From IMG/VR virus record IMGVR_UViG_3300042554_000768, positions 1-45,630 of that record: a DNA stretch of 45,630 nt; one strand, 5' to 3'. Positions within the stretch are counted from its first letter, which is position 1, and every line of letters starts with the position of its first letter. A program made the translations under genes and the position numbers. The stretch comes from a virus. The notes under the pieces were generated by a model. The model ran no database searches. It was not told where the DNA came from and saw only the letters and a list, made by a program, of their open reading frames with translations. This document shows, one piece after another, positions 1-45,630 of this stretch.

Positions 1-687
1 TCTCAAGATGCTCAAAAGCTCGTTGATATTGCCAAATCTCGTGGTCAACTTACAGCAGACGATGCTTCAAGAGCATTAGCCGCTGCTGATCTTCGAGGGG
101 CGTTGACTGATAAAGACCTTAACAGAGCTTTGAGCGCTGCTCAGTTAACCGGGCAGTTAACGGCTCAAGATGCGGACCGACTTATTGACATTTCTAAGTC
201 GAAGGGGGCTCTTGCAAGTGACGATGCAAATCGTATTGCAAATCTTGCTAATATTACAGGAAATTTGACCGCTCAAGATGCCAAGATGCTTGCAGACATT
301 GGGCAGATTAAAGGCCAGTTGTCGCAGCAAGACGCTGAGGCTCTTCAAAACTTGGCTTCTAAATACCTTAACGTTGGAGAAGTGACTCAAGGACTGGGGC
401 TTCGCGGAGCAAGTGCTATTACAGATGTCGGAACTAAAGAACGCGGAATGCAGCAAGCCAATTTGGATTTGGCTTATGAGGACTTCTTGCGTCAACAAGG
501 GTATCCGGAAGATCGGGTCAAGTTTATGGCTGAAATTCTTAAGGGGGTTCAGTTGCCACAAACGACAGTATCAACCAGCACGACTACACCTTCTCAGCCG
601 GGTGACTCGCCAAACATTCAAAAAATTATTGAAGGCGCTGGCGGAATTGATGAGTTGATTAAAATGTTTAAAAAGTACTTTCCGTAA
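1..687 (+). CDS. Partial 18-residue-repeat virion-type protein (5' end missing)
   Basis: The reading frame is open from base 1 to a TAA at 687, so the true start lies upstream of the window. The visible 228 residues begin with seven tandem units of 18 residues with the pattern L-T-x-x-D-A-x-x-(L/I)-x-x-(L/I/A)-x-x-x-x-G-x, up to about residue 124. The repeats suggest a helical solenoid or rod. The C-terminal part is non-repetitive, rich in Thr/Ser/Pro, and ends in a short amphipathic segment. Two large virion-type genes follow at close spacing on the same strand, so a structural or internal-virion role is likely by context. No enzymatic motif is visible and the family is not recognised. Confidence 0.75.
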   Translation, partial: SQDAQKLVDIAKSRGQLTADDASRALAAADLRGALTDKDLNRALSAAQLTGQLTAQDADRLIDISKSKGALASDDANRIANLANITGNLTAQDAKMLADIGQIKGQLSQQDAEALQNLASKYLNVGEVTQGLGLRGASAITDVGTKERGMQQANLDLAYEDFLRQQGYPEDRVKFMAEILKGVQLPQTTVSTSTTTPSQPGDSPNIQKIIEGAGGIDELIKMFKKYFP

Positions 688-699
688 CCGGGGGCAACC

Positions 700-1887
700 A
701 TGGCTCTCTTTGAATCTGATTTTTTGCTTGATGATGAGGATAACCAAGATCAAACAGGGGAGGTTGCTGATAGCGGCCTTTCCAACTTGGAGTCTTTGCG
801 CGCTCGACTGATGAAGCGCGAAGAGGAGTCCGCCGCAGAGGAAGAAAAGCAGCGCAAGGTTCTTGAAGAAATTCAGGCGGCTAAACTCAAGTTGCTAGAA
901 GCGCCAAGTCGCCGTGAGGCATTGATGGGTCTGGCTCAGAAATTGACTGCGCCAAAAGTATCCACTGATCCTCGATTTTTTGAGCGGCAGAACCTGTACA
1001 CCTTCTTGCGCGATGTTGGCGAATACGGTGGTGAGCAAAAGCAAGCAGAGAAGGAACGGCAGGCTAAAATTGCTGAGTTGAAAGAAAAGTATGCAACTGA
1101 GGCATTGAGCGGCGCTCAGGCTTCGCGTACCCGCGCTCAGCAACTTGCGGCGCAGTATTTGAGTGATGAGCCGAAGGCTGAGGCAGGAAGGGCCACTAGC
1201 GAATTTGAAAGGCTAATTGCTGATTTGCCTCCTGATGAGCAAGTAAGAATGCGTCGGCAGCGAGCGGAAGTATTGGCTTCTCGCGCCCCTAAATCAGAGA
1301 AGGCCGAACCGGACCCGAATCGCCCATCAACGGTTGTTCAGTCTCGTGTTGCAACTGTTAGGGACAGAAAATTAGGTCCAACTGGTGAAAAGTTAAACGC
1401 AGTCAGTCAGGCTCAGTCACTGCTTAATGCTGCTAGAACCAACCCTGCCGCTGTTCCTCAGGTAGATCGGTTCCTTGCCAGACTTACTGGTGATAGCCAG
1501 TTGAGCCAACTTGAAGTTAATTCTATTGCTAATGCGGGGAGTTTTCCGTCAAGAGTGGTCAGTAGCATTTCAAAGTTCTTGAGTGGTATTCCCTCCGACT
1601 TGTCTTTGGATGATAAAAGCAAGGTTCTTTCCATCATAGAAGACCAACTTGCTCCTAAGTACAATTCTGGAAGAGAAAACGTTCTTGATACCTTTTCCGG
1701 ATCAAGCGACATATCTCAAGAAGCAGTTGAAAGAATTGTTGGGCCAAAGTGGGTGACTTCTGCTGAAAGGCGTCGTCGAGCAGAAGAGCAAAAGAGACTT
1801 AAAGAAGAGCGAGAGCGAGCAGATAAGGCTGGCACTGAAGGCTCTATAACTTTGAGCGGTGGCAAATCTGGTAGGCCAGTAAAGTAG
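700..1887 (+). CDS. Coiled-coil virion-associated protein, unknown function
   Basis: This 395-residue protein has an acidic N-terminus followed by a long charged, Glu/Lys/Arg/Ala-rich segment (about residues 25-150) expected to form a coiled coil. A second charged helix lies at the C-terminus (about 350-380). No signal peptide, transmembrane segment or catalytic motif is seen. It starts 12 bases after the preceding stop and is followed 12 bases later by the 1055-residue gene, so the three are probably co-transcribed. By position it is likely a virion or internal core protein of a short-tailed phage; this is inference from context. Confidence 0.7.
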   Translation: MALFESDFLLDDEDNQDQTGEVADSGLSNLESLRARLMKREEESAAEEEKQRKVLEEIQAAKLKLLEAPSRREALMGLAQKLTAPKVSTDPRFFERQNLYTFLRDVGEYGGEQKQAEKERQAKIAELKEKYATEALSGAQASRTRAQQLAAQYLSDEPKAEAGRATSEFERLIADLPPDEQVRMRRQRAEVLASRAPKSEKAEPDPNRPSTVVQSRVATVRDRKLGPTGEKLNAVSQAQSLLNAARTNPAAVPQVDRFLARLTGDSQLSQLEVNSIANAGSFPSRVVSSISKFLSGIPSDLSLDDKSKVLSIIEDQLAPKYNSGRENVLDTFSGSSDISQEAVERIVGPKWVTSAERRRRAEEQKRLKEERERADKAGTEGSITLSGGKSGRPVK

Positions 1888-1899
1888 TAGGGGATTTAA

Positions 1900-4800
1900 A
1901 TGCCTATTTACGAAGTCGGCGGCAAAAAATACGAGTTTGATGAGGCCCTCACTCCAGAAGAACTAAACGAGTTGAAGCAAAAAGTGGGGGTTGCTCCTGC
2001 TGCTCAACCTAAGCCGGAAGTTACGGTTACTCGTCTTGGTAATCGCGAGATTGAGCAGCCTGAAGAAACTGCTCCTCAAGAGCCCGCTGGCGTTGGCGAG
2101 TATCTTCTTAATGCTTTGAAGAAAGGCGTTATTAGTGCCCCGGCTGCGTTAGACGCATTGCTTCGCGCAGGCTACGGGAAAATGGGCGAGGCAGAACTTG
2201 CTAAGTCTGGCGCTATGTCTCCAGAAGAGACGATGAAGCGCGTATACGGCATGGGAGAAAAGCCAAAGCCTGCAATACCGGCAGCGGCAGAAGCATTTGC
2301 ACAATCACAGCGTCGTTTAGCCCCGCTGACTGGTGCTAAGGTTGACATGCGTGCTCCCGGGCCTATTAGCGAAGTTGTTGGGGCTGGGGTTGAAGCCGCT
2401 GCTGACCCAACCAGCTATCTTGGCGGCGTTGGCTTGATAAAGACTCCTGTTCGCGCCGCTGGAGAATTCTTGACAGGCACTGCCGCAGAGATTGGCGGAA
2501 AGGCTGGCGCAGAGGTTGAGCGCGCTATTACTGGCGGTGAAGAAACTGGGGCTGGCCGTCTTGTTGGGTCATTGCTCGGCGGCATGGGAACGGCTGCGCC
2601 TAGAGAAGTAGCCACTGATACGCTTTCTCGTGGCATAGAGCAACTTGCTAAAAATCGTAGCATCCTGAAGGGCACTCCTCAGGCAACTGAAACGTATGCG
2701 CGGGGCGCTGCAAAAAACTTGCTTAATCTTGCCGCAAAGGAGCAGGGAGCAGAGTCTGTTGAGGCGCTCATTCAGTTGGTCAACGATGCCTCTCAGTTTG
2801 TAAACAAGGCTGATGCGCCGTTGGTCATTGCCATGGCCGACAACCCCGTTATTCGTCAGCAAGTTGAGCGACTGGCAAAAATCAATCCATCCTTCAGAGA
2901 GCGCGTAAATCGCGTCGTTGAACAAGCATCTTCTGACATTCAGTCAAAAAGCGAAAAGATGTTTGGTAAGCCGTATGGCGCTGAAGTTAAGCCCCAAGCC
3001 GGGCTCAAGGTTAAGCCTGTCGTCGAGCGGCGGCGTAAGGATATTGAGCGTCAATTAACTGACATAACTGAAGGAGTAACCCCTTCTGTAGATCCGGAAA
3101 CGCTGGGCAAGCAAATTGAATCTCTGGTTGAAGAGAGAAAAGCCGCTGCCAGAAAAGAACTGGCTCCCAAGTACCAAGAGTTGCTTGACAAAGCCCGAGC
3201 CAAAGGCATCGAAATGCCTTCAGAGGGCGTTCAGCAGATTTATGACTTTGTTGTGCAGAACAATCTGCGAGACATCTTTGGCAAAGGCACGCCTTTGGAT
3301 AGGAAAATCATGTCCTATCTTGAGCCAAAGAAGGTCGAGGGAGAGTCTCCGCCTGCGATTTTAGGCCCAGATGGAAAGCCTATTTCACAGGCTGCAAAGG
3401 TTGAGGATGAGTACCCGACGCTGTCGTTTGATAACTTGGACTCGCTTAAGCGTGCAATTAATGAAATCAAGCGTGGCAAGCTGAGCGATGATGCTCGGCG
3501 TAAAGTAAATCAGCTTGAGCAGGTTGTTGATGGCGCTAGAGACACTATTCCTGAGGGATATAGTAAGAGACTTGCTGACATTGATTTGGAGTACTACAAC
3601 AAAGTTGGCGTGCCCTTTACTGAGCAAGGCATTAAAGACATTGACGCCAAGAAATATGCCACTCAAGTTGCACCTGTTGTAGTCAAAAATGCTGAGTCTT
3701 ATAACCAGTTTATTCGTGCCGTTGGCAAGGAGGCTGGAGACTCTATTGCTGAAAATGCAATCATTGCAGAGGTATATCAAAAGGCTGTTAAAGATGGCAT
3801 GTTGAATGCCGCGCAGCTTGCGAAATACCTTAAAGACAAAAAGGAAGTTGTTTCTCAGATTCCGGGGCTTGAAGATCGGCTGCGACAAGCAGTTCTGGAT
3901 GATCGTCAGCTTAGAGCGCGAATGGACTCTTTGGATAAGGCCGCTAAGGCAGCGGAGACTCGCGTTGCCAACAACGCTTTGACCCAGTTTGACGCGCCAG
4001 ACTATGCTACGTTGGCTTCAAACATCATCAACAACCCTCGTCAGCGTCAAAAGATTATGCGTGACATTGGGGACCTTGATGCTGATACGGCTAAAGCGGT
4101 TCGCAATGCGCTTCGTGTTGAAGCCATTAACATCGGCCGTCGTAATGCTGGCGGATTTATGCAGTACGTTTCTGACCCTGCCAACAAAGCGGGTATAGAC
4201 GCCATATTTGGACAAGCGTTTCAGCCATCACTTAGAAGGCTTGCACTTTTTTCTGACAAGGTTTCGGCAGCAGATATTTCCAAGCTTGGCGTAGCCATTG
4301 ACAGAAAGGAACTTGACGCTTTGGCTCAGTTAAAATTAGGTTTTGACATTCCTTATCTGTCATCAACCTTGCGCGACAGAATTTCAAGTAATTCTCAAAA
4401 AGTCGTGCGGCTTTTGTCGAAATACAACAGTTCTAAGCTTGCCACAGCGACTGACGATGCCATCATGGAACTGCTTCTTGATCCAAACGGTGTCCAGAAA
4501 CTGGCTAATACGGTCACTAACATAAAGTTTGACCTAAGCAACCCTGCATCGCTTGGAAAGATGGCTGACTCTTTGGCTCGTGTAATCCCAAGATCTTTTT
4601 ATACATCTGGGAAAACGGCACTTGCTGGCGAGGAACGTGCTAGGGCAGAACAAGAATCTCGTGCTGCAGAGGCTGCGGAATTTATCCCGGGCGGCTTTGA
4701 GGAAGAGCCAGAAGGCATGGCTGAAGGCGGTCTTGTAACCCCCGGCAACATTGACGTTAGCAAGCTTCCGGCTATCCGCAATCCAGATGGTACTGTAAGC

Positions 4801-5067
4801 ACTGTTCGGTCCATGAGCATCAATGTTGATGGTAAAGAGGTTTTGATTCCGACAGTAATAAATGGTCGGATTGTGTCGGACAAAGACGCTATTAATCAGT
4901 ACATGAGAACCGGGCGGCACCTTGGCATTTTTGATACTCCCGAAGCGGCTACGACTTACGCTCAAAAACTCCATGAAATGGAAGCCCAGCGCGTCAAAAA
5001 GGCCCGTGGCGGTCCCGTATACACTCTTGCCGAGCAGGACTTGCTAAGACGCTACGCAAGCAGGTAG
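1900..5067 (+). CDS. Large internal-virion-type protein (1055 aa)
   Basis: The protein starts with a short segment resembling the small N-terminal domain often seen in phage internal proteins (M-P-I-Y-E-V-G-G-K-K). A long Ala/Glu/Lys-rich, mostly helical body follows. Near residues 950-1040 there is a compact domain with N-P-D-G-T-V-S-T-V-R-S and V-L-I-P-T-V-I-N-G-R motifs. I recognise this domain from many phage internal or DNA-ejection proteins, where it often sits beside lytic enzymes. No lysozyme or transglycosylase active-site motif was found here. Size and position fit an ejection or internal core protein of a podovirus-like virion. The start has a purine-rich RBS (AGGGGA) upstream. Confidence 0.75.
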   Translation: MPIYEVGGKKYEFDEALTPEELNELKQKVGVAPAAQPKPEVTVTRLGNREIEQPEETAPQEPAGVGEYLLNALKKGVISAPAALDALLRAGYGKMGEAELAKSGAMSPEETMKRVYGMGEKPKPAIPAAAEAFAQSQRRLAPLTGAKVDMRAPGPISEVVGAGVEAAADPTSYLGGVGLIKTPVRAAGEFLTGTAAEIGGKAGAEVERAITGGEETGAGRLVGSLLGGMGTAAPREVATDTLSRGIEQLAKNRSILKGTPQATETYARGAAKNLLNLAAKEQGAESVEALIQLVNDASQFVNKADAPLVIAMADNPVIRQQVERLAKINPSFRERVNRVVEQASSDIQSKSEKMFGKPYGAEVKPQAGLKVKPVVERRRKDIERQLTDITEGVTPSVDPETLGKQIESLVEERKAAARKELAPKYQELLDKARAKGIEMPSEGVQQIYDFVVQNNLRDIFGKGTPLDRKIMSYLEPKKVEGESPPAILGPDGKPISQAAKVEDEYPTLSFDNLDSLKRAINEIKRGKLSDDARRKVNQLEQVVDGARDTIPEGYSKRLADIDLEYYNKVGVPFTEQGIKDIDAKKYATQVAPVVVKNAESYNQFIRAVGKEAGDSIAENAIIAEVYQKAVKDGMLNAAQLAKYLKDKKEVVSQIPGLEDRLRQAVLDDRQLRARMDSLDKAAKAAETRVANNALTQFDAPDYATLASNIINNPRQRQKIMRDIGDLDADTAKAVRNALRVEAINIGRRNAGGFMQYVSDPANKAGIDAIFGQAFQPSLRRLALFSDKVSAADISKLGVAIDRKELDALAQLKLGFDIPYLSSTLRDRISSNSQKVVRLLSKYNSSKLATATDDAIMELLLDPNGVQKLANTVTNIKFDLSNPASLGKMADSLARVIPRSFYTSGKTALAGEERARAEQESRAAEAAEFIPGGFEEEPEGMAEGGLVTPGNIDVSKLPAIRNPDGTVSTVRSMSINVDGKEVLIPTVINGRIVSDKDAINQYMRTGRHLGIFDTPEAATTYAQKLHEMEAQRVKKARGGPVYTLAEQDLLRRYASR

Positions 5068-5077
5068 AGTCAAGCCC

Positions 5078-5311
5078 ATGAAAAAGAAGGACAAGTACAC
5101 CCCGGTCCAGATTGAGGACGGCAAGTGGTATCGCGTCCGGGGATATACCCATACGGAGTGTTGCGACTGCGCTTTGGTTCACAAGGAAGAGTTTCGACTT
5201 GTCGATGGCCATTTGGAGTGGCGTGCTGTCCGAGATGACAAGAATACGGATAAGCGACGACAAGAACTTGGGATTGAGATAAAGGTGAAAAATGGCAAAA
5301 CGAGTCAGTGA
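5078..5311 (+). CDS. Small conserved phage protein with Cys motif
   Basis: This 77-residue hydrophilic protein has a central C-C-D-C-A-L-V-H segment (about residues 25-32) and ends with a Lys-rich tail. Short proteins of this type (K-x-R-G-x-x-H-x-x-C-C-D-C) are common in phages and may bind a metal, but no function is known to me. Its last 20 bases overlap the start of the metallophosphoesterase gene in another frame, which suggests translational coupling. Confidence 0.7.
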   Translation: MKKKDKYTPVQIEDGKWYRVRGYTHTECCDCALVHKEEFRLVDGHLEWRAVRDDKNTDKRRQELGIEIKVKNGKTSQ

Positions 5312-6290
5312 TGACGAGTTTATTGAGGTTTGGAATAGACTAGGTTCTCCATCTGCCGTAGCAAAATACTTAAAAATGGCTGTCAGGGCGGCAGCTTCAA
5401 GACGGCGAAGCATGGAAAAAAGGTACGGCTTGTCGCTTCCTAGTACAGTCCCGCCTACTTCTAAAACCAGCAAAAACACATTAGTTGGCAGCGCTATCGA
5501 CAGGCTGTCTGAAAATCGCGCAAGGCGTTATGAAACCGAGATGCACGTTAGCGTCAGGGATGCTGTAGTCCTGATAGGCTCTGACGCGCACTATTGGCCG
5601 CAAGTTGTTACCCCTGCGCACGAAGCCTTCTGCAAGTTAGCCAAGTTGCTTAGTCCGGCTTTGATCATTTTGAATGGCGACATCTTGGACGGTGCTCGGA
5701 TCAGCAGGCATCCCAGAGCGCTTTGGGAGAAGCAGCCGGAACTCAAGGATGAGATCCATGCCGTTCAGGACCGTTGCGCCGAAATCGAAAGATCGGCTGG
5801 CAAGGCTCAGTTGATTAGAACGATTGGCAATCACGACGCCCGTTTTGAAAACTACCTGTGTACCAACGCTCCAGAGATGGAGGAGATGACAGGCTCAATG
5901 CTGCTTGACTACTTGCCGCGTTGGCGAGCGGGCTGGGCAGTTCATGTGAATGCAGAAAGCGAGAGTTGGACGGTCATCCGGCATCGGCCTGTGGGTGGAG
6001 GCGTTCACGCAGCGTATAACAGTACTTTACGCTCAGGAGTCAATTACGTTCATGGGCACCTGCATAAGCTGCAATACAGCCCGTGGGGCGATTACCGTGG
6101 CCGTAGGTACGGCGTAGACACAGGCACTCTGGCAGAGCCCAAGGGGCCTCAGTTTCACTATACAGAAGCCGGGCCGCTAAACTGGGCATCGGGCTTTGCG
6201 GTATTGACGTTCAGGGATGGGCGGCTTTTAGAGCCAGAGTTGTGTGTAATTATTAACGGTCAGGCTTATTTCAGAGGTCAAAAAGTATGA
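5292..6290 (+). CDS. Calcineurin-like metallophosphoesterase with N-terminal HTH
   Basis: The 332-residue protein has the metallophosphoesterase motifs in order: S-D-A-H (Asp98, His100), N-G-D-I-L-D (Asp130, Asp133), G-N-H-D (179-182) and H-G-H-L-H (254-258). These bind two metal ions and mark a phosphodiesterase or nuclease of the calcineurin/SbcD superfamily. Residues 5-50 look like a helix-turn-helix, with G-S-P-S-A-V-A-K-Y-L followed by a basic helix, suggesting a DNA substrate. The substrate is not known. The gene overlaps both neighbours by a few bases, so it belongs to the same + strand transcript. Confidence 0.88.
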   Translation: MAKRVSDDEFIEVWNRLGSPSAVAKYLKMAVRAAASRRRSMEKRYGLSLPSTVPPTSKTSKNTLVGSAIDRLSENRARRYETEMHVSVRDAVVLIGSDAHYWPQVVTPAHEAFCKLAKLLSPALIILNGDILDGARISRHPRALWEKQPELKDEIHAVQDRCAEIERSAGKAQLIRTIGNHDARFENYLCTNAPEMEEMTGSMLLDYLPRWRAGWAVHVNAESESWTVIRHRPVGGGVHAAYNSTLRSGVNYVHGHLHKLQYSPWGDYRGRRYGVDTGTLAEPKGPQFHYTEAGPLNWASGFAVLTFRDGRLLEPELCVIINGQAYFRGQKV

Positions 6291-6481
6291 TGCGCTGTGG
6301 CCAGTGCAAGAACTTTATCAAGACGTATGATGGCGAGGGCTGGTGCTCCCACCCCAAGTACTCAGGCATGGTGATGCTGGACGCAAAGGACGAGTCTTGC
6401 CAAGGCCACGGTTACGTCAAGGGAATCGAACCCCAACGGATTCCACCTTCTGGTTTTGAAGAGAGTCAACATACGCTGTAA
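6287..6481 (+). CDS. Small Cys-rich, probably metal-binding protein
   Basis: This 64-residue protein has C-G-Q-C near the N-terminus plus two more Cys (in W-C-S-H-P and S-C-Q-G-H), a spacing compatible with a small zinc knuckle. Its ATG overlaps the phosphoesterase stop (GTATGATG), and a second in-frame ATG follows directly. The last 65 bases overlap the convergent DUF6511-like gene on the other strand, so no spacer or terminator separates the opposing transcripts. Function unknown. Confidence 0.6.
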   Translation: MMRCGQCKNFIKTYDGEGWCSHPKYSGMVMLDAKDESCQGHGYVKGIEPQRIPPSGFEESQHTL

Positions 6482-6761
6482 CAATCGACTCTACAAACTG
6501 GTCGAATTGGTCAGGCGTAAACTCCAAAAAGTTATACATCCCGGTGGCTTCGATATAGTGCCCCGCAGCCGCTGAGGCTTCGTTCAGGGCTAGTTTCTCG
6601 TTGGGTGATTTGTCGATCATGTAGTCATCCATGCAACGAAGTGAGCAGAATCTGTTAGCCCGTCGAATGATGCCGGGTGGGGGCAGGTACAGGAATCCTC
6701 GGGCCTCCCGACTGCACATCGGGCATAAACCGAAACTCGACAATTTCCGTGTACTTGCCAT
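6417..6761 (-). CDS. DUF6511-like phage protein
   Basis: The start is placed at the ATG giving M-A-S-T-R-K, residue 18 of the longer open frame, because the domain begins just after it. The 114-residue protein has C-P-M-C-S-R-E-A-R-G-F followed by R-F-C-S-L-R-C, two Cys pairs typical of a zinc-binding phage family I associate with DUF6511. An acidic helical C-terminus follows. No function is established. Its 5' part overlaps the helicase 3' end by about 107 bases in another frame, and its 3' end overlaps the convergent gene at 6287-6481. Confidence 0.72.
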   Translation of the reverse strand: MASTRKLSSFGLCPMCSREARGFLYLPPPGIIRRANRFCSLRCMDDYMIDKSPNEKLALNEASAAAGHYIEATGMYNFLEFTPDQFDQFVESIVTAYVDSLQNQKVESVGVRFP

Positions 6762-8304
6762 TCTTACGAACCTTGATTTCAGTTGGCTTGCGCAATGAGT
6801 CTGCCTTTGCAATAGCCTCTACTGTGCTCTTAGGCAGGATTCCGGGTCCGGTCATGCGCCGCTGCCACCAGCGAAGTGCCTTATCGTGCGGATAGCCTTT
6901 ATGGTCAAAGCAGACCCATTCGCTATGCAGGGCCAACCCACATCGGTATTCCACCCGCATAGAGTCAGGACTGCCTGCCTTCTTGTGTAGCCTGTAGGAT
7001 ACAGAATTGACCTTGGCCCACTCTGCAGGCGCATTCATGCTCATCACCGGCAGCGTCGTTGCCGTCTGGTCGATGGCTATGGGCGTCGGGGGCCATTTAT
7101 AGCCACAATCGGGGCATTCAGACGTTCCAGCAAAGACGATGCTCTGGCACTTGGGGCAGGTTTTAGTCGGCGCTACGCCTTCTCCGTCGCTCTGGCGGGG
7201 CTTCTTGGGGTTGACCCGATCCACAGGCCCATGGCGTGCAATGTTCCCGGCGAAGTCCAGCACCAGACAGTCTTCCTTGCCGGGCGAGTTGCGCATCCCT
7301 CGTCCCATGATTTGTATGTACAGGCCAGTTGATTCGGTGGGCCGCAGCACGGCAAGCAGGTCTACAGCAGGAGCATTGAATCCCGTTGTCAGCACGCCCA
7401 TAGACGCCAGTGCGCGGATCTTGCCTGCCTTGAAGTCGCGGACAATCCGGTCACGCTCAGCACTCGGGGTATCGCCAAAAATGGTTTCGCAGCTAATACC
7501 GTACCGGCGGACGATCTCGGCAATGTGGGTGGCGTGCTTGACCCCTGCGCAGAAAATTAGCCAAGACTTGCGCTCGGCACCCAGCACGACAATCTCGCGC
7601 ACGACCGACTCGTTGACATCGGTGCGATCCACGGCACGCTCCAGTTCACCGGCTACGAACTCGCCACCACGGATGCTGACGCTAGAAACATCTAGCCGGG
7701 TCTTGGGCTGCTTGGACATCAACCGGGTAAGGTAGCCCTGATCGACCATATCCTTCAGTTCTGCCTCATAAGAGACGGCATCAAACAGCGCTTCCTTGCC
7801 CGTGTGCAGCAGCCCAGAGTCCAGCCGGTAGGGAGTCGCCGTAAGGCCAACTACCCGCATGTGCGGATTCATAATCTTCAGGTTACTCAAGAACCGCTGG
7901 TACATCGTGTTGGTCTTGCGGGGAACTAAATGCACCTCGTCAATCAACACCAAATCGACTTTTACAAACTTCGATGCCTTTTTGTGAACCGACTGTATGC
8001 CGCAGAAAACAATTGACGGGTCGTAGTCGCGCTTCTTGAGGCCAGCCGAATTGATCCCAGCCGGGGCTTCGGGCCAGAGCGTCTTCAGTTCGTCGTGGTT
8101 CTGCTTGATCAGCTCGCGAACATGAGTGACCACCAAAATCTTAGTATCTGGCCAGTCTTTCAGCGTCTGACGACAAAACTCTGCAATCACAACTGACTTG
8201 CCGGTTCCCGTAGGAAGCACAATCAGCGGGTTGCCATCGTTGTCCTTGAAGTACCGAAACGTGCTATCAATGGCTTCTTTTTGGTATGGCCTGAGGCTAA
8301 TCAC
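6655..8304 (-). CDS. DEAD/DEAH-box superfamily 2 helicase
   Basis: The 549-residue protein has clear SF2 helicase motifs: P-T-G-T-G-K-S (31-37), D-E-V-H (122-125), G-L-T-A-T-P (153-158) and Q-I-M-G-R-G-M-R (331-338). A zinc-ribbon follows (Cys383, Cys386, Cys397, Cys400), and the C-terminal about 140 residues are extra. It resembles Ssl2/RecQ-like phage helicases that remodel branched DNA during recombination or replication. The start codon is GTG, overlapping the previous stop as GTGA, with GGAG about 9 bases upstream. It lies in the early minus block with nuclease, DUF669 and ATPase genes. Confidence 0.93.
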   Translation of the reverse strand: MISLRPYQKEAIDSTFRYFKDNDGNPLIVLPTGTGKSVVIAEFCRQTLKDWPDTKILVVTHVRELIKQNHDELKTLWPEAPAGINSAGLKKRDYDPSIVFCGIQSVHKKASKFVKVDLVLIDEVHLVPRKTNTMYQRFLSNLKIMNPHMRVVGLTATPYRLDSGLLHTGKEALFDAVSYEAELKDMVDQGYLTRLMSKQPKTRLDVSSVSIRGGEFVAGELERAVDRTDVNESVVREIVVLGAERKSWLIFCAGVKHATHIAEIVRRYGISCETIFGDTPSAERDRIVRDFKAGKIRALASMGVLTTGFNAPAVDLLAVLRPTESTGLYIQIMGRGMRNSPGKEDCLVLDFAGNIARHGPVDRVNPKKPRQSDGEGVAPTKTCPKCQSIVFAGTSECPDCGYKWPPTPIAIDQTATTLPVMSMNAPAEWAKVNSVSYRLHKKAGSPDSMRVEYRCGLALHSEWVCFDHKGYPHDKALRWWQRRMTGPGILPKSTVEAIAKADSLRKPTEIKVRKNGKYTEIVEFRFMPDVQSGGPRIPVPAPTRHHSTG

Positions 8305-8504
8305 GAGTTTAACTCCGGCTTCGGCATGTTAGATAAAATGATTTCTGCAATCTTTTTAACTTCCATGAGTTCCTTTTTATTTTCAGAAACAATCATGGCA
8401 TACGCATAAACATCCAACGCTTTCATAATCAGATACATTTGATCTGAGTTAAAAAGCATTGTTGTCTCTACATCCTCGTCATCTATTTCGCTTTGTCTAG
8501 CCAT
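8301..8504 (-). CDS. Small acidic hypothetical protein
   Basis: This 67-residue protein has an acidic start and a predicted helical body. Its stop overlaps the helicase GTG (GTGA) and its start lies 22 bases inside the 3' end of the nuclease gene, so it is translated within the same operon. No known motif is visible. The tight fit between two solid genes is the main support. Confidence 0.6.
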   Translation of the reverse strand: MARQSEIDDEDVETTMLFNSDQMYLIMKALDVYAYAMIVSENKKELMEVKKIAEIILSNMPKPELNS

Positions 8505-9433
8505 ATTGAACCGTTCGGCAGTTTGTATTCGACCCAGTTAGGGCCTGAGTTTACCTGCTCGCCGGGGATCAGGTCTGGGACAAAAAGATGGCTCTCGCAG
8601 CCTTTCTCTTGGGCATCGGCGTCCAAGTCCTTGCTGTGCAACTCACATTTCCATCCGCCCGTTTTCAGCGGCGTGCTATGCAAACAGGTTCTGCAATTCT
8701 TGTTTCTCGGCATGTCCTGTTCGTGGCACATGGAATGGAACGAGCAAATCTTGCACTCGTGCCATGCAGCATCGTTGCTAATCTTCAAAAACGGCCTTGG
8801 CGAGAAAATGATCCGTTTTGCCCTTTCGATATACTTCTCGGCCTCTCCCTTGTCGTACTCTGTTACAGCACTCGTTAGGTCGCGTACTCCGGGGGAGCCT
8901 ACCGTGAGATAGTGTTTCTTGGCATCGAAGAAGTGCATGTAAATCTGCGCTTGCGCGTAGTACACGATGTCCCAGTTCTTCAAAGCCTCTGATGGGTTCT
9001 TTAACTTCAGCGACTCCAGTTTTTTAAACTTGGCTTCGTTGACAATCTTGCACTCCCACATATACAGCGTCGTCGGATCTTGTAATAGACCCATCAGCAG
9101 CCCGTCGCAGTTGCCGCGAAAGTGACCGCTTAAAGCCTCAAAAGAATGCTGGACACCGGGTTCCTTTTCCGTGGAAAGATCAAGCCCCGGAACCATCCGG
9201 AGCAAGTCTGCGACCACCTTTTCACCCCGGTGCCCATCGTTAATTCTTCGTAGGCCCGATGCCTTAATAAGGCCGCGTTTGACCCATCTAAAATTCAGCC
9301 ACAGTTTGCGGTCGCACGGATCGCCAATAGCCGAAGCCCCAAGGTAGGATCGGACTCGTTGCTCTTGCGTTGATTCCAAGGCCGCATCTATGGCCAGCAA
9401 AGTCGGATCGTGCGTTTCTGGCAGTTTAGCCAT
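8483..9433 (-). CDS. PD-(D/E)XK nuclease, Cas4/RecB-like, with Fe-S cysteine pattern
   Basis: The ATG giving M-A-K-L-P-E is chosen because GGGAGG lies 4-5 bases upstream; the frame is open 9 codons further. In the 316-residue protein the catalytic set is visible: Glu71 (in G-H-R-G-E), Asp110 (G-N-C-D-G), E-C-K at 127-129 and Q-A-Q-I-Y at 161-165. One N-terminal Cys (40) plus C-x2-C-x5-C (227, 230, 236) match the four-Cys 4Fe-4S site of Cas4/AddB-type nucleases. A further Cys set (247, 250, 263, 279) may bind zinc. It is probably the exonuclease of the phage recombination system beside DUF669 and RecA-fold genes. Confidence 0.87.
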   Translation of the reverse strand: MAKLPETHDPTLLAIDAALESTQEQRVRSYLGASAIGDPCDRKLWLNFRWVKRGLIKASGLRRINDGHRGEKVVADLLRMVPGLDLSTEKEPGVQHSFEALSGHFRGNCDGLLMGLLQDPTTLYMWECKIVNEAKFKKLESLKLKNPSEALKNWDIVYYAQAQIYMHFFDAKKHYLTVGSPGVRDLTSAVTEYDKGEAEKYIERAKRIIFSPRPFLKISNDAAWHECKICSFHSMCHEQDMPRNKNCRTCLHSTPLKTGGWKCELHSKDLDADAQEKGCESHLFVPDLIPGEQVNSGPNWVEYKLPNGSIWLDKAK

Positions 9434-9484
9434 GCTCCCTCCCGAAAGAAGACGCGACACCCCGGAGGAGTGGGATTGGACAGT

Positions 9485-9497
9485 GGGGGAATCCCCC
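9485..9497. other. G5-AAT-C5 hairpin in an 84-bp intergenic gap
   Basis: The gap between the DUF669 gene and the nuclease gene (9434-9517) contains a perfect GGGGG-AAT-CCCCC inverted repeat. In the minus direction no U-tract follows, so it is not a classical terminator. It could be an mRNA processing or stability element. Only the repeat itself is seen. Confidence 0.4.
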
Positions 9498-9517
9498 GAG
9501 ATGCCGCGCCTTTTTAG

Positions 9518-10006
9518 TTACTTCTTATGCCGTTCCCAAGGCTTCGGAGCAGCCCCAGCAGGAGCCGCAGCCGGTGCAGCAGCAGGAGCCGCTTTCGGGG
9601 TGTCCGTCAGCGAATAGTAGCTGGGACGAGTCTCCAAAGCACCCTGCTTGTTTTCCTTATGCTTGATCACGACCTTGACAGGCTTGAAGTGCAGTTCCTG
9701 CGAGTCTGGCGGCGGGAAAGCAAAGCCCACTGCCTTAGAGATTGCCAGCAACTGGGACAAGCCAATCTTCTTGGCCTGATCGTTCGGGTTTTCAATATTG
9801 AGTCGATCCCAGAACTTTCGACCCGGAGCGCAAGGGCCACTCACAACGTCAAACTCCAGCCACAGATACTGACCCGTGCCAGCCTTGGTAGCCCGCATAT
9901 CGGACTGCACAATCTGCATGGTGTACTCGCCCGCCGGAAGAAGCGTGTTCTCTTGCGGGGCCTCGACGCCATCAAAAGCGTTTGCATCAAAATTCAACTT
10001 AGCCAT
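9518..10006 (-). CDS. DUF669 family protein, probable ssDNA-binding/recombination accessory
   Basis: The 162-residue protein has a single beta-rich domain (residues 20-130) with the L-P-A-G-E-Y and L-W-L-E-F-D features I recognise from phage DUF669 proteins. These are regularly encoded between a RecA-like ATPase and a nuclease or helicase and are thought to act as SSB-like partners. The C-terminus is an Ala/Pro repeat (about 136-155) ending in a basic tail, similar to the flexible tails of SSB proteins. It begins 1 base after the preceding gene ends. SSB function is inferred from family and context. Confidence 0.82.
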   Translation of the reverse strand: MAKLNFDANAFDGVEAPQENTLLPAGEYTMQIVQSDMRATKAGTGQYLWLEFDVVSGPCAPGRKFWDRLNIENPNDQAKKIGLSQLLAISKAVGFAFPPPDSQELHFKPVKVVIKHKENKQGALETRPSYYSLTDTPKAAPAAAPAAAPAGAAPKPWERHKK

Positions 10007-10007
10007 T

Positions 10008-10772
10008 TTACTCTCCGATTACGTTGGTCATTGCAGTGCTCAAGGCATCCGCAAACTTGGAATAGTCGAGGGGAACCATATCAGGCAGCGGCCATCGACT
10101 CTTGGCCTGCCAGCCCGGACGCTCTTGTGTGTACAGTACACGACTGCCGGTGCCCACTGCGCGAGTGACCTTCTGATTGAAGCCCACATCACTTTTGACA
10201 GTAGTGTATTGCTGGTTGGCAAACATCAGGATGTCGCACCATTCGCTGATGAGGCTTGCGCTGCCGTGATGCAGGTCCAACTGATAGCGGTCATACGGGT
10301 CGGCCAGAGGGTCATCGAATCGCTTGACCTGCGTGTGCGCAAGAAAAATGACCTGCATGTTCTTGACGCTGCGCAGATGGTCAAAGCCTTCCAGCAACTG
10401 CTTCCAGTAGTCTGCCGCAGCCTTGTAGCCACGGCCATACCCGATAGCGTCGATGGTGGGGACGTTGTTGTCCTGTGCGACACGCTTATGGATCAATTGC
10501 TCCGCCCAGTCCGCTGAGTCGAGCACAACCGTATTGAACTCGTGATCCTCAGAGGCCAGCGAACCAATCGCTTCCATCATGTCATCGAAAGACTGCGATA
10601 CCGGGAAGGCCGTTGCATTGACTGCATCCAAGCCCTCTTCGGTCTGAATAAAGACCGGGTTCGGGGCCTGTGCAGCAAAGGTGGACTTACCGATGCCGTG
10701 GGTGCCGTACACCACAATGCGTGGCGGTCGGGCAGTGCCTGTTTTGCGTAAGCTTTGAAGTGAAATAGCCAT
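10008..10772 (-). CDS. RecA-fold ATPase (AAA_24 / Sak4-like recombination protein)
   Basis: The ATG giving M-A-I-S-L-Q is preferred: GGGAG sits just upstream and the previous gene's TGA is one base away. The 254-residue protein has Walker A G-T-H-G-I-G-K-S-T (23-31) and a Walker B strand ending T-V-V-L-D-S-A-D (Asp85). This is the layout of phage AAA_24 proteins, which include Sak4-type single-strand annealing ATPases. With DUF669 and the Cas4-like nuclease it forms a recognisable recombination module. A direct strand-annealing role is inferred. Confidence 0.87.
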   Translation of the reverse strand: MAISLQSLRKTGTARPPRIVVYGTHGIGKSTFAAQAPNPVFIQTEEGLDAVNATAFPVSQSFDDMMEAIGSLASEDHEFNTVVLDSADWAEQLIHKRVAQDNNVPTIDAIGYGRGYKAAADYWKQLLEGFDHLRSVKNMQVIFLAHTQVKRFDDPLADPYDRYQLDLHHGSASLISEWCDILMFANQQYTTVKSDVGFNQKVTRAVGTGSRVLYTQERPGWQAKSRWPLPDMVPLDYSKFADALSTAMTNVIGE

Positions 10773-10773
10773 C

Positions 10774-11148
10774 TCATGCTCCCATGACGATTGATACAGT
10801 GGTTTTTGCAGGGGCAACGGTCAACGCCGGAGAAAGAACCTTGTAGAGTTGCGGCTCATTGTTCGCAAGGTACTTGACGCCAGTTTCGTCCAAGGCTCGC
10901 TTCACCGGCCACAGGTTCTCAGGGATCTTGTGAGACAGATTGTCGAACTGTTCCCAGTCGATCTTGCGGCTGACTCGCCCGGTGATGGTCACCTTGTAGT
11001 CGCCCACTGTGTGGGTCTTGCTTCCCTCATCGCGCTTGCCAAGGACTGCGACAAGCTCTTCTTCCAGTGCTATCCGTTTTGCTTCAGCCTCCTTCTCGGC
11101 CATCTTGGCGTTGAAGAGGTCTTCTGCGATTTCAAGTTCAGATCTCAT
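10774..11148 (-). CDS. Conserved phage protein (DUF7173-like)
   Basis: The start M-R-S-E-L-E is chosen because AGGAA lies 7 bases upstream and falls after the predicted promoter and leader. The 124-residue protein has an N-terminal charged coiled coil (residues 1-35) followed by a compact domain with D-Y-K-V-T-I-T-G-R-V-S-R-K-I-D-W. Such proteins commonly precede phage RecA-fold/DUF669 genes; I associate it with DUF7173 but am not certain. It is the first gene of the minus early operon. Function unknown. Confidence 0.72.
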   Translation of the reverse strand: MRSELEIAEDLFNAKMAEKEAEAKRIALEEELVAVLGKRDEGSKTHTVGDYKVTITGRVSRKIDWEQFDNLSHKIPENLWPVKRALDETGVKYLANNEPQLYKVLSPALTVAPAKTTVSIVMGA

Positions 11149-11163
11149 TTGCGTGTTCCTCTG

Positions 11164-11184
11164 TTTAGCGTGTTTAACGTGTTC
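11164..11184 (-). repeat. Shared 21-nt 5' leader, copy 1
   Basis: Read on the minus strand, this segment is 19/21 identical to 23756-23776. In both places it lies between a predicted sigma70-type promoter and the Shine-Dalgarno of the first gene. It contains two AACACG units. It may be an early-mRNA leader with a translational or stability role. The identity is seen directly; the role is inferred. Confidence 0.6.
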
Positions 11185-11204
11185 CCGGCTTACCCGGTAG
11201 TCGA

Positions 11205-11233
11205 ACAATACTCCCCCTTGTGACGGATTGCAA
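11205..11233 (-). promoter_or_regulatory. Predicted promoter of the minus early operon
   Basis: On the minus strand, TTGCAA (11233-11228), a 17-base spacer and TATTGT (11210-11205) resemble a sigma70 promoter, 4/6 in each box. It would start transcription near 11198, just ahead of the leader and the gene starting at 11148. Confidence 0.5.
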
Positions 11234-11252
11234 GGGGTGGCATGATGTCACC
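11218..11252 (+). promoter_or_regulatory. Predicted promoter and overlapping operator of the HTH regulator gene
   Basis: TTGTGA (11218-11223), 17 bases, then CATGAT (11241-11246) forms a weak sigma70-like promoter. The near-palindrome GGTGGCATGATGTCACC (11236-11252, one mismatched pair) covers the -10 box. This is the arrangement expected if the HTH protein encoded just downstream represses its own promoter. A CCCCTTG/CAAGGGG inverted repeat (11214-11237) overlaps as well. Confidence 0.45.
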
Positions 11253-11268
11253 GTGGGCAGGAGGCAAA

Positions 11269-11631
11269 ATGACCCTTGACAAATGGATCGAATCGAAAGG
11301 ATTGACACACTCAGAGTTTGCGCGTATGTGCGGCTGCTCTCGTGAAGCTGTGACCCGCTGGGTGACTGGCTCAAGAGCACCATCGCCTAAGTGGCAGAAG
11401 GTAATCGAAAGAGTAACCAAAGGGCAAGTGGCTATTGGTATTTACGATTGGATGTCTGACAGGGACAAGGTGTATCTGCTGCTGTATCGCCAAGGGCTCA
11501 CCATTAGTTCTGCGGCAAAAAGACTCAAGATTCATCGCAATACTTTGGCAAATTACTTGAGCAGCAAGAGCCTTACGCCATGGCGCATCGTTCAAAGAAT
11601 TCACAAGTTAGCGGGGTTGGCAAATGATTGA
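11269..11631 (+). CDS. HTH transcriptional regulator (Cro/YdaS-like, possibly two HTH units)
   Basis: The start M-T-L-D-K-W is set by a strong AGGAGG five bases upstream; the frame is open nine codons further. The 120-residue protein has a Cro/YdaS-type HTH at residues 10-35 (E-F-A-R-M-C-G-C-S-R-E-A-V-T-R-W). A second HTH-like helix pair lies at about 80-105 (S-A-A-K-R-L-K-I-H-R-N-T-L). It sits at the divergent control region between the minus early operon and the RusA/PrimPol operon, so it may govern the early switch. Confidence 0.82.
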   Translation: MTLDKWIESKGLTHSEFARMCGCSREAVTRWVTGSRAPSPKWQKVIERVTKGQVAIGIYDWMSDRDKVYLLLYRQGLTISSAAKRLKIHRNTLANYLSSKSLTPWRIVQRIHKLAGLAND

Positions 11632-12007
11632 TGCAATAATTGTTGGCAGACCAACAAGCAAAGGCAGGCCACGATTTGGCCGAGCCAAGAACGGAAACAT
11701 GGTCGCTTACACGCCTTTTAAGACCCGTAAGTACGAGCAGGAAGTCAAGTCCCTGTTCCAGATTGCCATGTACGGCAAGGCTATGCTAGAAGGGCCTGTC
11801 AAGGTCACGATCACGGCTTACTTCAATAGCAAAAAGAAGTCGGGATGGCACACATCCAGACCGGATCTCGACAACATCATCAAAGCAATACTGGATTCCA
11901 TGAACGGCATCGTTGTGGAGGATGACGCCGCTGTCGCGCAAATTATTGCAAGCAAGCGCTACGACGATGGCGAGGAACGAGTCGAGGTTCAAATCGAAAA
12001 TGTCTGA
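11624..12007 (+). CDS. rusA: RusA-like Holliday junction resolvase
   Basis: The 127-residue protein has the RusA family pattern: N-terminal R-P-x-x-K-G-R-P-R-F, then R-P-D-L-D-N-I-I-K-A-I-L-D and V-E-D-D at about 78-100. These acidic residues bind the catalytic metal. RusA cuts four-way junctions, resolving recombination intermediates before packaging. The gene overlaps the regulator upstream by 8 bases and the PrimPol downstream by 8 bases, indicating coupled translation. Confidence 0.92.
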   Translation: MIDAIIVGRPTSKGRPRFGRAKNGNMVAYTPFKTRKYEQEVKSLFQIAMYGKAMLEGPVKVTITAYFNSKKKSGWHTSRPDLDNIIKAILDSMNGIVVEDDAAVAQIIASKRYDDGEERVEVQIENV

Positions 12008-14243
12008 CAATTTCATAGAAGATTACGCTGCCAAACTCGTTGATGGCGGCTACCGAATCATCCCCATCATGCCGGGAACCAAGCGACCGGGCCGCTACTT
12101 TGAAGGCGTCTGGGGCGAACTTCCGCGTTGGACCGAAATCAATGCCGCCAATACCCATATCGACATCTGGACTAAATGGCCCGGCTGTGGCATCGGCATC
12201 CTGACCGGGGAAGTCGTTGCTATAGATATTGACGTTCTGGATGAAGGCGTTGCCTTGAAAGTTGGCGAAGTCTTCCAGAAAAAGCTGGGGCAGACTGACC
12301 TGATTCGCATAGGGAAGTCCCCTAAAGCGCTTTATCTGTATCGAACACTAGAGCCTTTTAGCAAGATTTCGCTGCACCCCATCGAAGTCCTTGGGGTCGG
12401 CCAGCAGTTCGTTGCCTACGCTTACCACCCGGAAACCAACAAGCCCTACGCATGGCCGCTTGATGCGCCGCACGAGACGCCCGTTAATGCGTTGCCGATT
12501 GTGACCCGTCAGCAGGTACTAGAGGCTGCGGAGGAGGCTTATAACGCTTTACCGCCCAATCTGCGCCGCAAGCGACTGGTTAGCACGCTTGTGCCGGAAA
12601 AGGATCTCAAAACCTCCAATGATGGTCTCGTAGGCACTCTGGCTGCAGTCGAGGATGCCCTAAAGTACGTGCCCAACCCGGACCTCTCGTGGGATGACTG
12701 GAACCGCATCGGCATGGCCATCTATTGCGCCACCGAAGGCAAAGGATTGCATATTTTCGATCAGTGGTCCCGCGCCTCAGGCAAGTACAACAGCCTAGAA
12801 ACCAGTCAGCGCTGGGATCACTACAGCAAGTCGCCGCCTAGCAAAATCGGCGCAGGAACTCTCTACTACTACGCTCAGCAAAACGGCTGGGTGCCCCCGA
12901 ATCACATTGACCTAAACCCTGTTAAAGCGGTCAAGGTCGTTGATCTGACCAACCTAAAAGAGCCTAGAAAGACTCAAAAGAGCACTAGGGAAAACTTCCC
13001 GCACGAATGGTTCGACACCCCCTCTCTTGTAGGCAGGGTCACCCGTTGGATCATCAACACTGCTCAGCAGCCGCAGCCGACGTTTGCGCTTGCTAACACG
13101 CTTGTCATGTTCGGGGCCATCTTTGGGCGACGGTACGCCATGGCTGACCTCGGTACGCGCTGCAACCTGTTCGCAATCGCCGTGGCCAAACCGGGAGCAG
13201 GCAAGGACCATTCTCGGCAGCGGGTCAAGGAATTGATGATCGCGGCTAATCTTAACCAACTGATCTGCGGAGATCGCTTTAGCTCAGGCGTTGCTATCCT
13301 ACGCACCTTGTTCGACTTCCCCTCGCGCATCAGCCACCTTGACGAGATGGGTCTTTACCTTCAGAGCCTGACCGCTAAGAATGCCGCAAGTCACCAGCGA
13401 GACATCATCAAAACACTGCTCGAAATCTACTCCAGCAGTAACGGCATTTATCACGGGCAAGAATACGCTGATTCAACTAATCGTGTGCGCTTTGACATCA
13501 ATCAGCCAAACTTCAACTTCTTTGGCACTACAACCCCGCGCACGCTGATCCCGGCACTGAATCACGACATGATCGACAACGGAACCATGAGCCGTATATT
13601 GCTCATCCCGCCGTTTGAAGACTTTCCCGATGCGCGGGTGCCCGCTCGTATTCCGCCGCCGGAGGATCTGGTCAAGGACATCATCGACTCGTATGCGGTC
13701 GTTCCGCCTAATGCAGGCAACCTCAGCAACCAAGTGATGATCCCAAACGCATCCGTCGAGCCTATCCCGGTTGCTTGGGAAGAAAAGGCATTTGCAGAAT
13801 ACGAAAAGGTCAAGAGTTGGCAGATTCAGCAGTCGCGCAAGGAAGAACACCTCTGGGTCCGACTGTCTGAAATGACATTGAAAGTCGCAATGATTGAAGC
13901 CATCGCACGAGATCCAGTTAGCCCAATCGTAACCTTTGACATCTTTAAAATGGCTAGCGACTTCACCCGGTGGAGCTTCAACTACGCCGATGATCTGATG
14001 GTGCGCGAAGTGGCCGAAAACGAAACCGAAGCCTCGCACAAGCGTATCTACAACTTCATCCGCAAGCAGGGCGAAGCCGGAGCCAGCAGCACTCAACTCG
14101 CCAAGTCGCTCCAAGGCATGAAGGCCCGCGACCGGAACGAGATCCTGCAAACCCTTCTGGAAGCAGGCGACATCGTGGAAGAAGTCATCAAGTCGAATGG
14201 CCCCGGTCGAGATCGTCGGGTTTATCGCGTCAGGTCAAAGTAA
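12000..14243 (+). CDS. Primase-polymerase / helicase-like replication protein
   Basis: The start M-S-D-N-F is chosen because it overlaps the rusA stop and begins the domain. In the 747-residue protein residues 5-190 form a bifunctional primase-polymerase (AEP) domain with the metal site D-I-D (76-78). Residues 220-310 resemble the PriCT-2 domain. A C-terminal P-loop domain has G-A-G-K-D near 395 and H-L-D-E-M-G near 445, similar to DUF3987-type helicases. It probably primes and unwinds at the phage origin. No separate DNA polymerase is visible in the window. Confidence 0.88.
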   Translation: MSDNFIEDYAAKLVDGGYRIIPIMPGTKRPGRYFEGVWGELPRWTEINAANTHIDIWTKWPGCGIGILTGEVVAIDIDVLDEGVALKVGEVFQKKLGQTDLIRIGKSPKALYLYRTLEPFSKISLHPIEVLGVGQQFVAYAYHPETNKPYAWPLDAPHETPVNALPIVTRQQVLEAAEEAYNALPPNLRRKRLVSTLVPEKDLKTSNDGLVGTLAAVEDALKYVPNPDLSWDDWNRIGMAIYCATEGKGLHIFDQWSRASGKYNSLETSQRWDHYSKSPPSKIGAGTLYYYAQQNGWVPPNHIDLNPVKAVKVVDLTNLKEPRKTQKSTRENFPHEWFDTPSLVGRVTRWIINTAQQPQPTFALANTLVMFGAIFGRRYAMADLGTRCNLFAIAVAKPGAGKDHSRQRVKELMIAANLNQLICGDRFSSGVAILRTLFDFPSRISHLDEMGLYLQSLTAKNAASHQRDIIKTLLEIYSSSNGIYHGQEYADSTNRVRFDINQPNFNFFGTTTPRTLIPALNHDMIDNGTMSRILLIPPFEDFPDARVPARIPPPEDLVKDIIDSYAVVPPNAGNLSNQVMIPNASVEPIPVAWEEKAFAEYEKVKSWQIQQSRKEEHLWVRLSEMTLKVAMIEAIARDPVSPIVTFDIFKMASDFTRWSFNYADDLMVREVAENETEASHKRIYNFIRKQGEAGASSTQLAKSLQGMKARDRNEILQTLLEAGDIVEEVIKSNGPGRDRRVYRVRSK

Positions 14244-14288
14244 AAAAAATCCCCGGGGGAGAACAAGACTGTTCTACAAACCCCGGGG
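14242..14288 (-). terminator. Strong intrinsic terminator ending the 10-kb minus operon
   Basis: Reading on the minus strand, CCCCGGGG (14288-14281) pairs with CCCCGGGG (14258-14251) around an inner AGAACA/TGTTCT stem (14275-14260), followed by ATTTTTTTT. This fits a Rho-independent terminator for the minus genes that start near 24144. The stem could also slow + transcription leaving the PrimPol gene, but no T-tract follows on that side. The rest of 14289-14338 holds nothing recognisable. Confidence 0.75.
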
Positions 14289-14338
14289 CAACATCTCACG
14301 AAGGAGATGACAGGAGTAGAGATAGCACAGGGGGAATA

Positions 14339-14695
14339 CTACCCCCTTGGGTCCTGATTAGCAAGCCATGAGACATACCACATGGTTTTTCGGGCGTCCT
14401 GCTCAACAGCATCTTTATGCCCAAGCCGCCATAGATACGCTACTGCTGTGCCCTTCAGAAACCCCCGCCATTCATCGTCGGTCAGCATCGACCGAATAGC
14501 GTCAATACATTCAATCTTCCCCTTCTTGTAGTGACTCGGGTTCACTGGATCGGGACTTTTTGCGCTCTCGTCGTTTTGCATGACTGAGTTTTGCCATGCG
14601 TTGATAGTGCTCTCTAGATCGTCTTTTCTTAGCTCCTCTAGCAGCGCTTCCACCTCGACTGCCGATAGACGCAAGGTATCTTCGTATTTCATCAT
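14339..14695 (-). CDS. DUF3310 protein (T7 gp1.7-like domain)
   Basis: The 118-residue protein carries a C-terminal DUF3310 domain beginning at D-P-V-N-P-S-H-Y (about 49) with I-E-C-I-D-A-I and A-V-A-Y-L-W-R. This family includes T7 gp1.7, linked to nucleotide kinase activity and dideoxythymidine sensitivity. The start overlaps the upstream stop (TAATG) and has GAGGG as RBS. A shorter start at 14581 would keep the domain but has no clear RBS. The first half of the gene is overprinted by another plausible small gene (14511-14708). Confidence 0.82.
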   Translation of the reverse strand: MMKYEDTLRLSAVEVEALLEELRKDDLESTINAWQNSVMQNDESAKSPDPVNPSHYKKGKIECIDAIRSMLTDDEWRGFLKGTAVAYLWRLGHKDAVEQDARKTMWYVSWLANQDPRG

Positions 14696-14708
14696 TACCC
14701 TCTTTCAT
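14511..14708 (-). CDS. Overprinted small basic protein, G-G-rich phage family
   Basis: This 65-residue frame (ATG at 14708, GGAG 10 bases upstream) overlaps the N-terminal half of the DUF3310 gene in a different frame. It contains R-Y-L-A-S-I-G-S-R-G-G-S-A-A-R-G and R-E-H-Y-Q-R-M-A-K-L-S. This is the pattern of a very common family of short basic phage proteins, which makes a chance shadow frame unlikely. A TTG six bases further upstream is an alternative start. Function unknown; possibly nucleic-acid binding, given its charge. Confidence 0.55.
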   Translation of the reverse strand: MKEGNDEIRRYLASIGSRGGSAARGAKKRRSREHYQRMAKLSHAKRRERKKSRSSEPESLQEGED

Positions 14709-16077
14709 TTTCAATCAACTCCAATTTCTTTTGAACAGTATCAACTACGTTTGCCCACGACGAAACTACATTGTCTCTTTGGATAATCGTCGTGTTCGGA
14801 TACCACGCGCTTTGATCTCCAAACTTGTTGCCCCAGTACCAGAGCTTGTTGGAATCCATGAGCAAGACCCGTCGCCCAAGCGCCCCTGCCAAATGTACCG
14901 TGGTCGAACTGATGGCCACAAAGACATTGCACAAGGATAGCAAGGCGGCGACCCCCTCAATGTCGCTCCATAAGTCAACCGATGACGTAATGAGTTCTGT
15001 GCCATGCTCTGCATTAAACAACTCCGCATCTGACTTCTTGTACCCGTACTGAATGTTGACCACCTTGCGGTTCGCACCGCGCATAATCGGCAGCAACTCC
15101 TTCAAGTCAATGCTCTTGTGCGGGCCAATCTTCGGAGCGGTGCTGACCCATGACAGCCCCACCACAAAGTCATCAGGGGCAAGCCCCAACTCCGCCCTAA
15201 GAGCCTCTACGCGCTCAGGATCAGCCTTCAGGAACCCTTCTCCAACGTATTTGAAGATGTCATTTAAATCCTGAATGAAATGCGCACCTACTGATGCCAG
15301 CGGTAAATGCGAATCATGCTTATCCGATGCCACTTTCGTATTGTGCGATTCAAACTGAATCCCGGGCATCGACCGGCTGAAAATGGACACCAAACGCGGA
15401 TCAACTAAGGCCGTCACGCTGTCCACGCAATTGCGCAAAGCAGGAAGCAAAGAGCCGTAGATCACCTGATCCCCTAGCCCCTGCTCACTCCACACAAGTA
15501 CCGAGCGCAAACCAGACTCTCTAGTCCACTCAGGCTTGTCTGTGTGCAAAGGGCGGCTCTTGAATCTTGGGCTCTCCCACCGCTTGTTATACATCGGCCA
15601 GCCCGTCTTAAAGTCATTCCGCTGCAGTGCTAGCAACCCCAAAATCCAGTTTGCATTAGCATCGTTCGGCGCAATCTGGTTAGCTAACCTGAAGTTGGCT
15701 TCGGCTTGGTCCCAGCGCCTCATCTCCCAGTGCGCCGCCCCACGCTGAATCACCGCATGCAAATAACCCGGCTTCTTTTCTAACGCCTTTGTAAAATCCA
15801 AAATGGCCTCTTCATACCGCTGCAAGTCAGCCTTGCACATGCCACGGTTTACAAAGTCATCCGCGTCCTTGGCCCCGCGCCTTTCGGCAGCGTCGTAATA
15901 CTTAATTGCCTCCTCAAACTTACGCTGCATCTGAAGCAACCGGCCCTTAGCCCGATACGCAATCGGATCTTTCGGGTTTATGCTGATCGCTAGATTGCAC
16001 AAGTCCATGGCCTCGCCATACTTGCCAGCCTTGAAGGCAACCTCAATCTGCTTGATAACCTTAGCGTGCTTGCTCAT
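14695..16077 (-). CDS. TPR-repeat glycosyltransferase (GT-B type)
   Basis: The start M-S-K-H-A-K overlaps the upstream stop as ATGA, so it is preferred over a start 8 codons earlier. In the 460-residue protein residues 1-150 form about four TPR repeats, for example A-I-S-I-N-P-K-D-P-I-A-Y. Residues 185-455 form a GT-B-like domain with the signature E-Q-G-L-G-D-Q-V-I-Y (198-207). That signature is known from TPR-glycosyltransferases related to heptosyltransferases and O-GlcNAc transferases. It likely transfers a sugar onto a glycan or protein. It belongs to the six-gene glycan and methyl modification set in this operon. Confidence 0.85.
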   Translation of the reverse strand: MSKHAKVIKQIEVAFKAGKYGEAMDLCNLAISINPKDPIAYRAKGRLLQMQRKFEEAIKYYDAAERRGAKDADDFVNRGMCKADLQRYEEAILDFTKALEKKPGYLHAVIQRGAAHWEMRRWDQAEANFRLANQIAPNDANANWILGLLALQRNDFKTGWPMYNKRWESPRFKSRPLHTDKPEWTRESGLRSVLVWSEQGLGDQVIYGSLLPALRNCVDSVTALVDPRLVSIFSRSMPGIQFESHNTKVASDKHDSHLPLASVGAHFIQDLNDIFKYVGEGFLKADPERVEALRAELGLAPDDFVVGLSWVSTAPKIGPHKSIDLKELLPIMRGANRKVVNIQYGYKKSDAELFNAEHGTELITSSVDLWSDIEGVAALLSLCNVFVAISSTTVHLAGALGRRVLLMDSNKLWYWGNKFGDQSAWYPNTTIIQRDNVVSSWANVVDTVQKKLELIENERG

Positions 16078-16745
16078 ATCATCGACGCCATGGCCATCCA
16101 TTCCTTCCCGTACTCCACCTCAGTCCAGTCGTGGAACCACGGGCCACCGCGAGTCATATGAACCGCTATCGGGTTCGGACAGTCGTCCCGGCTATACCAT
16201 CCCTCAAGATAGTTATACGCAATCGGCAAGTGCCCAATTACATCGTCCGTCAGCCACTCAAACCTATGAAGATACGCTGGCGTAGCAGAATTAACTACCT
16301 CTGGCGTTAATCGCTTAACTTGTTCATGCTCACAGTTGATGAACATGAAACTGCTCCAATTCTTTCGAGGGTAAACGTGCTGAGGCTGGTTATTCATTTT
16401 GATCGTTTCGGTAGGCCGGTAGTCGTGCGGTACTACAAAGCAAGCTTTTGCCCCGTCGGCGTAGTCAAGCAGTCCCGCAATGTCCCCCCGGAAAAGAAAA
16501 TCGCAGTCGCAAAACAAGGCCCAGCCGGAATACCCCGCGAGATATGGAGTCAAAAACCTCGTGAGGCTGAACTCCGTGCTCGCAAGAGTGTCGGGTGGTC
16601 GCGTATAGACGCCCTGCTCTCGCAACTCGTGCTGCTTTATCGGAACGATGTCGAGCGGGATTGAGGAATACAACTCCATCGAATGCTTGGCAACCTGATA
16701 AGCCGCATCTTCCCGCCGGTCCCAGCCAATAAAAACCTTAAGCAT
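16074..16745 (-). CDS. GT-A fold glycosyltransferase
   Basis: The 223-residue protein begins with a short hydrophobic strand (M-L-K-V-F-I-G-W-D). It has the nucleotide-sugar metal site D-C-D (80-82) in A-L-F-C-D-C-D-F-L-F, then a W-S-S-F-M-F-I-N segment and a C-terminal H-M-T-R-G-G-P-W-F. This suits a small family-8-like or capsular-type GT-A transferase. It overlaps the downstream gene by 4 bases (ATGA) and the upstream transferase by 8. Donor and acceptor cannot be read from sequence. Confidence 0.8.
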   Translation of the reverse strand: MLKVFIGWDRREDAAYQVAKHSMELYSSIPLDIVPIKQHELREQGVYTRPPDTLASTEFSLTRFLTPYLAGYSGWALFCDCDFLFRGDIAGLLDYADGAKACFVVPHDYRPTETIKMNNQPQHVYPRKNWSSFMFINCEHEQVKRLTPEVVNSATPAYLHRFEWLTDDVIGHLPIAYNYLEGWYSRDDCPNPIAVHMTRGGPWFHDWTEVEYGKEWMAMASMI

Positions 16746-17409
16746 TTAAAAACGCCTCCTTGCGCCCAATGCCCTTATAGTGCAACACCCGGGGAACATG
16801 CCCCTCCGGTGCCCTGTCAGGCAAACAGGCATAGTCCAGCTCCTCGACTTCGCCTACCAACTCCGGGTACAGCATGTGCGAGTACACTTTCAGAGCCTCC
16901 TGATCGCCATACCACGAGCGCAAAGGCTTATCCATAAAGCCCATCAGAAGCGCCAAGTTGTTCCACTCTCGCCATGACTTCGTGACCGTAAAGCAACCCA
17001 AATAAGGGTACAAAGTCCCAAGCGGAATGCCGTCATAGTTCTTGAATACACCATTTCGCTGCTTGCCGTTAAAGCCCGCCTCCCGGTCAAACGACCGCCG
17101 ACAGAACACAATCTCGCGCTCCGCCAGAATCGCTGCCGGGTCAACAGGCAATACAAACAACATGTCCGTATCAATATACGCCGCTGGCTTCGTCAGCCTC
17201 GCCTCAGCAAACGCCTTCGTCCGCCAATACATAATCTGATCGTAGTTGCCCTGCGAATACCTGTAGTCATCTACACCCGGCACCTGCGGAGTCGCATCGT
17301 CCGTGCACATAATGACCTCAGCGTCCGGCATCACCGCCTTCAGCGACTGCACCATCTTCGTCGGGAAGCTGATGTCAGAACCAACGTGAAAGAAAACAAA
17401 ACGGCTCAT
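16738..17409 (-). CDS. GT-A fold glycosyltransferase-like protein
   Basis: This protein also has 223 residues. D-T-D at 80-82 (A-A-Y-I-D-T-D-M-L-F) sits at exactly the same position as the D-C-D of its downstream neighbour, and the overall strand order is similar. The pair probably descends from a duplication or shares one fold with long divergence. The C-terminal V-L-H-Y-K-G matches the usual acceptor-side His motif. Probably a nucleotide-sugar transferase; substrate unknown. Confidence 0.75.
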   Translation of the reverse strand: MSRFVFFHVGSDISFPTKMVQSLKAVMPDAEVIMCTDDATPQVPGVDDYRYSQGNYDQIMYWRTKAFAEARLTKPAAYIDTDMLFVLPVDPAAILAEREIVFCRRSFDREAGFNGKQRNGVFKNYDGIPLGTLYPYLGCFTVTKSWREWNNLALLMGFMDKPLRSWYGDQEALKVYSHMLYPELVGEVEELDYACLPDRAPEGHVPRVLHYKGIGRKEAFLNA

Positions 17410-17594
17410 TGCTCGTCCCTGATCTCAAGCATGGCTTCGGCTACGTTGTAAGCCTCTCTGGCCAAATCCCATCGGTTCTCATGCCGCCCCTCGTTGCCAG
17501 ACAAAATGGCTTGCATCGCCATGGCAGCAAAGTAGTCCCGCAAGTCCATGCCGGGAGTCGAGTCAGTCGGGAATGCCGGTTGTTCAAATTTCAT
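17406..17594 (-). CDS. Small conserved phage protein
   Basis: This 62-residue protein contains G-M-D-L-R-D-Y-F-A-A-M-A-M-Q and A-R-E-A-Y-N-V-A-E-A-M-L, a pattern I recognise from a widespread family of short phage proteins of unknown role. GGAG lies 8 bases before the ATG, and the stop overlaps the next gene as ATGA. Confidence 0.78.
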   Translation of the reverse strand: MKFEQPAFPTDSTPGMDLRDYFAAMAMQAILSGNEGRHENRWDLAREAYNVAEAMLEIRDEQ

Positions 17595-17898
17595 TTTGCT
17601 CTCCTAGCGGGTCTTTCAACATAACCAAATTAGCCGTAGCCGGAAGTTCACGATAATTGCCCAACAGCCCCATGCACTGCTCAATCGTTTGCTTTCTGAT
17701 TAAAACAGCAAGTTTACAAATGATCTGTGCATTGCTGCGCTGAGTAACCAATCCAGCACCGTCGTACTCAATGGCCGTCTTTTCTGCAAACTCCCAATCA
17801 AAAACCTCAAGATCTCCGTCTTGATTGATCTTGCACCAAACGTGATCATCACCTTTAGTGTCAGGAGGCGTAATAAAATCAAACTTATCTTCGCTCAT
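17584..17898 (-). CDS. Hypothetical protein
   Basis: This 104-residue acidic protein has no motif I recognise. AGGA lies upstream of the ATG, and it overlaps both neighbours by 11-14 bases. Its position in the tightly packed minus operon supports it as a real gene. Confidence 0.62.
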   Translation of the reverse strand: MSEDKFDFITPPDTKGDDHVWCKINQDGDLEVFDWEFAEKTAIEYDGAGLVTQRSNAQIICKLAVLIRKQTIEQCMGLLGNYRELPATANLVMLKDPLGEQNEI

Positions 17899-18595
17899 TT
17901 TTTTTCCTCAGAACCAACATTTGCTTGTAGTAATAAATCTCTTCAACACTAGACTCTGTATCAACAGACAACATCAAAAAGTCAATCAAGTTAATGACCT
18001 TAGACCTGTCGTTGACTACATTCTTGTCAAAGAACCTTTTGAATTGGTCCGTGTACATGGAGTTGTAAGTGCATCCCATGTCCTCAATCACATAGTAGCC
18101 ACCCGGCGAAACAGAAGGCCAGCAGTACTTGAACATGTCTACCATGTGCTCGGAAATGTGGCTTGCATCGTCAATGAACAAGTCAACAAACTCCTCTTTA
18201 AGTTTTGACTTGCACAGATCCTCAATGCGAATCTCCACGTTAGGCAACGACTTGCACAGATCTTTACACTCCTCGCGGATGTCGTAGCCGATTACAAATG
18301 AACGCGGCAAATAATGGCTCCACATGTGAAGTGATGCGCCACACGCTACGCCCGCCTCAACAACACGAAGAATGGCCTTGCGACGATCAGTGCCTTTTAA
18401 AAGATCGCAAATGATCCGCTCGTAGTGCTTTGTATAGTTGTGCTTGATCGAACCCTTATCGCTGCCAAACAAGTCAGCTAAGCCAGTTAGCGTCATCTCC
18501 TGAAGATTGACCTCGCCAGTCTGGGGGACATACTCCTCAGGCTTTACAGTGTCCAAGTAGCGGCGCACACCGCCTCGTGCTCTGGGGTCGTTCAC
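17885..18595 (-). CDS. Class I SAM-dependent methyltransferase (macrolide O-methyltransferase-like)
   Basis: The 236-residue protein has L-F-G-S-D-K-G plus H-x-Y-x-x-x-Y (about 42-58), typical of MycE-like sugar O-methyltransferases. A SAM-binding E-A-G-V-A-C-G-A-S (80-88) and G-Y-D-I (103-106) follow. Downstream are D-D-A-S-H and G-G-Y-Y-V-I-E-D, which carry metal and catalytic acids in this family. The start is GTG, overlapping the previous stop as GTGA. It probably methylates a sugar hydroxyl made available by the neighbouring transferases; this is inference. Confidence 0.8.
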   Translation of the reverse strand: MNDPRARGGVRRYLDTVKPEEYVPQTGEVNLQEMTLTGLADLFGSDKGSIKHNYTKHYERIICDLLKGTDRRKAILRVVEAGVACGASLHMWSHYLPRSFVIGYDIREECKDLCKSLPNVEIRIEDLCKSKLKEEFVDLFIDDASHISEHMVDMFKYCWPSVSPGGYYVIEDMGCTYNSMYTDQFKRFFDKNVVNDRSKVINLIDFLMLSVDTESSVEEIYYYKQMLVLRKKNERR

Positions 18596-19368
18596 AGCTT
18601 CACCATCATTCCCTGCCCTGTAGGCAGTTCCAAAATACGCTCTGGCTTGTTAGCCAGAAACTTCTGATGAACCAAGGCCGAATCGCGATACCGCGCAAAC
18701 CCGTAATCATCAAATACAACAATCCCGCCCTTTGTCATGCGCTCGTAAATCTCAGGCATCACATGCGCCTCGGCCTCGGCACTGTTCAGGTCAATATGGG
18801 CAAAGCAAATCTCATCCGGCAAATGCTTCGGAATCGTATCCATAACGCTGCCTGCGGTAATGCATGGCTCAAATTCCGCCATCCGCTCCGCCACCAACTT
18901 TTCCAAATTAGGGCCGTGCAGCACCTTCTTGTGATCGCCCGGCGGGGCATCGAAATAGTCAAACAAATAAACAGACTTGTACTTGATCAGGTCTTTATTG
19001 TATGCACAAAAAACGTGTGTACTACGCGCTTCATAACAGCCCAAATCCACAACGTCACCGGCAACATGCGCAGCCTGAGAAAGCGCCCAGCACAAATTGT
19101 GTATGCGCCACGACCTAGCCTGCAAAATGTGATCGTATTCATAAACTTTCATGGCATCCGCAAAAGCCTTGTCTTCTAAAAAGAACAAGTTACGAAACCA
19201 TACAGCTAAATCATCGTGCATCGTTGCCGTCGTGGCCGGGTCGGTAATCTTCAAATGCCCCGCCATCGAAGTCAGCAACCCGCGGAATTCTTCTATGCTC
19301 TCTTTATCAGCGAACAGACTTTTATAGTCCTTGTTAATCAAAAGACATGTTGGAACCATCAGTTTCAT
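18592..19368 (-). CDS. TylF/MycF family O-methyltransferase
   Basis: The 258-residue protein has the TylF/MycF layout: V-V-D-L-G-C-Y-E-A-R-S-T (106-117) for SAM binding, F-A-H-I-D-L-N (189-195) and G-G-I-V-V-F-D-D-Y (214-222) for the metal-dependent active site. Family members methylate hydroxyls on macrolide sugars or other glycans. It lies directly upstream of a second O-methyltransferase and overlaps it by 4 bases. The likely target is a surface glycan; the exact substrate is unknown. Confidence 0.85.
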   Translation of the reverse strand: MKLMVPTCLLINKDYKSLFADKESIEEFRGLLTSMAGHLKITDPATTATMHDDLAVWFRNLFFLEDKAFADAMKVYEYDHILQARSWRIHNLCWALSQAAHVAGDVVDLGCYEARSTHVFCAYNKDLIKYKSVYLFDYFDAPPGDHKKVLHGPNLEKLVAERMAEFEPCITAGSVMDTIPKHLPDEICFAHIDLNSAEAEAHVMPEIYERMTKGGIVVFDDYGFARYRDSALVHQKFLANKPERILELPTGQGMMVKL

Positions 19369-19553
19369 ATCTCAAACTCCGACTTAAACAAGTCACGGTC
19401 TTGAATAGAGGCGTCTATGCGCCTTCGCAAATAAACAATCTCAGCTTGCAGGGCCAGCAGTTCTCTTGAAATCAAGTCCGCCTCAGTCCACAACCCCTGC
19501 TCGCGGATCTTGGCTAGTGCTAAGAAAACATCGTCGCCCCACAGGTTTTTCAT
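19365..19553 (-). CDS. Small hypothetical coiled-coil protein
   Basis: The start M-K-N-L-W-G overlaps the upstream stop as ATGA, which decides it over an ATG three codons earlier. The 62-residue protein is mostly one helix (A-L-Q-A-E-I-V-Y-L-R-R-R-I), a likely coiled coil. Function unknown. Confidence 0.65.
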   Translation of the reverse strand: MKNLWGDDVFLALAKIREQGLWTEADLISRELLALQAEIVYLRRRIDASIQDRDLFKSEFEI

Positions 19554-19741
19554 GGCTCCCACCCTTCTCCTTTTTGGTCAAATTCAAACCACTCGCAAAC
19601 TTCAAGCATTACAGCCTCATTGATCTGCTTTTCGATCTGCTCTTTTGTCGGCGCATCGTCGTGTTTGTATGCCCGACGCAACCCCCGTGTCACACCGGCC
19701 TCGACGCACATCTGAATCAGCTTGTAAGTGTCAGGTTTCAT
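19550..19741 (-). CDS. Small conserved phage protein
   Basis: This 63-residue protein has D-T-Y-K-L-I-Q-M-C-V-E-x-G and A-V-M-L-E-V-C-E-W-F, a pattern I know from many phage genomes as a conserved protein of unknown function. It overlaps both neighbours by 4 bases. Confidence 0.78.
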   Translation of the reverse strand: MKPDTYKLIQMCVEAGVTRGLRRAYKHDDAPTKEQIEKQINEAVMLEVCEWFEFDQKGEGWEP

Positions 19742-20052
19742 ACCTCACCCCTCGCCCGAATCGCGGCGGCAATATCGGAGCCAAACACCAGTTCCATATC
19801 AAATACGCCTTCAACATATTTCGCACACGCCTCCCGCTCGGCTTTCACCGCAGCGTCAAGCAACCCACAAAACTGCGTCGTCCTTTGCCCTTTGGCGCAT
19901 TGTCGCCAGCCGTCGCGGGTCATCTGCTGCTCTTTCTCGGCGGCAACGAGGGCCGCGAAAGTTTCTAATCGCTGCACCTCCACCGCGTGTAAAAGTGAAT
20001 ACTCTGTCCATCCAGCCTCTCGCGCCATGCGGATAATGTCGTCTTGGGTCAT
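19738..20052 (-). CDS. Conserved phage protein, unknown function
   Basis: The start M-T-Q-D-D-I-I-R is chosen because it overlaps the stop of a tiny upstream gene (CGATGA). The longer frame reading is the shadow of that gene. The 104-residue protein has A-R-E-A-G-W at its start and E-R-E-A-C-A-K-Y-V-E plus A-A-A-I-R-A-R-G later. These blocks recur in a common family of variable phage proteins. Confidence 0.75.
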   Translation of the reverse strand: MTQDDIIRMAREAGWTEYSLLHAVEVQRLETFAALVAAEKEQQMTRDGWRQCAKGQRTTQFCGLLDAAVKAEREACAKYVEGVFDMELVFGSDIAAAIRARGEV

Positions 20053-20183
20053 CGCAGCCACTCCATGACCGTCACGGCCAGCCAGATCACAAGCCCGACC
20101 GGCACTCCAATCACACCGGCCAGCAACAGCAGCACAAACAGCAATTGCCGCAACGTCGGCGGCGGCATTCCTCCGACTGGCAT
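20049..20183 (-). CDS. 44-residue two-segment membrane protein (microgene)
   Basis: GGAGGG lies about 6 bases before the ATG. The 44-residue protein has two hydrophobic stretches: L-R-Q-L-L-F-V-L-L-L-L-A-G-V and V-P-V-G-L-V-I-W-L-A-V-T-V. The stop overlaps the next ATG (CGATGA). Such a hydrophobic hairpin could be a holin-like or other small membrane protein, but nothing proves lysis. It is too short for ordinary gene finders, yet its RBS and overlaps are convincing. Confidence 0.7.
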   Translation of the reverse strand: MPVGGMPPPTLRQLLFVLLLLAGVIGVPVGLVIWLAVTVMEWLR

Positions 20184-20186
20184 ATA

Positions 20187-20393
20187 TCACCCTCCGTAAT
20201 ACTTCAGAACAATTTTGAACGCATCAATATGACGCTGCATCTCAGCAACGTCCTTAGCCTTATCAGAATGGAATATGCAAACACCCTTGCCGATCTTGCG
20301 GGCCTTCAAATCACGCCGTAATGACCCAAGAGCGTTTTGCAAATCACTGCGCACAATTGCGTCCAGCCCCTGCGAACATACTTCTAATTTCAT
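20187..20393 (-). CDS. Small conserved phage protein
   Basis: This 68-residue protein has E-V-C-S-Q-G-L-D-A-I near the start, a basic middle (L-R-R-D-L-K-A-R-K) and R-H-I-D-A-F-K-I-V-L-K-Y-Y-G at the end, matching a frequent phage family of unknown role. Its ATG overlaps the stop of the 57-residue gene upstream. Confidence 0.78.
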   Translation of the reverse strand: MKLEVCSQGLDAIVRSDLQNALGSLRRDLKARKIGKGVCIFHSDKAKDVAEMQRHIDAFKIVLKYYGG

Positions 20394-20563
20394 GTCATAC
20401 GCCCCACAAAAAAGCCCACCGTGAAAACCACTACTGACAGCGCAATCTCCGCCACCAGCACCTTATCGCCCAACTCCTCACGGTCGCGCTCCATCTGCTT
20501 GATCTTCTCCTCAAGCCCGCGAATCTCAGCCCGTAGCCGATCTTGTGAATACTCCAGTTTCAC
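20390..20563 (-). CDS. 57-residue coiled-coil plus membrane-anchor protein (microgene)
   Basis: GTG start at 20563, with GGAGG 9 bases upstream; TGA overlaps the next ATG. Residues 5-35 form a charged coiled coil (L-R-A-E-I-R-G-L-E-E-K-I-K-Q-M-E). Residues 37-53 form one transmembrane helix (V-A-E-I-A-L-S-V-V-V-F-T-V-G-F-F-V). The topology is C-tail anchored. It could act in the envelope together with the 44-residue membrane protein two genes downstream. No family assigned. Confidence 0.68.
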   Translation of the reverse strand: MKLEYSQDRLRAEIRGLEEKIKQMERDREELGDKVLVAEIALSVVVFTVGFFVGRMT

Positions 20564-20649
20564 CAGTAGTACCCTCCGGTTCGCCTGCGACTACACGCCC
20601 AGTTCGGCGGCGGTACATGATCCCAGTCGCGCCAAAACTTAACGCGCAT
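20560..20649 (-). CDS. 29-residue microgene, Trp/Arg-rich
   Basis: ATG at 20649 overlaps the 3' end of the 63-residue gene, with GGAAGG 5 bases upstream; the stop TGA overlaps the GTG start of the next gene. The peptide begins M-R-V-K-F-W-R-D-W-D, a start I have seen in short conserved phage proteins. The perfect start-stop nesting supports it, but the length makes it uncertain. Confidence 0.45.
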   Translation of the reverse strand: MRVKFWRDWDHVPPPNWACSRRRTGGYYW

Positions 20650-20830
20650 CCTCGCCTTCCAACTCTGATACCAGTTCATTTGGATCTGTCCTCGCTAATT
20701 CCATTTCGAGTGATCGTATTTCGCGCTGCTTTGCGTAAATCTGCTCTAACAGATATTCCGCCTTTGTCTTTCGCCAGCGCCCTGAAGCCACCTTGCCGTC
20801 TGAGTGATCGTCTTGCTTTATCAATGCCAT
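20639..20830 (-). CDS. Small coiled-coil protein
   Basis: This 63-residue protein has GGGAG about 7 bases before the ATG and a charged helix (Y-L-L-E-Q-I-Y-A-K-Q-R-E-I-R-S-L-E-M). It lies almost wholly inside the 3' part of the longer upstream frame (20676-21041) in a different frame. Its composition looks like the genuine protein of the two in that interval. Function unknown. Confidence 0.6.
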   Translation of the reverse strand: MALIKQDDHSDGKVASGRWRKTKAEYLLEQIYAKQREIRSLEMELARTDPNELVSELEGEDAR

Positions 20831-21041
20831 CGCATAACTCCCTTATAAGAGTCTGTATCTGCCTCCGCTGCCGATCCCGCCGCCGCTTCTCCAACCAACG
20901 CTTCGTGTCCTCTATCGTCGCCTTGCGAGTAGGGCCAGACTTGCGCTGGTATGAACACCGGCCAGCATGCTCAACCCCACATTCCGGGCAACGGCGCAAC
21001 ACCTTCGGCGCTAATCCATACGCTGTGCGCCAGTCACTCAT
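20676..21041 (-). CDS. Basic protein with zinc-binding Cys motif; long 3' overlap
   Basis: The start M-S-D-W-R-T follows a strong GGAGG and overlaps the upstream stop. In the 121-residue protein, residues 10-35 hold R-R-C-P-E-C-G-V-E-H-A-G-R-C, a likely zinc site, followed by a basic helix. The C-terminal about 50 residues, across the 63-residue gene, are Arg-rich and low in structure. They may simply be the consequence of a late stop. Function unknown; possibly nucleic-acid binding. Confidence 0.6.
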   Translation of the reverse strand: MSDWRTAYGLAPKVLRRCPECGVEHAGRCSYQRKSGPTRKATIEDTKRWLEKRRRDRQRRQIQTLIRELCDGIDKARRSLRRQGGFRALAKDKGGISVRADLRKAARNTITRNGISEDRSK

Positions 21042-21216
21042 CCATCTCCTCCTCAATGCAGCGGCTGAAGTCCTCATCACCACACTCCGGACAATGCTGC
21101 GTGACACACACCACCTCACTCGACACCGCGCTGCCGTAAAAAATCAGATCCGTGTGCTCCTGAATGTACGGCTCGCTAAATTCATGTTGGCATTCGCCAC
21201 ACTTAAACCATGTCAT
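21034..21216 (-). CDS. Small zinc-ribbon-like protein
   Basis: This 60-residue protein has C-G-E-C near residue 6 and C-P-E-C-G near residue 42, the two knuckles of a zinc ribbon, with an acidic tail. It overlaps both neighbours by 4-8 bases. Such proteins are common in phages; the target is unknown. Confidence 0.72.
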   Translation of the reverse strand: MTWFKCGECQHEFSEPYIQEHTDLIFYGSAVSSEVVCVTQHCPECGDEDFSRCIEEEMDE

Positions 21217-21380
21217 CGCATCACCTTATCCAAAAATAAACTAAAGGCTTTTAAGTACTGCTCGCCCTCGACCACAACACGCGCCACTTCCTGCTGCGCC
21301 ACTTGCTCCAGCTTCTGCTGTACCTCCGCATACTCGCGGTAGCCACGATCCAGTTCCTGTGATTCCATCTCGTTGTCCAT
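21213..21380 (-). CDS. Small helical hypothetical protein
   Basis: The start M-D-N-E-M-E is supported by AGGAG about 8 bases upstream; an earlier start would lack an RBS. The 55-residue protein is helical and charged (E-V-Q-Q-K-L-E-Q-V-A-Q-Q-E). It is the first minus gene below a divergent control region. Function unknown. Confidence 0.62.
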   Translation of the reverse strand: MDNEMESQELDRGYREYAEVQQKLEQVAQQEVARVVVEGEQYLKAFSLFLDKVMR

Positions 21381-21418
21381 GTGCTCTCTCCTGTAGAGTG
21401 CTATTGAAAACAACCGGC

Positions 21419-21447
21419 TTGCTCAAGTTACACCTAGCCGATATAAG
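21419..21447 (+). promoter_or_regulatory. Predicted promoter containing a CGATATAAG element
   Basis: TTGCTC (21419-21424), 17 bases, TATAAG (21442-21447) could serve the + gene at 21509. The -10 box lies inside CGATATAAGA (21439-21448), the same sequence that repeats around the terS start. The -35 box is weak (3/6). Confidence 0.38.
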
Positions 21448-21508
21448 AAACAACCCCCTTGCGTAAAAAAGTTGCCTGTGCCCGCTGCCCTGCGGTATCG
21501 TTGCCAAT

Positions 21509-21871
21509 ATGAAAGCCGCAGATTTTGTCGGAATGCTCTTTTTGGCCCGTGATGTTGCCCACAGCGTTCATCTCAATACGCGCTCGTATGCCGTTCATAA
21601 GGCCACACAAAAGTTCTACGAAAGCCTGCCAGACCTAGCCGATTCATTCGCAGAAGCCTATCAAGGTCGCCACGGGTTGATCGGCCCCATCTCGCTCATG
21701 TCCGCTGCCAAAAACAATGACCTCGTGGAATTTCTGGAAGATCAACTCGACCAGATCCGCGCCAACCGCTATGAGTTCTGTGACCGCGAAGAAACCGCCA
21801 TCCAGAACATCATTGACGAAATAGTCGGTCATTACTTAAGCACGATATACAAACTGCGCTTCTTGTCGTAA
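21509..21871 (+). CDS. DUF5856-like protein (Dps/ferritin-like helical fold)
   Basis: This 120-residue helical protein is the only + gene inside the minus block. It has F-V-G-M-L-F-L-A-R-D-V-A-H-S-x-H-L, A-F/S-x-x-D-S-F-A-E-A-Y-Q-G-R-H-G-L-I-G and a C-terminal Y-L-S-T-I-Y-K-L-R-F. I recognise this as a very conserved phage/plasmid family (DUF5856), thought to resemble Dps-like four-helix bundles. Its His/Glu residues could bind metal. It ends one base before the convergent methyltransferase gene. Role unknown. Confidence 0.82.
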   Translation: MKAADFVGMLFLARDVAHSVHLNTRSYAVHKATQKFYESLPDLADSFAEAYQGRHGLIGPISLMSAAKNNDLVEFLEDQLDQIRANRYEFCDREETAIQNIIDEIVGHYLSTIYKLRFLS

Positions 21872-22510
21872 TCACTGCGCCGTAAAGCGCAACAACGTAT
21901 TCGGCACCAACATCGCCGTCTTACGTAGCAGCTTGGGATATATGAGCCCATAAAACGATGGCCCCAACCCGGCTAGCAGATTCATGGCATTCGCTACGCC
22001 CTTCTCGATGCCCACAAAATCGTCCAGCACAAACACCGTCCGGTCGTGCATCAGCTTCTTAATCAACGGTAGATCATCCGCTGCTAGTCGCCCGTCAACG
22101 TAAAACAGATCTACCTTTGTGTTAGTCGATATAAGACTCTCGAACATGCTCGTCGAAGTCTGGCACGGGTACTGATGCACTAACACATTAGGGCTTAGTT
22201 GCGGCAACTGAATGTCGTTGCTCACATCGCAAGTGTGAATCACCCCGCCGCGCATCGCAGACGCCATCGCAGCCGTAGAACGCCCGATAAACGTCCCCAC
22301 CTCAGCCACCGTAGCCGGGTTGAAGTGCCCGATAATCTCCTGCAGGTCGACAACATCGTCACGGTCAAGCGATCCCGTGTTGTGCTGCGCCCCCTCGCGC
22401 AACCCGTCCAGCTCATCAAACAGCCCACCCAGCCCTTTTGCCGTCGTGCTTCTGATCCGTCGCCAGACCATTTCGCTCAGCATCGCACGGTCAATCGTAA
22501 TCGGGTTCAT
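21872..22510 (-). CDS. Class I SAM-dependent methyltransferase-like protein
   Basis: The start M-N-P-I-T-I is set by GGAGG just upstream, and it overlaps the stop of a 30-residue gene. In the 212-residue protein the SAM motif V-A-E-V-G-T-F-I-G-R-S-T lies at about 68-79, and V-D-L-F-Y-V-D-G with V-F-V-L-D-D-F forms the later strands, as in O-methyltransferases with a metal site. It is the third methyltransferase in the operon, about 2.5 kb upstream of the others. Substrate unknown. Confidence 0.75.
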   Translation of the reverse strand: MNPITIDRAMLSEMVWRRIRSTTAKGLGGLFDELDGLREGAQHNTGSLDRDDVVDLQEIIGHFNPATVAEVGTFIGRSTAAMASAMRGGVIHTCDVSNDIQLPQLSPNVLVHQYPCQTSTSMFESLISTNTKVDLFYVDGRLAADDLPLIKKLMHDRTVFVLDDFVGIEKGVANAMNLLAGLGPSFYGLIYPKLLRKTAMLVPNTLLRFTAQ

Positions 22511-22599
22511 AACCACCTCCGAAATATAAGAATGCCCACCGCAAAAATCCCCAGCCATAAGGCCACCAATTCAGCAATCGCAACGTCGGTCGGAGTCAT
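22507..22599 (-). CDS. 30-residue single-pass membrane peptide (microgene)
   Basis: ATG at 22599 overlaps the upstream stop (ATGA), GAGG lies about 7 bases upstream, and its own TGA overlaps the methyltransferase ATG. The 30-residue peptide has one hydrophobic helix (L-V-A-L-W-L-G-I-F-A-V-G-I-L-I-F) ending in R-R-W. Overlaps on both sides support real translation. Function unknown. Confidence 0.6.
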   Translation of the reverse strand: MTPTDVAIAELVALWLGIFAVGILIFRRWL

Positions 22600-22868
22600 G
22601 CGGCATCCTCGCCCATAACGTCCCAGCGGTGATACTCATCCACCTCGTCGTCGGCCTCCTCGACCCAGTACTCGTCCTCGCTGAAACTCAGGGTCACCGG
22701 ACACCCGCTCAACGAATCGCTCGCCCTGATTTCAATGTGCGGCGGACAAGATTCCTCGGCCTTATCAGCCCATGCGTTCAGCTCAACCGAATTCATCGGC
22801 GGATATTTGAAATTCACCCGCAGCCAGTCCTGCAACCGCTGCATGCCGCGCTCGTTCAATGTGTTCAT
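22596..22868 (-). CDS. Acidic hypothetical protein
   Basis: This 90-residue protein has GGGAG 7 bases before the ATG and an acidic, Trp-containing C-terminal half (E-D-E-Y-W-V-E-E-A-D-D-E-V-D-E-Y). No known motif. It follows the intrinsic terminator at 22882-22909, so its expression may depend on read-through. Confidence 0.68.
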   Translation of the reverse strand: MNTLNERGMQRLQDWLRVNFKYPPMNSVELNAWADKAEESCPPHIEIRASDSLSGCPVTLSFSEDEYWVEEADDEVDEYHRWDVMGEDAA

Positions 22869-22881
22869 AGTGTGCTCCCGT

Positions 22882-22909
22882 AAAAAATGGGCGGTTAGCA
22901 GTCCCGCCC
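22882..22909 (-). terminator. Intrinsic terminator or attenuator inside the minus operon
   Basis: On the minus strand GGGCGG (22909-22904) pairs with CCGCCC (22894-22889) around a 9-base loop, followed by ATTTTTT (22888-22882). It lies in the 49-base gap between two minus genes and could partly stop transcription, setting lower expression for the downstream genes. Confidence 0.65.
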
Positions 22910-22917
22910 CAGTTGGC

Positions 22918-23328
22918 TTACGAATTAACTGCTTTGAGTGCGCTATAAAAGTTTTCGCTGTTGCGCTCCTCGCGTGTTTTGTGTCGCGGATAGTCCCCCG
23001 GCACCGTCACCCAATACCCGCCGAAACATTTGAATTCCATTTGAGGCCCAGATACGTCCACCAACACCACGCCACCGTCGCCGTGGCTGTCCGTCTCCGT
23101 CAGTACACTGTCCGCGTTCCAAATGCCGAAAGACAGGTTGCCCTCGTTGCCGTTGATACACTCCTGCACCAGACGCGCCGCCGTATATTGGACGTCACCG
23201 CCCCGGCCCTTCATACGCTCGCGCAGCCGGTCGCAAATGTCCCGCACCTCATCGCCGGACCAGTGGCAATAGATGACTGGGGAAAACTCCTCACCGCGTA
23301 CTACCTGAAACAATACTCGCTCGCCCAT
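22918..23328 (-). CDS. Hypothetical protein
   Basis: This 136-residue protein mixes beta strands and helices (V-L-F-Q-V-V-R-G-E-E-F-S-P-V-I-Y and G-Y-W-V-T-V-P-G). CGGAG lies upstream of the ATG. It resembles conserved phage hypothetical proteins but I cannot name a family. Confidence 0.68.
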   Translation of the reverse strand: MGERVLFQVVRGEEFSPVIYCHWSGDEVRDICDRLRERMKGRGGDVQYTAARLVQECINGNEGNLSFGIWNADSVLTETDSHGDGGVVLVDVSGPQMEFKCFGGYWVTVPGDYPRHKTREERNSENFYSALKAVNS

Positions 23329-23358
23329 GTTTGCTATCTCCGTGTTATGTGTGATTGA

Positions 23359-23742
23359 TTAAACGGCAATTGCTGCGGCAATCTTTCGCGAGGCTACCCG
23401 CGCCGCTTCAAGTGCCTCTAGCAACAAGTCATCTGCGCATTCAGACAAATAATCGTTATCTGAGCCGGGAACATTGCAGTCGATACCCCAAAGACTTGCG
23501 GCATGCTCAGAAACGCATACGTCATCAACAAAAACGGACAACACGACACCAACGAATGACCATTCGTCGCGGTTCCAAGACTCGACCTGCTCAGGAAAGT
23601 AACAATCAAAATCCGTGGGTCGCGTCTCAGTGTCGTGATGAACAACTGCCGCAATGGTGAACGGGCCAACTTCCACAGTGCGTCGATCCCCTATGCAAAC
23701 AAATGAGTCAAAATTGGGAAACTTAGGAAGTGCTTGTGTCAT
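23359..23742 (-). CDS. Acidic hypothetical protein, first gene behind a predicted promoter
   Basis: The start M-T-Q-A-L-P is supported by AGGAG 9 bases upstream; the frame is open further, but the extra codons fall in the shared leader. The 127-residue protein is acidic, Cys-containing, and ends in an Ala-rich helix. No known motif. The predicted promoter and leader directly upstream suggest early, fairly strong expression. Confidence 0.68.
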   Translation of the reverse strand: MTQALPKFPNFDSFVCIGDRRTVEVGPFTIAAVVHHDTETRPTDFDCYFPEQVESWNRDEWSFVGVVLSVFVDDVCVSEHAASLWGIDCNVPGSDNDYLSECADDLLLEALEAARVASRKIAAAIAV

Positions 23743-23755
23743 GGTCGTTTGCTCC

Positions 23756-23776
23756 TTTTGCGTGTTTAGCGTGTTC
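23756..23776 (-). repeat. Shared 21-nt 5' leader, copy 2
   Basis: Second copy of the leader at 11164-11184 (19/21 identical). It lies between the predicted promoter at 23790-23817 and the AGGAG of the gene starting at 23742. Confidence 0.6.
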
Positions 23777-23789
23777 AATCGATAGGGCC

Positions 23790-23817
23790 ATCATACGCAA
23801 GCGGGTTGTGTAATCAA
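23790..23817 (-). promoter_or_regulatory. Predicted sigma70-type promoter
   Basis: On the minus strand TTGATT (23817-23812), 16 bases, TATGAT (23795-23790). The -10 is 5/6 and the -35 is 4/6. It would start near 23783 and give a transcript beginning just before the shared leader. Confidence 0.5.
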
Positions 23818-23838
23818 GCCCATCGAATTAAGCGACCA

Positions 23839-24144
23839 CTAGGCGGTTGCTTCCAGTTCCTTGATCCGTTGCCGAAGGCGGTCAATCTCAGTTTGCAATA
23901 CCCTATTTTGAGTCGCGAGCTGAGACACCGGATCCACATAAGCCATCGAAACCAAATACAACCCGCGACCCGCCTTCTCTGCCTCGCCGCGCAGTACATA
24001 CCGATCCAAACATTGGCGGCATGACCCGCGATCACCCGTCACCCTATTGCCAAACATCTCTATAGCTTTGGCGTACACCTGCTTTACCGTTGCCGGTTCG
24101 CTGAATGTCGCAAGCGCCTCAAAGTACACCGATACATTCGCCAT
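23839..24144 (-). CDS. Winged-helix protein with C-terminal leucine-zipper, probable regulator
   Basis: In the 101-residue protein residues 15-65 look like a winged helix: A-T-V-K-Q-V-Y-A-K-A, a recognition-type helix S-C-R-Q-C-L-D-R-Y, and a wing A-G-R-G-L-Y-L-V. Residues 75-98 form a regular Leu/Ile heptad coiled coil (L-A-T-Q-N-R-V-L-Q-T-E-I-D-R-L-R-Q-R-I), suggesting a dimer. GAGGG precedes the ATG. Directly upstream lie a 12-bp inverted repeat and repeated TCACTTA units, good operator candidates. Autoregulation is inferred. Confidence 0.7.
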   Translation of the reverse strand: MANVSVYFEALATFSEPATVKQVYAKAIEMFGNRVTGDRGSCRQCLDRYVLRGEAEKAGRGLYLVSMAYVDPVSQLATQNRVLQTEIDRLRQRIKELEATA

Positions 24145-24717
24145 TTTTTTACCCTCAGGTTATCTAAGAATGTGAATAAGTGACGACTTCACTTACTTAG
24201 GCGTTATAACATCACTTATTCACCTTTTTACTCTAAGATAAGTAACTTACTGAAGCAACCTGTCGCATGAAAGATATGAAAGAAATAGGCGCGGATAAAA
24301 TTATTTCGTCGCCGGTAAGTGCCTGAAAGGATTGAGTTAAATGGTGATTTTGACGGCCAAAACGATTTTTTCTATTTCTTTCCTAGGTCTAATTAAAAGA
24401 GGCAGATCAGGGAGTCTAAAGTGACGTGTTGCAGAAAAGAGACAGGGGGAAAGGTGTAAGGAAAGAAATAAAAGAAAGGAATAAAAAGAGAGATATATCT
24501 ATTTAGAGAGATTTTCACTAGTCTTTTCAGTCACTTAGAGATGGTCAAGTGTTCCCAATTAATTCTAGCGCAAGCCAAATAGTTCTTAGAATTAAATCAA
24601 ACGCCCTTTACGGCAGCGAAACTCCAGTATAAGATGGCCCCCATGTATCCAGATATGCGATATAAGATGCGCGTGTCGATATAAGGCGATATAAGGTCAT
24701 TAGGGAGACTTTTACGC
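24145..24717. promoter_or_regulatory. 573-bp AT-rich non-coding control/origin-like region
   Basis: No credible gene is seen here, only a 19-codon frame at 24267 without an RBS. The region holds the inverted repeat 24172-24223, several TCACTTA/TAAGTGA units (24177, 24189, 24212, 24531), the palindrome GTTATAAC within 24202-24214, and a purine-rich tract (about 24434-24506). At its right end lie CGATATAAG repeats. It separates the minus regulator from terS. It may combine promoters, operators, an origin or a packaging site; the composition is seen, the role is inferred. Confidence 0.55.
24172..24223. repeat. 12-bp perfect inverted repeat, operator candidate
   Basis: GTGAATAAGTGA (24172-24183) and TCACTTATTCAC (24212-24223) are exact reverse complements 28 bases apart. 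They lie 28-80 bases upstream of the winged-helix/zipper gene. A third TCACTTA lies between the arms. Confidence 0.7.
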
Positions 24718-24842
24718 ATGAGCAAGGGTAAGGCTGCGGGTAACCAGAAGGCCGCTGTAAAGACCGCTGAGGCCGATATAGGGAAGGGCGATATAAGACA
24801 GGTGTATGCCGATATAACACCGCAATATCAGGGTGATATCAC
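24627..24842. repeat. CGATATAAG repeat cluster around the terS start (pac/cos candidate)
   Basis: Copies of CGATATAA/CGATATAG start at 24658, 24677, 24687, 24774, 24789 and 24810. A partial GTATAAGATG lies at 24627, and the palindrome GTGATATCAC at 24833-24842. The copies at 24677 and 24687 form an exact 10-bp tandem. Several lie inside the terS coding sequence. Small terminase subunits bind sites in or next to their own gene in pac phages, so this is a strong candidate; an operator or -10 boxes are alternatives. Confidence 0.6.
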
Positions 24843-25257
24843 TTTGGTAACGCCCATAAATGACAATAGACGCCACCCTGACCAGACCCTATCGGCTGCG
24901 GTAGCGTCTATGTCGTTCGCCGGATTCGATGCCCGCCGCATATGCTCAGCCCTGCGAATCAGCCCCAACACGCTCCACAGCCACTATCAGGACGAATTCG
25001 AGAACGGGTGCTCGCGCATGGTTGACCGTATCGCCGGTTCCCTAGCACAGCGCGCACTGGCGGGCAGCGATACCGCAGCCATTTTCCTGCTGAAAACGCG
25101 CGGGCAGGGCAAGTTTACTGAGCGGCAGGCACTAGACGTTAGTGTAGAAGTCACCCACAAGTCAGAGTTGGTGACCGAATTAGCGGGCCTGATAGGGCGC
25201 GGCATCACCATAGACATGGAACCGACAGACGAAAAAAAGGGGGCCGAAGCCCCCTAG
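24718..25257 (+). CDS. terS: Terminase small subunit
   Basis: The 179-residue protein has a basic N-terminus and then a helix-turn-helix at about 60-90 (M-S-F-A-G-F-D-A-R-R-I-C-S-A-L-R-I-S-P). A helical oligomerisation region with A-L-A-G-S-D-T-A-A-I-F-L-L-K follows, typical of phage TerS proteins that recognise packaging sites. GGGAG lies about 9 bases before the ATG. It is separated from terL by an opposed cassette. Its 3' end doubles as an intrinsic terminator of the opposing genes. Confidence 0.82.
   Translation: MSKGKAAGNQKAAVKTAEADIGKGDIRQVYADITPQYQGDITLVTPINDNRRHPDQTLSAAVASMSFAGFDARRICSALRISPNTLHSHYQDEFENGCSRMVDRIAGSLAQRALAGSDTAAIFLLKTRGQGKFTERQALDVSVEVTHKSELVTELAGLIGRGITIDMEPTDEKKGAEAP
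25232..25255 (-). terminator. Intrinsic terminator of the DUF932 cassette, inside terS 3' end
   Basis: On the minus strand AGGGGGC-TTCG-GCCCCCT (25255-25238) is followed by seven T. The TTCG tetraloop and perfect 7-bp GC stem make a textbook Rho-independent terminator for the minus genes starting near 26756. It overlaps the last codons and stop of terS. Confidence 0.85.
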
Positions 25258-25278
25258 TAGCGCCACGTTGAGCCCGCG

Positions 25279-25641
25279 CTAGTCCATTAGTGCTTCCAGC
25301 GTAACGGGCTGGCCCCCGGGTGCTACGGGTTGCGGTGCGTCAATAATCGCGGGTTGCCCGCCATCGTCTGGCGTTTCGCCTAAGGCCAAACATGCCGCTA
25401 TGTAGCGCACTCGCTCAGATAAAGGGCCGTTGTAGGTTAGTGCGACGTCTGTAGCGGTTTCGGCATCGGGCACTAGGATTGCGTCTAGACAATCGCCGCG
25501 CCAGTAGTTTTTGATGCGCCCTAGGTTTGCATCGGGCCCTATCACGTTTTCAAGGTACCAGCTCAGCCAGTGCCCGCCCTTTTTGACGTGCTCCGCGTTC
25601 CATGTGCGCACCACGATAACGTCACAATCTCTTTTGAACAT
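25279..25641 (-). CDS. Hypothetical protein
   Basis: Several in-frame ATGs are possible; M-F-K-R-D-C is preferred because GGAG lies 9 bases before it. The 120-residue protein has F-K-R-D-C-D-V-I-V-V-R-T-W and a Pro/Gly/Gln-rich C-terminus (about 85-115). I cannot assign a family. It is co-oriented with the DUF932 gene 77 bases upstream and shares its terminator. Confidence 0.62.
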   Translation of the reverse strand: MFKRDCDVIVVRTWNAEHVKKGGHWLSWYLENVIGPDANLGRIKNYWRGDCLDAILVPDAETATDVALTYNGPLSERVRYIAACLALGETPDDGGQPAIIDAPQPVAPGGQPVTLEALMD

Positions 25642-25718
25642 TTTTGCCATCTCCGATTCGATGCTAGATGCATCCCGCAAGGCCCTAGGATTGCGCCTAA
25701 GACCCTGCAGGCTGCGGA

Positions 25719-26756
25719 CTAGGCCGCTATAGCGTATTGGCTGGCGAGCGCCTTTAGCGCCTTTTGCTTGAGCGCATCACCTGCCCCCAATTGAGTGCTA
25801 GCAAACCGCGCACCGCGTGCGCCATCGTTTTCCGTGTCGCGAACGGTAGCGGCATGGTCTACGTAGTACGTCACGGCATTTAATAGGCCGTAGGCCGTGC
25901 CGTCCGCACTGGCAAGCTGTGAGCCCGGCGCCTTTTTGTAGGCCGTCACAAGGGCGCGCAGATTGTTTTCGGCCTTAGTGCTCACAATTTTCGAGCCCTT
26001 GCCGTCCACCTTCCCAATATCCGCCGGGTTGATGTCAAGCAAACCAGCCAAAAAGTCTAGCGCGGCTTTGTTGTCAACCTTAATTTTTGCCAGTGCGTGC
26101 CACTGTTCGCTAGTAATGCGATGCTGTTCACCCAAAAGGCCGAAAGCCCGCGCCAGTCCCGCGCTATCAAACTGCGTCGAATGCTTATTCTTGTAACCAC
26201 GTTCTAATGCGTCACGGTCAACCATCCGCATGGTGTTGGCGCACACTTGGCGCACAGTAGTGGCCACTAAGTCGGTAGCACGCGAGCCATCGAAACTAGT
26301 TTGCAGTCGAATGTAACTGTCCACCTGATCGTTGCCGGGCATCAGGAATCCATAGTCCGGCCCAAGTTTGGCCATACACCACACAATGCGCCCGCCACGC
26401 ACCGCGCCTGCGGTTTCAATTGACAATCCATTGTCGCTGAGAAAGTCTGCGAAAAATTCCATAATCTCGCGGGGCTGATGGACGTTATAGCGATTTTCAG
26501 AGACCACACCTAAGGCCGCGCCCGTGTCGCTACGGTAGAGCACGGATTGATTGTCAAAATTCATGGTCCGCCCGTCGCTGGTGTTATAGATGACGGGGGC
26601 GCGGTTCGCGTTCCAATTGAGCCCGGCCTTTTGCGTGATGGTGTCGATGCTATCGCCGGGTTCGATGGATTGTCCCAAGCCGTGCCATGCTGAGGCCGCA
26701 CCGCCTACCGCCGCGAATGCATAGATGCCGGTGCTGTTGTCGATTTCATGTGCCAT
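25719..26756 (-). CDS. DUF932 domain phage/plasmid-like protein
   Basis: The 345-residue protein matches the DUF932 phage/plasmid family (TIGR03299-like): W-H-G-L-G near 24-28, Y-R-S-D-T-G-A-A-L-G-V-V-S-E-N-R-Y near 73-89 and V-C-A-N-T-M near 169-174. Its molecular function is not established; members are widespread in phages and plasmids. GAGGGT precedes the ATG. It is preceded by a predicted promoter (26811-26840) and a perfect 16-bp palindrome (26789-26804). It forms an opposed cassette between terS and terL. Confidence 0.88.
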   Translation of the reverse strand: MAHEIDNSTGIYAFAAVGGAASAWHGLGQSIEPGDSIDTITQKAGLNWNANRAPVIYNTSDGRTMNFDNQSVLYRSDTGAALGVVSENRYNVHQPREIMEFFADFLSDNGLSIETAGAVRGGRIVWCMAKLGPDYGFLMPGNDQVDSYIRLQTSFDGSRATDLVATTVRQVCANTMRMVDRDALERGYKNKHSTQFDSAGLARAFGLLGEQHRITSEQWHALAKIKVDNKAALDFLAGLLDINPADIGKVDGKGSKIVSTKAENNLRALVTAYKKAPGSQLASADGTAYGLLNAVTYYVDHAATVRDTENDGARGARFASTQLGAGDALKQKALKALASQYAIAA

Positions 26757-26788
26757 TGTCTTACCCTCTTTTGAGTGTTGATTGTGTC

Positions 26789-26804
26789 GCCGTCAATTGA
26801 CGGC
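26789..26804. repeat. Perfect 16-bp palindrome GCCGTCAATTGACGGC
   Basis: Perfect dyad symmetry in the 5' leader of the DUF932 gene, just downstream of its predicted -10 box. It could be a repressor operator or form an RNA hairpin. Seen directly; role inferred. Confidence 0.65.
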
Positions 26805-26810
26805 CCATCA

Positions 26811-26840
26811 ATTCTAGTTTAGCGCAAGCGCTTTGCGCAA
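26811..26840 (-). promoter_or_regulatory. Predicted promoter of the DUF932 cassette
   Basis: On the minus strand TTGCGC (26840-26835), 18 bases, TAGAAT (26816-26811, 5/6 match). Start near 26804, so the palindrome covers the transcription start. Confidence 0.5.
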
Positions 26841-26999
26841 CTATTGCATCCAAAATGGATACATTTGCTTGGAGCGTGTATCAGGGACAATTCACCACAG
26901 CACACGCTAGGCCATAAGACGCTAGAATGAATACATGACACAATGCGCGACGATGCCCCCGGGTCCCTCGCATGATGTTATAACGTGATGCAGTAGGGA

Positions 27000-27021
27000 C
27001 CCCCGCCCGCCCCCCGCCCCC
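27000..27021 (-). other. G-quadruplex motif
   Basis: The minus strand reads G5-C-G6-C-G3-C-G5: four G-runs with single-base loops, the ideal pattern for a very stable parallel G-quadruplex. It lies in the non-coding region between the DUF932 gene and terL. It could affect transcription, replication or packaging. Confidence 0.7.
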
Positions 27022-27043
27022 ACACAAAACGACCCGGGGGGAG

Positions 27044-27133
27044 TAGGGTCCCATCTGCGGTATTCACCCCCAACCCCACCTGCACTTTTGACTGCTCTAC
27101 CCCCTTGTGCTAGTTTCCACTAGGGTCCCATCT
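27044..27133. repeat. Direct repeat TAGGGTCCCATCT (two copies) with GGGWCCC sites
   Basis: TAGGGTCCCATCT occurs at 27044-27056 and 27121-27133. Related GGGTCCC/GGGACCC sites are at 26961 and 26996. The second full copy lies between the predicted late promoter and the first late gene. Operator or packaging element candidate. Confidence 0.6.
27088..27116 (+). promoter_or_regulatory. Predicted late-operon promoter
   Basis: TTGACT (27088-27093), 17 bases, and TAGTTT (27111-27116) preceded by TGC (extended -10). The -35 is strong (5/6) and the -10 weak, which would suit an activated promoter. It precedes the small gene at 27150 and terL. Confidence 0.42.
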
Positions 27134-27149
27134 ACTACTTGGAGTTGAC

Positions 27150-27302
27150 ATGGCTAGTAAGTCTGGTTTGTACGCGAACATTCACGCCAAGCGGCAACGG
27201 ATTGCTCAAGGTTCCCCTGAGAAAATGCGCAAGCCCGGGTCCCCGGGTGCTCCAACGGCCAAGGCATTTAGGGAGTCTGCGAAGACGGCCAAGAAGCGAT
27301 AA
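27150..27302 (+). CDS. Small basic conserved protein upstream of terL
   Basis: This 50-residue protein (GGAG about 5 bases upstream) contains K-S-G-L-Y-A-N-I-H-A-K-R-Q-R-I and M-R-K-P-G-S-P-G-A-P-T-A-K-A-F. I recognise this as a highly conserved tiny phage protein family usually found near terminase, portal or capsid genes. It is basic, so it may bind DNA or be packaged. It ends 3 bases before terL. Confidence 0.78.
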   Translation: MASKSGLYANIHAKRQRIAQGSPEKMRKPGSPGAPTAKAFRESAKTAKKR

Positions 27303-27305
27303 GTT

Positions 27306-28787
27306 ATGACGAAGCTGGCTGAGCAGAAGCCGCTGACGCAGAAGGAGTTGATTAAGAAGCTCAACGAGTTATCTGTTGAGGATCTTGAGGCGTTGTTGGC
27401 GCATACGAAGTGGGAGCAGGCTCGGCACAAGCATCAGGTGCCTCCGGGCGGCTTATGGACGGTGTGGTTGATGTTGGCGGGTCGTGGTGCGGGCAAGACT
27501 CGTGCGGCGGCGGAGTGGACTTGGTGGGAGGCGTATCAGAATCCTGAGACTCGTTGGTTGGTGTGTGCGCCGACTTCTGCGGACATTAGAGACACTTGTT
27601 TTGAGGGGGATTCGGGGTTGATCAGTGTCATTCCCGAGAAGTTGGTCAAGGAGTACAACCGTTCGTTGTCTGAGATTATTTTGACCAACGGGTCGCTCAT
27701 CAAAGGCATTTCTGCGGAGACTCCGGATCGGTTGCGTGGTGGTCAGTGGCATGGTGCGTGGACGGACGAGTTAGCGGCGTGGCAATACGATCAAGAGGCG
27801 TGGGACATGATTATGTTTGCGCTTCGATTGGGCAAGCATCCGCGTATTGTGGCGACGACGACGCCGAAGCCGAAGGCATTGATTCGGGATTTGATTGAGC
27901 GTGATGGTGCGGATGTACACGTTACGCGGGCATCGACTTACGAGAACATTGCCAATTTGGCGCCGACGTTTCAGCAGCAGTTGTTGAAGTTTGAGGGGAC
28001 GACTTTGGGTCGTCAGGAGATTCACGCTGAGGTGTTGAACCCTGAGGATCAGGGGATTATCAAGCGATCTTGGGTAAATTTGTGGCCTGCTAAGGTTCCG
28101 TTGCCGCAATTTGAGCAGATTGTGATGAGTTTAGACACGGCATTTACGGAGCAGACGCGAGACAAGAAGACATCTGACGCGGACCCGAGTGCATGTGTGG
28201 TGTTGGGGTTATTTTACGAGAAAGAGAAGCCTAACATCATGTTGTTGGACTGTTGGGAGGAGCGTTTAGGGATGCCTGATTTGATCAGGAAGGTGCAGAA
28301 GGAGCGTGAGGTGTATTACGGTGGGGAGGAGCAGAGGCCGGTGATTAAGCCGATATACGGACCGAATCGCACCAAGGGCTACGGGAGGCGTCCGGACACG
28401 ATTGTGATTGAGGACAAGGGGTCTGGGATTAGTCTTCGGCAGATGTTGGCGCGTGAGGGGATCATTGCGCATGCGTACAACCCGGGCAAGGCGTCAAAAT
28501 TGACTCGTTTGCACATGGTTTCGCATCTTTTTGCGAGTGGGATGGTGTGGTTTGTGGAGTCTGAGAAGCGAAAAGGGCAGGTTAGGAGCTGGGCGGAGCC
28601 GTTGTTGTACCAGTTGTGTGCATTTTCGGGTGAGGGGAGCATACGTCACGACGATTTGATGGACGCTTGCACGCAGGGATTACGTTTTCTGGCGGACATG
28701 GATATGATAAGTGTGAGTAAGCCTAAGCCTGTTCAGCCGAAATTGATCATTACTGAGCGTCCGAGAGGTAATCCGTATGGCGTCTGA
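27306..28787 (+). CDS. terL: Terminase large subunit
   Basis: The 493-residue protein has the packaging ATPase Walker A G-R-G-A-G-K-T (59-65), Walker B with catalytic acid T-D-E (152-154), and coupling motif A-T-T-T-P-K-P (182-188). A C-terminal RNase H-like nuclease follows, with M-S-L-D-T-A-F (Asp276) and H-D-D-L-M-D-A near the end. Length and motifs are complete. It cuts concatemeric DNA and pumps it into the prohead through the portal. It overlaps the portal gene by 11 bases. Confidence 0.95.
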   Translation: MTKLAEQKPLTQKELIKKLNELSVEDLEALLAHTKWEQARHKHQVPPGGLWTVWLMLAGRGAGKTRAAAEWTWWEAYQNPETRWLVCAPTSADIRDTCFEGDSGLISVIPEKLVKEYNRSLSEIILTNGSLIKGISAETPDRLRGGQWHGAWTDELAAWQYDQEAWDMIMFALRLGKHPRIVATTTPKPKALIRDLIERDGADVHVTRASTYENIANLAPTFQQQLLKFEGTTLGRQEIHAEVLNPEDQGIIKRSWVNLWPAKVPLPQFEQIVMSLDTAFTEQTRDKKTSDADPSACVVLGLFYEKEKPNIMLLDCWEERLGMPDLIRKVQKEREVYYGGEEQRPVIKPIYGPNRTKGYGRRPDTIVIEDKGSGISLRQMLAREGIIAHAYNPGKASKLTRLHMVSHLFASGMVWFVESEKRKGQVRSWAEPLLYQLCAFSGEGSIRHDDLMDACTQGLRFLADMDMISVSKPKPVQPKLIITERPRGNPYGV

Positions 28788-31305
28788 GAACGAGAACCCG
28801 ATGGAAGAGGCCCAAGAAGAGTTGGGCGAGATGTTTGATCTTCCCGAGGAGGTTTTGGACGTTGAGGACACTGAGGACGGTGGTGCAATTGTTCGTTTTG
28901 GCGACGAAGAGGGTGAAGAGGGTGGTGTAAACCTAGAATTTTATGCAAATTTGGCTGAAACCTTGCCTGAGAGCGAGATGGAGGCGGTTGCGCAGGAGTT
29001 TTTGGGGTTAATTGAGCGTGACAAAGAGGCGCGCAAGAAGCGTGATGAGCAATATGAAGAGGGATTGCGACGGACGGGCTTGGGAGATGATGCACCGGGC
29101 GGGGCTGCGTTTTCTGGTGCAAGTCGAGTTGTGCATCCCATGCTCACGGAGGTATGCGTTGACTTCTCTGCCCGCGCTATTAAGGAGCTTTTCCCGGCTG
29201 CGGGGCCAGTAAAGGACTTTATTGTTGGTGATGAGACTCCGGCGAAGGTTGCCAAGGCTCGTCGGAAGACGAATTATTTTAATTGGCAGTTGACGCAGCA
29301 GATGCCTGAGTTTCGGGCCGAGTTGGAGCAGTTGCTGACTCAGGTTCCGCTGGGTGGTGCTCAGTATTTGAAGTTGTCATGGGATGGCAACAAGAAGCGT
29401 CCGGTGCCGTTGTTTGTTGCGATTGACGATGTGTATTTGCCCTTTGCGGCGACGAATTTTTACTCAGCCGAGCGCAAGACTCACGTTCAGTATGTGACTG
29501 AGATTGAGTATTTGCAGCGTGTAAAGTCTGGGATGTACCGGGATGTGGACTTGACGCCGGTATCTGCTGACCCGGATGTGAGCAAGTCTGAGAAGGCGAA
29601 CGACAAGATTGAGGGCCGTGACGCGCAGGCGTATGACACGGACGGTTTGCGTAAGATTTTCGAGATTTACGCGATTGTGGATCTTGAGGAGGAGTACGGG
29701 TTAGCGCCGTACATTCTTTCGATTGACAAATCGACGGGCAAAGTTCTGAGCATTTATCGGAACTGGCAAGAAGATGACTCCACCATGGAAGAGATGCAGT
29801 GGATCATTGAGTTCCCGTTTGTGCCGTGGCGTGGTGCGTACCCGATTGGCATTCCGCAGATGATTGGCGGCATTTCGGCAGCGGCTACGGGTGCATTGCG
29901 TGCGTTGTTGGACAGTGCGCACATTGCGAATTTCCCGGGCATGTTGAAGTTGAAGGGCGGCCGCGAGGGTGGTCAGTCAGAGCGCATTGATCCGACTGAG
30001 GTCAAGGAGATTGAGGGCGGTGCGTTCAGCGATGACATTCGCAAGATTGCGATGCCGTTGCCTTTTAACCAGCCGTCTCAGGTTCTGTTCTCTCTGCTTG
30101 GCTTTTTGGTGGACGCGGGCAAGAACGTTGTTCGCACCACGATGGAGGAGATGACTGATTCTAGCGCTAACGTTCCGGTTGGCACGCAATTGGCGCGTGT
30201 TGAGCAGGGCATGGTGGTTTTCAGCGCGATTCACGCTCGGTTGCACGATGCGATGGGCCGGACGTTGCGCGTGTTGCATCGTATCAACGCGATGTACTTG
30301 GACGATGACGACATCAAGGACGAAATAGGCGAGTTGTTGGTCAAGCGGTCTGACTTTGACGGCCCGATGGATGTGGTGCCGGTTTCGGACCCCAACATTT
30401 TCTCCGAGGCCCAGCGATTTGCGCAGGTTCAGGCGATTGCCCAGCGTTCGGTGGCGTTGCCTCAGATTTACGACTTGCGCAAAGTAGAAGAGCGCATTTT
30501 GGATCAGTTGAAGATTCCGAATGCCAAGGACTTGTTGGTCCCGGCTGCGAAGCCCAAGGAGATGAATGCGGTCAACGAGAACGTAGCGGCGAGTTTAGGT
30601 CGTCCTATTAGCGCATTCCCCGAGCAGGACCATCTTGCGCACTTGCAGGTACATTTGGACTATCTGACTTCTCCCATTTTGGGAGCTTCGATGTTGATGG
30701 GCCCGCAGTACATTCCCTTGATTATGAATCACATCAAGGAGCACATTGCGCTGTGGTATGCCACACATATTTTTGAGGTGGCTTCACAGGCGGCGGGCCG
30801 CGACATTTCTGAGTTCCAGAAAGAGAAGGCGATTCCGGTGAAGAAAGAGTTTGATCAACTTTTGGCTGCGGCAAGTCAGCGCGTAGTTCCGGATGCCCAG
30901 CGTGCGTTTGGTGCTATTCCGCAGATTGTGCAACAGGCGATGGGCGCTCTTCAGCAGATGGCGCAGCAGAACATGCCGCAAGATCCGAAGGTGCAGGCTC
31001 AGATGGCCGAGGTACAGCGCAAGGCTACGGCGGATCAGGCGAACTTGCAGGTCAAGCAGGCAGAGTTGCAGTTGGCTGCTGCGAAATTGCAGCGTGAAGA
31101 GGCCCAGATGCAGCAGCGTCAGCAAGACAACATGCAGCGCGAGACGATTAAGCAGGATCGGTTGGACAAGCGTCAGGCGGCGGAACTTGAGGTCAAGTTG
31201 GTCACGAATCGCGAAGACAACGATACGGCGAAGCAAATTGCCGCGATGGAAGCGGTTACGGGTGAGAAAGTTGGTGTTTCGACAGGCACAGGTATCAATC
31301 CTTAA
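28777..31305 (+). CDS. Portal protein
   Basis: The 842-residue protein lies directly after terL, as portals do. Features include V-H-P-M-L-T-E-V-C near 112-120, N-Y-F-N-W-Q-L-T near 166-173, a core with I-E-F-P-F-V-P-W-R-G and a Gln-rich coiled coil at about 700-800. These features fit large podovirus-type portals. The Gln-rich C-terminal helix may extend into the head as a barrel, as in P22. The dodecameric portal forms the packaging channel and head-tail joint. The acidic first 60 residues are probably flexible. Confidence 0.9.
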   Translation: MASENENPMEEAQEELGEMFDLPEEVLDVEDTEDGGAIVRFGDEEGEEGGVNLEFYANLAETLPESEMEAVAQEFLGLIERDKEARKKRDEQYEEGLRRTGLGDDAPGGAAFSGASRVVHPMLTEVCVDFSARAIKELFPAAGPVKDFIVGDETPAKVAKARRKTNYFNWQLTQQMPEFRAELEQLLTQVPLGGAQYLKLSWDGNKKRPVPLFVAIDDVYLPFAATNFYSAERKTHVQYVTEIEYLQRVKSGMYRDVDLTPVSADPDVSKSEKANDKIEGRDAQAYDTDGLRKIFEIYAIVDLEEEYGLAPYILSIDKSTGKVLSIYRNWQEDDSTMEEMQWIIEFPFVPWRGAYPIGIPQMIGGISAAATGALRALLDSAHIANFPGMLKLKGGREGGQSERIDPTEVKEIEGGAFSDDIRKIAMPLPFNQPSQVLFSLLGFLVDAGKNVVRTTMEEMTDSSANVPVGTQLARVEQGMVVFSAIHARLHDAMGRTLRVLHRINAMYLDDDDIKDEIGELLVKRSDFDGPMDVVPVSDPNIFSEAQRFAQVQAIAQRSVALPQIYDLRKVEERILDQLKIPNAKDLLVPAAKPKEMNAVNENVAASLGRPISAFPEQDHLAHLQVHLDYLTSPILGASMLMGPQYIPLIMNHIKEHIALWYATHIFEVASQAAGRDISEFQKEKAIPVKKEFDQLLAAASQRVVPDAQRAFGAIPQIVQQAMGALQQMAQQNMPQDPKVQAQMAEVQRKATADQANLQVKQAELQLAAAKLQREEAQMQQRQQDNMQRETIKQDRLDKRQAAELEVKLVTNREDNDTAKQIAAMEAVTGEKVGVSTGTGINP

Positions 31306-31315
31306 GAGGTGATTT

Positions 31316-31477
31316 ATGGCGATCAAACAGCACAAGCTGATGGCAATGGGCGTCAAAGTGACTGGCCAGACGATGCCATCGGGCAACATGCCGAAGGGTA
31401 TGGCGAATGGTAAGGGGGTAAAGGGCGACCCCAAGGCAACGCCCGCTATGATGACTAAGGGGAAGAAAAACGCATGA
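31316..31477 (+). CDS. Small basic protein (53 aa)
   Basis: The ATG follows AGAGGTG at about 5 bases. This Met/Gly/Lys-rich 53-residue protein (M-P-S-G-N-M-P-K-G-M-A-N-G) has no clear fold. Its stop overlaps the next ATG (GCATGA). Similar short basic proteins occur between portal and capsid genes of related phages; they may be minor virion components. Confidence 0.62.
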   Translation: MAIKQHKLMAMGVKVTGQTMPSGNMPKGMANGKGVKGDPKATPAMMTKGKKNA

Positions 31478-31665
31478 TTGAGCGATTGATTGACGAGTTG
31501 GAGTTGGCCAAGGCTCGCGTTGCACACGATGCGATGAAGCGGCAACTAGAAGGTAAGGACGCTCGTTTTGAATATGGCAAGGCAGTGGGCACTTACGCCG
31601 GGTTGCAGGCCGCGATTAATTACATCAATGGTCTTCTAAACGCAGAAGAAGACGAGGAACTTTAA
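31474..31665 (+). CDS. Small helical conserved phage protein
   Basis: This 63-residue protein starts M-I-E-R-L-I-D-E-L-E, contains Y-G-K-A-V-G-T-Y-A-G-L and ends in an acidic tail. It overlaps the preceding gene by 4 bases and lies 2 bases before the GroES-like gene. A recurring small gene of phage head modules; function unknown. Confidence 0.7.
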   Translation: MIERLIDELELAKARVAHDAMKRQLEGKDARFEYGKAVGTYAGLQAAINYINGLLNAEEDEEL

Positions 31666-31667
31666 AA

Positions 31668-32066
31668 ATGTCTAAGTTGAATGAGGCTTTTCCGAGTGTA
31701 GAGCCCGGGTTGATTCCGTTTGGTTCTCGGGTTTTGGTGCAGATTCGTACCGCAAAAAAGACTTCCGAAGGTGGAATCATTTTGCATACGGAGACACGAG
31801 AAACCGAGATTTGGAATACTCAGATTGCAAAGGTAATCACACTAGGGCCGTTGGCTTTTAAAAACCGCAATACGATGGAGTCGTGGCCGGAGGGCAACTG
31901 GTGCAAGCCGGGTGACTTTGTGCGCGTTCCGAAATATGGCGGTGATCGTTGGAAAGTTGCTTTTGGCAAGGACGATCAAGAAGAAGCGCTTTTTGTGATT
32001 TTTAACGACCTTGACATTGTGGGCGGAGTCACTGGCGACCCGCTTTTGATCAAGGCATTTATCTGA
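31668..32066 (+). CDS. groES: GroES-like co-chaperonin
   Basis: This 132-residue protein has the Cpn10 core: I-P-F-G-S-R-V-L-V-Q-I near 16-26, then the mobile loop E-G-G-I-I-L (34-39). A C-terminal strand V-I-F-N-D-L-D-I follows, as in phage co-chaperonins such as T4 gp31. It would replace host GroES on host GroEL to fold a phage protein, most likely the capsid protein encoded 2 kb downstream. No GroEL is in the window. Longer than bacterial GroES (about 97 aa). Confidence 0.88.
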   Translation: MSKLNEAFPSVEPGLIPFGSRVLVQIRTAKKTSEGGIILHTETRETEIWNTQIAKVITLGPLAFKNRNTMESWPEGNWCKPGDFVRVPKYGGDRWKVAFGKDDQEEALFVIFNDLDIVGGVTGDPLLIKAFI

Positions 32067-32073
32067 GGTATTT

Positions 32074-33039
32074 ATGGCTACTGAAAAACTGACTGAAGGC
32101 GACGAGGTTCCTGAAAAGGAAGAATACGTTGCTGTAGAGACCCCCGTCGAAAAACAAGATGACGAGGGCGAAGATCAAGAGGCTTCTGCTGAAGATGCAG
32201 ATGATGAGCGTCTTGCCGAATCAGACGACCAAGACGATGAGCAAACTCAGAATGGCCGTCGCCCGCTGACTCCGGAAGAAAAGCGTGCCCAGCGCCAGCA
32301 GCGCAAGTTCCGCCGCAAGGCTGCGATTGAGCATAAAGAGCGTGAGTTGGCTTTTTTGCGTGCCGAGAACGAAGAGTTCAAGAAGCGCCTTTCTAATGTT
32401 GAAAAGCAGACCAACCAGTTCAACATCAACACGGTTGACCAGCGGCTCAATGAGGCTTTGAACGAAGCCAATATGGCTGAGCGCATTATGGCTAAGGCCA
32501 TTGAGCAGGGTCAGGGCGAAGATGTCACCAAGGCGCTTCAGATTCGTGATGCCGCTATGGAGCGTGCCCGTCAACTGAAGGTGGCTAAGGAACAGGCTGA
32601 AAACACGCAGCCATCTAAGCCGCAAAAAGACCCCCGCGTTGCTGCCTACGCCAAAGAGTGGATTGATGCCAATAACTGGTACGACCCCTCTGGCAAGGAC
32701 GAGGACTCAGCAATCGTTAAGGTGATCGACCAGCGTCTGGCAGCGGAAGGCTACAATCCGGCATCGGAAGATTACTGGATTGAACTTGATAACCGGGTGG
32801 CTCGCAGGCTTCCCCATCGTTACGGAGAGGAATCTGTGGGAAAGCCTAAGGCTAAGCGTGGCGGCCCGCCCGTAGGTGGAAAGCGCGAATATGCGCCGCC
32901 GTCTACCCGTAAAGAGGTCTATATCAGTCCAGAGCGCAAGCAAGCACTTATTGACGCCGGGGTATGGGATGATCCAAACTTGCGTCAGAAGTATATTAAG
33001 CGTTATGCTGAATATGACCGTAATTCTTCTTCTCGCTAA
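32074..33039 (+). CDS. Capsid scaffolding protein
   Basis: This 321-residue protein has a strongly acidic first third (E/D-rich to about 65), then a basic coiled coil (R-R-Q-Q-R-K-F-R-R-K then L-R-A-E-N-E-E-F-K-K-R-L near 75-105) and a more compact C-terminus. This charge pattern, directly upstream of capsid genes, is characteristic of scaffolding proteins that guide procapsid assembly and then leave. No protease motif is visible. Confidence 0.75.
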   Translation: MATEKLTEGDEVPEKEEYVAVETPVEKQDDEGEDQEASAEDADDERLAESDDQDDEQTQNGRRPLTPEEKRAQRQQRKFRRKAAIEHKERELAFLRAENEEFKKRLSNVEKQTNQFNINTVDQRLNEALNEANMAERIMAKAIEQGQGEDVTKALQIRDAAMERARQLKVAKEQAENTQPSKPQKDPRVAAYAKEWIDANNWYDPSGKDEDSAIVKVIDQRLAAEGYNPASEDYWIELDNRVARRLPHRYGEESVGKPKAKRGGPPVGGKREYAPPSTRKEVYISPERKQALIDAGVWDDPNLRQKYIKRYAEYDRNSSSR

Positions 33040-33058
33040 ATAAGGGAGCGAGTTATTT

Positions 33059-33592
33059 ATGAGTGATGAAAGACTGAAGAAAGTTCTTGGCGAAGGTCGG
33101 GAAAGCCGCAGCGCGTATGATCGCGTAGCCACTGAGAGCCGTGAGCTGTCAGACGACGACCGAGTTGAGATGTTTCGTCAGCAGTTTATTCAGGCCGCGT
33201 TGCCTGATCTGCCGAAGATTCCGGGTTACCACACTTGCTGGTTGACCACGACAAACCCTAGAGATTCGATTCAGGCGCGTATTCGACTCGGTTATGAGCC
33301 GATTAAGCCCGAAGAAGTGCCCGGTTGGGAGTACGCTTCGATTAAAACTGGCGAATGGACGGGGTTTATTGGGGTTAACGAGATGTTGGCTTTCAAGCTC
33401 CCGATGTCGCTGTACAAACGGTACATGCATGCGGTGCATTACGATGCGCCCAATCAGGAAGAGAGCCGACTGGTTAGCGCAAACGAACGCATGCGAGAGC
33501 AGGCTGAAAGCGCTGGTTCTAAGTTGGTCGAAGGTGACGGCATGTCGGCGATTCGGGAATCGTCCAAGGTACGCGCTCCGCAAGAGTGGTAA
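33059..33592 (+). CDS. Conserved capsid-region protein, unknown function
   Basis: This 177-residue protein has F-R-Q-Q-F-I-Q-A-A-L-P, Y-H-T-C-W-L-T-T-T-N-P-R-D, W-E-Y-A-S-I and G-F-I-G-V-N-E-M. I have seen this protein between scaffold and capsid genes of related phages, where it has no assigned function. It may be a minor capsid or assembly protein. GGGAG lies upstream of the start. Confidence 0.72.
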   Translation: MSDERLKKVLGEGRESRSAYDRVATESRELSDDDRVEMFRQQFIQAALPDLPKIPGYHTCWLTTTNPRDSIQARIRLGYEPIKPEEVPGWEYASIKTGEWTGFIGVNEMLAFKLPMSLYKRYMHAVHYDAPNQEESRLVSANERMREQAESAGSKLVEGDGMSAIRESSKVRAPQEW

Positions 33593-33610
33593 CTTGGTTA
33601 CTTATTTTTT
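33589..33610 (+). terminator. Weak intrinsic terminator
   Basis: GTAAC-TTG-GTTAC followed by TTATTTTTT. The 5-bp stem is short, so partial termination at most. It separates the previous gene from the decoration protein gene. Confidence 0.35.
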
Positions 33611-33624
33611 AGAGGGTTTTTAAC

Positions 33625-34188
33625 ATGCCAGCAACCAGTGCAGCTTTTGGTCTGCGCCCGGTTTATCATCCGAGTGGCGTTCTTCGCACCACCGCGATGA
33701 GCATCGAATCCGGGTACGGGTCCAACATTCTCCAGTATCAGCCGGTTTACATTGGCGCTAGCGGTACGATTGAAGCCGCTGCCGCTACTGAGGCGGCTAT
33801 TGTCGGTACGTTCATGGGTGTCGAGTTCACCGACTCCGATGGGCGACGTCGCGTCAGCAACAAGTGGACGGCCAACACGGTCGCTTCCGATGTTGTGGCT
33901 TATGTGACGACTGATCCCGCCATCGTGTACGAGATTCAGGCGAACAGCTCGCTTGTGATCACGGACATCGGCGCTCAGGCCGACTTCGCCAGCGTCACTG
34001 CCGGTAGCACCACCACGGGCCTCTCTGCGGCCATGTTGGACGTTGCCCAGAAGACGACTTCCGGTAACGAAATCCTTCGCGTTATTGGTCTCGGCGCCGA
34101 GGTCAACAATGCTTGGGGTGACGCTTATACCATCGTTCAGGTCCAGATCAGCCAGCACCAGTACGTGGCTGACAAGGCCGCATTCTAA
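33625..34188 (+). CDS. Head decoration-type capsid protein
   Basis: The 187-residue beta-rich protein starts A-T-S-A-A-F-G-L-R-P-V-Y-H-P-S-G, a start I recognise from phage capsid accessory proteins encoded immediately before the major capsid gene. It is small, Thr/Ala/Val-rich and lacks Cys, fitting a surface stabilising protein. GAGGG lies about 9 bases before the ATG. Decoration function is inferred from family and position. Confidence 0.75.
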   Translation: MPATSAAFGLRPVYHPSGVLRTTAMSIESGYGSNILQYQPVYIGASGTIEAAAATEAAIVGTFMGVEFTDSDGRRRVSNKWTANTVASDVVAYVTTDPAIVYEIQANSSLVITDIGAQADFASVTAGSTTTGLSAAMLDVAQKTTSGNEILRVIGLGAEVNNAWGDAYTIVQVQISQHQYVADKAAF

Positions 34189-34202
34189 AGGAGGACTAGA
34201 AC

Positions 34203-35117
34203 ATGGCAGTCCCAATGCGTAGTACTGACTTTCGTTCCATTGTTGAGCCGATTCTTAATGAGGCTTTCGATGGCGTTTATGACCAGCGTGCTGACGAGTG
34301 GAAGCAAGTATTCGTCCAGCAGCAGGGCATTCCCCGTAACTACCACGAAGAGCCGGTCCTGTATGGCTTCGGCGCTGCTCCGGAACTCCCGGACGGCACG
34401 GCAGTCAATTACGACTCCGGCGGCGTGCTCTTCATTCAGCGTTATGTCTACAAGGTCTATGGCCTTGCATTCGCGCTGACGAAGGTGCTCGTGGAAGATG
34501 GTGACCACATCCGTATCGGCCAGACCTACGCGAAGCATCTCGCGCAGTCGCTGATCGAAACGAAGGAAACCCTCTGCGCCAACGTGCTGAACCGTGCCTT
34601 CACGGCGGGCTACAACGGCGGCGACGGCGTAACGCTCGTCAATGCCAACCACCCCATCGCGACCGGCACCTTCAGCAATCAGCTCACCACCCCGGCTGCG
34701 CTCTCGCAGACCTCGCTGGAGCAGCTCCTCATCCAGATCCGCAACGCTGTTGACAACAACGGCAAGCGCATCCGGCTGAACCCGGAGAAACTCGTGGTGT
34801 CGCCGTCGAACGTGTTCCAAGCGGAAGTGCTCCTCAAGAGCGTCCTCCGTACCGGCACGGCTGACAACGACATCAACCCGGTGAAGTCGATGGGCCTCCT
34901 TGCTGGCGGTCAGGCCAACCTCTCGCGTCTTACCTCGACCACCGCGTGGTGGATCAAGACGGATGCGCCGGAAGGTCTGAAGTTGATGATGCGTCGTGGT
35001 CTGGAGAAGTCAATGGAAGGCGACTTCGAGACCGACAGCACGCGTTTCAAAAGTACAGAACGCTACGCAGTCGGATTCACCGATCCTCGGACGGTGTACG
35101 GCACGGCTGGCGTTTAA
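34203..35117 (+). CDS. Major capsid protein (HK97-fold, Mu gpT-like)
   Basis: The 304-residue protein has the features of phage major capsid proteins related to Mu gpT: an N-terminal helix with F-R-S-I-V-E-P-I-L-N-E-A-F, A-F-A-L-T-K-V-L-V-E-D near 90-100, and N-A-N-H-P-I-A near 148. N-P-E-K-L-V-V-S-P near 198-206 and a C-terminal strand with Y-A-V-G-F-T-D-P-R follow. AGGAG lies 8 bases upstream. From about 34400 codons are markedly C-ending, unlike its neighbours, which suggests selection for high expression or a different origin. Confidence 0.9.
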   Translation: MAVPMRSTDFRSIVEPILNEAFDGVYDQRADEWKQVFVQQQGIPRNYHEEPVLYGFGAAPELPDGTAVNYDSGGVLFIQRYVYKVYGLAFALTKVLVEDGDHIRIGQTYAKHLAQSLIETKETLCANVLNRAFTAGYNGGDGVTLVNANHPIATGTFSNQLTTPAALSQTSLEQLLIQIRNAVDNNGKRIRLNPEKLVVSPSNVFQAEVLLKSVLRTGTADNDINPVKSMGLLAGGQANLSRLTSTTAWWIKTDAPEGLKLMMRRGLEKSMEGDFETDSTRFKSTERYAVGFTDPRTVYGTAGV

Positions 35118-35127
35118 GTGCTTGATT

Positions 35128-35149
35128 TCTAGGGATATTTTTTCCTAGA
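35128..35149 (+). terminator. Hairpin after the capsid gene
   Basis: TCTAGG/CCTAGA inverted repeat with an ATTTTTT loop lies just after the capsid stop. It may terminate or slow transcription, and it overlaps the next promoter's -35 box. Confidence 0.4.
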
Positions 35150-35175
35150 CAGCCTCTTGCCCGGTGCTGTATGAT
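35146..35175 (+). promoter_or_regulatory. Predicted promoter of the GIY-YIG gene
   Basis: TAGACA (35146-35151), 18 bases, TATGAT (35170-35175); both boxes are 5/6. It would let the inserted endonuclease gene be expressed independently. AGGAG follows about 5 bases before the ATG at 35206. Confidence 0.5.
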
Positions 35176-35205
35176 TGAGGCTCTTATTGAAATAGGAGTC
35201 GCATC

Positions 35206-36141
35206 ATGCAGACACCGGGCAAGTTTTATGTGTACGTTTATCTTGATCCCCGTCCGGGGAAAGGGCTTCAGCCTATCTACGTTGGTAAAGGCACCGTAGA
35301 TTTAGACCGCGCTAGTGACCACTGGGAGCGTCGGTGCGTTAATCCATTTTTGCAACGAGTGCTCGATAAGATTCGAGCAGCGGGCCTTGTTCCGCAAATT
35401 ACGATTGCTGCTTACATGGATAGCGAAAACGAAGCCTTTGCTATGGAGTGCGATTTGATTGCTGAGTATGGGCGGCGAGATTTGCGAACTGGATCGCTTT
35501 GTAATTTAACTAGCGGAGGGCAAGGCACCGCCGGAAGAAAATGGACAGAAGAACAGCGGAAAAGGTTTTTCTCTAGTTTGACTCCGGAATGGAAAGCGTT
35601 AGTTAGTGAAATTAGAAAAACGCTTTGGCAAAAGCCTGAATACCGTAAAAAGCAAATAGCAAAAATTCATAAGAACGCCGCCGACCCTGCCCACCGCGCC
35701 AAACTCCGGGCAGCGATTCTGAAGAGCCGTACTGAGGAGGTACGCAATCGGATCAGCGTAGTGATGCGTGAGAACTGGCAGTCTGAGGAGTACCGGGCTA
35801 AGCAGGCAGCGAGCAGAGCTGAGGCGCACGCCAGACCGGAGGAAAAGTCTCGCAAGAGCGCGGCGTCAAAAAAGGTGTGGACACAGCACCGCGATAAGAT
35901 TAGTCTTGCAATTAGGACCGCGAAATCGACTCCGGAGCGCCGCGCTGAGGCTAGTAAAAAGTCTAAAGCGTATTACGAGAGTGAAGACGCTCGTAAAGCA
36001 GCAGGGGAGTATGCGAAGGCGTATAATACGCCGGAAGTTCGCGCAGCGAAAGCGGAATTGTTAAGGCAGCGTTGGGCAGATCCTGAGTTTAAAGCAAAGA
36101 TGCTAGCGAAGAGGAAGTCCAAAGCGGCGGAGGCAAAATAG
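35206..36141 (+). CDS. GIY-YIG homing endonuclease-like protein
   Basis: In the 311-residue protein residues 5-90 form a GIY-YIG domain: Y-V-Y-V-Y-L-D, Y-V-G-K-G (25-29), an acidic M-E-C-D-L-I-A-E-Y helix and N-L-T-S-G-G-Q-G. A long basic region follows with repeats of the form (S/T)-P-E-x-R-x-x-x-S or D-P-x-x-R-A-K, like NUMOD-type DNA-binding repeats. It lies between the capsid gene and small virion genes with its own promoter, as free-standing homing endonucleases do. Confidence 0.85.
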   Translation: MQTPGKFYVYVYLDPRPGKGLQPIYVGKGTVDLDRASDHWERRCVNPFLQRVLDKIRAAGLVPQITIAAYMDSENEAFAMECDLIAEYGRRDLRTGSLCNLTSGGQGTAGRKWTEEQRKRFFSSLTPEWKALVSEIRKTLWQKPEYRKKQIAKIHKNAADPAHRAKLRAAILKSRTEEVRNRISVVMRENWQSEEYRAKQAASRAEAHARPEEKSRKSAASKKVWTQHRDKISLAIRTAKSTPERRAEASKKSKAYYESEDARKAAGEYAKAYNTPEVRAAKAELLRQRWADPEFKAKMLAKRKSKAAEAK

Positions 36142-36223
36142 TTCTAGGTGTAACCAGCCCATCAGACCGGCCTAGCGGACGATGCATAGACGGATGGGCG
36201 ACTCATGCATGAGGTAACTTTCA
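36142..36223. other. Gap with palindrome after the GIY-YIG gene
   Basis: The 82-base gap holds GCCCATC...GATGGGC arms (about 36157-36199) and the perfect palindrome CTCATGCATGAG (36202-36213). It may be an RNA structure or the edge of the inserted endonuclease gene. No gene is seen. Confidence 0.4.
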
Positions 36224-36493
36224 ATGGCTAGTACACGTTTTTCTGGTCCTGTAAATTCTGATAACGGCTTTTCTGGTTCGGTGATGACGGCGGGTTCAGC
36301 GAACATTACGACGCTGACTTCGGCTTCGGGCACGATTACGAACCTGTTGACGACCACCCTGACGATTGGCAGCACCAAGATTATTGAAGGCAGCGGCGTG
36401 TCGGGACTGGTCTCGGCTCAGCTTGGCTATCTGCAGGTGATGGTTGGCGCTAACACTCGTTATATTGGGTTGTTCCGCAGCTTCACTCTGTAA
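36224..36493 (+). CDS. Small virion protein with fibre-like repeat
   Basis: This 89-residue Ser/Thr/Gly-rich protein contains S-A-N-I-T-T-L-T-S-A-S-G-T-I-T-N-L (25-41), the same motif as the repeats of the long tail fibre at the right end of the window. DNA is about 79% identical over 67 bases (36302-36368 against 44809-44875). It is probably a small head- or tail-fibre protein. Function inferred. Confidence 0.68.
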   Translation: MASTRFSGPVNSDNGFSGSVMTAGSANITTLTSASGTITNLLTTTLTIGSTKIIEGSGVSGLVSAQLGYLQVMVGANTRYIGLFRSFTL

Positions 36494-36514
36494 TTTTTTT
36501 GCGGAGGTGTCGCC

Positions 36515-36841
36515 ATGCGTCCTGTTGTATTTACTATTAGCGGGGCAGCGGGAACGTCTGCGGTTTGCCCGTTAGATCACTATATTTCTCCGTTTAACGT
36601 TGCCTTGGGTGGTACGGTTACGGGGACGGTGAACTATACGGTGCAGTACACGTTTGACGACGTTTTTGCTGCGAATTACGACCCATCTTTGGGTAATTGG
36701 GTGAACCACCCGAGCATGACTTCGCTGACTGCGAGTGGGGATTCCAACATTGCGTATCCTGTTCGGGGTGTGCGATTGGTGCAGAATTCTGGCACTGGCA
36801 CGACGCGACTGTCGATCATTCAGGCTGGTGGTATCGTATGA
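36515..36841 (+). CDS. Small virion-type protein
   Basis: This 108-residue beta-rich protein (T-I-S-G-A-A-G-T, V-Q-Y-T-F-D-D-V-F, G-V-R-L-V-Q-N-S-G-T-G-T) resembles conserved phage structural proteins of unknown function. GCGGAGG lies 9 bases before the start. Its stop overlaps the next ATG. Confidence 0.68.
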   Translation: MRPVVFTISGAAGTSAVCPLDHYISPFNVALGGTVTGTVNYTVQYTFDDVFAANYDPSLGNWVNHPSMTSLTASGDSNIAYPVRGVRLVQNSGTGTTRLSIIQAGGIV

Positions 36842-37410
36842 GTATATCTACCAACATTGATGGCAGTGTGGGTGGCGGCGGACGAGTTTCTGGTATTTCT
36901 CAACTTATTGATTTGCTTGCGAATCCAAAAGATTATGAAGCGAAACTTAAGGCTTTGGAAAAGGCGACTGAGGAAAATCGGAAAATTGTTGAGGCTGTTG
37001 GCCCTGCGAGTGAAATTCCTGTTTTGCTTGAGAAGGCCAAAGCAAACAAGGAGGAGGCTGACGCTGTGTTGGCTTCTGCTAAGGCGGCGGCTGCGCAAGA
37101 ATTAAAGGCGGCTAAAAAGAAGGCTGCTGATATTGTTGCTGCTGCCGAGGCGGACGCTGATAAAAAGTCTGTTGAAGCCAATAGTTTGTGGGAGCAAGCT
37201 GCGGTTGGTCTGAAAGAGGTTCAGGAAAAAGAATCTGAGTCTCAGAAGGCAAATGCTGCTGCTCTTTTGGCTCAAGAAAATTCTGAAGCAAAACTTGTTG
37301 AAGTCGAGAAGTTGCGCGTTGAGTTGGCTGAAGTTAAAGAAGATGCTGAGAAGACGCGCAAGGAACTTCGCAAGAAGCTGGAGGCTTTTTCAAAGTCAAT
37401 TAATGTATGA
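36838..37410 (+). CDS. Coiled-coil protein
   Basis: The start M-S-I-S-T-N overlaps the upstream stop (GTATGA), correcting a longer frame that reads through the previous gene. In the 190-residue protein residues 30-185 are an Ala/Glu/Lys-rich continuous coiled coil, after a Gly-rich N-terminal (G-S-V-G-G-G-G-R). Probably a fibre, linker or assembly protein. No family assigned. Confidence 0.7.
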   Translation: MSISTNIDGSVGGGGRVSGISQLIDLLANPKDYEAKLKALEKATEENRKIVEAVGPASEIPVLLEKAKANKEEADAVLASAKAAAAQELKAAKKKAADIVAAAEADADKKSVEANSLWEQAAVGLKEVQEKESESQKANAAALLAQENSEAKLVEVEKLRVELAEVKEDAEKTRKELRKKLEAFSKSINV

Positions 37411-37742
37411 CAGGCATAGTTGATTTTCGCAATCTACTGATTGATGAGAATGGTGATGCCATCACTTCTAGCAATCCGCTGCCAACAACTGGTGGCGGAG
37501 GTGGTGGCGGAGCGGGTGTATTTGGGCCTTATGCGTTAAATGACTTTGAGAATGGCGCTACGTTGTACCTTGGCAAGGTGAAGTCTGATGGCACTTGGCT
37601 CTTGCAGAAGTACGATCAGGCTATAGGGTCAATGCGTTATGCGAATGAGTCAAACAATGCTAGCGTGACGACTTACGCATCTGCTTGGAGCAACAAGTCC
37701 ACTTTGACTTACAATGAGTTTCAAGTTTTGACTGGGGTATAA
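37407..37742 (+). CDS. Small virion-type protein with Gly linker
   Basis: This 111-residue protein begins T-G-I-V-D-F-R-N-L-L-I-D-E-N-G and continues N-P-L-P-T-T followed by eight Gly (about 28-35). A compact C-terminal domain with Y-L-G-K-V-K-S-D-G-T-W-L-L-Q-K-Y follows. It resembles conserved short proteins of phage structural regions. It overlaps the previous gene by 4 bases. Confidence 0.68.
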   Translation: MTGIVDFRNLLIDENGDAITSSNPLPTTGGGGGGGAGVFGPYALNDFENGATLYLGKVKSDGTWLLQKYDQAIGSMRYANESNNASVTTYASAWSNKSTLTYNEFQVLTGV

Positions 37743-37745
37743 ACC

Positions 37746-38186
37746 ATGAGTATGACCAATGCGGCAGAAGCTAATCTGCTGAATCTTTTATTCCTGAACA
37801 TTGACTGGGCAAACATTGGTGACGCTGCGGGTCTTCAAAACTCGGCTGCGGCGGGTAACTTCTACATTAGCCTGCATACGGCAGACCCCGGCGAATCGGG
37901 CACGCAGTCCACGAGTGAAACGAACTACACCTCGTATGCTCGGGTGGCCGTGGCTCGCGCTGGTGGTGGTTGGACGCTGACGGCACAGACCATTAGCAAT
38001 ACGGCGCTTGTGCAGTTCCCGCAGTGTACGGGTGGTACGTCAACGGTGACGTATTTCGGCATCGGCACAGACGCATCGGGCGCTGGCAATCTGCTGATGA
38101 GCGGTGCGCTGACATCGAGTCTTTCGGTGTCAAACGGCATTCAGCCCCAGTTTTCGGCGGGTGCGCTAACCGTCACGGTGGACTAA
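37746..38186 (+). CDS. Conserved phage structural protein
   Basis: This 146-residue protein carries L-L-N-L-L-F-L-N-I-D-W-A-N-I-G-D-A-A-G-L, F-Y-I-S-L-H-T-A-D-P-G and Y-A-R-V-A-V-A-R. I recognise this as a very common phage protein of tail/fibre regions whose role is not established. Beta-rich, no Cys in the core motifs. Start-stop overlap (TAATG) with the next gene. Confidence 0.8.
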   Translation: MSMTNAAEANLLNLLFLNIDWANIGDAAGLQNSAAAGNFYISLHTADPGESGTQSTSETNYTSYARVAVARAGGGWTLTAQTISNTALVQFPQCTGGTSTVTYFGIGTDASGAGNLLMSGALTSSLSVSNGIQPQFSAGALTVTVD

Positions 38187-38365
38187 TGATCCCAGCGGCG
38201 CAAGCAGCGGCAGACGCGCAGCGCGAAACGCCGTTGTTCCGATGTGGAGAATGTAGCGAACCGGTCATTGTCTGGAGTGGCCGGTTTTTTCGCACTTGTG
38301 AGCATTCAGACGGTGCCATCATTGCAACTCCTGAAGCAGCAAAGGTGGTAAATGGCGTTTCATAG
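38186..38365 (+). CDS. Small Cys-rich protein (59 aa)
   Basis: ATG at 38186 overlaps the upstream TAA. The 59-residue protein has C-G-E-C (about 20-23) and C-E-H (about 38-40), a possible zinc site. It overlaps the next gene's start by 14 bases. Function unknown. Confidence 0.58.
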   Translation: MIPAAQAAADAQRETPLFRCGECSEPVIVWSGRFFRTCEHSDGAIIATPEAAKVVNGVS

Positions 38366-39212
38366 CGTAGGCGACTTTGCTGCTGCATGGACGAATAACA
38401 GCGTTTGGCGGCAGCACTGGCACAAGACGGCAAGCCCTGTCGTGACGGGCAGTGGCTTCTGGCTGGACTTGTCTATGGCCGCAGGCACGCCGAAATACAA
38501 CCCATATGTCGGTGACGCGCTTGCATTTACCCCGCTCGTGGGTGCGAGCAACAATGGCATCAACACCGGATACGGTGGAGACAGTTACATCGTCCGCTAC
38601 GCACTAGGCGGTGGCGGTACGGCCAGCGGCATTTGGCCGGGCAACGCAATGCTGCTCGATTACTGCGGGTTTTATCCGCTCGTGGACATGGATTCGACCG
38701 ACCCGCAGTTGTTTGACAACACTAACTGGGCCAGCCGGTATAGCGCGGGAATGCGGCTTATGGTCGTGACGACGATCCCGCAGACAACCCCATCGCCTAC
38801 GCAAGTTATTCTGGAATACGTCGGTAGTAATGGCGTATCGGCAACGGTCAACTTTTGGATTAACGCGATGAACGTCGCGGGCAACATTAACGTATTCAGC
38901 AGCGCGACCGGCGCAACATCAGGTTTTGCGTGTCCGTTTGTTCCGTTGTCGTATGGGACTTTGGATGTTAAAGAACTAACATCCGTGCAGGTATCAAACT
39001 CTAGCGGCGGCTTTTGCGCTTTCGTGCTGGTAAAGCCAGTGTTGGAAGTGCCAATGTATGACACCATTACGACCTACGAACTTGATTTGCCGCGTAATCG
39101 AGTGCCGCCTTATGTGCCGGACGGGGCGTATCTGAACCATATCGTTAACGCGACATCCACAGGCACTGCGTCTGGTATCTCACGCGGCCAAATCGTCTTT
39201 GCGAGGAGTTAA
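38352..39212 (+). CDS. Appendage-type virion protein, paralogue of the next gene
   Basis: The 286-residue beta-rich protein has G-F-W-L-D-L near 36-41, I-W-P-G-N near 93-97, and a C-terminal V-L-V-K-P-V-L-E-V followed by T-T-Y-E-L-D-L. The same blocks recur in the next gene at matching order, showing a duplication. Position among fibre-like genes suggests a tail or head appendage protein. Function inferred. Confidence 0.75.
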   Translation: MAFHSVGDFAAAWTNNSVWRQHWHKTASPVVTGSGFWLDLSMAAGTPKYNPYVGDALAFTPLVGASNNGINTGYGGDSYIVRYALGGGGTASGIWPGNAMLLDYCGFYPLVDMDSTDPQLFDNTNWASRYSAGMRLMVVTTIPQTTPSPTQVILEYVGSNGVSATVNFWINAMNVAGNINVFSSATGATSGFACPFVPLSYGTLDVKELTSVQVSNSSGGFCAFVLVKPVLEVPMYDTITTYELDLPRNRVPPYVPDGAYLNHIVNATSTGTASGISRGQIVFARS

Positions 39213-39214
39213 TC

Positions 39215-40474
39215 ATGGGTTTCACTTCATACGATGACCTTATCAACCAAGTCACAACGAACGGCAAACTGTGGACGCAGCCGTGGAACCGCATCACGCC
39301 GACCGTGATGACTGCGGGCCGTTGGTATGACTTGTTCCTTGGATCGTCTGACCGTGGGCAGGGCTATCACGGCAACTACGTCAAAAACTGGGCCTTCGAC
39401 TCCACGGCGGAGTGGACTGCCGGAACCGGTTGGGCGTGGGGTATAACGGGCGTGTTCACCAAGACGGCTGGTACTGCGAGCAACCTAACGCAGACCTCTG
39501 GCATTACGCTTGAAAGCGGTGTGACGTACACCGTCATCATCACGACCTCGGGCGTGACGGCAGGACAGATTCAGATTCAGTTGGGCGGCGGTACTGCAGG
39601 CACGGCGATTACAACCAACACGACGACGACGCAGGCGGTGACGGCAGGCGCGACACAGGAAATTGCGATTGTCGCTAACAGCACCTTTGCGGGATCGGTT
39701 GATAACTTCATCGTCATTGCTGGCGGCACGAACGGTCAGACTCCGCGCTTTGCGCCGTACAACGCCAACCAGCAGGGTTGCATCTGGCCGGGCAACTTGA
39801 CTGGCGGTACAGCGACGAAGCATCTGCTTACGATGTCGGCGCAGACGGCGGGTGCCACGACGGTGCCAATCACGCTGCTGCTTGTGGACTTGCTTGGCAG
39901 TTATGCGCGCATAGACGGAAATACGGCGTCGGCGATCACGCTCGCAAATACGCTTACGCTACCGCGCTACACGTCCGGCACAGGTGTCATGGCGTATTCG
40001 GTCGTGGCTCCGGCGACAACTGGTGCAACGGCTCATAACTTGCTGATGACCTACACCAACCAAGCACCAACAGGCTCCAGAAATATGCCGCAAACGGTAG
40101 CGGCGACGGTATCGGCCGTGAACTCGCACATCTACCATTCGGGTACTGCGGCGAACAACATCGGCCCCTTCTTGCCGTTGCAGTCGGGCGATACCGGCAT
40201 TCGCTCGGTGCAGACATGGCAGCAGACAGCGGCAAACGGTACTGCCAACACCTTTACTAACCTTGTGCTGTGCAAGCCGATCATGGAACTACAGGTGACG
40301 ACGCAATTCCTGCTGGCAGAGCGGGATATGCTCAATCAGTTCCCGTCGCTTCCCATGATTCAAGAGGCTGCGGCGACCAGCAATGCTTGCCTGTCGTGGC
40401 TTGCGTATGCGGGCGCTGCAACACCTGCCGCGACGAACTTCTTTGGCGTTAATCGGTACGCTTGGGGCGGCTGA
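39215..40474 (+). CDS. Appendage-type virion protein with inserted beta domain
   Basis: This 419-residue paralogue of the preceding protein carries matching G-R-W-Y-D-L, I-W-P-G-N, L-V-L-C-K-P-I-M-E-L blocks. It carries an insertion of about 110 residues (about 55-170, N-W-A-F-D-S...A-W-G onwards, Thr/Gly-rich) that resembles a carbohydrate-binding beta-sandwich. This may be a receptor or glycan binding module. The stop overlaps the next ATG (CTGATG). Confidence 0.75.
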   Translation: MGFTSYDDLINQVTTNGKLWTQPWNRITPTVMTAGRWYDLFLGSSDRGQGYHGNYVKNWAFDSTAEWTAGTGWAWGITGVFTKTAGTASNLTQTSGITLESGVTYTVIITTSGVTAGQIQIQLGGGTAGTAITTNTTTTQAVTAGATQEIAIVANSTFAGSVDNFIVIAGGTNGQTPRFAPYNANQQGCIWPGNLTGGTATKHLLTMSAQTAGATTVPITLLLVDLLGSYARIDGNTASAITLANTLTLPRYTSGTGVMAYSVVAPATTGATAHNLLMTYTNQAPTGSRNMPQTVAATVSAVNSHIYHSGTAANNIGPFLPLQSGDTGIRSVQTWQQTAANGTANTFTNLVLCKPIMELQVTTQFLLAERDMLNQFPSLPMIQEAAATSNACLSWLAYAGAATPAATNFFGVNRYAWGG

Positions 40475-41232
40475 TGACGCTACGGTTTAACGGACAGTCA
40501 CCCACATCGGTCAACGGGGCGTTTTCAGCGTTCCCCGGTCGTATGTATGGGACTGTCTCGGGTATTGCCCTGCAAACGGGCATGATCCCACTGTGGCGGT
40601 CTGGGCGCGCACAAACCGGGTCATTTGGCGAGTTGGCAGGCCAAGTTGACGGTACAACCGACCCTGTAACATGGTTGATGGCCTTGCGGCCCGGTCGCAT
40701 CCAATCCCCGTATAACCAAGCGACGTTTGAACTTAGCAACACGCTGATCGCGGGTTTGCCGGGGTCTGGGTCAACATCCATTACCTTTACGGTTGGCCCA
40801 TCGCAACTGGAATTGGTGGTCTCGGCGGTCGGGTCTACCAGTATTGATTTCACCGTAACAGGTAATGCAGTTGCAGTGTTGCAGGCGGTAGGTGCGATTG
40901 CGGTGGACTTTACCGTAGGCCCATCAACGCTTGGAGCCGAAAGCGGCATATTTGGCGACACGACTATTACTATTTCAGGTACGGCGACTCCGAGAGCGGA
41001 TGGGAACATGTCGGGTGCGGTCACGCCATTTACCGAATTGTCCCCGCAAAGTCTCGCGGCAGCGGTCTGGAATGCAATTGCAGCCGAGTACACCGAAAAC
41101 GGAACTATGGGCGAACTGATGAACACGGGCGCGTCTGGATTGACGGCGGCGCAGGTTTGGTCGTATGTTAACCGTACTTTGACTGAAAATGATGCGCTAA
41201 CATTGCCCGAATTTTTGGCTTTGAAGGATTAA
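40474..41232 (+). CDS. Beta-rich virion protein with fibre-type C-terminus
   Basis: The start M-T-L-R-F-N-G overlaps the upstream stop, correcting a frame starting 4 codons earlier. The 252-residue protein has a Val/Thr-rich middle made of three S-I-x-F-T-V-type repeats (about 97-150). Its C-terminal L-S-P-Q-S-L-A-A-A-V-W-N is a segment I know from phage tail-fibre-associated proteins. Probably an appendage component. Confidence 0.7.
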   Translation: MTLRFNGQSPTSVNGAFSAFPGRMYGTVSGIALQTGMIPLWRSGRAQTGSFGELAGQVDGTTDPVTWLMALRPGRIQSPYNQATFELSNTLIAGLPGSGSTSITFTVGPSQLELVVSAVGSTSIDFTVTGNAVAVLQAVGAIAVDFTVGPSTLGAESGIFGDTTITISGTATPRADGNMSGAVTPFTELSPQSLAAAVWNAIAAEYTENGTMGELMNTGASGLTAAQVWSYVNRTLTENDALTLPEFLALKD

Positions 41233-41234
41233 AA

Positions 41235-41939
41235 ATGGCTAACGTAAAAATCACCGATCTTACTGCTGCGACTTCCTTAGGCGGTACTGAGCTATTCGAG
41301 ACTGTGCAGTCAGGCTCTTCTGTTAAGGCTACGGCCACCCAGATTAAGACGTTTGTAGGCAGTTCGCTTAACATCACTGGCGGTACGTTTAATTCTGTGA
41401 CGCTAAGTAATGCTGTTGGCGAGTTTGATTCGATTACGGTTACTGCCGGTGCAATTCCGATTACGTCAATTACGGGTATCAATTACGCGCAACTTTCGTC
41501 TACTCGCGACCAAACAGCTGCGTCTGCTAACGTGGCTTATGCGGTCTCGTTTGATACAGCATCGTCTTGGAATACTGGTATTACGTCAGACTCAAGCACC
41601 AACATTACGTTTGCTGCCGATGGTGTGTATTTGTGTTCAATGAATTTTCAGTTAAAAAATACTGACACTTCTAACCATACAGTTACAGTTTGGTATCAAA
41701 AGAACGGTACAAACGTCGCTAACACTGGATCTACTATTAGTGTCCCTAAAGCCACCGATGGTGGCGTGACGGTCTTTGAGTTGACGTTCCAAGAGCAAGT
41801 GACAGCGGGTCAGTATTTAACTCTTTATTGGGCAGCTTCAAATACAGCGTTAACTTTGGATTACACTGCTGCATCTGCGGGTCCGCCAAATGTTCCAGCA
41901 ATTCCTTCTGTGATATTTACTTCAAATAGGATTTTCTGA
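41235..41939 (+). CDS. Fibre-type protein with jelly-roll-like C-terminal domain
   Basis: The 234-residue protein begins K-I-T-D-L-T-A-A-T-S-L-G-G-T-E-L-F-E, a start shared by many phage fibre proteins. The C-terminal half (about 95-234) has alternating strands with F-A-A-D-G-V-Y-L-C and Y-L-T-L-Y-W, like C1q/TNF-type jelly rolls found in receptor-binding proteins. It may bind a host receptor. Function inferred. Confidence 0.72.
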   Translation: MANVKITDLTAATSLGGTELFETVQSGSSVKATATQIKTFVGSSLNITGGTFNSVTLSNAVGEFDSITVTAGAIPITSITGINYAQLSSTRDQTAASANVAYAVSFDTASSWNTGITSDSSTNITFAADGVYLCSMNFQLKNTDTSNHTVTVWYQKNGTNVANTGSTISVPKATDGGVTVFELTFQEQVTAGQYLTLYWAASNTALTLDYTAASAGPPNVPAIPSVIFTSNRIF

Positions 41940-42250
41940 TGAAGGTGCTTGGCGACTGGTCAGACTGGAAGAAGTATGCCAAGGGTGGGCAGGCTAAGAG
42001 TCCCGCTTGGCAGAGAAAAGCTGGAAAAAACCCGGAAGGCGGGCTTAATGAGGCTGGCCGTCGCAGTGCGAAGCGGGAAGGGATGAACCTAAAGCCCCCG
42101 GTAAGTGCGGGGCAGGCTAAAAAGTCTCCTAAGGCAGCGGCGCGGCGTCGGTCATTTTGTGCAAGAATGTCTGGTATGCCGGGGCCTATGAAGGATGATA
42201 AAGGTCGTCCCACCCGAAAGGCGCTGTCTTTGCGTAAATGGGATTGTTAA
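41939..42250 (+). CDS. DUF6321-like basic phage protein
   Basis: This 103-residue basic protein contains P-E-G-G-L-N-E-A-G-R, R-R-R-S-F-C-A-R-M-S-G-M-P-G-P-M and a C-terminal K-A-L-S-L-R-K-W-D-C. I recognise these as the DUF6321 pattern of phage proteins. The charge and conserved Cys suggest a DNA-bound or virion protein; no function known. Its ATG overlaps the upstream stop. Confidence 0.78.
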   Translation: MKVLGDWSDWKKYAKGGQAKSPAWQRKAGKNPEGGLNEAGRRSAKREGMNLKPPVSAGQAKKSPKAAARRRSFCARMSGMPGPMKDDKGRPTRKALSLRKWDC

Positions 42251-42266
42251 CCAAGAGGATTTGACC

Positions 42267-42689
42267 ATGGCTGTAAAGTATGTTTCTGAGTTCCCTTTTA
42301 TGCAGAAATATGCAAAGGGCGGGAAGGTTGAGAAGGTGATGCGCGAGCACAAGGAAGGTAAGTTGCACTCGGGCTCTAAGAAGGGGCCTCTTGTGAAGAG
42401 TCGAAAGCAGGCGGTTGCTATTGCGCTGTCTGAGGGTCGCAAGCCGGTTAAGAAAGCCATGGGCGGCGAAGTAGACAATTATGGCAATAAGAAAGAGCCG
42501 TTCCGTGGAAGCCCCAAGAAGGCGCGGGAATTGGGTCGTAGGGACCGGATGGACCGAATGGCTTTGGAAAAGATGCGCAAAGCTGAAAAGTACGCCCCCG
42601 GATTGAGTGTGGATATGCCTGATAAGCGGGCCAAGGGCGGGATGCCTGTTCACAAGGCCAAGCCTATGTATGGCGGCGGAAAGTGCTAA
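42267..42689 (+). CDS. DUF6496-like basic phage protein
   Basis: The start M-A-V-K-Y-V follows GAGG 8 bases upstream; the frame open 24 codons earlier overlaps the previous gene without an RBS. The 140-residue basic protein has K-V-M-R-E-H-K-E-G-K-L-H-S-G-S-K-K and A-I-A-L-S-E-G-R-K, the DUF6496 pattern. Probably a minor virion or DNA-associated protein. Confidence 0.75.
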   Translation: MAVKYVSEFPFMQKYAKGGKVEKVMREHKEGKLHSGSKKGPLVKSRKQAVAIALSEGRKPVKKAMGGEVDNYGNKKEPFRGSPKKARELGRRDRMDRMALEKMRKAEKYAPGLSVDMPDKRAKGGMPVHKAKPMYGGGKC

Positions 42690-42709
42690 AATAGCCTAAT
42701 AGTCATTGG

Positions 42710-42731
42710 GGTCTGCTCGGTGCAGTAGACC
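42710..42731 (+). other. 9-bp hairpin before the adaptor gene
   Basis: GGTCTGCTC-GGTG-CAGTAGACC-type stem (42710-42731) with 9 pairs including one G-U and a four-base loop lies in the 62-base gap. No U-tract follows, so it may act on mRNA stability or translation of the next gene rather than termination. Confidence 0.45.
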
Positions 42732-42751
42732 ACGGCGCAAGAGGGACCCTG

Positions 42752-43747
42752 ATGGCAACTTCCGGTACAGTTTCGACGACAAACTTTACGACGAGGCGGG
42801 TCATTGACCATGCTTTTCGTCGCTGTCGGCTGGGTGCGCAGCAGATCACTTCTGAGATGATTGATGTTGCGAACGATCAGCTTTATCTCATTCTGTCCAA
42901 TCTTGCCAATCGTGGCGTACAACTTTGGTGCATTGAAAAGCTCATTATGCCTTTGTATGAGGGTAATGGAGCGGTAACGTTGCCTTTGGGCACGGTTGAT
43001 GTGCTGAACACGAACTTGCGCACTTTGACTCAGGTTGACGGGACTGAGACGACAACCTCTGCGACGATTACGCTGGCTGTTGCTGGCGGCGCTACGGTGA
43101 CTTCTGTAGGCATTCTGTGGTCAGCGGCTTCTGTGCCCTTTGTGGTGGAAGAGTCGGCTGACGGGATTTCGTGGACTGCTGTTCCGACCCAAGAAGAGAC
43201 AGACGCTCCGACTCAAGTTGCTGGAGAGTGGCTGTGGGTAGATTTTGTCTCTACCACGACAAACAACTATTTCAGGGTTCGTGCTACCAGTGGATCTCTG
43301 TCGGCAACGGATGTCTATTTTGGGAACAATCCGACTGAGATACCGATTGCGCGATTAAACCGAGATGATTACACGGCGCTGCCTAATAAGTTCTTTTTGG
43401 GGCGTCCGTTGCAGTTTTGGTTTGACCGTCAGCGCGATCAGCCCGTAATGCGGCTGTGGCCTGTTCCAAATTTGGCTGCAACGACTCAGCAGATCGTTTT
43501 GTGGCGTCATCGCTACATTCAAGATGTTGGGACGATGGTTCAGGACTTGGATGTTCCGCAGCGTTGGTTTGACGCTATTGTTGCCTTGTTGGCGAGTAAG
43601 ATGGCTGAAGAGATTCCTGAGGTTGACGCTCAGTTGATGCCGGTATTGGATGCCAAGGCTGAAAAAGCGCTGGCTGAGGCTGAGAATGAAGAGCGAGATA
43701 ATTCTGGAATTTTCTGGCAGCCTAATATTTCGGTATATACGCGATGA
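42752..43747 (+). CDS. Head-to-tail adaptor/tail accessory protein with inserted beta domain
   Basis: In the 331-residue protein residues 12-65 are helical (V-I-D-H-A-F-R-R-C-R-L-G-A-Q-Q, L-I-L-S-N-L-A-N-R-G), and residues 200-310 resume the same adaptor fold (Q-F-W-F-D-R-Q, W-R-H-R-Y-I-Q-D). This fits the P22 gp4-like adaptor family of short-tailed phages. Between them lies a beta-sandwich-like insertion (about 85-195). The protein would join portal to tail. Confidence 0.75.
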   Translation: MATSGTVSTTNFTTRRVIDHAFRRCRLGAQQITSEMIDVANDQLYLILSNLANRGVQLWCIEKLIMPLYEGNGAVTLPLGTVDVLNTNLRTLTQVDGTETTTSATITLAVAGGATVTSVGILWSAASVPFVVEESADGISWTAVPTQEETDAPTQVAGEWLWVDFVSTTTNNYFRVRATSGSLSATDVYFGNNPTEIPIARLNRDDYTALPNKFFLGRPLQFWFDRQRDQPVMRLWPVPNLAATTQQIVLWRHRYIQDVGTMVQDLDVPQRWFDAIVALLASKMAEEIPEVDAQLMPVLDAKAEKALAEAENEERDNSGIFWQPNISVYTR

Positions 43748-43968
43748 GTTTGTTTCTTGACACTCGGGGACAACCTTACGCGGCGATTGCAATTTGCGAC
43801 CGTTGCCGTAAGAAGTTCCCGCTTGCCGAGTTGATGTCTGATCCAAATGCTCCGGGCCTTAGGGTTTGCCGTGACGATCTGGATCAGCTCGACCCATACA
43901 GGCTCCCTGCGCGTCAAACCGAAAGAATTACGTTGCCGTTTGTTAGACCGGATGTTCCGTTGGAGTAA
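43744..43968 (+). CDS. Small conserved phage protein with Cys motif
   Basis: This 74-residue protein has C-D-R-C-R-K-K-F-P (18-26) and G-L-R-V-C (38-42) in a Pro/Arg-rich context, a short conserved family I have seen beside adaptor and fibre genes. A single metal site is possible. It overlaps the previous gene by 4 bases. Confidence 0.75.
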   Translation: MSLFLDTRGQPYAAIAICDRCRKKFPLAELMSDPNAPGLRVCRDDLDQLDPYRLPARQTERITLPFVRPDVPLE

Positions 43969-43971
43969 GTT

Positions 43972-45630
43972 ATGCCTACTATTTTGATTAAGCGAAGCAA
44001 CACGCCCGGTGCAGTTCCGGGCACAGCAAACTTGATGAATGCTGCGGGTGGTGCGGAGCTGGCCATCAATACGGCTGACAAACGGATTTACAGCATCAAT
44101 TCATCTAGTGCCGTTATTGAAGTTGGTACTAATCCGAGTAGCCTGACTTGTGCTGATGGGTCATTTACGATCTTGCGTTCTGATAGCGCAACGATTACCA
44201 ATTTGACTGCAACCAGCGCAACGATTAGTAACTTCTCGTTTACTTCGGCAACGGTTACTCGGATCACGGCGACTTCTGCTGTTATTACTGATTTGTCCGC
44301 GACGGTTGGGCGAATTGACAGCGGCACGATTACGAATCTGACTTCAACCAGCGCAACGGTTACGAACCTTAATAGTACTAGCGCTAATATTGCGACGTTG
44401 ACGGGCACGACTTTTGGCACTACGGCAACAACTCAGCTTCGCGGTGCCAGCGGCCAAATTACTCAGTTGAATTCTACGTCGGCCACGATTACGACGTTGA
44501 CGGCTACTTCGGCTGGCATTACCAACTTGTCTGTCAGCAGTTTGACGGTATCGAGCTTGTCGCTGGCTAATGCGACGTTTACAAGCGCTACGATTACGAC
44601 TTTGGCGTCAACCAGCGCCACGATCACTAACCTTAACAGCACTAGCGCAAATATCACGACCCTGACTGGCACTACGTTTGGCACTACGGCAACGACGCAA
44701 CTTCGCGGGGCCAGCGCTCAAATTACAACCCTGACGGGTACGTCTGGCAACATTACTACGTTTAATGCGACTTCTGCGGGCATTACGACGCTTGGAGTGA
44801 CCTCGGGCAACATTACGACGCTTACTTCGTCGAGCGGCACGGTGACAAACCTGCTGGCGACCACGGCGACGATTGCCTCTGTTGTGATGGTTGCTACGAC
44901 GACGAATACAAATGCTTCTGCTATTGCAACAAGCGGGACTATTTCAGAAGGTGTCGGCGGCGTTCAATACTTGGTTGCCTCGCAGTACGATATTGGTACA
45001 GATCCTAACGAGATTCCGCTGAACCAGTATCTTGGAACAATGGCGTTCCAGAGTGCGGCTGGCGTGAACCTGCCTGCTGATGCGTTGATCTCAACGGTCC
45101 GCGTCGGCTTGGGCGGCGGCTCAGTTGCTACGAATACCGCATTGGGTGTTTCTGCGCTGAATGCAAACACGACGGGTGCGGGGAACGTAGCGGTTGGGTC
45201 TAGTGCGCTGCTGTTGAATACGATTGGTACTGACAACGTAGCGGTCGGCCATCAAGCCCTTGACGCCAACACTACTGGTGCCAACAACGTTGGTATCGGC
45301 ACTAATGCGCTTGGCGTTAACACCATTGGCACAGACAACGTAGCTGTTGGTTATCAGGCGCTTGACGCTAACACGACTGGCGTTACCAACACTGGTATCG
45401 GGTCTAATGCGCTGGGGTCAAATACGATTGGCACCGGCAATACTGCGGTTGGCGATGCGGCTCTTTTGAGTAACACTACTGGAACTAGCAACACCGCAGT
45501 TGGTAAAGGCGCTCTTCAGAATAACACTACTGCTGGTAGCAATGTTGCTGTAGGTTTTGCTGCTCTTCAGTTAAATACAATAGGAAACGGAAATACCGCT
45601 GTTGGAACTTCCGCACTTTCTATTAACACT
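43972..45630 (+). CDS. Repetitive trimeric-type tail fibre protein (3' end missing)
   Basis: The frame starts with an ATG at 43972, with GGAG upstream, and stays open to the window end, giving at least 553 residues. Residues 1-60 are a conserved N-terminus (I-L-I-K-R-S-N-T-P-G). Then come about 10-residue repeats of S-A-T-I-T-N-L-T type with an 88-residue module duplicated (44401 and 44665). From about 45151 there are at least nine 17-residue units N-T-x-G-x-x-N-x-A-V-G-x-x-A-L-x-x, like the YadA head beta-roll. Such fibres are trimers; a C-terminal self-cleaving S74 chaperone may follow outside the window. Confidence 0.85.
   Translation, partial: MPTILIKRSNTPGAVPGTANLMNAAGGAELAINTADKRIYSINSSSAVIEVGTNPSSLTCADGSFTILRSDSATITNLTATSATISNFSFTSATVTRITATSAVITDLSATVGRIDSGTITNLTSTSATVTNLNSTSANIATLTGTTFGTTATTQLRGASGQITQLNSTSATITTLTATSAGITNLSVSSLTVSSLSLANATFTSATITTLASTSATITNLNSTSANITTLTGTTFGTTATTQLRGASAQITTLTGTSGNITTFNATSAGITTLGVTSGNITTLTSSSGTVTNLLATTATIASVVMVATTTNTNASAIATSGTISEGVGGVQYLVASQYDIGTDPNEIPLNQYLGTMAFQSAAGVNLPADALISTVRVGLGGGSVATNTALGVSALNANTTGAGNVAVGSSALLLNTIGTDNVAVGHQALDANTTGANNVGIGTNALGVNTIGTDNVAVGYQALDANTTGVTNTGIGSNALGSNTIGTGNTAVGDAALLSNTTGTSNTAVGKGALQNNTTAGSNVAVGFAALQLNTIGNGNTAVGTSALSINT

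Follow-up and report, generated by a model that had tools for sequence, protein, structure and literature searches.

Phage virion glycosylation has been documented for a few actinobacteriophages, and temperate phages carry glycan modification genes in the form of the gtrABC seroconversion operons. According to the account of Freeman et al. 2023 given in PMC11600133, the capsid and tail tube of cluster O mycobacteriophages are modified by three glycosyltransferases (GTs) plus an O-methyltransferase. In PBCV-1, the soluble and early-expressed A064R (two GTs and a 2-O-methyltransferase) together with A061L (a 3-O-methyltransferase) complete the capsid glycan (PMC9614988). For macrolide sugars, MycE (2-O) precedes MycF (3-O) on the same sugar (PMC9539859), and in Caulobacter the TPRs of FlmG bind flagellin, as assayed by two-hybrid (PMC7591256).

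We report that a freshwater phage has a kit of sugar-transfer and sugar-methylation enzymes that is common to many related uncultured phages. The genes are listed below with their positions in the window, i.e., the whole stretch of viral DNA that was analysed (45,630 nucleotides).

14339..14695, minus strand: DUF3310 gene (Pfam 8.8e-14), a neighbour and the last gene of the overlapping run
14695..16101, minus strand: TPR-GT, 468 aa, N-terminal TPRs and then a predicted C-terminal GT-B domain, GT9-like
16074..16745, minus strand: GT-A1, 223 aa, predicted GT8-like GT-A glycosyltransferase, D80-C-D82
16738..17409, minus strand: GT-A2, 223 aa, predicted GT-A glycosyltransferase, D80-T-D82, GT6/GT8-like fold
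17406..17594, minus strand: 62-aa phage protein inside the run (phrog_2201, 1.4e-12)
17584..17898, minus strand: small conserved module protein, 104 aa, present across related contig groups
17885..18595, minus strand: MT1, 236 aa, MycE/TylE-like metal-type sugar O-methyltransferase (predicted)
18592..19368, minus strand: MT2, 258 aa, TylF/MycF-like sugar O-methyltransferase (predicted)
21509..21871, plus strand: DUF5856 gene (Pfam 4.2e-22; phrog_858 2.9e-26), outside the module
21872..22558, minus strand: MT3, 228 aa, COMT-like class I O-methyltransferase (predicted), separate transcription unit

The earlier note had placed six minus-strand ORFs in one operon with overlapping starts: a TPR-GT-B transferase, two GT-A transferases with D-x-D at the same residue and three class I methyltransferases, two of them like macrolide-sugar enzymes. 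As target it allowed for either a host surface glycan or the virion. On re-examination of the ORFs all six were present, and the gene set and enzyme classes were borne out by the evidence given below; the single uninterrupted operon was not. Minus-strand ORFs overlap continuously from 14339 to about 20563, and five of the enzymes (TPR-GT, GT-A1, GT-A2, MT1 and MT2) form a single overlapping run. The plus-strand DUF5856 gene, which ends one base short of the MT3 stop, lies between MT3 and the rest, which makes MT3 a convergent unit of its own. The conserved 104-aa protein is a seventh member that had been overlooked, and the 62-aa protein in the same run probably has no tie to glycan chemistry. 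A terminator-like site is present on the minus strand at 14262-14250; sigma-70-like sites were rarer than expected by chance in a promoter scan and we therefore claim no promoter. Within the window the module is located on the early side, among early/DNA-metabolism genes and away from the structural genes. A megablast search with positions 14000-24000 against named phages gave zero matches.

The available data support GT-A folds for both 223-aa proteins and a GT-B fold for TPR-GT, as judged from predicted structures. The TPRs of TPR-GT are recognised by Pfam (1.9e-18), and since its score against Pfam Glyco_transf_9 (0.068, 12.9 bits) is below the cut-off of 22 we refer to it as GT9-like and not as GT9. 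In the predicted structure of a fused homolog (L202), the nearest folds to the GT-B domain, compared over model residues 151-428, are those of the GT9 protein 3tov (Z 17.9) and HepII 1psw (Z 17.6), and it also resembles TibC (Z 15.9), a GT9 transferase with protein as substrate. Foldseek with TPR-GT gave XcOGT and SPY among the matches, with alignments extending over the TPRs, and the best single-domain matches were GT9. TPR-GT, which has 26 relatives among viral sequences, has the domain plan of TPR protein O-glycosyltransferases such as OGT (GT41), with TPRs N-terminal and GT-B C-terminal.

FlmG shares this plan and is likewise cytoplasmic, which raises the possibility that the module glycosylates and methylates flagellin, pilin or some other protein of the host in a FlmG-like manner, with altered phage access or motility. 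The architecture described for FlmG (PMC7591256) and bacterial loci in which TPR-GT adjoins GT-A1 (L242, L286 and L229) or a TylF-like methyltransferase (L274) are consistent with this. FlmG differs in being a cellular enzyme that transfers pseudaminic acid onto flagellin, whereas the phage GT domain looks GT9-like. However, the likeness to FlmG is one of architecture and not of sequence comparison, and genes for flagellin or pilin were not noticed among the neighbours of the module; we consider a host protein acceptor improbable.

GT-A1 matches phrog_28018 (1.1e-54) and has 299 relatives among viral sequences, but it matched zero Pfam families at E 0.1 and zero PDB sequences; it is thus named GT8-like rather than GT8. 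Its AF2 model (pLDDT 80, from a shallow alignment) matches LgtC (Z 17.4, 3.0 Å over 202 residues), followed by GlyE (16.7) and glycogenin (about 15.8), with scores for LARGE1, UGGT and WbbM a little below these. Asp80 and Asp82 are invariant across 26 alignment rows. In GT-A2, the D-x-D is also at residues 80-82 with both Asp invariant in its relatives. Sequence searches with GT-A2 were negative against Pfam and PHROGs, gave nothing credible in the PDB and found no homologs among named phages. The predicted structure of the GT-A2 domain of L202 matches BoGT6a (Z 17.4), glycogenin (16.2) and PBCV-1 A064R-D1 (2p73, Z 15.7), the last being a structural likeness.

MT1, MT2 and MT3 are, as judged from sequence profiles and motifs, metal-type class I O-methyltransferases. 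For MT1, a PDB profile search identified MycE (3ssm, 2.4e-15) and demethylmacrocin O-methyltransferase (8ia9, 1.8e-14), and the match to Pfam Methyltransf_24 was under the cut-off. Its DD-A-S-H and E-D motifs align with those of MycE and are, except for the Ala, invariant in the alignment of relatives. MT1 (236 aa) covers just MycE residues 191-333; the N-terminal domain of MycE is missing and MT1 thus departs from the two-domain, ~400-aa MycE/TylE architecture. MT2 scores over the cut-off against Pfam TylF (2.5e-7, 30.7 bits; cut-off 23) and Methyltransf_24, with CalS11 (0.0011) and MycF (0.1) as PDB profile matches. MT2 residues Asp193 and Asp220-221 are invariant in relatives and align with the D..DD residues of MycF, which we take to be metal-binding. 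With metal and base residues aligned to these macrolide-sugar enzymes (MycE/MycF, TylE/TylF), MT1 would be expected to methylate a sugar at O-2 and MT2 at O-3, perhaps only once MT1 has acted, in line with the need of PBCV-1 A061L for an earlier 2-O-methylation, although the substrate of the module is presumably a glycan and not a macrolide. MT3 is over the cut-off for Methyltransf_24 (1.1e-6) and matches PDB 3tr6 (3e-6); E-V-G-T..G, Asp155 and Asp179-180 are invariant in the alignment of its relatives.

The gene order MT3 .. (MT1 or MT2) .. small protein .. GT-A2, GT-A1, TPR-GT is repeated across diverse uncultured phages. Since gene content and order agree in many independent contigs, the enzyme set is more than a chance grouping. 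A fusion of TPR-GT with GT-A2 is encoded in 13 of the 80 contig groups. The 104-aa protein is present in 52 of 80, most commonly between the methyltransferase and GT-A2, and in L208 it is fused to GT-A2. MT1 and MT2 have been exchanged repeatedly between relatives. Single, scattered occurrence of the genes in relatives, which would have counted against a joint glycan-transfer and O-methylation set, was not found; order and content are kept, several phages have two of the members joined in one protein, and the set proposed in the earlier note is well supported.

GT-A1 homologs occur in cultured phages of Caulobacter (CcrColossus gp129), Stenotrophomonas (DLP6), Synechococcus and Pelagibacter (Mosig), and MT1 homologs were found in mycobacteriophages, e.g. 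McProf, where a GT is directly beside the MT1 homolog a few genes ahead of the terminase genes. The interval that separates the capsid gene from a tail gene in podovirus ctDrO704 holds genes for a TPR protein, an FkbM methyltransferase and a homolog of GT-A1 (a viral scan with this GT-A1 homolog as query found nothing), and the GT-A1 homolog of CcrColossus is encoded a few genes downstream of a tail protein. In contig groups such as L156-L161 the module is situated amid early/DNA-metabolism genes, not structural ones. G013 and G011 share structural genes and module, not the replication block, which was the basis for the idea that module and structural block move together. This idea was dropped: 13 long contigs (40-59 kb) with a capsid protein 83-87% identical to that of the window are without GT-A1, TPR-GT and MT3, showing that the window-type capsid does not need the module. 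A Ser/Thr-rich 89-aa ORF (36224-36493) that follows the capsid gene was also rejected as a module-linked acceptor, as several module-negative phages have a similar gene in this position.

We tentatively favour, at somewhat less than even confidence, that the module is soluble and cytoplasmic and assembles a short glycan that it then caps with O-methyl groups, with a virion protein as the probable acceptor. The virion is favoured on the basis of precedent, the TPR architecture, the lack of membrane or carrier-lipid proteins (no clear membrane segment was found in the module proteins by hydropathy) and gene position in some phages. As in phage virion glycosylation systems, several GTs are encoded together with an O-methyltransferase. 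We infer the reaction order, the sugars and regiochemistry, and the acceptor and benefit as follows: the TPRs of TPR-GT would bind the acceptor, probably a protein, and its GT9-like domain would attach the first sugar; GT-A2 (joined to TPR-GT in some phages) and GT-A1 would lengthen the chain, drawing on nucleotide sugars of the host; MT3 and MT1 and/or MT2 would O-methylate the sugar(s); and the resulting methyl-capped glycan on the particle may alter its recognition or adsorption. As far as the account of the cluster O mycobacteriophages goes, these have tandem GTs with an O-methyltransferase in one phage, as here; the present set, a putative virion glycosylation module, differs in its GT9-like TPR transferase, two GT-A proteins, three methyltransferases and podophage-type genome. 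PBCV-1 likewise encodes soluble GTs, a 2-O-methyltransferase and a separate 3-O-methyltransferase, functions that are predicted here, but it is an algal virus with a GT-GT-MT fusion instead of the TPR-GTB-GTA fusion of module relatives. Against the virion reading speak the placement among early/DNA-metabolism genes in the window and in groups such as L156-L161, the occurrence of capsids 83-87% identical to that of the window without the module, and the LPS-core neighbours of cellular GT-A1 homologs described next.

The module might instead act on the host and alter its nascent LPS core or a different glycan of its surface, with the GTs acting on the cytoplasmic face, so that methyl caps change receptors and exclude rival phages. 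The cellular neighbourhood of GT-A1 and the 13 module-less contigs make this a strong rival, though one that we rate as somewhat less probable than the virion reading. Alphaproteobacterial GT-A1 homologs (53-59% identity) often adjoin LPS-core genes (WaaA/KdtA, a KdsD-like SIS/CBS isomerase, GT25, GT29-like and GT4), and the GT-A1 homolog of cyanophage S-SCSM2R is close to KdsA and KdsB. The top fold matches include LgtC, WbbM and heptosyltransferase II, folds of the GT9 and GT8 kind are characteristic of LPS enzymes, and both the early-side placement in the window and the independence of module and capsid type fit a host target. However, the TPR domain points to a protein acceptor, homologs accompany virion genes in ctDrO704 and CcrColossus, the module has no flippase-like or multi-membrane protein, and no integrase was found in the 16 records searched and hence no prolonged lysogenic benefit is evident. 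The absence of an integrase, and of a GtrA-like flippase and multi-membrane Gtr in the module, also sets it apart from gtrABC and argues against lysogenic seroconversion.

Proximity to DNA-metabolism genes in several groups, and other candidate base-modification genes adjoining the module in L208 and L136, could suggest that phage DNA is glycosylated on a hydroxymethylated base as in T4. Yet sugar O-methyltransferases play no part in known DNA glucosylation, DNA glucosyltransferase is absent among the best fold matches listed, and a thymidylate-synthase-type gene (PF00303) is absent from the window and 15 relatives (the control was positive in 9 of 14 genomes), which rules against this very improbable alternative.

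Whether on particles or on infected cells, a conserved GT core could make one glycan on which exchange of MT1 (2-O) and MT2 (3-O) between close relatives toggles between mono- and di-O-methyl caps in a serotype-like manner, a proposal that we consider unlikely at present. If true, the exchange would represent modular glycan variation, giving particles or infected cells with differing glycan types. 

More generally, the module predicts 2-O-, 3-O- or 2,3-di-O-methyl caps, depending on the methyltransferases present. Spread as it is through uncultured aquatic phages, and with GT-A1 homologs in cultured ones, the conserved GT and O-methyltransferase module hints that methylated glycans of phage origin are commoner than recognised.

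All six minus-strand open reading frames (ORFs) that the earlier note had placed in a single operon for glycan transfer and O-methylation were found at their positions. Together with a small protein they form the module below (GT, glycosyltransferase; MT, methyltransferase):

14695-16101, minus strand, TPR-GT (ORF)
16074-16745, minus strand, GT-A1 (ORF)
16738-17409, minus strand, GT-A2 (ORF)
17584-17898, minus strand, small conserved module protein of 104 aa (recurrence in relatives)
17885-18595, minus strand, MT1 (ORF)
18592-19368, minus strand, MT2 (ORF)
21509-21871, plus strand, DUF5856 gene, not a module member, between MT3 and the overlapping run (DUF5856 match)
21872-22558, minus strand, MT3 (ORF)

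Overlaps join the minus-strand ORFs between 14339 and roughly 20563, consistent with five enzymes out of six being co-translated; the single operon thus holds for these five but not for MT3, which lies outside the overlapping run because the plus-strand DUF5856 gene intervenes. The latter, phrog_858 ('starvation-inducible transcriptional regulator'), interrupts the minus-strand gene run, and its relatives occupy the same place in several related phages.

The enzyme classes proposed earlier were correct. The TPR repeats of TPR-GT are certain, and its C-terminal domain, modelled via the fused homolog L202 (mean pLDDT 90), has its best fold matches in GT9 (3tov, Z 17.9; heptosyltransferase II, Z 17.6; TibC, Z 15.9); with the Pfam GT9 model TPR-GT scored under the cut-off. 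For the GT-A2 domain of L202 the matches were enzymes of GT6 and GT8 and domain 1 of PBCV-1 A064R (Z 15.7). The model of GT-A1 (pLDDT 80, with a single poor model among five) matched LgtC (Z 17.4), GlyE and glycogenin. The D-x-D reported at the same residue in both GT-A proteins is exact, Asp80 and Asp82 being invariant in each. MT1 matches MycE (2.4e-15) and demethylmacrocin O-methyltransferase (1.8e-14), with aligned D-D-x-S-H and E-D motifs; MT2 passes the TylF cut-off and matches CalS11, its MycF match being weak. One sugar receives its O-2 methyl from MycE and then its O-3 methyl from MycF (PMC9539859). Asp155 and Asp179-180 are invariant in MT3, a COMT-like O-methyltransferase.

Scanning IMG/VR with the six proteins gave 207 loci, merged by shared 400-mers into 80 groups. 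Instead of the singly scattered genes that would have spoken against the earlier note's interpretation, relatives show conserved order and content: MT3, MT1 or MT2, small protein, GT-A2, GT-A1 and TPR-GT keep order and strand in most groups, with one phage group (L165, L175, L182) having GT-A2 on the strand opposite to MT1 and MT3. The five-part set occurs as separate genes in 19 contig groups and with a TPR-GT-GT-A2 fusion in another 7 (13 of 80 groups carry such fusions), counts that include many truncated contigs. GT-A1 was present in 16 of 16 large relatives tested (58-91% identity). The 104-aa protein, found in 52 of 80 groups, mostly between methyltransferase and GT-A2, and fused to GT-A2 in L208, belongs to the module. 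The gene set is a real, conserved, glycan-building and methyl-capping module.

Several relatives have noteworthy neighbouring genes. L208 has adenylosuccinate-synthetase-like, dATP/dGTP pyrophosphohydrolase and HD phosphohydrolase genes on both sides of the module (5946-7410 and 12224-12751) and is a candidate 2-aminoadenine (Z) genome phage; a QueE-like radical-SAM gene upstream of GT-A2 in L136 (8575-9222) hints at 7-deazaguanine DNA modification. Pelagibacter phage Mosig (L211:5949-11783) carries a cluster near ribonucleotide reductase and RuvC genes, made up of GT-A1, a second glycosyltransferase, two methyltransferases and a putative sulfotransferase. A prophage-like Roseobacter locus (L265:6682-9462) has GT-A1, TPR-GT and a sulfotransferase adjacent, with tail- and lysis-like phage genes downstream. 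A cellular equivalent of the phage set is seen in the alphaproteobacterial L274 (45-3724): TPR-GT and a TylF-family methyltransferase are neighbours there, and GT-A1 overlaps on the upstream side.

As to what is glycosylated, the virion tentatively ranks first among the possible targets. Protein glycosyltransferases such as OGT and FlmG combine TPRs with a GT-B domain, an architecture counted for a virion or other protein acceptor; the FlmG TPRs bind flagellin (PMC7591256). Hydropathy revealed no clear membrane segment in the module proteins. Also counted for a virion or protein target were podovirus ctDrO704 (TPR protein, FkbM methyltransferase and GT-A1 homolog between capsid and tail genes), CcrColossus (GT-A1 homolog a few genes downstream of a tail protein) and McProf (MT1 relative with a GT as neighbour, the terminase genes following a few genes later). 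Host LPS or another surface glycan is the main rival, which we rate as possible but somewhat less likely: the best 80 of >500 cellular stretches matching GT-A1 (53-59% identity) are alphaproteobacterial as far as titles tell, several cellular homologs adjoin WaaA/KdtA, KdsD-like isomerase, GT25, GT29-like and GT4 genes, and cyanophage S-SCSM2R has KdsA and KdsB near its GT-A1 homolog. Other cellular homologs adjoin TPR-GT, one such locus with a TylF methyltransferase. The module also lies among early genes in the window and several groups; since soluble early enzymes make the PBCV-1 capsid glycan, adding 2-O then 3-O methyls (PMC9614988), early placement does not argue against the virion. PBCV-1 and cluster O mycobacteriophages, the latter with capsid and tail tube modified by GTs and an O-methyltransferase (PMC11600133), are precedents for virion glycans.

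Among other ALTERNATIVES, lysogenic seroconversion is disfavoured by finding no integrase, and T4-type DNA glucosylation by finding no thymidylate-synthase-type gene, in 16 records. None of the window proteins scanned was recognised as an enzyme of nucleotide-sugar synthesis, so sugar donors would be host-derived.

The window record is classed linear (45,630 bases) and may therefore be a fragment; its structural proteins include terminase, portal and capsid protein, along with a fibre protein from the podophage GP4 gp80 family. A GroES-like (Cpn10) gene (31668-32066; 88-90% identical in close relatives) lies in the portal-capsid interval, and a homing-endonuclease-like gene (35206-36141) is inserted directly downstream of the major capsid gene, with a 79% identical copy in G004 and none in the other relatives compared. 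The Ser/Thr-rich gene after the capsid gene (36224-36493) was tested as acceptor and rejected; its 89-aa product (30% Ser+Thr), of a small variable family starting MASTxFSGPV, is a possible head or tail decoration protein. The tail/fibre-like block at 36697-41232, including the gp80 family gene (37746-38186), is mostly missing in the closest relatives and present in module-negative G017 (gp80 75% identical), and looks like a swapped fibre cassette. A DUF932 gene (25719-26756, minus strand; 6e-42) is missing from the compared near relatives with long contigs.

Two distant relatives (G013 and G011) share module and structural genes, not replication genes, with the window. They led at first to the view that the module follows the virion, which was dropped after a capsid-protein scan yielded 13 further contigs (40-59 kb, capsid identity 83-87%), none of which had GT-A1, TPR-GT or MT3; the module is thus accessory and dispensable for this capsid type.

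For the METHYLTRANSFERASE exchange, groups with the slot visible comprised 17 with MT1 only, 5 with MT2 only, 7 with neither and 1 with both, the MT1-only labels being less certain than the MT2-only ones because short contigs could hide MT2 upstream of MT1. Both occur together in the window and on the contig of L055 and L189. On the GT-A1 plus GT-A2 tree (31 rows) the MT1/MT2 state requires at least four changes, and the starred branches by themselves force four for MT2. These data support repeated swapping of MT1 and MT2 between relatives, an exchange whose product we infer.
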